From the NCBI RefSeq assembly GCF_910592395.1, contig NC_088309.1:11846599-11910598 (forward strand): DNA of 64,000 nt, written 5' to 3'. Below the pieces are notes generated by a model. It saw only the letters and a program-made list of their open reading frames with translations, did no database searches and had not been told where the DNA came from. The stretch comes from Lineus longissimus. Its lineage: Eukaryota > Nemertea > Pilidiophora > Heteronemertea > Lineidae. Within the stretch, counting starts at the first letter, position 1; each line of letters starts with the position of its first letter. Positions 1-64,000 of this stretch are shown piece by piece. The translations under genes were made by a program, and so were the position numbers.

Positions 1-3000
1 AAAAATATATAGAAACTATAATTGCAATACTTATGGCAATGATGAATATTTTCTTGGTTGGTATTGGCGTGGGAGGTTGGCTGGGTGGCTCAGCAGTCTT
101 TAGCCGGACCCTCTCCAGCCCGCTCACGGAGGAAGACCGTCTATTCCGATTCATATTTCCCGGCTGCAGATCAGTGGAGAATCTCCGGCTGCGCATGATC
201 TGGAGTCGATTCAGAAGAGGCATGTTTGAGATCCCGAGGGTGAGAGGATGTTGAATGAATGACTTAATGACTGAATCACAAACCAAGAGGCATGTACATC
301 CGAGTTGTGTCCGTACACCTCTCGTTACAAGTAGCTTGATTAGCAGTCTTTTGGTAAAGTTAGCATTCGAGATTAATATAATCTACTCAGATTTATTTTC
401 CAACAATGACTCTGGAATAAAAGAATCTCGAGCATATTCAAGTCTCATTAATAAAATCCTTCAATTATCATGTCAGTCACGATTTGCACCGACAGCAGTA
501 TTATATCACTGCGATCCTGTCAATTTATTTTCTCTCTGAATAATTGTGTTAAGAAGAGAATCTCGGTTTTCCTTGCAAGTCACACTGTTAATTAATTCAA
601 TCCTTCAATAACATTGCGCTTTGCTTGTAAAAATAGAAAGTGCACACATTTTAAAAGGAATTCAACGGAATTTTCCCCTGTTCATTAATTCCATCAAGAA
701 AATTTTCTGCGCTTGACTTGAAAAAAGAAGTCGCACATAAAAACGAATTTAACGGGCACAATTGATTTTGGAGAGAAGATTTCTCGGAAAGCCAAAAGCG
801 TTACTCCAGCTTGATTGGATGATTACAATCCCGAGATAGGCGAGCCTTCAAGCAGATCTAGAAGTATCACGAGATCGATTATTGAAGAATATCGTATGAC
901 TCGATTATTCCAGTTTGCATTATTCCCGGAGACGATAACTCCCAGGCAGGCGATAATCAAAGGTGAAGGTCGTGTTCACTCGGAAATCTAATTATTTCAG
1001 AATTTTTTTCCATGGTTAGGTTTTTCTTTGGTCGTTTGCACAAAACAGCTTGGCACAATACCTGTGTTTGAGTGTCTCTCTCTATAATTCTTTTCCAAGG
1101 CGCTCTGATAAGTCAGAAAGCCAACATATAGCAACCTTGTATTTAACGCAAGAGTATTACGTGTTGGCCAAGTGTACAAATTATCACTCCGCAACTGAAT
1201 TATTCAAAGGTTATCCCTAGAGAATATTTAGGCAGGCCAATCTGTAATCAGACAAAGTACCTTCAGTTTATTTTGATCCCGCTAGCTGTTTCCGATTTGA
1301 GATTGTCACAACGGAAGCGAAACCGAAGCTGCTTTAATTTAAATAAATTTGAGTAAATTTAATGAAAATATCCGAACATTATAAAGACATTCAGTGCTTA
1401 GTTTGACAACGTTGCTTGATCATTCAAATAATCCCTTATGGCTTGGTGACCCAGTTATTCCATTTTGGCACCTTCTCCTTTGTTACATAATACGTTTGCT
1501 CGAATTCGCAAATATTTGCTGAAGCCTAAGGTATTTAACCTTGGTCATTCACCCATTTTCAAAAACAAATTTACTGGGGATGCAGAATTTAGCACTTTCT
1601 ACTGGATAATCTACTGCAACTAACCCCACATTTTTATTTCCTCGTAAATCCCTGAATGGCTATACGTCAGAATTTATTTGAGTGGCTTAAAATGTTGTCA
1701 CTGGTGTCTCTGAGAAAATGAAAATCAAGCAGATAAATCACAGTTTATCTAAAATTATGGCATCATTTCCTCCTCTCAATATCTAATCATTACCATGGTG
1801 ATTGCAAAGATAGCTAATAACATGATTGCTCATTGATCACGGCAGAATTAATAACAAATCTTCCAGCAAAGGTATTCGGAGAAATCGACGGTGGTAGTCG
1901 GCGGAATTGTCTCACAAGGTACGCGTCTCGCCTACCCGAAGTTCGAAATCGCTGCAATATGTTGTCCGTCTATACATATGTCTCCCGGCAGAGCGGGTCT
2001 GCGCATCCCTCAAGCGAGTACAAGTTTCACAATTTCGACAGAGTTGACTGACAGTATCTGTAGTTTCCTTATGGTTGTTGTCTCTCCGCTGAACAAACAC
2101 ATCCTACATATGCAAATATTCCACTGAATATACCTACGATTAATGCATAATGTGGGTATGTTCGAAGTTATGATTGTTTCCTGGTGTTCATTCGATTCAA
2201 TGACAAACGGACATACTTTGCACACCCCTACGCTTCACATGTACGTAAGTGCATTCGATTACACGGTCCGAAGTGGGAATTGATATCGTAACAAAAACGA
2301 GCATCTTCCCATCTTCTTCTCTCTGAATAATGTCGTTTCCCGCGAAAGCCATAAAACTAGCGTCTCAGTCGAATGGTGCATTTAGTCGGCCATTAATAAT
2401 TCGATAATCGCAGTTACATATAGTACCGCTACGCACTTTGCTGATAGACGATGCTTCCGGGGCCAGACCCACGTTGTACAGTCAGAATCGGGCTTATTAC
2501 TCAAGAATCAGTTTAAATAGCCGCCTGACACTGAACAATGATACGTCGAAAGTAGATTTAAAATTGCTTCGTCCCTATTCACATGTTTCGAACAGATTTT
2601 GGAATCAAGATATATCCCGCAAATCAACTGGATCTTCAGAGTTGATACTTGAACCTGCAATATTCATCTCAATATGTTGCACTTAGATATTTCCACTTAA
2701 ATCCTAAACGACCCTGAAATTTTAATGAACGATATCAACATCCAGATGTTGCACCGACATTTATCCCTACTGCTTGTGTCTTGCGATCCTGCTCACGATC
2801 CTGCCTGTATAGATCCGTGGCGATGCATACCCATTTCTCCGCCTAGAATGGCTATGATTGATGCTTTCGATTAAGTCAAGTGATCCCACATCGCGAGCTA
2901 TACAATCAGAAACCAGCTGCTTACTGCAGCTTCGTCGTGGCTCTGCGTCGATCCATGTTTGTGCCAATCATACGGAATGCGCATCTAAGAATGATGACGA

Positions 3001-3615
3001 GACGACAGCGCATCAAGTGCTGGTCGTTCTTCGGGAGAGACCTCTTGCGGAAATCGGTCCAGTAAGCGGCTTCGCTTGTTACTTTCCATCTGTCTTCTAT
3101 GTATTTGTGTGATCATTCATTTCTTGTTATTAGTATGGACATTATTTACTACATAAACGCTTAATTCTTCGTCCCATGTGCAAATGAAAAATTCAAACCC
3201 ACACGTCAAGTAGAAAAAACAATTTTCCGGATTTTCCGGAATTGATTTTCGATTTCATTTTTGCTTTTAGGGGATCGAATTCTTCAGCTATTGCACAGCT
3301 ATCAGACAACATCTACTTTATTTCATATTTGAATTTTCAAGACATCTCATGCCTTGAAATGTTATTAAAAAGTTAGCGACATTTGTATTTACCCACACGT
3401 TTTCATGAGCCACCCCGACCAACTCTGAAATATTGACAGCTCTTTACTGCAGGGTATATAGGTCTTGAATTCTCACATTTGCTTTGAATTTGCTTGAAAA
3501 TTTGCTTTAATTTTCTGTATCTTCCATTTTACGTTGCTATGGCTTCACTTCCGTAAATTCATATCAGGGTGACGGCTCTGACGGGCGCTTTCAGAGTAAT
3601 ATCGCTGTGAAGCCA
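1..3615. other. non-coding stretch, no supported gene
   Basis: I see no open frame with recognisable domains, composition or splice context here; all frames are under 100 codons. At about 70-260 there is a segment with a Pol III A-box-like TGGCTCAGCAG and a short GAATGAATGACT tail, which could be a SINE remnant, but I find no matching B box. Confidence 0.5.
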
Positions 3616-3855
3616 TTAAAGGGGTACGCCGTTCGTAATTACTTGTGGTGCAGTTAAATAGAAATCCACTAATACATAATGCTGTCGTGCAGTTATTATG
3701 AGTCCAAATTTGTTTAATCTTGGTATTCATAATATTGTATATCAGTCTACACAACGGCAATGTCGAAATTTATATTTAGTACGTATTTCCGAAATTAGAC
3801 ATTTTTAAATTCAATTACAAATTCAACATTTTTAACGAACGGCGTAGGCCTTTAA
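3616..3855. mobile_element. short TTAA-flanked MITE
   Basis: A 232-base segment (3620-3851) is bounded by inverted repeats that share the core TACGCCGTTCGT on the left and its complement ACGAACGGCGTA on the right. Both ends are flanked by TTAA (3616-3619 and 3852-3855). There is no coding capacity. TTAA duplications are typical of piggyBac and Kolobok superfamilies; the assignment to either is inference, since TTAA is common in AT-rich DNA. Confidence 0.6.
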
Positions 3856-4224
3856 ATCTCCCACGGCTTATTATCACATCATTTGGCACAACACATCAGA
3901 TGGGATTACCTTTATTGAAGTCAAACGACGATTTAGCTGTCAATGAAATTACAAAATGACACATGAAGGAAAGTGGTTTACCGTACATATGTGGGCCTAC
4001 ACGGCGTGTGAAACACTTGCGGTTTATCATGTCATTTCAAAAATATACGAGAGAAATTATTGGCGGAAACATAAGAGGATGAAAATGGATATCAACTTCA
4101 ATTTCGTACACCTTGACTGAGGTCCTTGCCTTCCGAATCACTGGGTAAAGAAGTAGCTGCCAATAATCATTCTCTTATATTTTTCGATATTAAAAACTGT
4201 TTCAAACCCTGTCGCTACCGACAC

Positions 4225-4941
4225 AATGGGTGATTTCAAAGTTGGTTTTGGTTTTAACACTGAGATTTAGTGTTAGTCTTAGTGTCAATCTGTGGCTATT
4301 AATCCTGCTATCCGATTAAAACAAATGCTTTGTTTTCTCTTAACACTTACACTGACACTAAAACAAAAACTTATGATAAAACCCGAATTGAAATATGGCA
4401 AAGTGTTAGTTTTAACACCTAGATTTTGTCTTAACCTGGGGTTTTAAGTATCACACTAGTGCGGTCTTAGTCCCATTTTGGTGTAATGTTCTCAGAACAA
4501 GCAATGCATTTTGTATGACCGATAACACAAATGCCTTAGGAGTTAACAACGAACATATTCCAAAGTTGGTGTTGGTTATCAACTTGCATCAGCTGACTAG
4601 TTTTGGAATTTCAATTTTTTTTTTTCAGTCGGATTCTGGTCAGATATTGGTGATTACTATGGAAAACATTAATTTGTTGCATTTTGGCGCTTTATAACGT
4701 AATTTAATCTTTACACCAAGAAGCACATGTTTCTTAGTTTTATCTTAGAATTAGTTTAAATGTTTGATGGACGCCAAAACCATCTCTCAGTGTAAGTGCA
4801 AAACCAGGTGTGATGCTAAAACCTACTTTGAAGTATTACACTAACCCCAAGCATGATTTCAATCTTGGTCTAATCCGTGGTTTTAGTGTCAGATCTTGTG
4901 TTAAAACCTCATCTTTAAAATGACTTTGAAATCAACCAATG
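4225..4941. mobile_element. 709-base inverted-repeat element rich in TTTTAACAC
   Basis: The ends are inverted: GGTGATTTCAAAGT at 4229 and its complement, with one indel, ending at 4937. AATG flanks both sides (4225-4228 and 4938-4941), a plausible 4-base target duplication. The interior is full of GTGTTAG, TTTTAACAC and their complements, so the strand can fold back on itself over most of its length. There is no coding frame of note. Family unknown. Confidence 0.55.
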
Positions 4942-6485
4942 TCTTGCTTTCACCTGGGAAAGATTTTGCCTGTTGCAACAAACTGCATTCAGATGCATAC
5001 TCAGTCTGATAGTAAACCACTTGCACCATCTGCACATTTTTATGGCGGCAGAGTCCTAAGGAAGGTTTCTAGATTAAATTGCTCGGGGTCAATTGCAACT
5101 GAGCACCATGCGATTAAAAAAACACATATGAATGGGGTCATTTTGAGTTGATCATTCTTCTTCTCTATACTTGATTACAAGAAGATATACACAATTTCAA
5201 ATCAATTGATTTCCAATCTAATTTTGTTTGCAGCCAGACAGAAACCCTTTATCATACTGATTGACGACATGGGTGCATTGATAACGGGTGTCCACAGAAT
5301 TAAAAAGACTGATTTGCACATCAGAAAAATACATATTTATGAAACATCTAATCAATATTTCAGTCATGAAGAGAATATGCATAACTGATTTCCCTGAGGA
5401 GGTAACACACTTCAAAATAGTTGTCATGTGACTTGTACAGCAGTACACTGTGGAAGGACTCCTTAACAACCGTGACCAATGGTGGGGCTCGGAGATTATT
5501 GGACGGAAACTTATTAATGCCATGAGGGTCAGCGGAGGACATAACACCACGCCCGTGTACTGTGTCGCAGGATGATTGTCGTAAAATCAAAGTATCAGGA
5601 GGCATATGATTTCACAACATCGTCGATATGATCGAATTAATGAAACTGCACCACAGCAACAAGCGCTTGGCTTACAATATCAATATGATCCTGTTCTTGA
5701 TTTATATCAGAGTATCAGAAACATTAGCTGGTAGTCCTTGCGAAAACCGAACCCTTCTCCTCTTTTTGCATGATTAAGATCATCTCTGTCGAAAGGTCCA
5801 GTCGCCCCCTGTCATCGAGTGGTCGTGTTTCACGTCGTCGAGTCGAATTGCACAATCCGTCTCGTGGTGGTAACCAGATGACAACAAGTCACAGAATGTC
5901 ATCTAATTATCAACCGTCATGGTATGCAGGAGGTATTCGTTCTGTTTTCCTTGCGATGACCTTATCACACTATACTTACCTTTGACAGTTAGGGTTCTTG
6001 TCATGTTCGTTCCCTTTGTCCATGGCCAGCCCCGGCCAAATACCTACTGGGCCAAACCCCCTTTATCAATGCGGGAGGCGGTACCTTATAGTTATCCGGG
6101 TTGTTGATAAACGTACTCAGAGCAAAAGTACTTCGGTTGTCAACAGCAAGAGATTAAAGTATGCACCCGACATGAGTTCACCATATCTATAAAGTGACCA
6201 CCAAAAGATAGATATCATCATCTCTATACGATCTTTTAACAGTTGAATTCTTTGAATTGCATTTTACGAAGGTGCTCTAAATACTGATCATTACGTGTAT
6301 AATCGGTGATGAACGTACTTTTTCCAGAAGAAATTTTAAAAACCTTGTTTGGTTCCCATTTATGCCATGATTTTTCTCTGGAAATACTCTGACTTAACAG
6401 GTAATATTCTGTTCCGAAGAAAACTTATATGTATGGTAAACATTTCAGCGAAATCCGTTGACCCCCGTTTTATCAATTTTTGCAG
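4942..6485. other. non-coding stretch
   Basis: Overlapping short frames occur on both strands around 5200-5600, but neither strand shows a domain or a convincing splice context. The end of the stretch, 6470-6485, is a pyrimidine-rich tract ending in TTTTTGCAG, treated as the acceptor of the next feature. Confidence 0.4.
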
Positions 6486-6844
6486 ATTTTGACTGGGATT
6501 CTTGGGGACCGACACTTAATTTGTTAGAGAGCCCCATGGCAATGTTAAAGTGTAGATTCCCCTACAAAGATGGACTTGACAAGCTGCCCTGTGAATACAG
6601 GCAGGAGATAGTCTTCGGTACATTCACGAATGTAAACGTGACCAACTTTGACGTTAGTATTTACAAGCCAAGTAGCAGCATCTTTTCAATCCTTTTCTGC
6701 ACCTTAGCATGTTTTTCTATGGACTGCCTGGCTTTCGTCCATGATCCTGCGTCAAAGACCTGCTGGCAGCACGTTGTAAAGTCGATATGTCGCAAGAAAC
6801 ACAGAGTTCTTCTACCAGAACGAAGCAAGTTAATGGTTAAGAAG
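6486..6844 (+). CDS. candidate internal exon, apple/PAN-like
   Basis: An open segment of 359 bases lies between a good acceptor (TATCAATTTTTGCAG before 6486) and a strong donor (AAG then GTATGT at 6845). In the open frame (codons from 6488) the second half reads with a cysteine pattern CTLACFSMDCLAFVHDP followed by KTCWQH, which resembles the CxAFxYDxxxxxC core of apple/PAN domains, as in extracellular proteins of invertebrates. Start phase is 1 and end phase 0. The frame continues 48 bases past the donor before a stop. No partner exon was identified within the window, so this could be an isolated or decayed exon. The PAN reading is inference from a short motif. Confidence 0.4.
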
Positions 6845-7495
6845 GTATGTAGAATGCACATTACAAGTAATGATATTGAGGGAGTTCAGTAATGAAAGCT
6901 ATATTAGTAAAAACAACTTATCTGGCAGTTCCTACTGCACTTTGGAAATTAGTGAAATTAGTAGTGAAACTAACCATCAATTTGTAAAATAATAACCATC
7001 AAAATGGTCAACAATCACTATTTCTATAGTTAAAACAACTACCAGTAATTTCACAATCGATACAAAAGGAACTACCAGAGTAGTAAAAAATACTATGAAA
7101 TATTTATTTTTACTAACTATTTTGAGAGCATATGTGCCGGGCCGGTATTGACAGTATTGTACAAGGTTGTCCAGTTTTAAAACGATGTCCAGCCGATGAT
7201 GTAAATTTGGTCGTCATTGGCTGGATATCATTTTTTTTATATCGACAGTGTTGTCATGATATAGACAACATACTCGGACATATTTTAAAACATTTTGTGA
7301 TACCACTCTCCTTCTCCTTAAAGAGCTTTCCTGAGTCAGGGCCATCTATTCCATCCGCAAGCAATTAGAATGCAAGATGGACTTATACCACCTGTGTGGT
7401 GCCAGGGGGTGAACTGAAAATCCATAGGTAGATGAGTTTTCCCTATCCCGTCCGAGAACCGCTCCACCACACTACAAAAAAATACTGAATACATA
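6845..7495. other. non-coding stretch, AT-rich
   Basis: An AT-rich run with repeated ACTACCAG and AGTAGT words at 6900-7110, and a small hairpin at about 7189-7226 (CCAGCCGATGA paired with TCATTGGCTGG). The 3' part may be the 5' UTR of the following LINE, but no promoter or boundary is visible. Confidence 0.35.
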
Positions 7496-10400
7496 TTGAC
7501 ATATTTGTACACTTTTATCGTCGCAAGAACGGTTGAATGTGTTTGTGAACTGTTCAGGACCATGTTCATGCCATTTGTTTGGACCGGGAAGCTTCTATTG
7601 GCTTGGATTGGCGTTCAAGTACTTTTTGCTCTTTGCCTTGAGCAAGGCAGGGGCAGCCATTCTTGTCCAATGTACAGGGAATGCACTGGCACAATGCTCA
7701 ATGCTGGTGGACATGCACGTGTTGATAGAACAATGCACAGGAGAGTATACACAGTGAAGGACCTGCTTGACCTGAAATGGTACCAAAACCAATCCATTTC
7801 ACCTGACACTCAAAAGCTTTTGAGGGACTTGGGTTTATTCAGAAACCCAAAAACGAGGCGCAGTAAGCGGGCAGGAATGCATGTCAAAGGGATTTGGAAA
7901 CGTGACGGTCAGGAATCAAAGACAATGAATCTTACTCTGTGGAACGCTCGTTCGCTCAATGGGAAAGTATCAACTGTTTGTGAGTCAGTGTTGGAGCGTA
8001 ATACCGACATTGTGTTGCTTACAGAGACATGGTTTCAAGGAAAGGAAACAGATAACTTCACAATCGCTGACCTCACGGGGACTCTGAGTGGATACGAATT
8101 TGTTCATCAACCTCGAACATCTCGTCGGGGTGGTGGTGTCGGCATCCTAACAAAGGGTGGATTAAAGATTCATCGGAATCCTGTGGACGCCTACAAATAT
8201 TTTGAGTGCTTGGACGTTTCAATCACATCAGGACACGAGTATGTGAGGGTTATCATCATCTATCGACCAGATGGCTTCCCGCGTAACGTTCAGGAGTTCA
8301 TAGCGGAATTTGGGTCTTTCCTTGAAAGTGTTGTCTCGGTAACGAAACATCTGCTTTTGGCGGGTGACTTCAACATCCACTTAGACAAAACTGATCATTC
8401 CCTCGTAGTATCCTTCAGCAACATGCTTGATGCGTTCGAACTTGTTCAGCATGTGGCTGAGCCGACTCATGCGAAAGGTCATATTCTTGACCAGCTGTTG
8501 TCGCATCCAGGTGCAGATGATATAATTAGTGATGTCACTGTCGATCCATCGTTATCAACCAAAGATCATTACGCTGTTCATTGTTCTCTAAAACTTGTGC
8601 GCCCACTGGCTACTCCTAAAACTGCCACCTTTAGGAAGCTGAAGGATATTGACACTGAAGCTTTCCAGGCTGATATCCAAAGCAGTGACCTGGTTCTGAA
8701 TCCCAGTGGTCATCTTGGAGAACTCATCGGGCAATACGACACCTGTCTTAAGGAGATACTTGAAAATCATGCGTCATTAGTGACACGTTCCTTTGCAGTA
8801 CGGGTTCACACGCCTTGGTTCAATGCAGATATTCGAGAGGCCAGGCGTATCAGACGTCGTTTTGAAAGGAAGTGGCGTAAAGAACGCACGGAGATCAGTA
8901 AACAGTTGTATCGATCACATAGTGTGACTGTGACAAACTTAGTGAACGACGCAAAGCTTGAATATAATCGATCTAGAATCGACGCAGCCAGTGATAAGGA
9001 CTTATTCAAAATAGTGAATGAGCTCCTTGGGAAGAAAAAAGCATCTCCCCTCCTCACTCACTCTGATGCCAAGCAACTCGCCGAGGACTTCAGCCACTTC
9101 TTTTCAGACAAGATTGATACGATTCGTGACAAACTTGATCGAACCAACTCGGATTCATCACCAGCTGTTCTTCCTGAACGTCCTCCTGTGTTGGACGTAC
9201 TTCGGCCAACCACCGAGGCTGAAGTGGAGAAGCTTGTCTTATCCTTACCACCAAAGGGATGTAGCTTAGATCCAATCCCCACCAGTCTCCTCAAGAAATG
9301 TCTGCCTCCACTATTACCAGCGCTAGTCAAGATCATTAACTTGTCAATTGAACTTGGGCAAGTGCCACCTAGCCTAAAGGGTGCGCTTGTCACGCCGCTT
9401 TTGAAAAAGTCGAATTTGGACAAGGATGTTCTTTCAAACTACCGCCCGGTGTCCAACCTATCGTACTTGTCAAAACTGATTGAGAGGATCGTGGTTTCAC
9501 GTCTGAAGGAACATATGTCTACTCATGGGCTCTACGACCCGAACCAATCGGGTTACCGCGAGGGTCACAGTACGGAAACGGTCCTGTTAAAGGTCGTCGA
9601 CAACATTCTGTCATGCATGGACGAAGGTCATGAAGCGTTTCTAGTTCTCCTCGATATGTCAGCCGCATTTGACACTGTTGACCATGAGATCTTACTCGCC
9701 AGGCTGCATGACAGAATAGGTTTGACGTCTCAAGCCTTGAACTGGTTTGCTTCATACCTTCAACAGCGACAGGTATCTGTTTCAGTAAATGGTTGTGTGT
9801 CAGATAGTGTCGAGCTGAGGTACGGTGTCCCGCAAGGCTCAGTTTTGGGGCCGATCCTGTTCACTATATACACGCTTCCCCTTGGTGACCTGATCCGTGA
9901 GAAGAGGATCACCTTTGAGATGTACGCGGATGATAATCAGCTGATGAACAGCTTTCGCTGTGGTGACAAGGAGGACGGTGCTCAGGTACTCTCTCACGCA
10001 GAGGACTGCATCAGTGACATTGGAGATTGGTTAATGGACAATAAACTTGCTCTAAACGCACCTAAGACCGACATGGCAAACTTTGTGTCCTCCAGAAGGA
10101 CTGGCTCTATTTCGTCCATTGTGGTTGGCGGTCAGGACATTCATGAATCGGATTGTGTGAAGGACTTGGGCGTTTGGCTGGATAAAAATATGACCATGAA
10201 GAAACAGGTCACCTCCATCTGCAGGGCAGCTAGTGCAAGCCTTTACAACATCGGTCATGTAAGAAAGTACCTCGATCAAGCTAGCGCAGAGCGTTTGGTT
10301 TGTGCGTTAGTCAGCTCCCGGTTAGATTGCAATAATGGCATTCTGTATGGTCTCCATGAAAGTACCATTGCTCCACTCCAGCGTATTCAGAACTGGGCTG

Positions 10401-10771
10401 CCAGGATTGTCCTCCGTCTTAGGAAATCTGCGCACATAACCCCTGCCCTTCGGCAATTGCACTGGCTCCCTGTTAGGTCAAGGATCGAGTACAAGATCTC
10501 GCTGACTGCTTATAAGATCCATAGCGGTCTTGCACCACAATATTTCGATGGGTTTTTGAGTGCTGCACCTGGCCGACGAGAGACGCGGTATTCTGGGCTT
10601 GATCGGGTCTCCGTCAAAAGAACCCGAACTCGGCTAGGCGACCGGAGTCTCTCGTCTTGTGCACCTGTTCTTTGGAACGCCCTCCCTGGCCACGTCAAGG
10701 CATGCCAAAATATCACCAGTTTCAAACTTCAGCTAAAGACGTGGCTTTTTAAGAAGCACTTCTCTGAATGA
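7496..10771 (+). CDS. L2/CR1-like LINE ORF2: endonuclease and reverse transcriptase
   Basis: A single unbroken frame of 1091 codons. After a basic N-terminal region (a VYTVKDLLDL motif near residue 85, also typical of the CR1/L2 group), an AP-type endonuclease starts near residue 144 (LTLWNARSLN) and shows TETWF, GDFNIHL (about 289) and DHYAVHCSL (about 358). The reverse transcriptase runs from about 500 to 900, with YRPVSNLS (about 648), LLDMSAAFDTVDH, GVPQGSVLGP and the catalytic YADD at 810-813. The C-terminal domain has LHWLPVRSRIEYK. These proteins nick the target and prime cDNA synthesis on the element's own RNA. Length and lack of stops suggest a young copy. The first ATG is uncertain: the first 80 residues look unlike the family and translation may begin later. 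No ORF1 was seen upstream. Confidence 0.93.
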   Translation: MTYLYTFIVARTVECVCELFRTMFMPFVWTGKLLLAWIGVQVLFALCLEQGRGSHSCPMYRECTGTMLNAGGHARVDRTMHRRVYTVKDLLDLKWYQNQSISPDTQKLLRDLGLFRNPKTRRSKRAGMHVKGIWKRDGQESKTMNLTLWNARSLNGKVSTVCESVLERNTDIVLLTETWFQGKETDNFTIADLTGTLSGYEFVHQPRTSRRGGGVGILTKGGLKIHRNPVDAYKYFECLDVSITSGHEYVRVIIIYRPDGFPRNVQEFIAEFGSFLESVVSVTKHLLLAGDFNIHLDKTDHSLVVSFSNMLDAFELVQHVAEPTHAKGHILDQLLSHPGADDIISDVTVDPSLSTKDHYAVHCSLKLVRPLATPKTATFRKLKDIDTEAFQADIQSSDLVLNPSGHLGELIGQYDTCLKEILENHASLVTRSFAVRVHTPWFNADIREARRIRRRFERKWRKERTEISKQLYRSHSVTVTNLVNDAKLEYNRSRIDAASDKDLFKIVNELLGKKKASPLLTHSDAKQLAEDFSHFFSDKIDTIRDKLDRTNSDSSPAVLPERPPVLDVLRPTTEAEVEKLVLSLPPKGCSLDPIPTSLLKKCLPPLLPALVKIINLSIELGQVPPSLKGALVTPLLKKSNLDKDVLSNYRPVSNLSYLSKLIERIVVSRLKEHMSTHGLYDPNQSGYREGHSTETVLLKVVDNILSCMDEGHEAFLVLLDMSAAFDTVDHEILLARLHDRIGLTSQALNWFASYLQQRQVSVSVNGCVSDSVELRYGVPQGSVLGPILFTIYTLPLGDLIREKRITFEMYADDNQLMNSFRCGDKEDGAQVLSHAEDCISDIGDWLMDNKLALNAPKTDMANFVSSRRTGSISSIVVGGQDIHESDCVKDLGVWLDKNMTMKKQVTSICRAASASLYNIGHVRKYLDQASAERLVCALVSSRLDCNNGILYGLHESTIAPLQRIQNWAARIVLRLRKSAHITPALRQLHWLPVRSRIEYKISLTAYKIHSGLAPQYFDGFLSAAPGRRETRYSGLDRVSVKRTRTRLGDRSLSSCAPVLWNALPGHVKACQNITSFKLQLKTWLFKKHFSE

Positions 10772-10860
10772 TGTTTTCGGTTTTGAACGGGGTGGCGCCT
10801 TGATCAGGCTCTTGGAAAGGCGCCGCCTATAAATGCTTTTCATTCATTCATTCATTTTAT
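10772..10860 (+). mobile_element. LINE 3' UTR and tail
   Basis: Directly after the ORF2 stop, a GGCGCC word appears twice about 30 bases apart, followed by CGCCTATAAATGC and a run of four to five CATT units. A GCGC stem, then TATAAATG, then a short microsatellite is the usual 3' end of L2-type LINEs, which end in tandem repeats instead of poly(A). Together with the ORF this defines the 3' boundary at about 10858. Confidence 0.75.
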
Positions 10861-11117
10861 AATAAACCCATTATAATTCGCGCGTTTAAACCTCATTTTG
10901 CCTCCTTTTGGGTACGAGACGAACAGACTTCCTTGAAACATTAATTTATATGCACAGGGGAAGGAACGCTTTTTGTGGGTGTCGAACTCCGCATCTAAGC
11001 TCCATTTGATTAGGATGTTGTTTTTCATTCGATTTAGTGGGGTATTGTCAGTCAACTTTCTTGAGGGGTAAATACTCTATAGTGATGTCGTTCATATGCC
11101 ATGTTAGTTTAATGTGG

Positions 11118-11970
11118 TATGTAGATTCGTTTATCAATAGCGTTCGAAAAATGAGGAATATAGTGTAACAACTGTCTGTCATGTTCACGGATGTGAGACC
11201 CAACCTCAAATCGAGGCAGGGTCAAGGCCTTGAATGCGGCGGCATGACCTCCCGCGTCCTAACTCCGTCCGTAATTGCGGCAGACATCTGTCCGAAAGTT
11301 GGTATCCATCGGTGCGATTAAGTTTGGCTCCCTTTGTTCTTATGTGGATCGCTTCCTTAACCTTTCTGTGCGCGTTGCGTGGCTCATGATCTATTATCTC
11401 GATATTGTCAATGAGGGGGCCCCTACACACCATAAAGTCCCATTTGGACTTTGTGCGTGCTAATGGCCCATTTCATATCATTAGAGTCGAAGGACTTCTG
11501 ATGTTCCTCAGTCCGTTGACCCAACGAGCGTTCAGTCTTTCCCACATACTTCTCGCCACACGTCGCGCACTTTTGAGAGTAGATCACTCGACATTTTCAT
11601 TGTTGTTGAGGGGGTCTTTATAATTAGGACGAACAAGCGTGTTGCCTAATGTATAACCTGACTTACAGTAGAGGCTAATGTTATGTTTCACTTACGCACG
11701 TTTCAGAAGGATAGCCACAGCTCTTTTAAGCGTCCCTGATCCTTGACTTCTCTGCGTTTCTGAGTTGCTCTTTTCCATTGAGGGTGTCCGCCATATATCT
11801 GCTGCAACTGCGGACGGAGTTAGGACGCGTGGATCATGCCGCCGCATTCAAGGCATTGACCCTGCCTCGTTTTGAGGTTGGGTCTCACATTCGTGAACAT
11901 GTCAGACGGTCGCTGACGAAAATTTGGAAAATAAAATTTTTCGAACGCTATTGATAAACGAATCTACATA
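11118..11970. repeat. 853-base inverted-repeat unit around a Penelope fragment
   Basis: Arms of about 165 bases, 11118-11282 and 11805-11970, are inverted copies of each other: the outer edges read TATGTAGATTCG on the left and CGAATCTACATA on the right, and inner words such as CCTAACTCCGTCCG recur as the complement. The left arm overlaps the coding end of the GIY-YIG domain. Penelope-like elements are known to carry terminal repeats that may be inverted and incomplete; reading these arms that way is inference. No target duplication was seen. Confidence 0.7.
11206..11640 (-). pseudogene. Penelope-like element GIY-YIG endonuclease, frameshifted fragment
   Basis: On the minus strand one frame gives VIYSQKCATCGEKYVGKTER and then RTEEHQK, matching the GIY-YIG nuclease core that ends Penelope-like retroelements (usually IYxIxCxxCxxxYIGETGR..RxxEH). 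A shift near 11433 moves the reading to the frame with IDNIEIIDHEP and KEAIHIRTKGAKLNRTDGYQ, the conserved C-terminal block of the same domain. A further shift lies near 11590, before which RPNYKDPLNN fits the linker. The reverse transcriptase is absent, so this is a truncated, broken copy. The family call rests on motif order and spacing. Confidence 0.75.
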
Positions 11971-12702
11971 CTATATAACTTCTATATCTTTACTTGTCAA
12001 CTCCGTCGAGCTGATGATTTTGACCCGTTTTTAAAGCATCATATAAACCAATTTCATCAGTAAAACTGGCTATTTGATCTTTAAGAGATGGGTTGAAATC
12101 CGCAGGAACCAAATAATCCATAATGAAATATTACAAAAGCGTTTTCACTGTTTTACCTTCATGTTTGCCATTTCTCGAACACGTCTAAAAGGACTGGATA
12201 GGTATGCAAATTGTTATAAGTATTTCAATTTGTAATAGTACTGTACAGCAGGTTAGATTGTATGTAATTAATACCAACGTTCGGTCTAAATCAGTGGTAA
12301 TTTTCGTGGTTAAAATGGCATACTTTTTCTATCCTACATTGTCGAATTTCCGAAACTAGTTTTAATCAGTTTTTTTAAACTAAACACTTAAGAGGTTTGA
12401 GTTGTAATTACACTCATGCTTCGAGCACTCGATACGCAATGTACATGTATATATTGAATCTGTTTATTCCTCTTTAAAGAAAAAAAATTACAAAGTATTC
12501 ATTAAAGTGAAAAGATTGAAAAATTGATAAGCCCAAGCAATGACAACGGTGAGACAGTGCGCTACGATAGCATTTATAATGCATTCCGCAATCCCTTGCG
12601 CCTCCTCAAAAAAACACCAGTGGAACGCTTTAGCACTTTTTAAGTATCAAATGACAATATGATTTTTTTTCCATGACCAGGAAATAGAAGAAAATGGCAA
12701 CT
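11971..12702. other. non-coding stretch
   Basis: AT-rich sequence with no coding frame or repeat structure that I can support. Confidence 0.4.
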
Positions 12703-13146
12703 GAGACAAGACCACTAATGAATATTCATAGGTTGGAGGGTCGAGGCCTATCAATTAGACGAGTGCATGTTTTTAACTCTCAAGTACATATTTGGAGAGG
12801 TATTGAAAAAATATTTGTTGTGGCAAGTCTACAGATATAAAGAAATTATTTGATGAAAAAATTAATTTCGAATTTTGCTAATTGGGTAATAGGGGGCGTG
12901 TTTTGAGTTTTTTCTGCCAGTTGGCTAAAAAGAGTGGAAATATCAAAGTCTGTCTAATTTGTCGATTATCAAAAAATTTCCGTGGTCAATCACCATTTTA
13001 TTTTTCACCATTTACTTGCCCGACTGTCCGGAATAACATAATCTAAATTTCAGATTCACAACACCACGCGTTCTTTGATGCGTCGCGGTCAAACATTGAC
13101 AATTTAACTGCTAAAAGGCTTAAAAAATCAATTGTGGTCTTGTCTC
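12703..13146 (+). mobile_element. MITE, copy 1 of a 444-base family
   Basis: Begins GAGACAAGACCAC and ends with the exact complement GTGGTCTTGTCTC, 444 bases, flanked by AACT on both sides (4-base target duplication). No coding capacity. Two further copies lie at 13171-13613 and, inverted, at 27864-28307, all of near-identical length and high similarity. A 4-base duplication occurs in Chapaev, Sola and Ginger groups; the TIR alone does not let me choose. Confidence 0.88.
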
Positions 13147-13170
13147 AACTTACCCGTCATGCAGGGAGGT

Positions 13171-13613
13171 GAGACAAGACCACTAATGAATATTCATAGG
13201 TTGGAGGGTCGAGGCCAATCAATTAGACGAGTGCATGTTTTTTACTCTCAAGTACATATTTGGAGAGGTATTGAAAAAATATTTGTTGTGGCAAGTCTAC
13301 AGATATAAAGAAATTATTTGATGAAAAAATTAATTTCGAATTTTGCTAATTGGGTAATAGGGGGCGTGTTTTGAGATTTTTCTGCCATTTGGCTGAAAAG
13401 AGTGGAAATATCAATGTCTGTCTAATTTGTCGATTATAAAAAAATTTCCGTGGTCAACTACCAGTTTACTTTTCACCATTTCCTTGCCCGACTGTCCGGA
13501 ATATCATATCAAAATTTCAGATTCACAACCCCACGCAGTATTTGATGCGTCGCGGTCAAACATTGACAATTTAACTGCTAAAAGGCTTAAAAAATCAATG
13601 GTGGTCTTGTCTC
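13171..13613 (+). mobile_element. MITE, copy 2 of the 444-base family
   Basis: Same ends as the copy just upstream, same orientation, separated from it by only 24 bases, with its own flanking duplication AGGT (13167-13170 and 13614-13617). The separate duplications show two independent insertions, not a tandem duplication of one copy. Confidence 0.88.
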
Positions 13614-13637
13614 AGGTTGAAGTGGGTTATACGTTGA

Positions 13638-14005
13638 ATAGCATTCCGCGAAGATGACGTCACTGCAGCTGCTGCCCTCTATTTCCCCATCGCTGAATTA
13701 CAGGCAATGTCGGACAAACATGCGGTTTCGTAAAGGATTTAGGCTTTCTAACTGGGGCAGTTAGATTCAATCTGGCACATGTCCGAGTGTTGGAAATACT
13801 ACATAATTGTTCTGAATATTTCTCTCTCTGACTCTATGGTATCATTCATGCTAAAAAAATGCAGGGTCAAAGATAATTGACTTTGAAATAAGCTCAAATG
13901 CGTAGAAATAAGTGTCGATGTCCGACTGTCACGTGACTAAAACGTCATCAATATCTTATGCAAATGACCTTGTGAGCTATAAATAGTAACTTCGCGGAAT
14001 GCTAT
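13638..14005. mobile_element. 368-base MITE with 16-base TIR
   Basis: The left end ATAGCATTCCGCGAAG (13638-13653) is matched by its exact complement at 13990-14005. The interior has no coding frame but has TGACGTCA-like words near both ends. No clear target duplication can be fixed. Confidence 0.55.
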
Positions 14006-14281
14006 TACATGGGCTATAGTCCAGTCGTAGATGTTATGTCCGCATCGTTTGGGACTTTTGAGGGCGAACTACTATTGATCCTTGCCTCAAAACCAAACTG
14101 GATTTAAGGAATTCAGCATTCTCATTGCAGTAATAATTGGATCATTTTGTGGGTCCTCTGGATAGGCCATATTCTGTTTCTGGATATTTCTCATGGTTTT
14201 CATGAAGAAACGTTGCAACAAACCATCATCCTATTGAAATTTCTCTCGATAACATAATGATGCTTAACCGATGATGTACCT

Positions 14282-15268
14282 ATAGGCAAAAAAGCAGGTA
14301 CACTGAAGAAAATCCTTGAAGTAAGTCGTCTGATACGTCCTTCTGAAATAATGGGGATGGATAATGCTATGTGGCTTCTCTTGTACAGAACAAGAAATAG
14401 ACTTGTAGGTGTCTTTGTTCAATACACTTTAAGACTGTCATACCTTGTTCGTCAAGGCTTTTCCATTATTGGACGATTTACGTCTTTTATTAGCGAATGT
14501 CGAAATTGTTTCATCGCCATCTCTGCGGAGAATTCTCCATGTAAGCGACGTACCTGCGGTCCCTGGTTGTTATATTCAAACACTGGTAAATTAGACGCAG
14601 TCACAGGCAGGTTCCAACCACTGGGGACATTTAATCATTCTCTACAAGCTTGGAAAATACACTTGATTTTTAATGCAATCGGTTCTAACGAAGGTATTCT
14701 AGTTGTATTATTCAAATGCAATAAAAAACAGATAAAGCACCACTACTACAAGTTCTCTGTAGTTACCTACAGGTTTATAAAGGTCGGGCAACAACTGAAA
14801 CTTACGTTATTAGAAATATTAGTGAGTTGTAGTCCATTTTGCAATTCAGCTTCTGTTCAGACCATGGCCGCCACTCCAAACACTCACAATATCCTTGTGT
14901 TTGTTAGCATTGGTCATGTTCCGTCCTTATTTATCCTGCGTAAATCGAAAATGTTCCTAAAAGATGAAATCTTTAAAGGCAACGTTCCTAAGCAACTACG
15001 GAAAATGGCGTTCACAAAATTTGATGTTATGTTTAGTAGAATACTGTATATGTCAAAGATCAGTCGCGGTGCTTATATGATTAAGACATTTCCGGTCGAG
15101 TGCAATGGTCGTTTCAATCTAAAACAACTGAAATTGAACGTGTCTTATGTACGGGAATGCAAAAGAGTGAAAACCTTCCCATTAGATCGGAAAGGTAATA
15201 TATGCATAAGCGATTTTCCCTATCAAACTACCGCGCAGATTTATCGCATCATTCCAGAAATATATTGA
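14282..15268 (+). CDS. uncharacterised protein, paralogue A
   Basis: An open frame whose first ATG is at 14351 gives 305 residues. The similarity to paralogue B (20067-21143) extends upstream in frame to 14285 (GKKAGTLKKIL versus GKNAGTLKKSL), with no in-frame ATG between there and a stop at 14258. The conserved part begins just after TATAG here and TTTCAG in B, so it may be the start of an exon after a spliced 5' exon; alternatively A has lost its start. Shared blocks are GPWxxYSxxGKLD, TYRFIKVG, LRKS, EIFK and a C-terminal IYxIxPxIY. The FxLDRKGNICIS block before the end recalls one blade of an NHL/SMP-30-type propeller, but that is inference. No signal peptide or membrane segment stands out. 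Function unknown. Confidence 0.65.
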   Translation: MGKKAGTLKKILEVSRLIRPSEIMGMDNAMWLLLYRTRNRLVGVFVQYTLRLSYLVRQGFSIIGRFTSFISECRNCFIAISAENSPCKRRTCGPWLLYSNTGKLDAVTGRFQPLGTFNHSLQAWKIHLIFNAIGSNEGILVVLFKCNKKQIKHHYYKFSVVTYRFIKVGQQLKLTLLEILVSCSPFCNSASVQTMAATPNTHNILVFVSIGHVPSLFILRKSKMFLKDEIFKGNVPKQLRKMAFTKFDVMFSRILYMSKISRGAYMIKTFPVECNGRFNLKQLKLNVSYVRECKRVKTFPLDRKGNICISDFPYQTTAQIYRIIPEIY

Positions 15269-15569
15269 GTACTAAGTATTCTGGTTGTAATATTGACAAA
15301 TAGTCAGCAAAAATGAATAATTCTTGTATGAAATATTAGACTTTTATGAGAAATTTTTTATTTGTGACCACCAACTTGTCAACTTGCAGCGAGACCAAAC
15401 AAACACAAGTAGTGATTCCGCATGCGCTGTGCGAATCGAGCATTGCGTAGGTGTAGTGTGAAGTGAAATAAGAAAGTATCGTTAGCAAACCACACACAAT
15501 GCAACATTGAAGGCTGTCTGTTCCCGATAAATGCAATTTTGCTTGAATCGCACAGCGCATGCGACCAAC
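15269..15569. other. intergenic, with short inverted repeat
   Basis: CGCATGCGCTGTGCGAATC at 15418-15436 is repeated as its near-exact complement at 15545-15563, giving a possible stem with a loop of about 110 bases. It lies just before a candidate first exon and could be a promoter-proximal structure or a decayed repeat. Confidence 0.35.
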
Positions 15570-15725
15570 ATGGCAAATCAAGAGCCTTTGTTGGTTCCGC
15601 GTGTGTGCAGTGAAGCATACGATAACAAATCTGCAAAGTACACGTTCTCGTTATCGCAATCAGTGGAAACTGACCCCTTGATGAAGGATTACACTGCGAT
15701 TGTGACAACGCCAGCGATAGTAAAT
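15570..15725 (+). CDS. candidate first exon, unknown protein
   Basis: ATG at 15570 in a good context (CAACATGG) opens 52 codons that run, in phase 0, to a consensus donor (AAT then GTAAGT at 15726). The peptide begins MANQEPLLVPRV and is hydrophilic. No acceptor or following exon could be matched, and no family is recognised. It could be chance: the support is only start context plus donor. Confidence 0.25.
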
Positions 15726-18700
15726 GTAAGTAAATGTCCACAGGTTTTTTTAATATCACAGAGATGAAAAACTAGAATTGTCAGTTGAGTCTTTGCAGAC
15801 TCTGGAGTATCCGCCTCATAGTCATATGCACACAGCCATGCATGTTGACAAAAACAAAACAAAAACATCGCACTTTCACTTCAGCGAAGCGATGGTTTAT
15901 GTGCGAAATACGACTGATCAAGGCAACATAAAGTGTCCAGAAGGGAAGAACACATTCTTGAAACTCAGCTGCTTTAATTCACTGCCGTTTTTTCTTATTT
16001 CATAGCCCATAAACTCCAAATATTAGGTTTTATAGAAAAATGCTTCGATGGTGTAGACTAGTCCCTGGTCTTTATCCGTTACGTTCCTCCATATGTGCAG
16101 CCAATATGTAGTATATAACGCGGGACACCAGTCATCGTGCCGGTATGGCGAGGTTTATTGGTTAAAAATTTACATGTATTGCGCTATGCATGCCCATAGC
16201 ACTTTCGCGGCTGTTACCCAGATTGACTTCTTAGTTCATGGACACCCTCATTTTATCGATGTTTTGCAATGCATTGCCGTGTTCATGTACATATGAAGCT
16301 TTCACCTGGGGACGAGAGTTTGCTGGAATAATTTCTTGAGGAGAATAATACCCTAATACAAAAGTCTCAGCCGATGGCGGAGACTAATAAGATATTTGAA
16401 TGCGGTTTTCAGCAGATTATTGTACATTTAGTTGGTCATATATCTGTTGTATTTGGATGCACCTAATTCCATCCCTTCATTATGTAACAAACATTTCAAA
16501 AAAGGTCAAAAAAATCACCCTTTTTTTCTTGTGCCTTTTCAAAAATTCAAATGAGCCCATGAACTGTGAACTTGCAATCCCATAGAGTGTGTTCGATAGT
16601 CATGACGAACGCACATTTTTGCTTCGGACTTTTATGTTATTTTTTAATCTCTTCCATAACCTTTGATAAAGACCCCCAATCCTTCATGTATGAGCTGAGT
16701 TGGCCATAAAGACCCTGACTGACTGTATTGCTGACTATGAGGGGTGTTCTCAAAGGTCACCAGCTGTCTAAAAAAAACAATCCAATCACCTGTAGCGAGC
16801 TAAAACTAATCTTCAGAAAATGAAGAATTTAGCAGGAATTTCCTAGTAATGAAAGTAACAAGAGACCCAAGGGCCTGGCGCTCAGCTGGATGACCTAATA
16901 ACATAGGACTGATGGTGTAAAGTAGTAAATATCGGCTTTATACTACTGTTTGAAGGTCAAGAGAACACGTTATGCCACTAACATTTCCAATGCAGAGCTG
17001 CCAGCTGGATGAAATATGATTGAACTAATCAGCCATGGTATGTAAATACTACAGGAGGCAACGGAATATATCCCTAGTTCAGTATGTTGTATCGGTAGCT
17101 TAACAGAAAAGAAGTGTCAGAGAGGATGAGACTTCTCCATGGACAACTGTGGTATGTCCAGGCTGGGTTGTACAGCACAAGGATACAAAATGCTGTCTGT
17201 AATTGAGAGGTATCCTGCTTTAACAGAGGTCAAAATAAATAGAAATGACCAGTTTTGGACTAACACCACTGTCTTTTTTTTGATAAGGTAAAGATTACAG
17301 GAGTCAACAAAATTAATTTTATTGAGAGAAATTGACCTGTACTGCAGGTGGTTGGAATTTACAATACAAAGGGTCATGACATTGTGCTCTACTGTGTATC
17401 CCTAGTGAGTCGATCTATCCTTGGCGCAGACAGGTTCAAATTGGCTACATCTTGAATAGATTGAATTGCGATGAAAATCTAATGCAATAAAGGAGCAATA
17501 TCGAAGAGACAAATTAATCAAACCAATTGTCCACAGACTCGGACCCTGAAATGGCGTGATGTATGCGTGCATATAAAAGTATATCAATTGGTCCGATAGA
17601 GATGATGAGGCAATGTCAATATGCCTTGTTCCTTAGTCAGCAATATGTCCCTTTTTATACGGAGAAGAAGGAGAACCCAGATAGGCCTTCACATGTCGGC
17701 TTCCAAATGGCTCGAACCAACTGTACTATCACTACTATAAATTTAAAATGCGTGCTCCTCCTACATGTAGCAATGTCTCGGCCAAAAAGGCACTTAGTCG
17801 ACAGGCAAGCTAGAAGTTCAGCACCGTGAGCAGCTCCTTGGTAAGGCCATGTCAGGTTCCGCGCGCCTCTTCAGATAAATCAAGTATTGAAAGCTGTGGT
17901 GAGCACATAAAAAGACCATGGTCACCTTAATTTGAAAATCCCTTCATAATCAAGGGCTACCTCTGACTAAAACAGCACCCATAAACAATTGACCACCAAT
18001 TTGACCCCAGCTCCTAACTGCGGGAAAACCCAAGTCCAGCAACCAAAAGTACCAAAAATACATTTTTGTTTACATTTGAACTCCACACATGTGTTTGTTT
18101 ACAATTTCATTTAACGCGAAATCTCGAAAATCAGGTGACCTGCAATCGTGGATTGAAAATAACATTAACCTGGGTTCAGCAGGTCAGCAGGTATACCGGC
18201 TGTTCCAATTATCCCCCTACAGCCAGCTGTTCAAAAGGTAATGTTATTCACCCCACAGGGAGTGCAGGTAATTGATTAAGCCCCTGCATAACTTTACAGC
18301 AATGGCTTGGCTTCTGTGGTAAGGAGAATTGACAGTTTTTTTACGGGAGTAACATTATTGTGTTGCTTAAAACGTCTACTTTTTACTCATGTAAGAATCG
18401 TAGTACTAACTATAACCTCAACTTATTTTCCGGTTATGATAACACAACACGCATCTTCATGATCATGATCTTTCTCAAACTAACTGAATGACCTAATCGC
18501 CTTGGACGCACAACCACATATCAATCCGCCCCGACGATCAACAACAAAGTTTTCGTGCTTTTAGCTGTCAACATCAATGGCTATAATATACTCCTGCAGA
18601 ATAGTAGAACTAATAGAACTAATTTCCGAAGTTTCCAATAGTTTGAACACAAATCAGAACATCACCCATCAGCTGGACTCAGATCTGCATAAATTACGAT

Positions 18701-20066
18701 AAATAATGAGGTCGTCGCTTCAATTTCGCAAAGAAAGTTGACTCCATTCGAAGGTTGTTTTGACCAAATTCCGTTGAACTCATCGTTATGAGGGCATTTG
18801 AACACATTCTCGTTGATCTTTTCTATAAACGTGTGAAGTTTCGTACCAAAATACATTTCCGTAAAGGCTTAAATAAGAAAATTTGTCACTTACAAATCAT
18901 CGCTCCGGTAGAAATAAAAAGGTCACCGCCAGTTCTCCAGGTAACCTCGGCGGGAAATTTAAAGCGGAATCATCCGGGGTCAAACAACAGTTTTGCTCAC
19001 TACCGCCAACTGGTGATATAAATTGACAGTAATCTATTTTATATCAAAACTTCTATATCATGAAGACCTTTTCAACTTTATTTCAAGCTTTTATATGCTG
19101 GAATAGAGCGTCAAAAAATTGTTTTTTCATTTACGCATTTTGCCCCCTGGGGAGCTGAATTTGAGTCGAATCGCCCAATTTTTTTTCCGTAAGCAACATT
19201 TTCTGCGGTGTTTATAAGCAAGACTAGATTTGAAGTGCCTCGGTTGTATGATTACAAAATGCCCAACTTTGTCTACAGATGGCTAGATGGAAGGATGGAA
19301 GGACGGACACCAATCGAATAGCTATTTGACTAGCTCCGCTGACTTTGTCAGCTGAGCTAAAAAAACCTTTGTTGCATCATAATTCACCGATACGTTGCGA
19401 AAAAGAATGAAAATAAAGTCACTTTTTGGACATTTTTCGAACTGCCTGTTACGTAATGAAGAGACAGAATTAGCTTGGTCCAAATACAACAGATACATGA
19501 CCAACTAGATATACCATTCTCTGCTGAAAACCTCATTCAATTATCTTATTCTATCTCTGTGATATTTGAAAAAAATGTGGACATTTACTTTCTGGAAGGA
19601 CAGTAAATGTATATTAAAATGAATTCTCAATACCATAAAAATATCTATTAATTCGTTTATCGGACCCCGGTTTAGAGAAAGCTACAACTTATCGATCTCA
19701 TCATGTGGTCAAGGCATATTCTCTTGATCAGAAAGGTCAGTTGGCATTGGATATTTCGTAGCTCAGCTCAAAATACAGTTAGTGGTCAAAGGATTTTTTT
19801 CAATTTCTGCCGAAGAAAATGTGTTCGTAGTAATTTAAAGAAACTTGCCTCGTGAGATCTCTGGTCGATCAACTAGAGTAGTTGTCCATTGTCCGTTACA
19901 ACGATCAAAGTGATTTTTTCTTTCATCACAAATAGTAAGATATGCATATAGCTACATTTTAACAGTGTTTAACGAGAATTGCTTTGACGAGTGATGCGCC
20001 GGTAGAGATTGACTGCGGATGGGTTTCTGATCGAAATGTAATCCATTTCATTCTGCTCTCTAAGAC
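15726..20066. other. non-coding stretch, about 4.3 kb
   Basis: No domain-bearing frame on either strand. It holds scattered AT-rich runs and, at 19140-19365, the end of a dispersed repeat (GCCCCCTGG word, GGATGGAAGGACGGAC, then a terminal hairpin at 19332-19358 and AAAAA) that resembles the end of the modular repeat at 32655-34315. Confidence 0.4.
19332..19358. repeat. terminal hairpin of a dispersed repeat
   Basis: AGCTCCGCTGAC, a TTT loop, and GTCAGCTGAGCT pair along 11 of 12 positions. It is followed by A-runs and preceded by GACGGAC words. A hairpin close to a 3' end is seen in Helitron-type elements, and also in other dispersed repeats, so the class is open. Confidence 0.5.
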
Positions 20067-21143
20067 TTGCTGGATGAAGAGTTAAAATTTATCATCATGT
20101 CGTCCGGAATTATTTCAGGGAAAAATGCTGGAACGTTAAAGAAAAGTCTGAAGTTGAACGGAATGGCACCATCTTCTTGGTCAGTTGGGATAGATAACAA
20201 AGAATGGCTTCTCCTGTACTGGTCAAAGCGTAAACTTACGGGGGTCATTTTCAAATACACTCAAAGATCATTTTTAGTCCGGCAAATATTTTCAATAAAA
20301 CACGCTTTCCATAGTTCTTTCAGTAACACGCTAGGTTATTTTATAGTTTGTCATTTAAGTTCTTCATGCCAGAAGAGCAGCCGTGGTCCCTGGTTCCGAT
20401 ATTCGATAAGTGGTAAGCTAGACACAATCATGGGATGCTTCTGTCGCGGGCACCTCTGTCTTGAGAACGAAAATGATATGGCTGCGAGTATAGATATGTT
20501 CTTTGATCATTTCGATTCCAACCAAGGGACTCTAGTCGTTTCGTTTGTTACAAGGAGGGGGAAAAGTACAAGACAGAGGCAATACAGTGCAAATACCTAC
20601 AGGTTCATTAAGGTCGGAGGTAAGCTGAAAGTTACACCCTTACAAACATTGATCGCGCATCGGATGTCCTCCAGCACTACCGAGTCTGCCAAAAAATATT
20701 TCCGTGTGCAAGGTTTTGCCGCCCCAAGCCACCGTGCAGAAATATTCGTCTTAGTATACATGAAAAAAAAGGTTTCGGATACATCTTATCAGCGCCGTTT
20801 GTATATTCTGCGTAAATCTGAAGGTTTCTTAAACGAAGAGATATTCAAAGATGGCCTCCCGATAGAAATGCCAAGAAGAAAGGAACTCCGACAATTTGAT
20901 ACAGTATTTAATAGACTAGTATTTGTGGTCGAAACTATTCAAGGCGTTTACATGTTAGTGACCATGCAGTTTGACTGCACGGGACATTCACAACCATATC
21001 AACAGAAATTAGAAATTCCCATTCTCGAAAATTTCAAGAGATGGAAGAGATTTGCGGTGGATCAAGAAGGGAATCTATTCGTGAAGACCTACCATCATCA
21101 AACTGCGGTTCATATTTATCAAATTGTTCCTGATATCTACTGA
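20067..21143 (+). CDS. uncharacterised protein, paralogue B
   Basis: An unbroken frame of 358 codons from the ATG at 20067; a second ATG at 20097 (ATCATGTCG) may be the real start. It is a full-length paralogue of 14282-15268, sharing GxWxLLYW/R, GPWFRYSISGKLD, TYRFIKVG, LRKSEGFLNEEIFK, and a C-terminal FAVDQEGNLFV plus IYQIVPDIY. Conservation of reading frame between two diverged copies 5.7 kb apart in the same orientation suggests selection and a local tandem duplication. FAVDQEGNLFV looks like an NHL-type propeller strand, which is inference only. TTTCAG at 20114-20119, just before the conserved core, could be an acceptor. No transmembrane segment. I do not recognise the family. Confidence 0.75.
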   Translation: MLDEELKFIIMSSGIISGKNAGTLKKSLKLNGMAPSSWSVGIDNKEWLLLYWSKRKLTGVIFKYTQRSFLVRQIFSIKHAFHSSFSNTLGYFIVCHLSSSCQKSSRGPWFRYSISGKLDTIMGCFCRGHLCLENENDMAASIDMFFDHFDSNQGTLVVSFVTRRGKSTRQRQYSANTYRFIKVGGKLKVTPLQTLIAHRMSSSTTESAKKYFRVQGFAAPSHRAEIFVLVYMKKKVSDTSYQRRLYILRKSEGFLNEEIFKDGLPIEMPRRKELRQFDTVFNRLVFVVETIQGVYMLVTMQFDCTGHSQPYQQKLEIPILENFKRWKRFAVDQEGNLFVKTYHHQTAVHIYQIVPDIY

Positions 21144-22785
21144 ATAAGTGAATGTGGGAACCTCCTTTGCTTAATGAGCTCGCCTTCTTCTCCATACATT
21201 TCCTCTCCCTCATACTCATCAATCATAAGTTCGGAGAAATGTGGACTAGTACTAGTACACTCGTCGATTTCAAAATCCAAATGAATCTTGTGTAGAGCCT
21301 ATTTACTGTGTTCTGGCACATTCTATAAAGTGACTACCGTAGGTAATAATAGACGGCTTACCCTCCGTTGTGGCTACCTTCATGTACTGCCATGACTGTC
21401 CGCTGTGGTTTACTCTTGTAGTGAATGGAACTGACTCTAGCAATTATCAAACCACTCAATACAAGTGTAACCAGAGCGGACAGTCATGACAGTGGTACAT
21501 TGTATCCAAAGCGGACAGGCTCCCTTCATTTATTGCATTTTAAGTAATTTTATAGAACACTTTCAGCCAAGTGCTTGTTATCACAGAGTATCACGCCGAC
21601 CGTGGGGATCCAACCATGGCCCTTATGTCAACGAGTCAATGATTTATACCTAGGCTCTAGTCGCGGTTACAGTTATGTTTGGGGCCATGTCAATAAAACA
21701 GCTATACGCATGGGGCATGATAACAAGCTTGTGACTTGGAAGGACTAAAATCGAACTATACGAATTGCTTATCGTTTTGGATTCGACAAAGTACTGCAAG
21801 GCGACAACTTTGGATTTCCATGTTTATTCAATGCAGCCGCTTTTTGGAATTCCAAGATGGCAGTTACAAATTTTTTTTAAAGTAAAGTTATACACGAACT
21901 TGTTTTAAAGCTGTTTTATTGAATTATACAAGACATGCACGGGTGTGTCTAGTGATCGTAACGATTGCAACAGCCGCTCTTCGCAGTGGATTTTAAAACC
22001 TTTTCACCCCTTTTCGCTATGACGTAGGAGTGAGTGAAATCTTATTCTGAGGATGCCCCTTGATAGCCGACGATAGCTTTCTCCAAGCTGATAATGCTGA
22101 TCGGACAGCTGGATAGTAGTCAAAGGCTTCTGAACCTTTGGACGTTTTGAGGCCGATTTATCAGGGAACTATTATTTTCAAATGCACGTACAGGTTGACA
22201 TAATTTCATGACTGCCAACAGTTCTTCTTTTTTCAAGAAAGGCACTTGGAAAGTATAGATGCCTTCCACATAATAGAAACGAATTCAAAAATTCTTGTTG
22301 GAAAAGGAGGTCGGCTCAGCTTGCCCAGTGTACCACAACATCCTGTCGTCTTATGTTCTGCTCTCACACACAGTCCACGTCATTCCCTACACCACACTTC
22401 GAGGCAAGTGCTTTTCATCACATCCACCGATTCGTGTGTACATGCTACACAACACAACACATTCAATAATTTTCACAACTTGGGTAGATACATGTATGGT
22501 AGAAATAAGCACGATTTGTACCCTAAATTAGTCTCAGGGCTACAAAAACTCTGCTTTCTCTAATCATTAGGGACAGCTACACCAATATAAACATACAGAT
22601 GTGTTCGAGTTATCATCTGGAAGTATATATTATGTATTTAGAGAAATCAAGCAAATCCACGTCGAATGCCATAGAACAGGAATTATTCGCTGTTGAATCT
22701 GCCTGAGTTTTCAAATTTGTTAAAGTCGTCTACAAGGGCTGTGCTAACAATGGCGGACAGTGGGTGGGGTCAAATGTGTGAGTTA
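21144..22785. other. non-coding stretch
   Basis: Holds the hairpin at 21385-21496 and otherwise no structure or gene that I can support. The frame at 22246-22563 has no family features and is low-complexity in histidine and serine. Confidence 0.4.
21385..21496. repeat. imperfect palindrome, arms about 45 bases
   Basis: TGACTGTCCGCT on the left (from about 21393) and AGCGGACAGTCA on the right (about 21475-21486) are the most conserved parts of two inverted arms, separated by about 22 bases. A third word, AGCGGACAGG, follows at about 21510. It could be a very short foldback element. Confidence 0.6.
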
Positions 22786-23345
22786 ACACTAGTGTCAGAG
22801 TTAGTGTTAGTGTTAGTGTTAACCTCAGCCAGAAAAAACATGGTTGGCGTTAACACTGGGTAAACACCGAGTTAACTACAAGTCAACACTCAGTCAACAC
22901 TGAGTTAACTCCAGCAGTCAGCAGCACTTCGAAATGTGTGATAATCTTCGGTTACGTCCTCCAAGTCTTGTTCTATCAGACAGAGTTGCTTGCAAAGTGG
23001 TTCTTCTGAAGTTGCGGGGTCCTCTGGTAATGTTCATGGCGAAACCAGCCACAGCCTCAAAAATTTGTAAGAACAACATGGCTGCCAAGTTTTAACTCTG
23101 ACACTTGACCTCAAAAAGTGTTAACTCAGAGTTGACCTCCAGGGGTTAGTGTAAGCCTAATGAAATTTGTAATATAAATTCGTCTGAATAATTCCTTGTG
23201 CACAGGTTAACTCTGAGTTAACTCCAGAGCCAAAAAGTGTTAACTTTGGAATAACTCTCTGTTAACTCTACACTTTTACAAGATGTCATATCTCATGGTT
23301 AACACTGGGGTTAGTGTTTGTGTTAGTGTTAACTCGGGCGTTTGT
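22786..23345. repeat. GTTAAC-rich foldback-like repeat
   Basis: A stretch of about 550 bases is packed with GTTAACACT, GAGTTAAC and their complements, including runs of GTTAGT, and begins and ends with GAGTTAACACTA-type words in opposite orientation. There is no coding frame. It resembles in style, though not clearly in sequence, the element at 4229-4937. A TIR transposon is likely but the ends and target duplication are unclear. Confidence 0.5.
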
Positions 23346-24757
23346 GGGAACAATCATGAAATAATCCCCTAATGAGGTTAATGCAAAAAGATGTATGGTT
23401 ATCATAAATTCATTTTTTAATGCTCCTATTCCATTTCAGCAAATTTCAACAAAATTTTACAGATCAACCTGGGAAAACTATATTCAACATTCCGACTCAA
23501 AGAAAAGGTGTGATTATGAGTGACAGATGCTGCACAACATCAACATTGTTGTCATTTTATTCTTATATTATTGTCATCACCATCATACTATCAGGTTGTC
23601 AACATTGTATGCACTTGCTTTCTACCAGATGTATCTCATCAGGTGTCTTTGTCCGTGTTATTTCCTTTGTACAGATTACGTGACATTGTGAAAGTATGAA
23701 ATAATATTTACACTAAATATTTTGAACAGTTATTGCCATGTAATTAACAAAATCTGCCTATTGAAAGAAGAAAAGCAGAATATGTACAAAAGAGGGACAT
23801 ATTTCACATTGTGCAGTCTTCTTGCAGGCAGTTTAATGAGTTTAACCCACATTTGAGAGCCAGAGCCAAATGACATTGTCAACAATGAGATTTGCTTTGT
23901 TTGATGACGTTGCCTCATTTATGGTGCTGTTATGAAGTAGGAGTACTGTATTTTATTGTAAGCAAGTCTGCCCTTTGCTAAAATCTCACCTTGGCTGTTT
24001 GTGAGGTCAGAACCACCTATGCTTGAAAGGCAATGATGGCAACTGACCAAGCACGTGAGCAAGGTGTGGGTTCCTGATTAGAGAAGCTTGGGGTGGGGTT
24101 GTAGGAAGGATTTTGTAAGAAAAGGGAGTTGAAGATAGAGAGGAATAGTGAATGGAATAAAAAGACGAGTGCACCGCAAAATTAGGAGTTGTGTTTAATA
24201 TGATAAAAGGTCCCTCACAACAATGCAACTTGTCCGCCAGTGCATTTCATTGCATTTAGCACAGGATAGGTATCTTGCTGAAAAGTCAACAATTTTGGTG
24301 TGGTTGTAGTCAGAGCAAAGACGGTGGGACAAGCTGGGAAGATTCATTGGAGGTAGGTTTCATTGATATAAATACGCAATTGTTAATTAGAGAGGGATTT
24401 TCAAGATTTCTCAACATCTTGCATGTAAGACTATAGTGGTAATATCATATGTGATGTCTCTTTTTGAATTACAAAATGACTGGATTTATTTGGCACAAAA
24501 CCTTTGTCGTGCTTGAAACAAACCTTTGACTAGATCAAATACATTCACTCTCATCTATTTAGGGGGTCCAAGTATCAGTGTTGTCTTGAAGGCTGCAAAA
24601 GGTCTTATTCAAAGAAATTAAAACTGCCACCTGATATGAAAAGAATTGCATGGCTTGTTAAAATCAGGAACTCCTCATGATAACATGGCCCTCTGTACTC
24701 ATCATTATTTGTTGGTTCATTGCAAACATAAAAAATATAAATTTTACTGAAATGAAA
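23346..24757. other. non-coding stretch
   Basis: No domain-bearing frame and no clear repeat. The start of the following repeat near 24758 is inferred from its GGCCATTGTGCTCACC word. Confidence 0.35.
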
Positions 24758-25759
24758 TGGCCAGGGCCATTGTGCTCACCTCATGTGGAGGAAAGATGGA
24801 TAAAGAGCATGGTATTGTGTCATGTAGTGTTAGGTTTGATGTTGGTCCAAGCAATTACAATTTCCCCAAAATGGCCAATTTACAGTACATTCGACCTCTG
24901 TGACCTTGAAAAGTAGGTCAAATCAAAGAAGACCCGGGTGACACATTGAATGGTTGTTAGAATTAGATGTACCTATGATATAAAATTGGTGCCAATCGGG
25001 CAAGTAATTACTAGGAATAATGGCATTTTGAAGAATTTAGGATTTGGCCCCCTCCCTGGAGGCCAAACGGCAAATCAGATCGAACCAAACTTCGGTACCT
25101 GAGATCACCTGACCAAGGGGTACATGTGCACTTAATTTGTGATCAATAGTCATTGCAGTTAAGAAACGTGCCATAGTTACGGCCTGACGGCCAATTTACG
25201 CCATTTGACCTCTGTGACCTTGACAAGAAGGTCAAATTAAAAACCTGTGTGACATATACTGTATGGTGGTTAGATGTACCCATGATATCAAATTGGTGGC
25301 AATCGGGCAAGAAGTTAAGGAATAATCACATTTTTAAGGTTTTTGGATTTTGCCCCCTGGTGGTCAAGTGGTGAATCATATTGGACCAAACTTCGGTCCC
25401 CGAGATCACCTGACTAAGGGGTAAATGTGTACCAAATTTGGGATCAATAGTCATTGCAGTTTAGAAACGTGCCATCGTTACATCCTAACGGCCAATTTAC
25501 ACCATTTGACCTCTGTGACCTTGAAAAATAGGTCAAATCAAAAAACATATGATATGTGATGTATCCTTGCTAGGAGTACCTACCATGAAATTTTTATTGA
25601 AAACGGATCATTAATAAGAGACATATCACACTTTTTATGTTTTAAGTTTTAGCCCCCTGGTGGCCAAGTCATGAACCAGACCGGACCGAAATTCAGTGTC
25701 AGAGTACCTCTGACCTAGGGGGTCATGTGTACAAAGTTTCAAGTTCATAGCACAAGCGG
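24758..25759 (+). repeat. modular dispersed repeat, truncated copy
   Basis: Starts with a GGCCAGGGCCATTGTGCTCA word and contains about two and a half tandem modules with a period of about 301 bases (GAAACGTGCCAT at about 25164 and 25465). Each has TTTGACCTCTGTGACCTTGA, AGGTCAAAT, GCCCCCTGGTGG and a GGGGTCATGTGTAC block. It stops abruptly at about 25759, where it abuts the following open frame. The longer copy is at 32655-34315. There is no coding capacity. Confidence 0.8.
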
Positions 25760-25761
25760 TT

Positions 25762-26595
25762 ATGGGCTTCATAAAGGGGAAGTTTTACAACCGTTGTATT
25801 AGGATGCACGAACTACTGGCCAACGTCTTGGAGCAGAAGCTGTACGATCGTTTTCTACAGGAGCTTCCACAAGAATACGAGTCATTCCGAGATGCCATGA
25901 ATGCGGTTCCTAGTGACGAATGCCTAGTCGAAGCCCATCTGTTTGATCCCATCATCATCCAGCACATTGAGAAGTATGATAAATTCTTTCACTCGATCCT
26001 AGACGGAAGCCACGGTCCAACGACGCAGTTCTGGGGAATATATGTATTCCTGATCAACAGGGTCCATCGTGAGCTGCAGCGATGTGTGAAGACGAACGAT
26101 GTCAATGGATACATTGATGTGTTCCCCGCCATGCTGGATGTCTTCTTCGCCCTAAATCGCCCGAACTATGCCAGGTGGGGGACACTATTTCTACAAAAGT
26201 TGACATCATCTGACCCACAATTGTGCAAGGTACTTGAGGAGGGAGCATTTTCTGTTCGGCGAACAGAGAAGCATTACAGCAGGTCAGCTGTTCATATCTC
26301 ATTGGAGCAGACGGTCAATCGGGATGCTGCATCAAGTATGAGAGGGATTGTGCCTTTCAGATATTCAGAGAATGCCATGTGGAGATGGTATTTGACTATG
26401 ACCCAGAGAGCAATGGCTGTGACTGAACTTCGAACATTTGCTGTGCTCGACGTCGGAGAATGTGCAACAGCCCAATGCCGTCCATCCAGAATTAAGAAGG
26501 ACAATATACAAATGAAGGCTCTGAGCGACAAAATTGATGAGTTTCGCAATCCCTTTACGGACAATGCTCCGGGTATGACCAAATGCATTATGTAG
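25762..26595 (+). CDS. orphan ORF fragment, transposon-associated type
   Basis: An open frame of 277 codons. The part from about residue 115 resembles uncharacterised proteins of repeat-rich invertebrate genomes: VFPAMLDVFFALNRPNYARW, then SVRRTEKHYSRSAVHISLEQ, TVNRDAASSMRGIVPFRYSE, AMAVTELRTFAVLDVGE and RIKKDNIQMKAL. Function is unknown; I infer a mobile-element origin from context and family dispersal, not from a catalytic motif. The first ATG sits exactly at the junction with the truncated modular repeat, so the N-terminus is probably lost and this ATG is accidental. The C-terminus is also cut, after PFTDNAP, just before Helentron sequence. Confidence 0.6.
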   Translation: MGFIKGKFYNRCIRMHELLANVLEQKLYDRFLQELPQEYESFRDAMNAVPSDECLVEAHLFDPIIIQHIEKYDKFFHSILDGSHGPTTQFWGIYVFLINRVHRELQRCVKTNDVNGYIDVFPAMLDVFFALNRPNYARWGTLFLQKLTSSDPQLCKVLEEGAFSVRRTEKHYSRSAVHISLEQTVNRDAASSMRGIVPFRYSENAMWRWYLTMTQRAMAVTELRTFAVLDVGECATAQCRPSRIKKDNIQMKALSDKIDEFRNPFTDNAPGMTKCIM

Positions 26596-26650
26596 CATTA
26601 TTGCCGAAAGGCATTGATGAACAAAGTGTCCACCACAACATAAATTCTAA

Positions 26651-26985
26651 GCCAGAGGATCACTCCATGCTCACTGTATCATATGGGTAGGAAATGCACC
26701 CAGAATCGATGCTAATACTGATGAAGAAATCACAGCATTCATTGACCAGTATCAAACATGTGAACTAAATGACCTATCTGGGAAATATCAAAGTCATAGG
26801 CACTCAAGGACTTGTAGAAGGAACGGTGGCTGCAGATTTCATTTCCCAAGGCCTATATCACCATGTACCATTGTAGCAAGGAAACCTGACGTTGACGAAA
26901 ATGTCAATACAGAATCTGTCATAGCTTTACTGGGGAAAGTGTATGGAGTTCTGGAAGATCCTGACCTCAATGTAAATGCAACACT
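26651..26985 (+). pseudogene. Helentron Rep, first part (HUH motif)
   Basis: An open frame in phase with 26651 reads RGSLHAHCIIWVGNAP, the HUH histidine motif (HAH) of Helitron replication initiators, then EEITAFIDQYQTCEL, SHRHSRTCRRNGGCRFHFPR and SVIALLGKVYGVLEDPDLNV. These blocks follow the usual Rep order and spacing. The HUH histidines bind the metal for the nicking reaction that starts rolling-circle transposition. A stop at 26648 and the absence of the earlier Rep region show the 5' part is missing. The frame is interrupted at 26985 by the 1390-base insertion and resumes at 28385. Confidence 0.85.
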
Positions 26986-28375
26986 CAAGGAGGATACCGC
27001 GGTGACGTCACATCACGTGATCCCGACCCATATTACTGATCGCTATGGCCAATCAGATTCAGTCTACTGACAGCAGCAGTACTGAACGCATCTCCACGTC
27101 TCACTGTCTGGTGCGCTCCTGTACACAAAAACACCAATAGACATGAAATATTGCAATACCTAGTATGGATTCTTCCTGTGTAAAATAAAATTTACAGAGC
27201 AGATTAACTTCCACGAATAAAAAAGACGTTTGGCGTGGCCAAAGTGCGGAAATAATGTCTCCGCTAAAATACACTACGAAATACACTAGGCAATGCACTA
27301 CGCAATATACAGTAGATATGCAGTTGAGTTTGTTATTGTTTTGACTTAGAAGCCCGCCCATATCATAATATATTCATGTATTCATGAAGTATGAACTCAT
27401 TTCTGTCCCATACAACTCTAAGAACAGTCAATTTCTCCTTAAATCATCACCAAAACCGCGATATCCGCAGGAAGATTTCGTTCTGGTGTCCGAAAATGCA
27501 TGATCTTACAGGGGCGCTAACTCGACAAATAGAGGGGATCTATGGGGATCTATGCGAGTTTTAGGTCCTACAGGTCTCGAACTTGTAAAATCTGTAAACA
27601 TGCCTCCAAATCCCATTATGATAATGAAGAGATTGCCCCATATCTGGGAGACTGTTTTAAACCATCGCTAATTTTGGAAGATCGGTGCCCGGCTATTTGG
27701 TTTAAAAAACCCTATTTTTCCCCATCAAAACAGCACTTTTCATTATTCAAATGATAGCTTATTGTCTGAAGACTTATTTCATAGCAGAAAAGTACTAATA
27801 ACTCTGATTTGATGCGAAAAATCTAACTTTTTTGATGACTTGATTTTCCCTTGACGTGGATCGGAGACAAGACCACAATTGATTTTTTAAGCCTTTTAGC
27901 AGTTAAATTGTCAATGTTTGACCGCAACGCATCAAAGAACGCGTGGTGTTGTGAATCTGAAATTTAGATTATGTTATTCCGGACAGTCGGGCAAGTAAAT
28001 GGTGAAAAATAAAATGGTGATTGACCACGGAAATTTTTTTTTAATCGACAAATTAGACAGACTTTGATATTTCCACTCTTTTCAGCCAACTGGCAGAAAA
28101 AACTCAAAACACGCCCCCTATTACCCAATTAGCAAAATTCGAAATTAATTTTTTCATCAAATAATTTCTTTATATCTGTAGACTTGCCACAACAAATATT
28201 TTTTCAATACCTCTCCAAATATGTACTTGAGAGTAAAAAACATGCACTCGTCTAATAGATAGGCCTGGACCCTCCAACCTATGAATATTCATTAGTGGTC
28301 TTGTCTCATCGAGTTTGTTTACAATATGCAGCGCCATCTTGGAAAAGCCGTGACGTCACCGCGGTATCCTCCTTG
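26986..28375. mobile_element. 1390-base TIR element with 9-base target duplication
   Basis: The 26-base inverted ends start CAAGGAGGATACCGCGGTGA (26986) and finish with the complement (28375). TGCAACACT is duplicated on both sides (26977-26985 and 28376-28384). It has no transposase; about 444 bases of it are a nested MITE. A 9-base duplication suggests the Mutator superfamily, which is inference. Related end sequences occur at 56390-56463 and 57957-58016. Confidence 0.9.
27864..28307 (-). mobile_element. MITE, copy 3 of the 444-base family
   Basis: Inverted copy of the elements at 12703 and 13171, same length, same GAGACAAGACCAC ends, flanked by ATCG on both sides (27860-27863 and 28308-28311). 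The host sequence GGATCGAGTTTG of the surrounding TIR element, seen uninterrupted in inverted form near 56445-56463, is rejoined exactly when the MITE and one ATCG are ignored, which confirms the insertion. Confidence 0.92.
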
Positions 28376-28384
28376 TGCAACACT

Positions 28385-28730
28385 CACTGATGTATTACAG
28401 AGAGCTGCTATCACAGAGGATATCTACTTGGATGCATTGAAAGTTTCCTCATCTGGTACTAACATTGTACTGAAGAGAGAAGTTGATGCAAGGTATATCA
28501 ATTGTTACAATTATGACATTCTGAGTACCTGGGAAGCAAACATGGACCTGCAGTTCATAATAGATCCATATTCATGCATCATGTACATATGCAGTTATAT
28601 GATGAAAAGTGAAAAGGTCATGGGTGATCTCCTACGGAATGTAGCCAAAGAACACCAATCCACTGAAATAAGACAGCAACTGGACAAAGTTGGTTCAAAG
28701 TTTTTAAACAGCAGAAGAGGCTGCATATAG
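28385..28730 (+). pseudogene. Helentron Rep, second part (tyrosine motif)
   Basis: In the frame open from 28326 to 28730, Rep sequence resumes after the insertion: TDVLQRAAITEDIYLDAL, then VDARYINCYNYDILSTWEAN, MDLQFIIDPYSCIMY and ICSYMMKSEKVMGDLL. The Y-x3-Y-x2-K arrangement (YICSYMMK) is the catalytic tyrosine motif of Helitron Rep. The first 20 or so codons of this open frame belong to the end of the inserted element and are not Rep. Near 28707-28720 a one-base shift puts the continuing sequence (EEAAYRLLSLPLK) into another frame. Confidence 0.85.
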
Positions 28731-30860
28731 GCTACTTTCTTTACCACTGAAAATGTCAACAAGAACGCATGAGTTCATTAACACTAATCCGCAAGAAAAG
28801 CGTGTTGCAATGGTTAAACCATCGGTTATTGTTCAAGACATGGATGATGAGAGAGAAGACCTCTTTTGTACAAGTATCTTAGAAAGATATGCTGCAAGAC
28901 CAGACATACTGCAGGACATGTGTTTAGCAGAATTTGTAGCAACCTATGCTGTAGATAGAAAGAGGTATGGTGATGATGATGTCAACGATCATGAACCGAA
29001 TGTAGTTGAAGTGGAAGAGCCAAGACAACGCAGTCCAAGGATTACTTTGAAAGATGGCTTAGGTCGCATGTACAAAAGGAAGAAAGAGGCCATAATCAGA
29101 TTCTTTAAACCAAAAGAAGGAGAAGATAAGAACAGACACAGGCTAATGTTGTATTGGCCTTGGCGAAGTGAACACATGCTGATATGTAATCATGATAGCT
29201 ATGAAGACCATGCAATGAAAGTAGCAGACATAATAACTGAAAATGAAAGAAAGTACACACACAACTTGGAGGACACTGATCAAATCATCAATGCTCTTGA
29301 TAACAATGAAATGCCACAGCATGCTTGGGATAAAATAGCACCAACTGTAGAAGCCCACGAGGCCCACGATAATGCAGAAGGCGAAGTTGTAGAACAAGAT
29401 GCCGGACCAATGGAACAGGAGAATGCTGATATTAAGAATATGTCTGTCAGAAAAGACAATACAATGTACTCTGAATTAAATGCCAAGTTTAACTCAGAAG
29501 CAAACAAGACGCTTATGACTTTTGAAGAGTACTGCAAAGGCATGCGATCTTTGAACCCCGAACAAAGGGATGTGATGTTAAGACATAGAAAGTGGTGCAA
29601 AGCTACCGTGATAGCTCTAAAAAACAACACAGAATTACCGGTTTATCACATCTTCTTAAATGGGCCAGGTGGTGTTGGAAAATCCCATATCATTAAGCTG
29701 ATACATTATGACACAATGCGTCTGTTACGCCTATCAGGCCACTATGAACCTGGAGAAGTCATTGCTCTTCTAACTGCTTTTACTGGTACTGCCGCTTTCA
29801 ACATAGATGGAATGACATTACATTCTGCGTTTTCACTTGGGACAGGTCGAGAGTACACACCATTAAACGCAGAAAAACTTAACACATTAAGGACAAAACT
29901 GGGCAAAATGAGATTACTTATCATAGATGAAATTTCAATGGTAGGTGCAGATCTATTCTTCAGAATACACAGGAGATTACAAGAAATAATGGGAACATCT
30001 GCAGAAACAGTGTTTGGAAATGTGAGTGTTCTAGCTGTTGGAGATCTCTATCAGTTAGCACCAATAGGCGACAGTCCTGTGTTTGGTCTTCCAAATAGTA
30101 GTCCATATGCCGAATTGTATGGCTCACTTTGGGTTAAGCATTTCAAAATGGTTGAACTGACAGAGATAATGAGACAAAGAGGTGATGCTTCATTTGGAAA
30201 TACATTGGGAAGAGTAAGAACGGCATCATGCACAAGTGATGATCTGCGAGTCCTGGAGACCAGGCTGATAAAAACTGACACTGATGTACCCCCAAACACA
30301 CTGCGAGTTTACAGAACAAATGCTGAGGTTGATGCCTACAATGAAACATGCCTTGCTGGGGTTGGTCAAAATAATGAAATAGTCACGATAGAAGCCACAG
30401 ACATCATGAAAACCAAAATAAAACATCTTCTGAATGCTACATCATCAAACAAAAGATCTGAAACAGGCGCTCTTCATACCAAGTTGAAACTAGCGACATC
30501 TGCTCGTGTCATGTTAGTAACAAATCTTGATGTATCTGATGGCTTAGTAAATGGTGCTATAGGCACTGTTGAAGGACTTATTTGGTGCAATACCAATGAA
30601 ACAGATATGCAAACTATCATGGTCAAATTTGACAGCCCAAAAGTAGGTCAAAATGCAATAGCTGGAAGTCCATACAAAGTCCAGTTCCCAAATGCAGTTC
30701 CAATAGGACGAACAGAGGTATCTTTCCCTGTAAGCAAGAGGAAAAGACACATTCAGATGACAAGAGTACAGTTTCCATTGACCCCATGTTGGGCGTCGAC
30801 TATACATAAAGTCCAGGGTAAAACAATGGACAGAATAGTTGTCTGTATCGTATGGAAAAG
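28711..30860 (+). pseudogene. Helentron Pif1-like helicase, main part
   Basis: The frame open to 30927 has an ATG at 28753, but similarity to Helitron proteins begins upstream of it, at about 28711, so that ATG is internal. The domain is a SF1B Pif1-type helicase: Walker A GPGGVGKS (residues 304-311 from 28753), the GTAAFNIDG block, Walker B LLIIDEISMV (D392, E393), AVGDLYQLAPIGD, and TIHKVQGKTMDRIVV. It unwinds DNA during rolling-circle transposition. Just after this last motif, near 30850, a shift moves the correct reading to the next frame, and the remaining codons to 30927 are spurious. Residues of the acidic stretch 190-235 are lineage-specific. Confidence 0.9.
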
Positions 30861-31718
30861 CATGGATGCGGACCACAGTTTATGCCTGGCCAAGCCTACG
30901 TGGCATTTAGTAGAGTCAAAGCATTAGATGGATTATATCTACTTGGGTTTGATGCATCTGGAATTAAGGTCTGTCCTAAAGTCGCAAAAGAACTGCAACG
31001 CTTGACAAATGAAAAACTTCCTTCACTCCAACAGATGTTTTCTACAGGAGCGAACATCCTTAAAGTGGTTTCACTGAATGTCAGGTCTTACAAGAAACAT
31101 TTACCAGACTTAAAATGTAACCCCATCATACAGAATGCAGATGTGTGTTGCTTCACAGAAACATTCCTCACTTGTAAGCAGAATATTCATGAAAATGACC
31201 TGATCAATGATGATTATCATGTCATACGTCATGAAAGACCTCTTTCTGGTCCCTTGTTAAAAGGTGTAATCATGTTAGCTACGAAGTCATGTCTACTACC
31301 CAACAAAGTACCTGATGTTCCCCAACAAGTAGAAATCCTCCCTTGTATCATTAAACCCCTCAACGCTGCTGTTATGAATATCATTACTGCATACAGAGCA
31401 TCTGCCACAACATCTGTTAACAGACTTATTGAACATTTGGAGAAATGTCTTGAAAAAGTTGATCTGTCCCTCCCAACTATAATTTGTGGAGATTTCAACA
31501 TTGATCTGAACAACACCAGTTCAGATCTGTCAAACAATTTAGTAGCAGCAATGCATGATTTGAATCTTAGCCAAGTGGTCAAAGGTCCAACGACTGATTA
31601 CGGATCAACACTTGATCATATTTATACAAACATACCAAGTGCCAAATTAAAGGTTTATGTGAGTGACTGTTACTTTTCTGATCATGATTTGGTATCTTTA
31701 GACATACTTTTAACATAA
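30852..31718 (+). pseudogene. Helentron helicase end plus AP-type endonuclease
   Basis: The first part carries helicase motif VI (GQAYVAFSRVKALDGLYLLG), which belongs to the preceding frame before the shift. It is followed in the same frame by an endonuclease/exonuclease/phosphatase fold: VVSLNVRSY, CFTETFLT, ICGDFNIDLNN, TLDHIYTN and FSDHDLVSL. A C-terminal AP-like endonuclease after the helicase is the hallmark of Helentrons as opposed to canonical Helitrons. The frame is intact to its stop at 31718. With two frameshifts and an insertion upstream, this copy cannot make its full protein. Confidence 0.88.
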
Positions 31719-32654
31719 AATGTGAAACAGAAAATTTAATTCCTTTCTCAAACAATGCCAATGTATCCAATAAAAACTATGATATCGATTATAAATAACA
31801 CCCCAAGTACCTGGTTTTAAGGTGAAGAAATCTGACTTGAACAACTGTAGTTTCACCACACCTCAAATATTTGACTGATCACATGCCCACCCTGTTGTTT
31901 ATGCTTACTAGAGAAAAACAAATGATTATTTTCACTGTTGAATTCCATCTGTCCTGCCAGCAGTTGCAAGGCCCGGACACTTTTCCCAGGGGGACACTTT
32001 TAATTTTTACATTTTAAGATGGCAACTCAGACCACAAGTCGGGGAAAACATTTTACACCGTGTACCGGTATATCATGTAGTGTACATGTATAGTTTTAGT
32101 CAATTGGTGTCACTGCACATATTGAAGTAGACATCAAAGGCATGCTATATCCAATTTAGAACCAATTGCCGATGTATGACTATATAATGGAATTTCGTCA
32201 TTTTAATCATCATGTAATTTGCAGTGATTTTTTTGTCAACACTCACTAACTACTTACTATTTACACAAAGAACTACATGTAACTCAAATTGACCATTTCC
32301 ATTTCATTTGTTAGCAGTATGGTACCTGACGAGAGGTGTTCATGCAATATGATTTTCTTATTCCAGTTACTTGTTATCAGTCAAACAATTTTCTCAAATT
32401 AACCATTTACATGCCAATTGTTGGTTGTTGACTAATATGCAGTCACTGGTGGTGCCGCTGTCATTAGAAGGTGGCATGTTTGGTTACCGCTGGAGCCACT
32501 CAGCATGTACCAGTGTGTTGATTGCTACTCTGTGAGTCACGGCAACATATGGTACATATGTTTACAAAACACCAGTGACAATGATACAAAAGGAAAGGTC
32601 TACTTTGCCAAAGAACTGACCAAATTAGAGTTGTCCTCTGAAGAGAACTGTTAA
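31719..32654. other. non-coding stretch, probable Helentron 3' flank
   Basis: No gene seen. The Helentron 3' end should lie here, but I could not fix a terminal hairpin or boundary. Confidence 0.35.
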
Positions 32655-34315
32655 ATGAAACGGCCAGGGGCCATTGTGCTCACCGTAAGTATTTTTAGTA
32701 GACAGTTACAGAAAGTGCTACAGTATGTAGGCCTCTCATAATTTATACATGCATCTGTGACCAGTTCAGAGCCGGCCCTGGCCAAGTGGTGAATCCGAGA
32801 CTTGTGGTTCCAAGCTTGTAGAGTCTAGGTGAAAATGATAGTGAAGAAACGTGCCACTCCATGACAATGGTGAATATATTTTTAACTTTGACCTCAGTGA
32901 CCCTGACAGGTAGGTCAAATAACAAACCAGGGTGATATGTGATGTAGACACATCCACCCGACCATAACAATTTCATCACTCGTTACACTACAGCAATCGG
33001 CAAAAAACGATTTCAAAGATGGCCGCCTAATTAAATCTATGGCACCAAATAAATAAAAAAATGAAGAAAACGTAAGATAGAACTCAGAAAAGAAAAAAGG
33101 AAAAGATGAAAAATAAAAATATTTTTAGCTGTCCTTGACCGGGGTTTGAACTCACGACCTTTGGATTGCCACAATACGAGGAAAAACCCACAAAACATGC
33201 AATTTCGGCCATATTTGAATTCCGATCTGGCTGAAACTTGGCATACAAATAGTGGCTTCTTAGATGCATCATTACACAAAATTAAAACTCTCTACATTGA
33301 ACAACGACAAAACGTACCAAGAACGGTAAAGTTTTCAACTTTGACCTCTGTGAACTTGAAAGGTGGGTCAAATCAAAAACCCGTAAGATATGTGATGTAT
33401 CCTTGCTAGGAGTACCTACCATGAAACTTTTATCAACAACAAATCAGTAATAAGCGAGAAATCACACTTTTTGAGTTTTGAGTTTGGGCCCCCTGGTGGC
33501 CAAGTCAATAATCAGACCGAACCAAAATTCAGTGTAAAAGGTCAACTGACCTAGGGGGTCATTTGTTCAAAGTTTCAAGTTCATAACTGTTGCGGTTGAG
33601 AAACGTGCCATAGTTACACTCAAACGGCAAATTTACGCCATTTGACCTCTGCGACCTTAAAAAGTAGGTCAAATCCGAAAAATCGTGCAACATCTGAGGT
33701 AACCTTGCTAGGGGTCCCTGCCATTAAAATTTCATCAAAAACAATTTGCTAATAAGCAGGCTATTGCACTTCTTACTTTTTCTATTTTGGCCCCCTGGTG
33801 GCAAAGTCAAGAATCAGATCAGGCTGAAATTCAGCACCAGAGGGTATCTGATATAGGGGGTTATATGTACCAAGTTTCAAGCTCATAGCTTTGGTGGTTG
33901 AGAAACGTGCCATAGTTACACTCAAACGGTCAATTCACGCCATTTGACCTCTGCGACCTTGAAAAGTAGATCAAATTAAAAACCCGTAAGATATATGATG
34001 TATCCTTGCTATGAGTACCTACCACAAAAGTTTTATCAAAAACAAGTCACTAATAAGCGAGATATCACACTTTTTAGATATCCACATTTGGCCCCCTGGT
34101 GGCCAAGTAGAGAATCAGATCGGACAGAAATTTAGTGTCACGGGTCATCTGACCTAGGGGGTCATGTGTACAAAGTTTTAAGTTCATAGGCCTAGCGGTT
34201 AAAAAACGTGCCACTGTTTTTGATCTAGGATACGACGGACAACGACGACGACGACGACGACGACGACGGACGACGGACACTGCGGTATTGCATAGACTCC
34301 CCTACGGTGAGCCAA
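32655..34315 (+). repeat. modular dispersed repeat, long copy
   Basis: Begins with GGCCAGGGGCCATTGTGCTC and ends with a (GAC)n run, TTGCATAGACTCCCC, then GGTGAGCCAAAAA; the two edges share GCTCACC in inverted form. The interior has modules of about 302 bases (GAAACGTGCCAT at about 33598, 33900 and 34205), each with CTCTGCGACCTT, AGGTCAAAT and GCCCCCTGGTGG. It is interrupted at about 33000-33260 by unrelated sequence that includes a SINE-like segment. The class is unknown. Confidence 0.8.
33125..33235 (-). repeat. tRNA-derived SINE-like segment
   Basis: On the minus strand, GTGGCAATCCAAAGGTCGTG is followed by AGTTCAAACCCCGGTC, which contains a good Pol III B box (GTTCAAACC) in a tRNA-like arm. 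It lies inside the modular repeat. A convincing A box was not fixed, so a tRNA pseudogene or SINE are both possible. Confidence 0.4.
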
Positions 34316-34789
34316 AAATTCCTAAAGTGCCGGCCATTATTACATCATTGAAATTGGGAGATAAGGTAATACGTGAAAAGGGCACATTTATAATCGAAAA
34401 CATGCACTAAGGATGGGCCTAAGGATGACATCACCTCACTTGTACTCTAGTGACATGAAATCCGATATATGCTATATTAAAGTAAAATAATGTTGATCAG
34501 ACCTATTACATGACATACCGGGTACATTTATTTATTATTATGACATACCCTGACCTGGGATTTTGGAATCTTAGAACTGTTCTCTTCGGAGGACACCTCT
34601 ATTACGACTTTTATGTGGGTCTGTGAAGTTGGCTCCCAGTTCCCAGTTCCCAGTTCCCAGTTCGCAGTTCCTTATTCGTACCCATGTTTGGGTACGAATT
34701 TGGGTACGAATAAGGAACTAGGAAATGGGCTAAGCATTTCCCAGTTCCCAATTCAAATTTCTTTCAAATATTAACCCTCCAAAGTCCGA
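34316..34789. repeat. non-coding, with CCAGTT microsatellite and hairpin
   Basis: Tandem CCCAGTT units occur at 34637-34670. They are followed by a hairpin: AGTTCCTTATTCGTACCCA is mirrored by TGGGTACGAATAAGGAACT around 34668-34720. The first 300 bases show nothing. Confidence 0.5.
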
Positions 34790-35347
34790 TAACTCAACTT
34801 GGTGGTTTTAACCCTTTCCTTCCAACCTCATGACTTTAACCCTTTCTGACACATTTCCCAGTTCAAAATGCCAGTTCCTTATTCGTCTTAACGCATTTTA
34901 ACCCTCTATAACTCCACTTCCCGATTCAAATGCTGGCTCCCGATTCAGCTGCAAGTCCCTTTAACCCTTTCTGACTCCATTTCATTCATTTACAAGTCAC
35001 TTTAACCCTTTTTGACTCCATTTCCCGGTTCAAAATGCCACCTCCTTATTTGTCTTAACTCATTTTAACCCTCTATAACTCCATTTCCCTATTCAAATAC
35101 TGGCTCCCGATTCAGCTGCAAGTCTCTTTAACCTTTTCTGACTCCATTTCCGAGTTCAAAATGCCCAGTTCCTTATTCGTCTTAACTCATTTTAACCCTA
35201 TATAACTCCATTTCCCGATTCAAATACTGGCTCCCAATTCAGCTACAAGTCACTTTAACCCTTTCTGACTCCATTTCATTCATTTGCAAGGCACTTTAAC
35301 CCTTTCTGACTCCATTTCCCGGTTCAAAATGCCAGCTCCTTATTCGT
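34790..35347 (-). repeat. 167-base satellite, inverted minor block
   Basis: About three and a half units containing TTAACCCTTTCTGACTCCAT, GCCAGTTCCTTATTCGTCTT and GGCTCCCGATTCAGCTGCAA. These are the complement of the satellite that fills 56200-60637, so the same repeat lies twice in the window in opposite orientation, about 21 kb apart. Confidence 0.85.
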
Positions 35348-35580
35348 CTTCTGGTCCTTTTTTTACTGATTCCTCATGACACTTTTTTCATGTGCTTTTG
35401 AAAGATATATTATTCCCTCATAAGAGATGGTACCTATAAAGTGTTATAAATATGATGCAATTCTTTAGCGAAAAAAGGTTTAACCTGATAGTGATATATG
35501 TGTGGGGGTTAAAATGATGATTGGCTGTACCTTGAGTTCAAAATCACAACTAAACCTGCCTTCTTCATACTACACTGGTA

Positions 35581-37975
35581 TAGGACATGTCATAACCAAC
35601 ATATAGGCGAGGGATGTGACCGTCACACATCCAGCTTAGTGTCCCTGAACCAAGATGAGACAAGCAGTATAGGACTCTGTATAGGATATGTCATAACCTA
35701 TATCATGGGCAAGGGATGTGACCATCTCGCTCGTCTTGGTGTCCTGAACCTCGATGGGACAACTCCCGGCTTGGTGTCCCTGAACCACGATGGGACTAAA
35801 GGACACCTCATAACCAATATCATGGGCAAGAGATGTCCCTGAACCAAGATGGGACTAAAGGACACCTCATAACCAATATCATGGGCAAGATATGTCCCTG
35901 AACCAAGATGGGACTAAAGGACACCTCATAACCAATATCATGGGCAAGAGATGTCCCTGAACCAAGATGGGACTAAAGGACACCTCATAACCAATATCAT
36001 GGGCAAGAGATGTCCCTGAACCACGATGGGACTAAAGGACACCTCATAAACAATATCATGGGCAAGGGATGTGACTGTCTTACCCGGCTTGGTGTCCCTG
36101 AACCACGATGGGACTATAGGACACCTCATAAACAATATCATGGGCAAGAGATGTGACTGTCTTACCCGGCTTGGTGTCCCTGAACCACGATGGGACTATA
36201 GGACACCTCATAAAGAATATCATGGGCAAGAGATGTGACTGTCTTACCCGGCTTGGTGTCCCTGAACCATGATGGGACTATAGGACACCTCATAACCAAT
36301 ATCATGGGCAAGAGATGTGATTGTCTCATCCAGCTTGGTTATAGTGTCCCTGAACCACGATGGGACTATAGGACACCTCATAAACAATATCATGGGCAAG
36401 GGATGTGACTGTCTTACCCGGCTTGGTGTCCCTGAACCACGATGGGACTATAGGACACCTCATAACCAATATCATGGGCAAGGGATGTGATCGTCTCATC
36501 CAGCCTGGTTATAGTGTCCCTGAACCAAGATGGGACTAGTATAGGACATTTCATACATGTAACATCATCAATGATCATGGGCAAGAGATGTGACTGTCTT
36601 ACCCGGCTTGGTGTCCCTGAACCACGATGGGACTATAGGACCTCATAACCAATATCATGGGCAAGGGATGTGATCGTTTCATCCAGCCTGGTTATAGTGT
36701 CCCTGAACCAAGATGGGACTAGTATAGGACATTTCATACATGTAACATCATCAATGATCATGGGCAAGAGATGTGACTGTCTTACCCGGCTTGGTGTCCC
36801 TGAACCACGATGGGACTAAAGGACACCTCATAACCAATATCATGGGCAAGGGATGTGACTGTCTTACCCGGCTTGGTGTCCCTGAACCACGATGGGACTA
36901 TAGGACACCTCATAACCAATATCATGGGCAAGAGATGTGACTGTCTTACCCGGCTTGGTGTCCCTGAACCACGATGGGACTAAAGGACACCTCATAACCA
37001 ATATCATGGGCAAGAGATGTGACTGTCTTACCCGGCTTGGTGTCCCTGAACCACGATGGGACTAAAGGACACCTCATAACCAATATCATGGGCAAGAGAT
37101 GTCCCTGAACCAAGATGGGACTAAAGGACACCTCATAACCAATATCATGGGCAAGGGATGTGACTGTCTTACCTGGCTTGGTGTCCCTGAACCACGATGG
37201 GACTAAAGGACACCTCATAACCAATATCATGGGCAAGAGATGTCCCTGAACCAAGATGGGACTAAAGGACACCTCATAACCAATATCATGGGCAAGAGAT
37301 GTCCCTGAACCACGATGGGACTATAGGACACCTCATAAACAATATCATGGGCAAGAGATGTGACTGTCTTACCCGGCTTGGTGTCCCTGAACCACGATGG
37401 GACTATAGGACACCTCATAAACAATATCATGGGCAAGAGATGTGACTGTCTTACCCGGCTTGGTGTCCCTGAACCACGATGGGACTAAAGGACACCTCAT
37501 AACCAATATCATGGGCAAGAGATGTCCCTGAACCAAGATGGGACTAAAGGACACCTCATAACCAATATCATGGGCAAGAGATGTCCCTGAACCACGATGG
37601 GACTAAAGGACACCTCATAACCAATATCATGGGCAAGAGATGTCCCTGAACCAAGATGGGACTAAAGGACACCTCATAACCAATATCATGGGCAAGAGAT
37701 GTCCCTGAACCACGATGGGACTAAAGGACACCTCATAACCAATATCATGGGCAAGGGATGTGACTGTCTTACCCGGCTTGGTGTCCCTGAGCCACGATGG
37801 GACTATAGGACACCTCATAACCAATATCATGGGCAAGGGATGTGATTGTCTCATCCAGCTTGGTTATAGTGTCCCTGAACCAAGATGGGACTAGTATAGG
37901 ACATTTCATACATGTAACATCATCAATGATCATGGGCAAGGGATGTGACCGTCTCATCTGGCTTGGTGTCCCTTA
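35581..37975 (+). repeat. 59/82-base mixed tandem array
   Basis: Units read TGTCCCTGAACCACGATGGG, then GGACACCTCATAACCAATAT and CATGGGCAAGAGATG. Two interspersed unit lengths are measured: 59 bases (for example 35833 to 35892) and 82 bases (36039 to 36121), the longer having an extra TGACTGTCTTACCCGGCTTG segment. Some units are longer still, with GGTTATAG or CATACATGTAACATCATC insertions. Minus-strand open frames of up to 108 codons in the array follow from the repeat and are not genes. Confidence 0.9.
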
Positions 37976-40110
37976 TGTTAGCAGTCCTGTTTAAGCAAGA
38001 TGGGACAAGTGGTTCCAGATCCCTCACTAGGTCTCCTTCACAACCAGGTTAGTTGTGTTGAGTGCCAATGCTTGACAAGAAGATAGTATTCCATATGTTA
38101 CCGACGTGTGGCCGTTCACAAAAATGAAAAAGTCAAGATATCAATTGAATGCTGATATTCACAATTTATAATAACCCTTAAAGTATATACAATCTTAGTT
38201 CACAAGTCCATCAATATACGTCATACAGATAGTTCTCGGAACTTAACACCATTGTGATATTTGGTCCCACCTCAGGAGCGCTTCTCCAAGGCATTGCATA
38301 GGTTTCTGACGATCAGTCAATTACCAATAGTTGGGTTCTATCAGTACGTCGGGGTGGACGGCAACCGGTGAATACTGAAATGAGTAAAAGCAATAACTTC
38401 ATGGCAATTTTCATTCAATGATGAAGAGATAATTGAGCTTTTATAACCTAGTTTCAGGCCTCAGCCAGCTTTTTCAGCCACTCAAAGCGTTCAGGGAAAT
38501 AAAAAAAACCCGATCTTTTGTGACTTTCATGTGATTTGGATAGCAAAAGTCTTCCGAGATCGCACTCGATTTATCATTCCAGCCATTTAGTGACACTCCC
38601 GCATGTGACGAAGAGCTTGTCAATAATTTTGAATTTTATAGTTAAAACAGTGTGATGGACGAATCGGCCGCTTGGATGTGACATAATCGATCTAATGCGG
38701 TCGTACGACAACAGCCACTATAGTGAGGTTGAGATACACAACTTATCCCTAAACTTATACTTATAACTTATAGAATTTCCGGAATACGTCATCAACTATG
38801 GGGCTACATTTCCCACCAGTTACTTTATGGGATAAACCGAATATACCCTCCAATGAATACCCGCCTAATGCTTCAACGGCTAATGATTTAGTATTGAAAT
38901 ATTGTGAATGGAATCTGCAACGAAGATACAAAGGCCTGGTTTTGTCAGAATCCGTGAGGATAAAGCACAAATCAAGAAGAAAAGCATGTTTTGTAGGGCC
39001 TTTCGCTATTCGACGCGTCCAAATATTATCCCCGGGCCAAATTCAATCACTTCAAACTTGTCCACCGTGTTATAGACCGATTACGTGTACCATCTGGGTA
39101 ACATGTCACCAACCACTGCGGTTCTCTCATAAGGAACTGTTTCATATCGGTCGACTGGCCGTATCAAATTTCGGAAGTTCCTGAATAGGTATGCGACCAA
39201 AAGCATGATTTAACTTCTTAAAAAACGTTAAAACGCGACAGTGAGTTCAGGCCTTTGCACTTTGTGCGTACTAATTCTACGTCTACGGGACTTGGCCATT
39301 TCTGATACATCTTGACCATCAATGTTTATTGCATCTTTATAAAGATTTATTACACCCCGGCTATGTTTAAAGGAGTATAGGCCATGAGGTTCCGGATGTT
39401 TCTGATAAGGACATTCCAACTCATGTTGAAAAAAAGCGAATCCATTGTATTACTGAATTATATGCTATATAGTTGGGTGGCAGAAACACGTTCTTTTTGC
39501 GCGCATCTTATGCAGACTCTTTCTGATTTTACATACTCCAACACCATAGACAAAATTATGCTCGCGTCTTGCTACTAGTAGTGAATTTGTAAGTCGATGG
39601 GGTACAAAAATAAGTTTGATTTTACACTTATATTTCTTTGTACTTGCCTTTATATACAAATCTTGGCGATGTTTGCTGTCTAGTGGTACGCTGCCATTGG
39701 TGGAGGGCCAGCTTCTGAAAGTTTTAAGTAAAGAAATGGTAATTAAGTCACATTTAATAGCTCGGTTAATTATACCAGAGTCTTTCTATACAAAGACTCT
39801 GGTTATACCAATTTCGCGGCCGTCTGTCCTCTGGTCGCATTTCGTACACATGTACACCCGCTGATATTTACCAACGTGTAGTAAGATTTCCTTGTTAACA
39901 GAGGTTACCATTGACGATTTTTTTTAATTGAAATAAGTTGGGCACATATCTAATTAGTTGGTTGGGTTTTTTTTACTTCGGACAATGATACCTTTTTATT
40001 GTAAAATAAATATAATTTTAACATTCAAATTGGTCGGAACACTGCTTTATACTCTTAATGAGGTTTGATGTGATCGGAGTGTTAACTGGTAATAAGATTC
40101 TACATGAATT
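37976..40110. other. non-coding stretch, about 2.1 kb
   Basis: No domain-bearing frame. If the minus-strand coding region that follows belongs to a transposon, its 3' end should lie in this stretch, but no terminal inverted repeat was found by eye. Confidence 0.35.
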
Positions 40111-40923
40111 TCAAAACATTTTTTGCATACCTTTTGACGCCACGTCTATGAATTCTTCGATACACCGCTCGATGTGTCTCATCCATTGGTGGACCATTTG
40201 TTCATTGGGGTGGACTCCATCCGTTAGACCGCGTGCTGTGAACTTTACGATCTTGCGTCCACGTTGCTTCTTTGAAGTTTTTATTGCCGTTCTGTCAAGG
40301 CGAATGGCATTTGTTGCGTGCTGAAGTTGGATGATCTCCCTATTTACACGAGCAACAGACCGCTCTAGCTTTCGCTGCTGATCCTCTATTTCCTCATCTA
40401 GGTAACGACAGGGCCACAACTTCCTCTTTTGAGCGTTTGTAATATTGTATTTGTTAAGGAAAGCTGGTACTAGAGTCGATATTTTGACTCTGATGTTTTT
40501 AGTTTCAAAATGATTAAAAAAATCCTTTATCTGGTTGATCAGCGTAAAACAGTTTGCTTGGTTGAGGAAAACCAGCTCTTCACCTCCACGATGCTGTCGC
40601 TTCTCAGTAAGGTTGCATATACCTGCGATTAGAACTATTTTGATATCCTCCGGCCGAACGTTCCTGCGCGTCAGAGTGTTAACTTGGTAGTCTCCCTCAA
40701 ACTGCAGACGATCAATCGTTGCACCGGGCAAGACAACACAGTGCGTCTGAGGTTTTCTTTTGATCGTAGCAAGTCCCGGACCTGATAGCCTCGCGAGTCC
40801 ATCAAAAAAATCACTTGTTTCATTTTCTGAAAAGACAACATGGCCAAGTATACTGATACATCCCAACTCACTTTGAGGCCGTTGAAGCATGGCGAGGTTG
40901 CAGGTTGGCGATGGTATTATCAC
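40111..40923 (-). CDS. SGNH-hydrolase-like protein, transposon-associated
   Basis: A 270-codon minus-strand frame. Visible blocks are VVLPGATIDRL, which fits SGNH block II (glycine), VLIAGICNLTEKR, which occupies the block III position, and LTDGVHPNEQMVHQWMRHI near the C-terminus, which fits block V (DGxH, with the catalytic Asp and His). A clear GDS block I with the nucleophilic serine is not visible: the N-terminus has been replaced by sequence of the 49-base array. A coiled, basic stretch (EEIEDQQRKLERSVARVNRE) lies between. SGNH-like ORFs occur in several invertebrate retroelements and transposons. Either the gene is truncated at its 5' end by the array, or the first exon is beyond it. 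It shares strand and order with the protease and transposase frames upstream. Confidence 0.6.
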   Translation of the reverse strand: MIIPSPTCNLAMLQRPQSELGCISILGHVVFSENETSDFFDGLARLSGPGLATIKRKPQTHCVVLPGATIDRLQFEGDYQVNTLTRRNVRPEDIKIVLIAGICNLTEKRQHRGGEELVFLNQANCFTLINQIKDFFNHFETKNIRVKISTLVPAFLNKYNITNAQKRKLWPCRYLDEEIEDQQRKLERSVARVNREIIQLQHATNAIRLDRTAIKTSKKQRGRKIVKFTARGLTDGVHPNEQMVHQWMRHIERCIEEFIDVASKGMQKMF

Positions 40924-43136
40924 CCACCCATTGAAGCATGGTGAGGTTACAGGTTAGCGATGGCATTATCACCCACCCGTTGAAGCATGGCGAGGTTACA
41001 GGTTAGCGATGGCATTATCACCCACCCGTTGAAGCATGGTGAGGTTACAGGTTAGCGATGGCATTATCACCCACCCGTTGACGAATGGCGAGGTTACAGG
41101 TAAGCGATGGCATTATCACCCACCCGTTGAAGCATGGCGAGGTTGTGGGTTAGCGATGGTATTATCACCCACCCGTTGAAACATGGCGAGGTTGCGGGTT
41201 AGCGATGGTATTATCACCCACCCGTTGAAGCATGGTGAGGTTACAGGTTAGCGATGGCATTATCACCCACCCGTTGACGAATGGCGAGGTTACAGGTTAG
41301 CGATGGCATTATCACCCACCCGTTGACGAATGGCGAGGTTACAGGTTAGCGATGGCATTATCACCCACCCGTTGAAGCATGGCGAGGTTGTGGGTTAGCG
41401 ATGGTATTATCACCCACTCGTTGAAGCATGGCGAGGTTGTGGGTTAGCGATGGTATTATCACCCACTCGTTGAAGCATGGCGAGGTTGTGGGTTAGCGAT
41501 GGTATTATCACCCACCCGTTGAAACATGGCGAGGTTGCGGGTTAGCGATGGTATTATCACCCACCCGTTGAAGCATGGCGAGGTTGTGGGTTAGCGATGG
41601 TATTATCACCCACTCGTTGAAGCATGGCGAGGTTGTGGGTTAGCGATGGTATTATCACCCACCCGTTGAGGAATGGCGAGGTTACAGATAAGCGATGGTA
41701 TTATCACCCACTCGTTGAAGCATGGCGAGGTTGTGGGTTAGCGATGGTATTATCACCCACCCGTTGAAACATGGCGAGGTTGCGGGTTAGCGATGGTATT
41801 ATCACCCACCCGTTGAAGCATGGCGAGGTTGTGGGTTAGCGATGGTATTATCACCCACTCGTTGAAGCATGGCGAGGTTGTGGGTTAGCGATGGTATTAT
41901 CACCCACCCGTTGAGGAATGGCGAGGTTACAGATAAGCGATGGCATTATCACCCACTCGTTGAAGCATGGCGAGGTTACAGGTTAGCGATGGTATTATCA
42001 CCCACCCGTTGAGGAATGACGAGGTTAAATGTTAGCGATGGTATTATCACCCACCCGTTGAGGAATGACGAGGTTACAGGTTAGCGATGGTATTATCACC
42101 CACCCGTTGAAGCATGGCGAGGTTGTGGGTTAGCGATGGTATTATCACCCACCCGTTGAAACATGGCGAGGTTGCGGGTTAGCGATGGTATTATCACCCA
42201 CCTGTTGAAGCATGGCGAGGTTGTGGGTTAGCGATGGTATTATCACCCACCCGTTGAAGCATGGCGAGGTTGTGGGTTAGCGATGGTATTATCACCCACC
42301 CGTTGAAGCATGGCGAGGTTGTGGGTTAGCGATGGTATTATCACCCACCCGTTGAAGCATGGCGAGGTTGTGGGTTAGCGATGGTATTATCACCCACCCG
42401 TTGAAGCACGGCGAGGTTGTGGGTTAGCGATGGTATTATCACCCACCCGTTGAAGCATGGCGAGGTTGTGGGTTAGCGATGGTATTATCACCCACCCGTT
42501 GAGGAATGACGAGGTTACAGGTTAGCGATGGTATTATCACCCACCCGTTGAGGAATGACGAGGTTACAGGTTAGCGATGGTATTATCACCCACCCGTTGA
42601 AGCATGGCGAGGTTGTGGGTTAGCGATGGTATTATCACCCACCCGTTGAAGCATGGCGAGGTGGGTTAGCGATGGTATTATCACCCACCCGTTGAAGCAT
42701 GGCGAGGTTGTGGGTTAGCGATGGTATTATCACCCACCCGTTGAAACATGGCGAGGTTGCGGGTTAGCGATGGTATTATCACCCACCCGTTGAAGCATGG
42801 CGAGGTTGTGGGTTAGCGATGGTATTATCACCCACCCGATGAAACATGGCGAGGTTGCGGGTTAGCGATGGTATTATCACCCACCACTTGAGGAATGGCG
42901 AGGTTGCAGGTTAGCGATGGTATTATCACACACCCGATATCACGTTGAGGCTGTTGAAACATCGTGAGGTTGCGGGTTAGCGATGATATAATCACCCACC
43001 CGATATCACTTTGAGGCTGTTGAAGCATGGCGAGGTTGCGGGTTAGCGATGGTATTATCACCCACCCGATATCACTTTGAGGCTGTTGAAGCATGGCGAG
43101 GTTGCGGGTTAGCGATGGTATTATCACCCACCCGAC
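40890..43136 (-). repeat. 49-base minisatellite array, about 45 units
   Basis: Units read GTTGAAGCATGGCGAGGTTG, TGGGTTAGCGATGGTATTAT and CACCCACCC, with a measured period of 49 bases (42253 to 42302). Variants GAGGAATGAC and GAAACATGGC are interspersed in blocks, which suggests segmental amplification. At both ends the unit is longer, with CACTTTGAGGCTGTTGAAGC added (about 74 bases at the right edge, one such edge at 40861 on the left), so the 49-base unit looks like a deletion derivative of a longer ancestral unit. The left edge overlaps the start of the SGNH-like frame. Confidence 0.93.
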
Positions 43137-43232
43137 CTAACTTTGACATGATAGTTTAATTAGCGAAAAGATCTTGACGTATACACAGCAGCAATAATAC
43201 ATGAAGCAGCACGCATAGATTTTTTATTCATT

Positions 43233-44633
43233 TTAATCTGGCTTGTTTCTGTACAGACTGCTTATAATATTTGCTCTCTCTTGTTGCGTCTCAACGGAAC
43301 CTTTCATGTCGCTACGTACTTTGGCACTGGCACATCGCGAAAAATAGCAAACATATGCGCCACAGTCATTCGTATTTGTTTGTTGTGTGACCAGTGCCTG
43401 ATGTGCAGTGAATGAGTATTCAATCGACGGTGTGTTTGCCTCTATGTTGGCTTCAACTACTTTGATTGCAAGTCTTGCACAATCCAGCCTTCCATCCATG
43501 CATCCAGGAATTTCGAGAGAGTCATAGAGCGTGGCGGTTTTCCGCACCATGTCGACAGCGATCAAGAACCAATGACATCCTGTGTTTACTGGAAAGAATA
43601 TCAACTCGTAATTCATCAGATTCTCGTTCTTTGCCCATTTTATCAAATCCTTTGGGGTCTTGTCCTCTTTACTCAACTGCACGAACCATTGACTTTGGAA
43701 AGCAAACACCCTTGGGAATCCTTCCATCTTGCTTCTGTTACATATCAGACTGAGATATGCAGCTATAACTTTGTCATTGAACCAACCGATTCCCAGTATC
43801 CTTTGCATATCTCTGTTGGTCAGGCTATGTGTACCGAATTCTACGATGGTCTCTTCCGCTTTGCTTCTGATGCTTCCAAGCACAGAAACAAGGGCTTGTC
43901 GTTGAAGATCTTTTTCAGTGGCGGGGCTTGTGGTGCTGCTGCAACCTTTCGTTTCTGTCTGCTGGTTAACCTCCACATTAGCCTTCAGCTCGCTGTTGGG
44001 ACTCGCTTGCGCATTTTGCTTTTCATATATGATGACGTAGCTTTGATTAGATATTTCCTTGTCTTTCGGAATAACATCAATGCTATCATCATCGCAGCGT
44101 ACCCACGTTCCGTCTTCTTCCTTTACATGAGTGACGTAGTGGCCGACGTGGGCACTCGCGCCACGATGGACAATTATGGACCGCAGCGAAAAGGATGATA
44201 TTCCCTGCAGGTGTTTCATAGTCAACACATCTGCAGGTTCAACACGGGATTTCAACTTGCCACCCGCTTCACCTTGATTTCGTGAAATCACAAAAACAAG
44301 AACACTTGGTGGGCGACGTATTGCAGTTTCCCTGTGCATAATACCTCCATTACAGGGGCACTTACAATCGGGCAACGGTTCTTCTCTGATGTAATTATCT
44401 ATTACATCCTGTAGATATGTCACTCCGGCCTTGGACACGTTGACAATCAGCTCTGTGGATTCAGTATTCACTGGCTCTCCTACTCTGCCGCATTCGTGAC
44501 ATCGGATTGTTTGACTTATGGGAAAGTTGTTTATTTGCAATGCATGCATCATAGAACCAAGGCATCTCTGGAAGAATTCTTGTGCATCATTTTGTCGACC
44601 AAGAACTAAATTGGTACTACTTTTTGTCACTTT
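43233..44633 (-). CDS. USP deubiquitinase (main part) plus Ulp1/SENP-type protease
   Basis: A frame of about 466 codons with no ATG near its start (the first codons after a stop are AAA GTG ACA), so it is probably a continuation of the upstream frame. Residues 1-205 complete a C19 ubiquitin-specific protease: GRQNDAQEFF (QDA-box, about 10-18), a zinc-binding-like CHECGRVG and CKCPC pair, GHYVTHVKEEDGTWVRCDDD (His box, about 163) and SYVIIYEK. After a linker, residues 250-465 form a C48 Ulp1-type protease: GIGWFNDKVIAAYLSLI, ELIFFPVNTGCHWFLIAVD (His about 352), TLYDSL (Asp) and QQTNTNDCGAYVC (Gln and Cys, about 422). One polypeptide could thus remove both ubiquitin and SUMO. All catalytic residues of both except the USP cysteine, which is in the previous frame, are present. 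Confidence 0.85.
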   Translation of the reverse strand, partial: KVTKSSTNLVLGRQNDAQEFFQRCLGSMMHALQINNFPISQTIRCHECGRVGEPVNTESTELIVNVSKAGVTYLQDVIDNYIREEPLPDCKCPCNGGIMHRETAIRRPPSVLVFVISRNQGEAGGKLKSRVEPADVLTMKHLQGISSFSLRSIIVHRGASAHVGHYVTHVKEEDGTWVRCDDDSIDVIPKDKEISNQSYVIIYEKQNAQASPNSELKANVEVNQQTETKGCSSTTSPATEKDLQRQALVSVLGSIRSKAEETIVEFGTHSLTNRDMQRILGIGWFNDKVIAAYLSLICNRSKMEGFPRVFAFQSQWFVQLSKEDKTPKDLIKWAKNENLMNYELIFFPVNTGCHWFLIAVDMVRKTATLYDSLEIPGCMDGRLDCARLAIKVVEANIEANTPSIEYSFTAHQALVTQQTNTNDCGAYVCYFSRCASAKVRSDMKGSVETQQERANIISSLYRNKPD

Positions 44634-47600
44634 CTAAGGGTTCTTTCGATTACTGACCAGGGTATTGTGTCACCATGGTGATCACCGTATTTTACAAGGA
44701 GTGGAAGCACAGCTTTCCCACGATCTTCTTCATCTGTAAACATATCTTTTGGTGCACTCCTTAGTCCTTTTCCGGCTGCAGTCGACATGATAGCTTGAAC
44801 TGAAGCGTTTAACCAACAGTTATTCCTCCGGTTACCCATTTTTCTAAAACCGCGGTCAACCTTCAATGCCTTAGGCCCGGATTGTTCTTGAACCTGATTT
44901 TTAACTGATGCTTTGGCATGGCCAGCCGCTACCCTTGGTGTTCTAGCTGGCTTCTTCTTATCTCCATTAGTCCGTTTGACCTGATCTTTGTATGCACACT
45001 GCTTCTTCTCTTTACCTGTACCACTTTTTTCTTTTTTTCGTGCAGACTGTTTCATACCACCTCTCTTATGAACTGGTGTCTTCTTTTTATCTCTGCACCA
45101 GGTCTCTTCGGATAATTCTATAGTGATACTATCTGCTGTATCACTCTCTGGCTGCTTACTCCCTCGCCTTGCTTTTTGTCCTCTTTTCTTGGACCTCGAT
45201 TTTTGATACACCCCCTTTGTCTTATTCTTCTTCGGCGTCTTTCTGCCCTTCTTTCCCTTCTGAATGTGCGGAAACTCTCTTTCTCTCAGCCTACCCCTCA
45301 TTGTTTTCCTGAGTGCTTTTATTAAGAGAGCAGGCCTCAGCCCACGCTTTCTCCGTAGCACATCTATTTTGATGGTTTTAAACCATGCTTCAACGGGTGC
45401 ATTGGTGTCACGCGTCTCCTTCTCTTCATCTTCGCCTTCTCGAGCTTCAATGGCATCTGGTAGATATCGTTCCAGATTTCCAAGGAGCATCCCACTAATC
45501 AAAGGGTAGATGGGCATATATTTGCGAAGAAAGAGATCCAAGTGCTCCTCCGACTTGTGCGGGTTTGGCTCATCATCTTTATCTTCATTGAGTTCGATGC
45601 CATCGGCAATCTTCTGAAAGAACTCGGTGAATGGTGATGCTTCTCGAATTGTTCCACCATCGATGAATGGATCATGATCGCCATCACCGATAGGCCCAGG
45701 GTTCGTCACCTCTTCGTCATCTTCTTGGTTCAGTGCTGGTGCCATGTCCGTAATTCTCTTTACGGCCTCACTCACAGACTTGCTCAGGCGTTGACTCTTG
45801 AGAATGAGGCAGCAGTCTTTAAATACCACAGATGCTTCCTTCAGCCCAGTTGTATTAATTAAACAGGGAAACATCTGCATCAGCATTTTTCTCAGAGGTT
45901 TCCTCTTCTTGGTTGTGTCTCTTAGCTTTATTGCGAAATTGTGCATCATATGTGCGGTGCACAGATGTACCACCGTCAATTCCCCCACCAAACTGTATCG
46001 TTGGTGTACACTCATTGATATATTGAGGTACGCTTTGACTGACATTCGGTTAAATGTTTGGAGACTGCTTTGAATGAGGGACCAGCTCCAGTCGGTTTCC
46101 ACTTTCCTCGGATTTATGCGATGCTTTTGCTGAACTACACCTACTCTGAGAATGCAGCTGAGAAAATGGCATAGAGCTGGGACGGTATGGTCAGTTGTCA
46201 AAAAGTCAGCAACAGAGATTGGAGGCAGGTCCTCTACATCCTTTATGACAAGTGAGTACAAGAGTGATCTGTGCTGCTCGGGTATCTTCTGCAAAATGCT
46301 TCCTGTTGCATCAAAATATAGATCCAACTGGCCATTTTTGGACAAGTCACACATCAGGTCAACTTGCCTCCGGGAATACAAATGAACGTAGAATGGGTCC
46401 GCAGAAATGTTCTGAATATATCCCATACCTGGAACATCTCCATCTTCATCCAAATACACGCGTTTTAGCAACATCACCTCTTGAATGAAATCATGATGAA
46501 GGATTTCCTTCGCCACTATTTCTGACACCGCTTTGCGCAGAACGACCTGTGATGGACAGCGCGTCAGATTGCCAGCCTCCAGTTCTTCTTGAGGAGCATC
46601 AGCTAAATTTTCATAGAATTGGTTTGCCACGCCAATCCGTTTTGCCTCATCCGCCACTGTTCTTCGATTTCTTGCTGTCAATGGCATTCTACTTGGTACA
46701 GTTTCGTTATGGCAAATTGCACCACCAAAACTTTGACAGTCGACCATAACAGCTTCCTTTAGATCAGGCTCCTCGTCAATGGTAAAGAGGAAACGTGCTT
46801 GGCACAGTTCTCCGGTGCACCTAGCTTTGCCGCGAAAAAATACAGATGAGGACTTCCTTGATTTTGGTCTATGCACACGATTAAAGAAAAAAGACAGTAC
46901 ACATTCAGGGTGCTTCTGGTTAAATTTGTCGTATAATAACTTTGTCCACTGTCCCGTGAGTTTTCGCTGTCCTCCGGCACTAAATGTTGGTTTTACCCTC
47001 TTCCATTCTTCGACAGTAAGACTCATTTTGAATGACAAAGGATTATCATCATCCCTGCTGCCCTCGGCATCCTCATTCCTGCCCGTCAATCGTTCATTAT
47101 CATTATCCCCGCCACTATCGCCATCCTCATTCTGTTCTGTCAATCTTTCATCATCGCTCCCGCCTTGGTCTTCAATCTCCTTCTGTTCTGTCAATCTTTT
47201 ATTATCGCTCCCGCCTTGGTCTTCAATCTCCTTCTCTTCTGTCCATCTTTCATCATCACTCCCGCCTTGGTCTTCAATCTCCTTCTCTTCTGTCCATCTT
47301 TCATCATCACTCCCGCCTTGGTCTTCAATCTCCTTCTGTTCTGTCAATCTTTCATCGTCACTCCCGCCTTGGTCTTCAATCTCCTTCTCTTCTGTTAATC
47401 TTTCATCGTCACTCCCGCCTTGGTCTTCAATCTCCTTCTGTTCTGTCAATCTTTCATCGTCACTCCCGCCTTGGTCTTCAATCTCCTTCTCTTCTGTCAA
47501 TCTTTCATCGTCACTCCCGCCTTGGTCTTCAATCTCCTTCTCTTCTGTCCATCTTTCATCATCACTCTCGCTTTGCTCTTTAATCTCCTTCTGTTCTGTC

Positions 47601-48253
47601 AATCTTCTATCATCACTCTCGTATCGTTCCTTAACCTCCTTCTCTTCTGTCAATCTTCGCTCTTTGTCGTCATCATCCCTGTTATTCTCCTCATCCCCTT
47701 CCTGACCCATCAAACTATTTGATATTTCGTATCTAGTCCATGATTTTCGCTTCTTTGGGGGTATGAGGCATTCATCCGTATCCTTTTCAAATTGTCTCTT
47801 GCGCAGAGGCAGCCCTATTTCGTATTCAGTGCTATTGTACCGTCTCGGCCTTCGAGACTTACGCTTCGGGCCGCGGGGCTTCTGTTCCGTCATTTCATCA
47901 TCAACCCTCCTAATGCGCTCTTCAACCTCATTCTGGCTCGTCAATATTTCATCGGCATCATCTCTGTCGCTCTCGTCAACCTTTATAATACCAGTTATTA
48001 TTTCGTCAACCCTACTATCCTCTTCAACCTCTCCCTGAGCAATAAATGTATTTGACATTCCGCCGCTACCTTCTCTCCCACCCATGGCATCTGGCATGAC
48101 CTGCGTATTCGATGGAAAAGTCCACGATTTTCGTTTCTTAGGGGGTAAAAAGCTTTCATCTTTAATTTCGTCCATGTTTCTCTTCCGCAGAGGCAGCCGT
48201 TTTTGGTATTTAATGCTCGGTCTTTGATAATTACGCTCTTGGTCGCGGGGCAT
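44627..48253 (-). CDS. Mutator/NOF-like DDE transposase with USP cysteine box at its end
   Basis: A 1208-codon frame starting at the ATG 48251-48253. Residues 1-430 are disordered and acidic, with two copies of an LPLRKR...PPKKRKSW basic nuclear-signal-like segment and a 17-residue tandem repeat. Residues about 430-560 resemble the N-terminal region of NOF/Mutator-type proteins (CTGELCQARFLF). The catalytic core shows LYFDATGSILQK (D648), VETDWSWSLIQ (D721), HLCTAHMMHNF and PVEAWFKTIKID (E955), a plausible DDE triad. Residues about 980-1120 are basic and lysine-rich. The last 70 residues start a USP domain with the catalytic box NNCWLNASVQAI (C1146). The frame stops just before the rest of the USP, which continues in the -1 frame. 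The superfamily call is from motif pattern; another DDE clade is possible. Confidence 0.75.
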   Translation of the reverse strand: MPRDQERNYQRPSIKYQKRLPLRKRNMDEIKDESFLPPKKRKSWTFPSNTQVMPDAMGGREGSGGMSNTFIAQGEVEEDSRVDEIITGIIKVDESDRDDADEILTSQNEVEERIRRVDDEMTEQKPRGPKRKSRRPRRYNSTEYEIGLPLRKRQFEKDTDECLIPPKKRKSWTRYEISNSLMGQEGDEENNRDDDDKERRLTEEKEVKERYESDDRRLTEQKEIKEQSESDDERWTEEKEIEDQGGSDDERLTEEKEIEDQGGSDDERLTEQKEIEDQGGSDDERLTEEKEIEDQGGSDDERLTEQKEIEDQGGSDDERWTEEKEIEDQGGSDDERWTEEKEIEDQGGSDNKRLTEQKEIEDQGGSDDERLTEQNEDGDSGGDNDNERLTGRNEDAEGSRDDDNPLSFKMSLTVEEWKRVKPTFSAGGQRKLTGQWTKLLYDKFNQKHPECVLSFFFNRVHRPKSRKSSSVFFRGKARCTGELCQARFLFTIDEEPDLKEAVMVDCQSFGGAICHNETVPSRMPLTARNRRTVADEAKRIGVANQFYENLADAPQEELEAGNLTRCPSQVVLRKAVSEIVAKEILHHDFIQEVMLLKRVYLDEDGDVPGMGYIQNISADPFYVHLYSRRQVDLMCDLSKNGQLDLYFDATGSILQKIPEQHRSLLYSLVIKDVEDLPPISVADFLTTDHTVPALCHFLSCILRVGVVQQKHRINPRKVETDWSWSLIQSSLQTFNRMSVKAYLNISMSVHQRYSLVGELTVVHLCTAHMMHNFAIKLRDTTKKRKPLRKMLMQMFPCLINTTGLKEASVVFKDCCLILKSQRLSKSVSEAVKRITDMAPALNQEDDEEVTNPGPIGDGDHDPFIDGGTIREASPFTEFFQKIADGIELNEDKDDEPNPHKSEEHLDLFLRKYMPIYPLISGMLLGNLERYLPDAIEAREGEDEEKETRDTNAPVEAWFKTIKIDVLRRKRGLRPALLIKALRKTMRGRLREREFPHIQKGKKGRKTPKKNKTKGVYQKSRSKKRGQKARRGSKQPESDTADSITIELSEETWCRDKKKTPVHKRGGMKQSARKKEKSGTGKEKKQCAYKDQVKRTNGDKKKPARTPRVAAGHAKASVKNQVQEQSGPKALKVDRGFRKMGNRRNNCWLNASVQAIMSTAAGKGLRSAPKDMFTDEEDRGKAVLPLLVKYGDHHGDTIPWSVIERTLRK
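47147..47640 (-). repeat. 51-base repeat encoding 17-residue acidic units
   Basis: About nine to ten tandem units lie within the transposase frame, each translating to DERLTEEKEIEDQGGSD or a near variant. The period of 51 keeps the frame. The antisense strand is also open over the same stretch because of this composition, which creates long false frames there. The units suggest a flexible acidic spacer. Confidence 0.9.
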
Positions 48254-49605
48254 CTGAAATGAAATGGCTATGCTATGCTATGCTATGATAATTATGATAT
48301 CTGGGCTAAATACCGTAATAGTCCGCGAAATTGCATAGAGAGGTTCTTTTGCAAAGGTCTATTTCTGAAGTGATTCTTCTTGTGTGTGCAAGTTGCAAGT
48401 GCACAGAAGGGCAGCTTGTTCAGGGCAGCTATGTGGGTGAGTATGAGATTTTGTGAAGAATTTTCGAAACTGCTCATTAGGAGCGATTTGATCTAACTAG
48501 ACTTTCTGGGTGTTATGCGGTCCGTCATCCGAGTCAAAAGGTGTGTTTTATATATGAGGGCGGATTATCACGAATTTGAAACATTGGAATTAAAAAGCAT
48601 TTCTCTCCGCATAATTCAGTCCCCTTTCAAAGCAATGACGAAATTTGGTTGCAATTGTAATGCTCAGTTGGGAGATATTCTGGAGCAGTATTGTCAAACA
48701 TGTACAGGCAATGTACGCGCGACAAATTACATTACCTAGCCCATCTAAGTATGCGACTTGCTATATCAAATGTTAAGATCTGTTATTAAGATAGCTTGAG
48801 CCTAACCCTGAGATGCCAGCCATGATGACAAAGAAAATTTCAATAAAGTTCTATCTCTGTTTATCCAAGATCTTCCCGAAAGTGGACAGGGAAATCTTCA
48901 TCCAGCACAAGGCGATTTCAAGCAATCTTACGTTATTCACATTGATTATTAATGGCCAATTATTTAAACAACAACAAACGAAGTGACACCTTGACAAGTC
49001 GTTGTCCAAATGTCTCTAGTGTAGCTTTGTGAGATTCAATTGCCCGCCAACGCAAGACGAACTATTTTGGCGCCAAATAATAAGTCATGGAGATTACCAA
49101 AAAGACCCGAAGCATTAATTTCCAATTCAGTTGAAGTAAACTTGACACTAGGGTTCCTTACGACGCCTCGAGAACTAGTTAATCGCTATCATATTGAAAA
49201 GCAGTACCGCGGATGTGGAAAAGGAAAGAAATGATCGTAATCACTACCTTAATATGTAAACGTCACCATTGCGTCATTCGCAAGATTTATGAGATCGTGC
49301 GGTCGTACCCGTGACGTCGTCCGCGGCATGGCCTGATAATTATTGCTTCTTGCGCGGACCATGATAATTATTAGACACTTCTATATGAATCTTAGAGAAA
49401 TTCCATCCAAAATCAGGGTGCTACATTTCGGTTTCCAAAATTTATAAATGACGCGAATGAATTCCATAAAGGAGCCGCATCTATTTTCGTAAGGGCAAGC
49501 TTTTTATCAACACATTTACTATTCGTTAATACGGCAGCCGTACCCCAAAAACTATTTGCTGAAGATACGTCATATTTTGAGCAGCCGTAATACATCATTA
49601 TTTCC
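48254..49605. other. non-coding, upstream of the transposase
   Basis: A short (CTATG)n run at 48264-48286 precedes the start codon. No TATA-like promoter or terminal inverted repeat could be assigned. The element's 5' end should lie here or further out. Confidence 0.35.
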
Positions 49606-50533
49606 CGGCGGGCAGAAAATGCATGCTGCATACCGTCTGCAGACTGGGGGTTTTCTCATGAGCCAATAGAATCTAAGGTCTGGAATTAGGGGACCATATC
49701 AGCAGTTGCTTTCAGCCAACTTCTGTTTTAAAATTAAGATCTGGAATTAGGCGACCATCTCAACAGTTGCCATGTGATTTTCACACTAAAAAATAAGAGG
49801 CCATTTCAGGTATATGCCAAACGGTAGAACAAAGATTATCTAGGCCGTTGTGCAAACAGGCTTTGCGATACACCACGAGTTGGGGTGTAGGCCTAAATTC
49901 CTTTAACTGTGAACCAAGTGCATCCACTGGCACGCTACATGTATGTGTGACTCGCACGGATTTAGCACGTAGGGCCCACATGATGCTAATCAGCTAGGAT
50001 GTATCTTGTGACCAGGACTGTAGTAATAAACATTTGCCTGAAAACATTTTTTATTTGGCCTAACAACACCTGTTTAGAATGTCAAAGAGGCCGGTATTTT
50101 CACTTAACATCAAGAGACAGAGGAGAACTGTCAAGGTCGGTGTTTGATATACAATGGTTTTCTGTTCCCTGGGTTTCTTCATTCTGTTATCTTTAATTAT
50201 ATTTACCCATGTCATTCAGCACTTTTTATCATGAAATGCTGCCTTTGAAACGAACCCAACCTTGCCGGCCAATCAACCAGGCGCACGAGGCACAACAGGC
50301 CGATACAATATACATGTTCTTTATTAAGTACGTCATCTGTCATGCACACCCAAAAAAAATCTTCTTGCAAGATGATTCACAGGTATTTCAAATATAAGAA
50401 AACAAACTTTGAAAAAAAGTTGGCGCAAAGCAACTACTGATATGGTCCCTTAATTCCAAACCTTAGATTCTATTGACTCATGAGAAAACCCCCAGTCTGC
50501 AGACGGTATGCAGCATGCATTTTCTACCCGCCG
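49606..50533. mobile_element. 928-base TIR element with 10-base target duplication
   Basis: Ends begin CGGCGGGCAGAAAATGC and, complemented, CGGCGGGTAGAAAATGC. Inverted arms extend for about 115 bases with few differences (shared words CATGCTGCATACCGTCTGCA and GGGGGTTTTCTCATGAG). CATTATTTCC flanks both sides (49596-49605 and 50534-50543). A subterminal word, TCTGGAATTAG, is repeated at about 49740. There is no transposase. Long TIRs and 9-10 base duplications fit non-autonomous Mutator-like elements. Confidence 0.9.
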
Positions 50534-51469
50534 CATTATTTCCGGTCCAACTACCGTCGCGACTTTTCTCTCACCCCTGGCAGGTTAAAACCAGGGGGTT
50601 CAAAATGCCTGTCCTAAGGTCAGGTAGAGTATACGATCGGCTGCGTTTCACCATCCATATGAATTCTTTTTAAAAACATGTTTTCAAAACGCAGTTTGGC
50701 AATATTCTGTAGGGAATTATTTGGGCAATTACTTAAATGATTAAAAATGTTCACTTTGTAGGATGGATGGTCAAGAAGACAATGGTTGTAGTACCCACGT
50801 CAGACTCACACCCCAGCGACCCGTGTTCGAATCTAACGTGGAACTGGGTTTCTTTTTCAATCTTCCCACAAATATTTTATGTCCCATCATTTTTGAATAT
50901 ATATTTGTCTTTTTATCATAAAAAAGACTTGCACTACAAAATAATTTGACTTTATCAACAGTCATTTTCCCTATCTTAGGGGCCGGCCTATATGTATCAA
51001 TAGACGCCAGAGGTCATTTTCGCCGAACAGCTGCCACATCACTAAAATTATTGTCGATTTTAGATACGGCATGAAGTTTTAAATAGTGCGCATGCAAAGA
51101 AGAGGAGCCCGTACCTTTATAGCCTGGTATTAACATGGGTACTTTTTCATCAAAATGTGTGACCACTTTACGCATTTGGCCTTGTTTTCAGTAAAAACCC
51201 ATAATAATGAGAATGGGATGAAATAAATGGGTTCCAAAGGTGATTTCTTACCCAAAAGTCCCCTAGAAAGGGGGTCATTTTAGAATATTGGTACGAGCAC
51301 TTGTCCCCCTTAAATTTGCAAAGTAACTTCCGAATGGACCAGAGTCAGGCCTCCCTGCAGAAATCATTTTGGTGCAGTGATCGATGAACGGTGACATGCT
51401 GCGCGGGCATTTATCATTTAGAGCGAAAAAGTGGCAATTGTAACAAGAATGGTCAAAGAATAAAGCAGG
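50534..51469. other. non-coding, with possible SINE
   Basis: Apart from the Pol III-like boxes described separately, I see no gene or repeat. Confidence 0.35.
50757..50845 (+). repeat. tRNA-like (SINE head?) segment
   Basis: A box match TGGTCAAGAAG at 50768-50778 and B box match GTTCGAATC at 50825-50833, 57 bases apart, both fitting the Pol III consensus. I could not build a convincing cloverleaf, so this is more likely a tRNA-derived SINE head than a tRNA gene. Confidence 0.35.
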
Positions 51470-51660
51470 GTGTACACAAGTAAAATATTAGCAACATTTT
51501 ACCAACATTTTTACAACAATTTAGCAACAAGCCCTTTAAGGCCCTGTGTACACTGGCAACAAAAAAACAACAAATTTCCTACATTTTTACAACATGTTGG
51601 TAAATTGTTGAAAATTTTTTAGCCGGACCAAAGGAAAAATAGGTATTTTGGAAGGAAAAT

Positions 51661-51935
51661 GGATGATTCCAAGGAGAGAAGATGTGTTTTGAGTGCTTCT
51701 GCAGCAATTTTAGCTGTCATTGTTGAGATGCGGAAGAGGCGGCGAAATAAACCAAAGAGACCAGGCCCTGGATCTAAATGAGGGTGGATCATGGGGCATA
51801 TCACTGCCTGTTAAAGGAGTTACAGCAGACTGCATGACAAGCCATCATACAAAAACTTCCTGCGAATGGATGAAACTGCATTCGAAGAACTTCTTGAAAA
51901 GGTTTCACCACCCGGTACTAGGTAATAAAGGTACA
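51661..51935 (+). pseudogene. Harbinger transposase N-terminal fragment
   Basis: Across shifted frames the sequence gives MDDSKERRCVLSASAAILAV, MRKRRRNKPKR, a W-rich WTRSWI-like block, LLKELQQTA and LRMDETAFEELLEKVSPP. The order 'RxRxRxxW...L..EL......F.NFLRMD...F..LL..V.P' is typical for the start of PIF/Harbinger transposases. Stops and shifts break it, and the DDE domain is absent: a GGTACAGGAAATAAA array follows directly. Confidence 0.7.
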
Positions 51936-51995
51936 GGAAAAAAAGGTACGGAAATAAAGGTACAGGAAATAAAAGTACAGGAAATAAAAGTACTG
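51917..51995. repeat. GGTACAGGAAATAAA minisatellite, left block
   Basis: About five units of a 14-15 base repeat (GGTACAGGAAATAAA and variants). The complement of the same unit forms a block at 54247-54400, so the two can pair as inverted repeats 2.3 kb apart. Confidence 0.85.
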
Positions 51996-52164
51996 GAAAT
52001 AACTTTTTCTTTTCTTGCCCATTTTCCTTCTTCTGTGAATAAGTTGGTGCCTTAAAATAGTTTAATACATTGCGGACAATTTTGTTATGGAAGAAGTTGG
52101 GGGAGCTGACCTTTTTTAACTACATTCATGTTCTTTTAAATTTTAAAATACTCGTGTCATATTC

Positions 52165-52215
52165 TTATCAGGGGCGGATCCAGGATCTTGGGAATGGGGG
52201 TGGGGGTGGGGGGGA
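52165..52215 (+). repeat. end of a dispersed repeat plus G-rich run
   Basis: CAGGGGCGGATCCAGGATCT followed by GGGGGTGGGGGTGGGGGGG. The first part resembles a terminus common in aquatic-animal genomes; the second is a possible G-quadruplex-forming run. Confidence 0.4.
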
Positions 52216-52708
52216 TGGCGCATCTGGCATCCTACCTTGCATTTTACATTAAGATTTTCGCCAATTTCCCTAGCTTGTGTTTGGTCTTAAATCTAATAAT
52301 TTGTCTGTTAAGACCTAATTGGCCAGGCAAATTCTTAATTGGGTCCAGTTCTATGATGAATGTTAATTGATTAATTGCAATTTAATGAGTTTGATGCGAA
52401 ACAACATAGAATGAGTTTAATCATATTCAGATTTATGTCCAGGGGTTGCTGATAGAACTCCTCCTTACAATTCAACTTTAAATCACATAGTTTCTTGTGC
52501 AATACATGGTTTCTTGTGCAATATTTCTATTCTCTTAGTTTACAATGTCTTCACCACGTTATTGGAAAAAAAGATTCCAGTTGGACTAATTACTGATTTC
52601 TTAATTAAAGGTAATTAACATCATGGTAATTAACATCATGGGAAGCATAAAAATATAAGGAAGGGTCCAACAGTTATCAGAACACGATTGATGCAGACAT
52701 GGAGTTGA

Positions 52709-52900
52709 TCACAAATAATAAGGGGGGGGGGGCAAAAGCTGCTGTGATACCACAAACAAGTTATCTCTGTTGATAGCAAGGGACGATTTCAGCCTGCCTC
52801 TGCATCCTGCATTAAACTTCGAACATCGCCAATATATAGCTGTTGCAGTCTGCCTATGCTTGTTAATTCTCCCCAGGCCATTTAAACGGGGTGCCAAATT
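52709..52900 (-). pseudogene. FLYWCH-type zinc finger fragment
   Basis: The minus strand reads NKHRQTATAIYWRCSKFNAG followed by CRGRLKSSL. The 'K...T..YWRC....GCxxRL' pattern is the core of the FLYWCH zinc finger, which is found in Mutator-type transposases and in proteins derived from them. The N-terminal half is interrupted by a stop near 52900, and nothing follows. It is a fragment only. Confidence 0.55.
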
Positions 52901-54246
52901 TTAGCAGTGAAAATGCGCCCCTTCTAAAATTAGCCCGCCCTGTTAAATTTGCAGCCGCCGTCTTTAAATTCACCTCCGCCATGCATAATCCAAGCCAATA
53001 GTAACACAAACACAGCCGTAAATATCGCATATAAACATTCCGCCGTCACTCAACGATCATTATCCCACCGCAACACGACTGCCAGCCATCTCAATTACCC
53101 GGTACAGCAGTAGGGCCTACTACCATTACTAACAACGTGTTCCGGCAGACGACGGTCGGCCAATAACAATCACCCGTAGCCTTGGCAACGAGGTCAAGGG
53201 AGTGGACAAAAGCAAGGGACAAAAGCGCACCTACGATCGGCTAGCGCAGAGCGGGGCGATTGTTTTTAATTATGTCAAAAGAGTGCTTGCAGGTATGCCG
53301 CAGGTGGATGATAGTAGCTGTCGGCGTAAAATCAGCAGTCTCTTTCAATTGATATACAGGGTACAACGGGACAAACGAGAAGAAGGCCTCTACAAATGTT
53401 TAATAAAGTAAACATTGTACATGTATAGAGAAGCGTCGATCATCATCATGAAGAAGCACAGGGCTTGCGCAGTTGGTTACTGCGCATCCGCGGGCTGCGG
53501 GATGCGCAGTTGGCTACTGCGCTCTATATTTGGCGCCGCTATCTGGTTACAAAATACCATGTGCTTTGACGATGTCGGGGTCCGGGGAGCAAGCGGGGAG
53601 GGCAAGGCCAAGGGGGATCAAAAACTTTTTTTGGAACCAGTGAATTTTTTATTCGTACAACTTCACTTTTTTATCGTATAAACTGTCTTCAGGTGGTTAT
53701 TTTATGTTGAGTGCCCGTACAAACACAACTTTTTATCTCTCTGTATAATATAGTGTACCCGGCCGTACAGCGGTGCACAAACATCGGAAAACGTACAAAA
53801 TACGGTTGAAACGTACAAGTAAACAGCCCTGCGCATGTAACGGTTTGAATACTAGTATTTACGTGGATACCCCGCCATGCGTCCCTCCCGCCGACCGACG
53901 TGACGCCGCAAATTGCCGTGAAGCAAAATGTTTTGCCTACGATACTAACGCTGCAATGTCGTTTTATATCATCAGAATTAGGCCTGAAATCGCACCTCAG
54001 AGCATCTAGGTTTCACAATTTTTCCGGGACCCCCCCGCCAAAAAAATTTCCCGGACCCCCCCGCCAAAAATGCGCCTGCGATGCATATAGGAGCTGGCCT
54101 CCGGCCAGATGCGCCCCGTTTGATTGAAATCCGGGCGAGAACACTGATTGTACGTAAAGCCATCATAACAAAGCTTTTGGCCCCCCCCCCCCCTTATTAT
54201 TTGTGATCAACTCCAACGTAAGATTCTAAAAAAATTCTAAAAAAAT

Positions 54247-54400
54247 TGTGTACCTTTTTTACCTATTTATGCCATTTTGTGTACCTTTATTTCCAGTACC
54301 TTTTTTTCCGGTACCTTTATTCCCAGTACTTATATTTCCTGTACTTTTATTTCCTGTACCTTTATTTCCGTACCTTTTTTTCCTGTACCTTTATTACCGT
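54247..54400. repeat. GTACCTTTATTTCC minisatellite, right block
   Basis: About ten units of GTACCTTTATTTCC and variants, the complement of the block at 51917-51995. Confidence 0.85.
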
Positions 54401-54707
54401 ATACCTCACCACCCATTAGGAAGCAAGACACTCACATGAGAGTTGCCATACCAGCCGCTTGTTAAAGTCAAATGACCTCAGGTAGATCACATGACCCAAA
54501 TCCTATTTCTGATTGGCTGAAGAGTTTGCAACATTTTTACAACATGCAACAAAGAATTGCATTGCATTTAATTTGCAACATTTTTACAACAATTTTACAA
54601 CATGTTGTAAGACGCGTTTTGCTCTGTACACACTATGCAACATTTGTTGCAACCGCAAATGTTGTAAAAATGTTGCTAATATTTTGCTAGTGTACACAGG
54701 CCTTTAA

Positions 54708-55498
54708 GGTGATGCATCGCCAGGATGCTGTCCGACGTCATAAATCTGGCAATGACGCAATGATGATGACATTACGATTACTTGTAGATTACTTGTAAAA
54801 CGTTTACTTACATTCTCCTCTTGTGTAGTCGCAGTCTAAATCGGCGGCTGTCTAAATCTAACTCGGGTTGGTCCAGCAGGCCCCAGTAGACGATGAAATC
54901 TCGGTAACTCCACGACCTTCGACTTTTTATAATACTCTATCTTTAAAAAACTATACAACACTCCACTCCAAACACGTGCGAAGTATTGAGATCAATGAAG
55001 GCGCAAATGGCCCTTGGCGTTAGATATAGCTTCTGATTACGCAATGGAAGATTAAGGGGATGTCAGCAGCAGATTAAGGCTAGTTGCCCTTCGCCCTTCC
55101 TCTACGATCATAGATAAACATAAGACCAAGAGGTGTTAAGTGAGAATGGGTATTCCGAGGTCATAGAAACAGGCCCTGGTACTCAGCTATACGCCTTTGA
55201 TGCTGTAACTAGAGGTCCCAGGACGGGTTATGAGCAGGGCAGTTGCAGCTGGGATGAGTCGTTGATGCCTTGGCGTGCTTTACTGGGTGGTATCAAAATT
55301 ATATATGGCGAGTAAACAAAGAAGCATTTTAAACCTGGAATGAATGATCAAGTTTATATGCAATATTCATTGAAGGATGCGGTTAAGTATTGTTATGGTA
55401 AACAAAACTGAATGAATTTGTACAACAATAATTTGTACAACAGGTTCGTGAGAAACAACTCTTAAACAACTTGCTTAATCTAAGACTAAATTGAATCT
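54708..55498. other. non-coding stretch
   Basis: No gene or clear repeat. The short frame at 55133-55315 has no support. Confidence 0.35.
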
Positions 55499-55995
55499 GC
55501 TTTATTTTATTTATTTATTTAAACCTCCAAACAGGAGAACAATGACAAGTACAATAGATACATAAAAGTTCAACAAATATAAAATAGTACATGATTAAAA
55601 AGCTCGTACCAAAAGTTTGACCAGCCCCCTCTCGTGCGACCCCGGGGAGCAGTATCTGTCGTCGAGGAGGAGAGACCTAAGAGAGTCAACTACGCCATCC
55701 TCGCCAACAGAGGCCACGCCAACGGGGCAGAGCGAGCGGGGACGGTCTGAAAAAGCAAGAACAGCAGGCGACACGTGATGGGAGACATCGTGCAACAGTG
55801 TACCAGCAGTACAACCACGCCCCGTTAAAAATTCAGCCAAAAGAACAGCGTTAAGAGCACTAGCCGGGGACCGACGTTTAAAAATACGGTTAAAAAGTAA
55901 TAACTTACTATTGAGGATCACAGAGGAGACAGGATTAACAGAAATGGCTTTCAGAAGCTTGCCATGGTGTGATCGCTTCGGTAAACCGAGCACCC
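55499..55995 (-). pseudogene. 5'-truncated LINE 3' end
   Basis: On the minus strand 132 codons read MLGLPKRSHHGKLLKAIS, then NSKLLLFNRIFKRRSPASAL and a C-terminal LVKLLVRAF. LGLPKRSH and LLFNRIF blocks are typical of the C-terminus of non-LTR ORF2 proteins. Downstream on the same strand comes a 3' UTR with ATTGTTCTCCTGTTTGGAGG and a TTTAAATAAATAAATAAA tail ending at about 55500. The reverse transcriptase core is absent, as expected for a 5'-truncated insertion. Confidence 0.75.
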
Positions 55996-56199
55996 GTTTA
56001 AAATTATTACTCTGAAAACTGTTTAAAATAGTCAGATCCTGTTTAAAATAGTCAGAAACTGTTTAAACTAGTCAGATCGTATTATCCACAAACATATGAT
56101 ATAGTAGTGGCCATACTAAATACAGCAACTGCGGTCATCCGCCTATCACCTGATTGTACGAGAAACTTCAGACTTAGCTGAGCAGGCTTAAAATGAGAA
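55996..56199. repeat. short CTGTTTAAAATAGTCAGA tandem and flank
   Basis: Three to four units of about 22 bases at 56018-56080, then unremarkable sequence leading into the satellite. Confidence 0.7.
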
Positions 56200-57058
56200 A
56201 GGGTTAATGAGACTTGCAAATGAATGAAATGGAGTCAGAAAGGGTTAAAGTGACTTGTAGCTGAATAGGGAGCGAGTATTTGAATAGGGAAATGGAGTTA
56301 TAGAGGATTGAAATGAGTTAAGACGAATAAAGAACTGGGCATTTTGAACCGGGAAATGGAGTCAAAAAGGGTTAAAGTGACTTGCAAATCAAGGACGATA
56401 CCGCGGTGACGTCACGGCTTTTCCAAGATGGCACTGCATATTGTAAACAAACTCGATCCACGGCATTTTGAAATGGGAAATGGAGTCAGAAAGGGTTAAA
56501 GAGACTTGCAAATGAATGAAATGGAGTCAGAAAGGGTTAAAGTGACTTGTAGCTGAATCGGGAGCCAGCATTTGAATAGGGAAATGGAGTTATAGAGGAC
56601 TGAAATGAGTTAAGACGAATAAGGAACTGGCATTTTGAACTTGGAAATGGAGTCAGAAAGGGTTAAAGTGACTGATAGCTGAATTGTGAGCCAGCATTTG
56701 AATAGGGAAATGGAGTCAGAAAGGGTTGAAATGAGCTAAGACGAATAAGGAGCTGGCATTTTGAACCGGGAAATGGAGTCAGAAAGGGTTAAAGTGACTT
56801 GTAGCTGAATCGGGAGCCAGCATTTGAATAGGGAAATGGACTGATAGAGGGTTGAAATGAGTTAAGACGAATAAGGAACTGGCATTTTGAACCGGGAAAT
56901 GGAGTCAGAAAGGGTTAAAGTGCCTTGCAAATGAATGAAATGGAGTCAGAAAGGGTTAAAGTGACTTGTAGCTGAATCGGGAGCCAGCATTTGAATAGGG
57001 AAATGGAGTTATAGAGGACTGAAATGAGTTAAGACGAATAAGGAACTGGCATTTTTTG
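56200..57058 (+). repeat. 167-base satellite, first block
   Basis: Tandem units contain GGAGTCAGAAAGGGTTAAAG, TGACTTGTAGCTGAATCGGG, AGCCAGCATTTGAATAGGGA and GAGTTAAGACGAATAAGG. Each unit holds two copies of the GGAGTCAGAAAGGGTTAAAG word. The block is interrupted at 56390-56463 by a transposon-end segment and ends at the foldback element. Confidence 0.9.
56390..56463 (+). mobile_element. solo end of the 26986-type TIR element
   Basis: CAAGGACGATACCGCGGTGA and the following 50 or so bases match the end of the 1390-base element at 26986-28375 in inverted form, up to CTCGATCCACG. There is no second end; satellite sequence resumes directly at CATTTTGAA. Confidence 0.85.
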
Positions 57059-57616
57059 AGGTAACCGGAAAAACGCCGACCGACCGACCGACCGACTAAC
57101 CTGCCAACCTACCGTCATATGCAGTATCCCTTTTGCTTCTCTATAGCACATGTATCTGTGTAGTGCCCAGCGCAATGGACATGATGGAGTCCGACGTGTC
57201 GGACAGCAGCAGGTCATTTGAAATGAAATTGTAAACGAGCGCACGTGCGCTGTTCAAATGACAACAAATGCATATTGCGCGTTGCAGTTCATGCATTGCA
57301 TCGGTCGAGACACTCGAGTAGAAAAACTACAGTGCATAGATTAGGCCCAAATCATGTTTTTATATCCACCGACCATGTAGACAAAGCATATCTTTAGAGT
57401 ATCGTTATCAGTTCCTTACCGCGTGGGCTCGTTTTCCCGGTATAATTGACTGGAGATGCTGCTTTCAGACACGTCGGATTCCATCACGTCCATTGCGCTG
57501 GGCACTACACAGATACATGTGCTATAGAAAGCGAAAGGGATACTGCATATGACGGTAGGTTCGCAGGTCAGTCGGTCAGTCGGTCGGTCGGTCGGTCGGC
57601 GTTTTTCCGGTTACCT
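57059..57616. mobile_element. 558-base foldback element
   Basis: Arms of about 155 bases, starting AGGTAACCGGAAAAACGCCG with a (GACC)n run, are inverted with over 90 percent match by eye. TTTTTTG flanks both sides (57052-57058 and 57617-57623). It has inserted in the satellite's CATTTTGAA word. There is no coding frame that is not an arm artefact. Confidence 0.88.
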
Positions 57617-57956
57617 TTTTTTGAAGCAATATTCCTGTTTGTCACTGTTACAATACACCTTGGGATTTCACCCCAGACTGACCATAAAATTCCTAGGCCA
57701 AGGTCGGCATGGTCTGTGTGTTAACAGAACAGGTAAAGATGAAACAGCATGCTTCATGCTAAACTGGACATTGCATGATAGGCAGTATATCCACACCTGA
57801 TGCATTGCAATTTTTTTAGCTTAAGCTGAAATTGGACGGAGAGTTCTGACCTGGCTACAGGGAGTCTGTGTCAGTAAGTAGGCCACGCAATAGCATACAT
57901 TATATAGGCCGCAGGGATGTGTACTATTTTCAAGTTAGGTCGAGATAGAGGCCAGA
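57617..57956. other. non-satellite spacer
   Basis: Unique-looking sequence between the foldback element and the second solo TIR end; nothing recognised. Confidence 0.4.
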
Positions 57957-58016
57957 CAAGGACGATACCGCGGTGACGTCACGGCTTTTCCAATTGTAAA
58001 CAAACTCGATCCACGG
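57957..58016 (+). mobile_element. second solo end of the 26986-type TIR element
   Basis: The same CAAGGACGATACCGCGGTGA end, with an internal deletion of about 14 bases compared with 56390, joined to satellite sequence at exactly the same point (CCACGG then CATTTTGAA). The shared junction means the satellite lies inside, or has been captured by, this element family. Confidence 0.85.
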
Positions 58017-60637
58017 CATTTTGAACTGGGAAATGGAGTCAGAAAGGGTTAAAGTGACTTGCAAATGAATGAAATGGAGTCAGAAAGGGTCAAAGTGACT
58101 TGTAGCTGAATCGGGAGCCAGTATTTGAATAGGGAAATGGACTTATAGTGGGTTAAAATGAGTTAAGACGAATAAGGAGCTGGTATTTTGAACCGGGATA
58201 TGGAGTCAGAAAGGGTCAAAGTGACTTGCAAATGAATGAAATGGAGTCAGAAAGGGTTAAAGTGACTAGTAGCTGAATTGGGAGCCAGCATTTGAATAGG
58301 GAAATGGACTTATTGAGGGTTAAAATGAGTTAAGACGAATAAGGAACTGGCATTTTGAACCGGGAAATGGAGTCAGAAAGGGTTAAAGTGACTTAGTGCA
58401 AATGAATGAAATGGAGTCAGAAAGGGTTAACGTGACTTGCAGCTGAATCGGGAGCCAGCATTTGAATAGGGAAATGGACTTATAGAGGGTTAAAATGAGT
58501 TAAGACGAATAAGGAGCTGGCATTTTGAACTGGGAAATGGATTCAGAAAGGGTTAAAGTGACTTGCAAATGAATGAAATGGAGTCAGAAACGGTTAAAGT
58601 GACTAGTAGCTGAATCGGGAGGCAGTATTTGAATAGGGAAATGGACTTATAGTGGGTTAAAATGAGTTAAGACGAATAAGGAGCTGGTATTTTGAACCGG
58701 GAAATGGAGTCAGAAAGGGTCAAAGTGACTTGCAAATGAATGAAATGGAGTCAGAAAGGGTTAAAGTGACTAGTAGCTGAATTGGGAGCCAGCATTTGAA
58801 TAGGGAAATGGACTTATTGAGGGTTAAAATGAGTTAAGACGAATAAGGAACTGGCATTTTGAACCGGGAAATGGAGTCAGAAAGGGTTAAAGTGACTTGC
58901 AAATGAATGAAATGGAGTCAGAAAGGGTCAAAGTGACTTGTAGCTGAATCGGGAGCCAGCATTTGAATAGGGAAATGGAGTTATATAGGGTAAAAATGAG
59001 TTAAGACGAATAAGGAGCTGGCATTTTGAACTGGGAAATGGATTCAGAAAGGGTTAAAGTGACTTGCAAATGAATGAAATGGAGTCAGAAACGGTTAAAG
59101 TGACTAGTAGCTGAATCGGGAGCCAGTATTTGAATAGGGAAATGGACTTATAGAGGGTTGAAATGAGTTAAGACGAATAAGGAACTGGTATTTTGAACCG
59201 GGAAATGGAGTCAGAAAGGGTTAAAGTGACTTGCAAATGAATGAAATGGAGTCAGAAAGGGTTAAAGTGACTAGTAGCTGAATTGGGAGCCAGCATTTGA
59301 ATAGGGAAATGGACTTATTGAGGGTTAAAATGAGTTAAGACGAATAAGGAACTGGCATTTTGAACCGGGAAATGGAGTCAGAAAGGGTTAAAGTGACTTG
59401 CAAATGAATGAAATGGAGTCAGAAACGGTTAAAGTGACTAGTAGCTGAATTGGGAGCCAGCATTTGGATAGGGAAATGGAGTAATATAGGGTTAAAATGA
59501 GTTAAGACGAATAAGGAACTGGCATTTTGAACCGGGAAATGGAGTCAGAAAGGGTTAAAGAGACTTGCAAATGAATGAAATGGAGTCAGAAAGGGTTAAA
59601 GTGACTTGTAGCTGAATTGGGGGCCAGTATTTGAATAGGGAAATGGAGTTATGTAGGGTTAAAATGAGTTAAGACGAATAAGGAACTGGGCATTTTGTAC
59701 TGGGAAATGGAGTCAGAAAGGGTTAAAGAGACTTGCAAATGAATGAAATGGAGTCAGAAAGAGTTAAAGTGACTTGTAGCTGAATTTGGAGCCAGTATTT
59801 GAATAGGGAAATGGACTTATAGAGGGTTAAAATGAGTTACGACGAATAAGGAACTGGCATTTTGAACTGGGAAATGGAGTCAGAAAGGGTTAAAGTGACT
59901 TGCAAATGAATGAAATGGAGTCAGAAAGGGTTAACGTGACTTGCAGCTGAATCCGGGAGCCAGCATTTGAATAGGGAAATAGACTTATAGAGGGTTAAAA
60001 TGAGTTACGACGAATAAGGAGCTAGCATTTTGAACCGGGAAATGGAGTCAGAAAGGGTTAAAGTGACTTGTAGCTTAATCGGGAGCCAGCATTTGAATAG
60101 GGAAATGGAGTTATATAGGGTTAAAATGAGTTAAGACGAATAAGGAGCTGGCATTTTGAACCGGGAAATGGAGTCAGAAAGGGTTAAAGTGACTTGCAAA
60201 TGAATGAAATGGAGTCAGAAAGGGTTAAAGTGACTTGTAGCTGAATCGGGAGCCAGCATTTGAATAGGGAAATGGACTGATAGAGGGTTGAAATGAGTTA
60301 AGACGAATAAGGAACTGGCATTTTGAACCGGGAAATGGAGTCAGAAAGGGTTAAAGTGCCTTGCAAATGAATGAAATGGAGTCAGAAAGGGTTAAAGTGA
60401 CTTGTAGCTGAATCGGGAGCCAGCATTTGAATAGGGAAATGGACTGATAAAGGGTTAAAATGAGTTAAGACGAATAAGGAACTGGCATTTTGAACTGGGA
60501 AATGGAGTCAAAAAGGGTTAAAGTGACTTGCAAATGAATGAAATGGAGTCAGAAAGGGTTAAGTGACTTGTAGCTGAATCGGGAGCCAGTATTTGAATAG
60601 GGAAATGGACTTATAGAGGGTTAAAATGAGTTAAGAC
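58017..60637 (+). repeat. 167-base satellite, main block
   Basis: About 15 to 16 units; successive GTTAAGACGAATAAGG words are 166-170 bases apart (58331, 58501, 58668, 58834, 59002, 59169). Sequence variants such as GACTTATAGAGGG, GACTTATTGAGGG and GAGTTATATAGGG alternate, which suggests a higher-order period. Confidence 0.93.
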
Positions 60638-61205
60638 CCCTTTTATGTCATATTCCATTGATGATTACAACCATTCACTTCATTCATTGATCTTGGATCA
60701 CTGAATGAACCTATCAGCTTATGCAATATTCCATGTAACACTGTTCGAAGTCCTCAATAAAAGCCGTCTGGACACAGCTGTCTTCCCACTTTCTCCATGG
60801 ACTTCGAAGGAAAAGGAACTGCTACAATGTAAGCATAGCAAATTTCCTCTACCAAATTCAGCTTTCTTTTCTATGGTGAGTATAATGTCCCTCAATAGTG
60901 GATTTTCCCCCCAAATTCTGATGCTCTGTTTGATAAAATGTAAAGATTCTTTGAATCGGGGCAGGTTTACTTCAGCTAGTTCTTTCTTTAGCATTATTTG
61001 TAGAAAGACTTTTCACACATGGACCCTACAGGATAAACACTAACCTGACGAATTTTGAATTTCCATACAAGCACAAATATTAGTTTCTATCGCATACTAG
61101 TAGAACACAATTCGCTGTTCAGGGCCTGGTTATCAAAACCCAGAAGTATTAAGGTAGCAGGAAGGGTTGGGCGTTTGTGGTTTCTGAGTCTGAGGGGGTT
61201 GGTGT
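60638..61205. other. non-coding stretch
   Basis: A minus-strand frame of 91 codons (60719-60994) starting MLKKELAEVNLPRFKESLHF is the only notable one. It is amphipathic and could be a fragment of a mobile-element protein, but no family is recognised. Confidence 0.3.
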
Positions 61206-61269
61206 CTGTTGACTGTGCTTTAAGAGAGACTAGGCATGGCGCCAGTCTCTCTTAAAGCACAGTCAACAG
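61206..61269. repeat. perfect 26-base palindrome arms
   Basis: CTGTTGACTGTGCTTTAAGA (continuing to 61231) pairs perfectly with 61244-61269 around a 12-base spacer, AGGCATGGCGCC, that is itself partly self-complementary. The right arm plus 23 following bases recur at 61585-61646 without the left arm. Confidence 0.92.
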
Positions 61270-61430
61270 GCATTTGGTCTCAGTATTTGGGTTTTGATTG
61301 CCATGACTGTACCCCTGTAAAAGTCAGAGGAGGAGAAGTTTGGAATGATGAAAGCATTGAAGAAGAAGAAATGTTATTATTGAGGAAAGCAAAATTTATT
61401 ATGAGACTAGAAGGCAGTGTCCTGACTTGA
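61236..61430 (+). CDS. small unknown ORF, duplicated downstream
   Basis: ATG in a strong context (GGCATGGCG) opens 64 codons starting MAPVSLKAQSTGIWSQYLG. The first 19 codons recur at 61590, where a C-to-T change creates a stop. The peptide has a CHDC motif and an acidic EEEE stretch. No family recognised; it overlaps the palindrome, so it could be chance. Confidence 0.22.
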   Translation: MAPVSLKAQSTGIWSQYLGFDCHDCTPVKVRGGEVWNDESIEEEEMLLLRKAKFIMRLEGSVLT

Positions 61431-61804
61431 TTATTTTGAAAATGGCGGTCTGAACACATTAAAAGGTGGAACATGGCATTTTATCGACTTTGAAGTGCTC
61501 CGCAGTTAAAGGGAGACTATAGGCAGCAGCTAGGTAGGCAAGATAAAGTCATACAAATTTGCCAATAGGGGTCAGTCATATCTCTAGGCATGGCGCCAGT
61601 CTCTCTTAAAGCACAGTCAACAGGCATTTGGTCTTAGTATTTGGGTAAGTACAGAATCAAGGCAGCACAGAGAGCAATGATTGAACGATGCTGTGGACAA
61701 GTCCAAGGATACTGCATCAGTCACGACCAACTTCTCATCAGAAAGCGTCACCACCAGCATATTCAATGTTCAGTTCCAACCTGTACCAGTCCAATGCACG
61801 CCTG

Positions 61805-61930
61805 TCATGGTCAGCAGTGGTCAGCTTAGCGCGATATGGAACATTCTTCCGAAACTCAAGCGAGGGAAGTCTGCTCATTTGCCTATCTCGCGCACTGCTC
61901 CTTCTTGTCAAACATCGTAGTGAAATCGTG
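61805..61930 (+). repeat. direct repeat, copy 1
   Basis: CTTAGCGCGATATGGAACAT through CATCGTAGTGAAATCG. A second copy with few changes lies at 63765-63880. Confidence 0.85.
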
Positions 61931-62164
61931 GTACAGTGGGGCGTCCTCGAGGATTGCAGCTGGTCGGACAGACGTGAGGTGGAATGTGGGCGGCTGCACT
62001 TCTTCGTTGATGTGCGATGGCAAATAGCACAGTTGTTGCGTTGCATGACAGCTGAAAGTGAATGTGATATCATAGAACTGAGGCATTTGCAATGAGACTA
62101 TAGGTGAAGTAGAAGCAAGGAGTGAAATGGGCCATCTTCCAGTGACTAATATACAGAGTAAGGG

Positions 62165-62285
62165 CCCTGGGTGTTGTTAGATTCAGCATTGAATGTATTC
62201 CTCGTACAAGCGTGAATAGTGTGGACATACAGTGAGAGGTGAGAGAACCCTATTGACTACTTCTTGTAACTTTATCTTGGATATT
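62165..62285 (+). repeat. direct repeat pair, first copy
   Basis: GTGTTGTTAGATTCAGC through AACTTTATCTTG, repeated in diverged form at 62645-62765. A second pair, TACTTGGATAGCGACTGTGT through TGATGACGATAGTG (62470-62570), recurs at 62840-62940. These imply past segmental duplication here. Confidence 0.65.
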
Positions 62286-62790
62286 ATATTAGTATTGAAC
62301 TTCTAGCCATGGAATATGAAGAAATTGAAGTTGTAGGCATGGAATATGAAAAATTATTCAACGGTGAAAGACATTATTCCATGAGGCTTTGCCGTGATCG
62401 CAAAGGACGCGACGTGATTGGTTCACATGCTAATGAGGTATGATAATGATAATTACATGTACCTCTATAAATGCTACTTGGATAGCGACTGTGTCGTTGA
62501 CTGCAACAGTGGTCTATGTCAATGTGTACCTGTAATGTCAATGAAGTATGATGAGGTGATGACGATAGTGCAATTATTAAATATTGGCAAGAGATCATAC
62601 TGCAACATAGGTCTTGTTTTTGACAGATGACTGTGCGACATTCCCATTGGGTCTTGTTAGAGTCAGCGCTGCATGTATTCCTTGTACAAGCTTGAATAGT
62701 TGTGACGGACTTTGAGGGGTGAGAGACCCCTATCGGCTACTTCGTCTAACTTTATCTTGCCTACCTAGCTGCTAGCAATAGTGCCCCTTT

Positions 62791-64000
62791 ATCAAGACTG
62801 AAACCCACTGTGTGGGGCTAAGAAATTACCTTTATAATCCTAGTTGGATAACCACTGTGTAGATGATTTGAAGAGTGCTCTGTGGATGTGTGCCTGTAAT
62901 GTCAATGAAAGTATGATGAGGTGATGACGATAGTGGAATGACGAAATATTGGAAAGAGATCTATTCCTAGAAGAACATATGTCCTGTTTTGACTAGGTGG
63001 CGCATTTTAGAATCAGCAGTGAGCACTGTGTGTAACATGGTGGAGGCAGCGGAGATAATAACTGTGTCGAAAGTATTGTTATAGGGCCTTCCCTAGGCCC
63101 ATGGGGTTTACAATCCACGATTGAAAAGACGTAGTTTGATCGCATTCAACTATAAATCCATTGAACAGTTGTGTTCCTTTAGTCAACCGATGACCTTTTG
63201 TTGGGCCATGATCGGGGATTGTAAACTGTAAATGTATTATGGACTGGGAGACGGGGGAAACACAAGTGAAATAGACCAAAACAAGTGATTTTGGGGCTTT
63301 GGTTTAGACGCATGCCCCACATGCGCCATGCGGGATTATACGGTTCATGTGAACTTGTTGACATCTACATGATCTAGTGCTGTTATTGGTCATGGTACAT
63401 GGTAGGCCTAATCATCATGGCTATATGTTTCAGGAAAAGCTCGGAGTAAAATGAACTGCCGATGAATAATGATGTTGTTCATGTTTACCATGTTTACTAG
63501 TACATAGCCATAGGGTATGCACTGGCCAGTGCACTTTCTGCACGTCGTCATGGTCATGTACGTGATACCTTGCATATTTTGTTTTTTGAATGCGCATGCT
63601 TTTTGGGCAAAATGACTTGTACCAACACTAATGAATAATGTCTTCTTATCCCTATGACTCCATAAACAGTGAGGGCATTGTCCCATTCCCATCAAATGGT
63701 AACTTGTTGTACCGTATTAGGGTGGAAGTTGGGGAGCAGATACCTACCGCTGCACGCCTGTCATAGTGATGAGCTTAGCGCGATATGGAACATTCTTCAG
63801 AAACTCAAGCGAGGGAAGTCTGCTCATTAGCATATCTCGCGCACTGCTCCTTCTTGTCAAACATCGTAGTGAAATCGTAATGGAAAACGTCTGGCTTTGC
63901 GCCAGACGTTGAGACTAATAAGTGAAGAACTAATAGGTAAAGAACTTCTACTTGCGCGAGACTGCTCTGATAAAATTATCATTGCAGAGACTACGGTGAC
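62791..64000. other. non-coding, with small hairpins
   Basis: No gene. GTTTACAATCC at about 63106 is inverted at about 63217, and a perfect 10-base stem (AACGTCTGGC, loop TTTGC, GCCAGACGTT) lies at 63886-63910. The copy 2 direct repeat at 63765-63880 is directly before that hairpin. Confidence 0.45.

Follow-up and report, generated by a model that had tools for sequence, protein, structure and literature searches.

A stretch of 64,000 nucleotides of the nemertean Lineus longissimus (the window) contains a DDE transposase sequence followed by a ubiquitin-specific protease (USP) domain and a Ulp1-type protease domain. The transposase-USP-Ulp1 fusion lineage is very probably real, and there is good reason to think that it is, or was, mobile. 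The reading favored here, with moderate confidence, is that a DNA transposon has left a decayed copy in the window, that its gene was most likely one long frame, and that the proteases act in cis. The features are collected in Table 1.

Table 1. Features of the transposase-USP-Ulp1 locus and its 3′ surroundings, numbered from the first nucleotide of the window
Feature	Position	Strand	Remarks
Frame A	44627..48253	-	ATG at 48253, stop at 44627; 1216 codons free of stops
51-nt coding minisatellite	47126..47657	-	acidic 17-residue repeat inside frame A
Transposase catalytic span	45380..46318	-	D656 (YFDATGS), D729 (ETDWSW), CxAH, E963 (APVEAWF)
YFDATGS	46298-46318	-	motif, first Asp
ETDWSWSL	46076-46099	-	motif, second Asp
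HLCTAH	45950-45967	-	motif, CxAH
APVEAWF	45380-45400	-	motif, Glu
USP Cys box NNCWLNASVQ	44795-44824	-	end of frame A; motif and read-through UCH match
Frame break inside USP domain	44627..44633	-	not present in C3 copies
Frame B	43233-44633	-	466 codons free of stops; rest of USP, then Ulp1
USP continuation	44025..44624	-	QDA box, CxxC fingers, His box, Asp; UCH 2.7e-21
USP QDA box QNDAQEF	44574-44594	-	motif
USP GHY (His box)	44124-44144	-	motif
USP CDDD	44082-44105	-	motif
Ulp1 (Peptidase_C48) domain	43308..43784	-	His, Asp, Gln, Cys set; PF02902 1.3e-17
Ulp1 WFND	43767-43784	-	motif
Ulp1 HW	43560-43580	-	motif
Ulp1 LYDSL	43515-43529	-	motif
Ulp1 QQTNTNDCG	43359-43388	-	motif
66-nt minisatellite units	42888..43146	-	directly 3′ of the coding frames
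49-nt minisatellite array	40879..42936	-	42 copies; same kind behind the Ulp1 frame in C3 and C9 copies
SGNH-hydrolase-like frame (presumed)	40111..40953	-	broken in C9 copy
Block shared with C9	38718..40900	-	97.5% identity to the sequence behind the C9 array

In 60 first-order Markov sequences of 64 kb with similar dinucleotide content, the longest frame was 273 amino acids, as against the 1216 and 466 stop-free codons of frames A and B. Frame A comprises an acidic N-terminal region, a region that I read as zinc-binding-like, the DDE transposase core, a basic linker, and the USP Cys box at its C-terminal end. A previous sequence-only reading had a transposase frame ending in the Cys box and a next frame with the QDA and His boxes; all of these motifs were located, with exact coordinates. 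It had also described a serial fusion in two frames. The domain order stands, but the split is a break in the window copy, where a single open frame takes in transposase and Cys box and the break comes after that box. The two frames overlap there by 7 nt, and an overlap of 7 nt or less was obtained in 2.4% (frame A) and 1.1% (frame B) of simulated random one-base changes. A programmed -1 frameshift at this place would suit the small overlap, but I recognized no canonical slippery heptamer, and three copies on contig C3 read through unshifted. A 62-nt intron at the junction was rejected as well; by my reading against USP alignments it would delete the USP stretch ahead of the QDA box, and on C3 the frame continues across it. 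Since the junction is read through in these three mutually related copies, frames A and B are, as judged from the sequences, one protein that is split by the break in the window copy.

In all three C3 copies, a single frame covers the Cys box, the USP junction, and Ulp1. Being tandem relatives and not independent, they count as one event observed three times. Each has two stops, one in the transposase core and one in the linker that leads to USP. In L009, the core, linker, USP, and Ulp1 all share one frame with these two stops, while L010 and L011 have an additional frame change within the core. In both of two C20 copies, the Cys-box piece and USP are in the same frame. Because the window is open from the transposase to the Cys box and the C3 copies share one frame from the Cys box to Ulp1, the two combined point to a single ancestral frame. 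This frame would have encoded the acidic N-terminus, the DDE transposase, the basic linker, USP, and Ulp1, and would have been followed by a minisatellite and the SGNH-like frame.

The Pfam UCH model matched frame B at model positions 78-254 (2.7e-21) and the frame A tail by itself weakly (0.058). When the frame A tail and frame B were joined with an X at the break, the match covered positions 4-254 of 254 (7.1e-25). The zinc fingers, together with the Cys, QDA, and His boxes, assign the domain to the USPs (Peptidase C19), and the nearest solved USPs are USP36, another UCH-type chain, and USP14. An identical or close Cys box is present in L009-L013 and L021. The full Ulp1 catalytic set (His, Asp, Gln, Cys) claimed for the second frame was confirmed; it is typical of Ulp1/SENP (C48) proteases, and its residues are kept in a copy on C9. 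The best phmmer match of this domain was SENP1 (4.5e-21), and SENP1 and SENP2 are its nearest solved relatives. The proposed profile check gave UCH and C48 for frame B (C48 at 1.3e-17) and no match to a MULE profile. By sequence likeness, from which both activity and SUMO specificity are taken, the USP is a putative deubiquitinase and the Ulp1 a putative SUMO protease. A protein search with frame B found none among 3630 candidates at E 0.001, and a single-sequence structure prediction of this frame (pLDDT 32.9) was too low for use.

The transposase core was searched twice against 5.8 billion proteins, which yielded seven relatives with 25-61% identity. Both catalytic Asp residues are invariant in the window and all seven relatives. 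The catalytic Glu is found in five; P0004 and P0007 end ahead of its position. The core has an RNase-H-like DDE fold with a helical insert, of the IS256/MULE type, which agrees with the MULE fold. ISCth4 was nearest among the matches listed, which included no eukaryotic Mutator transposase. The earlier designation as a Mutator-like DDE transposase is upheld by the fold but not by profiles: no Pfam transposase model (MULE and Transposase_mut included) matched any of the eight aligned members at E up to 10. Scans for terminal inverted repeats (TIRs) are described below. No relatives were found in three scans of viral contigs or among prokaryote genome contigs, and there was no Rfam match at the gathering score.

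One of the seven relatives, P0002 from a metagenome (45% identity), has an acidic repeat at the position matching the coding minisatellite of frame A, and its transposase frame continues into a USP-like Cys box. The P0002 tail alone gave a UCH match of 0.0086, under the curated cut-off, and USP21 at E 0.35; the whole protein had no UCH match in Pfam, and in one single comparison the tail aligned with the window Cys box at E 3e-6. Two other relatives, P0001 and P0003, share a different tail (36% identical) with a TCxxDN motif. The P0001 tail had no significant Pfam match, and a USP-like nature of the P0001/P0003 tail is only a lead. The remaining four relatives end before the linker or soon after. 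Thus, the tail varies in this transposase lineage, which suggests that the lineage exchanges its tails.

A search of the 391-Mb, 30-contig assembly of the same genome found at least 21 frame-B matches, the window included; this count is a lower bound. Near copies lie on C2, C3, C20, and C17: three full-length copies on C3 (98%), four places on C20 (55-94%), and two near 2.06 Mb on C17 (72 and 92%), apparently a single copy that an insert has split. More distant copies lie on C9 (one, 39%), C17 near 3.43 Mb (one, 39%), and C10 (one, 40%). Eight of the 21 matches are at 22-29% and look like host proteases by sequence. Among the matches listed, none falls between these and the 39-40% copies, and this gap speaks against recent capture of host genes.

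Ten loci with at least 39% frame-B identity were opened, the window included. In 8/10, a transposase lies upstream of the frame-B-like sequence; the two without such a match are C17 at 2.06 Mb, where the upstream sequence covered was too short to show one, and C10 (4.7 kb covered). A downstream Ulp1 match was found in 7/10. It is full in the window, the three C3 copies, and C9, and is limited to the first 100-104 residues in two C20 copies. Ulp1 was not seen at C17 3.43 Mb within about 4 kb downstream, at C17 2.06 Mb within 1.3 kb, or at C10 within 0.3 kb. The sequence-only reading had named copies lacking the protease parts as evidence against a single unit. The pairing is mostly kept, while P0001 and P0003 carry another tail and Ulp1 is unseen in three of the ten loci over the limited downstream sequence. 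Every copy examined is damaged by stops, breaks, truncation, or a lost residue (the Cys of the Cys box is Arg in L022), and none is open throughout. The dN/dS values of close copies (USP 0.28-1.13, Ulp1 0.32-1.66) derive from few differences and are uninformative.

The order of transposase, Cys box, USP, and Ulp1 recurs at C9:10996001. Between this copy and the window, the transposase is 20% identical and the USP plus Ulp1 part 39%. The C9 copy matches C48 (9e-24) and UCH (8.5e-14), and keeps the USP fingers, the USP His and Asp boxes, and W/ND, HW, YDSL, and NDCG of Ulp1. In the QDA box, a stop stands at the Gln. The transposase frame differs from that of the protease tail, and the position of the catalytic Glu reads Gln by my own placement, as the transposase alignment ends before it. 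Because of the frame change and the Gln at the presumed Glu position, the C9 copy is judged dead from its sequence. This locus is nevertheless the strongest argument for an old three-part order. Decay has gone further at a third locus, on C17, which retains transposase pieces, a Cys box with Arg for Cys, and the QDA and His boxes; by my own reading, a piggyBac-like frame is inserted in it.

Could a protease gene simply have come to lie next to an unrelated transposase? The frame change between the transposase and most of the USP in the window copy might suggest so. However, in both the window and P0002 the Cys box lies in the transposase frame, one frame spans Cys box to Ulp1 on C3, the order repeats on C9, and neighbors by chance would predict unpaired copies, yet the pairing is present in eight of the ten opened loci. 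Such chance adjacency is thus negligibly probable. Capture of host USP and Ulp1 sequences as passengers without function is also improbable. MULEs do tend to acquire host gene fragments, as stated in the portion of PMC6446971 used here, and the other tail of P0001 and P0003 would fit. Passengers would hardly keep their catalytic motifs in two families that are 39% identical in the protease region, nor be better conserved than the transposase. The 39% versus 20% identity between the two families may reflect stronger constraint on the proteases; exchange of tails between families is an alternative explanation of these values.

The dispersed copies that had been expected, with the same domain order and common terminal repeats, were found only in part. 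The order is the same in the C3 and C9 copies, but common terminal repeats were not found, and the units on C3 and C20 arose by tandem amplification. The likeness of the C3 units to the window stops at 46708, and these units come behind a minisatellite and some 0.3 kb of different sequence. The likeness of the C20 units stops at 47235 and 43581, and another minisatellite adjoins the 47235 end.

The sequence-only reading had ended the region at 43233, and this limit is probably too short. The element probably extends into the minisatellite array and the SGNH-like frame, since the array and the SGNH-like block recur behind the C9 copy. The label of this frame is my presumption from its motifs; Pfam gave it no SGNH or lipase match. 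The 2.2-kb 3′ block is 97.5% identical between the window and C9 in spite of the widely diverged coding parts, and is probably a 3′ module of the element that the two families share or have exchanged. A position of the SGNH frame outside the element had been considered, as the C3 and C20 loci match at most via minisatellite residues; the C9 block overturned it. By my reading, a mariner-like insertion in C9 may be what sets the block limit at 38718, and this limit is hence no proven terminus.

A seeded scan of the window found no terminal repeats, and a wider scan with target duplications of 8-10 bp found no credible TIR pair in the window. Pairs of 28359/28360 with 56405/56406 and 57972/57973 agree in up to 17/20 bases with a duplicated TGACGTCA or GTGACGTCAC. 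They were set aside because the duplicated word is palindromic and the sites lie within a repeated sequence family. The best remaining pair agrees in 13/20 bases. The 16 kb examined around the C9 copy contained no target duplication and no inverted pair with a spacing above 3 kb. Separately, the minisatellite arrays at 34833-35350 and 56196-60637 of the window are mutually inverted, as foldback-like ends would be, but on C20 this array lies in direct orientation on either side of truncated units.

Mobility is thus deduced indirectly, as there are no credible terminal repeats and the C3 and C20 copies are tandem amplifications. Cut-and-paste movement is suggested by the DDE transposase fold and motifs of the core. 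A domesticated host gene, that is, an immobile USP/Ulp1 protein derived from a transposase with decayed, tandemly amplified relics, would account for the few copies found (counts being lower bounds), the lack of a TIR or target duplication in the window and C9, and the tandem units on C3 and C20. It is improbable, if a little less so than passenger capture, because each copy examined is broken, six contigs bear frame-B-like sequence of at least 39% identity, and the coexistence of diverged families is typical of transposons.

What might the proteases do for a transposon? A SUMO mark can direct the silencing of transposons and can bring in SUMO-targeted ubiquitin ligases. In the favored reading of a decayed transposon, the transposase would bind its element, so that the fused proteases would reach the element ends and act in cis. 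The USP may strip ubiquitin from the transposase or nearby chromatin, by which the transpososome would be spared degradation, and the Ulp1 may strip SUMO from the complex or nearby silencing factors. Together they would defeat the pathway in which SUMO leads to ubiquitin. It is a nearly even possibility that this local stripping of both modifiers is what selection has maintained. A broader view is held somewhat more tentatively: an ancient animal lineage with one polypeptide, a dual protease under stronger constraint than the transposase, relatives that have a different conserved module in place of this tail, and a minisatellite and SGNH-like 3′ block common to the families almost without change, for which removing both modifiers is essential. 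Alternatively, the protease module may mainly steer host DNA repair or checkpoint signaling at excision and insertion sites. The Ginger authors proposed this for Ulp1 and OTU domains (in the part of PMC2836005 drawn on here), and the module accompanies the transposase in two diverged families. It seems unlikely to be the main role; the present data do not distinguish a role in repair from one in stability or silencing. Proteases for ubiquitin and for SUMO have turned up repeatedly among unrelated transposons. One protein with both would let the modifier that limits transposition be identified, and the same fusion would show whether SUMO-then-ubiquitin control is the target.

Several known systems resemble the window in part; they are compared here from portions of the cited papers. 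In Ginger1 elements of animals, the protein that contains the DDE transposase ends in an Ulp1 or OTU protease (PMC2836005); they thus share with the window the fusion to a C-terminal Ulp1-type protease. In contrast, their transposase is of the Gypsy-integrase type, they carry OTU or Ulp1 and not both, and no USP is reported in that portion; the single lancelet family given there carries neither domain. Mutator-like elements with Ulp1, including a MuDR-type element of B. floridae, are also cited there. They combine Ulp1 with a Mutator-type transposase, as the window does with its core of the fold nearest ISCth4. No USP is mentioned for them in the cited portion, and the B. floridae-type elements could be relatives of the window lineage. 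Thus, the sequence-only reading was right that Ulp1 is known in other transposons, while its USP and Ulp1 pairing is absent among the literature matches listed.

MULE groups have TIRs and target duplications of 8-11 bp, and some animal groups lack TIRs (both from the cited part of PMC6446971). Rehavkus, a Mutator relative described there, has a minisatellite behind the transposase gene and ahead of the 3′ TIR, which recalls the 49-nt array in the window, C3, and C9. Unlike the window, it has a PHD finger, TIRs, and a 9-bp target duplication, and no proteases are mentioned in that part. Among the Pfam families reported for frames A and B or the relatives, there was no PHD finger, and a 3′ TIR behind the minisatellite, as expected from Rehavkus, was not found. 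Helitrons with VTD and OTU deubiquitinases (121 cases in the excerpted PMC9741609) likewise combine two classes of deubiquitinase-type domains within a single mobile element. However, they are rolling-circle elements with other protease families, and no SUMO protease is mentioned in that excerpt. The same portion of PMC2836005 also cites a transposase_11 of T. vaginalis that carries Peptidase C19, hence a USP-type protease on a transposase, but one of another superfamily and with no Ulp1 mentioned. Among the literature matches listed (titles and starts of abstracts, with Repbase reports outside this scope), no transposase carries both USP and Ulp1. Transposons with ubiquitin or SUMO proteases are already known; what would be new here is the USP and the Ulp1 on one transposase.

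In the C-terminal parts of P0001 and P0003, two database protein relatives of the transposase in the window, the linker is followed by a different conserved tail (VPRWGG ... TCxxDN). The bearers of this tail are close relatives of the window's transposase. When the tail of P0001 was searched against Pfam, it gave no significant match.

Other mobile-element-like frames and repeats were also found, both in the window and in the third, more decayed family of the element on another contig, C17 (see table). The 445-base repeat lies inside the Helitron-like stretch. In a pairwise comparison, two further frames, at 14261-15268 and 20064-21143, were 36% identical to each other; the latter, which was the one scanned of the pair, had no Pfam match.

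Mobile-element-like frames and repeats in the window and at the C17 locus
Feature	Position	Remark
LINE-like frame	7436-10771	endonuclease and reverse transcriptase domains
Helitron-like frames	25714-31718	PIF1 helicase, then endonuclease-like frame (label from my own reading of the sequence)
445-base repeat	27864-28308	inverted copies at 12702-13146 and 13170-13613
Short inverted pair, MITE-like	49606-49727 and 50412-50533	93% complementary
piggyBac-like transposase frame	L022, C17:3429001-3439000	inserted within the decayed third family (label from my own reading)

A single minisatellite family lies on either side of the transposase-USP-Ulp1 element, at 34833-35350 and 56196-60637, in mutually inverted orientation, and on contig C20 arrays of this family border truncated units of the element. 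In the copies on contigs C3 (L009-L011) and C20 (L012-L013), units that each include a minisatellite together with a portion of the element are arranged in tandem, and their starts or stops coincide at identical window positions. These tandem units resemble a young macrosatellite.
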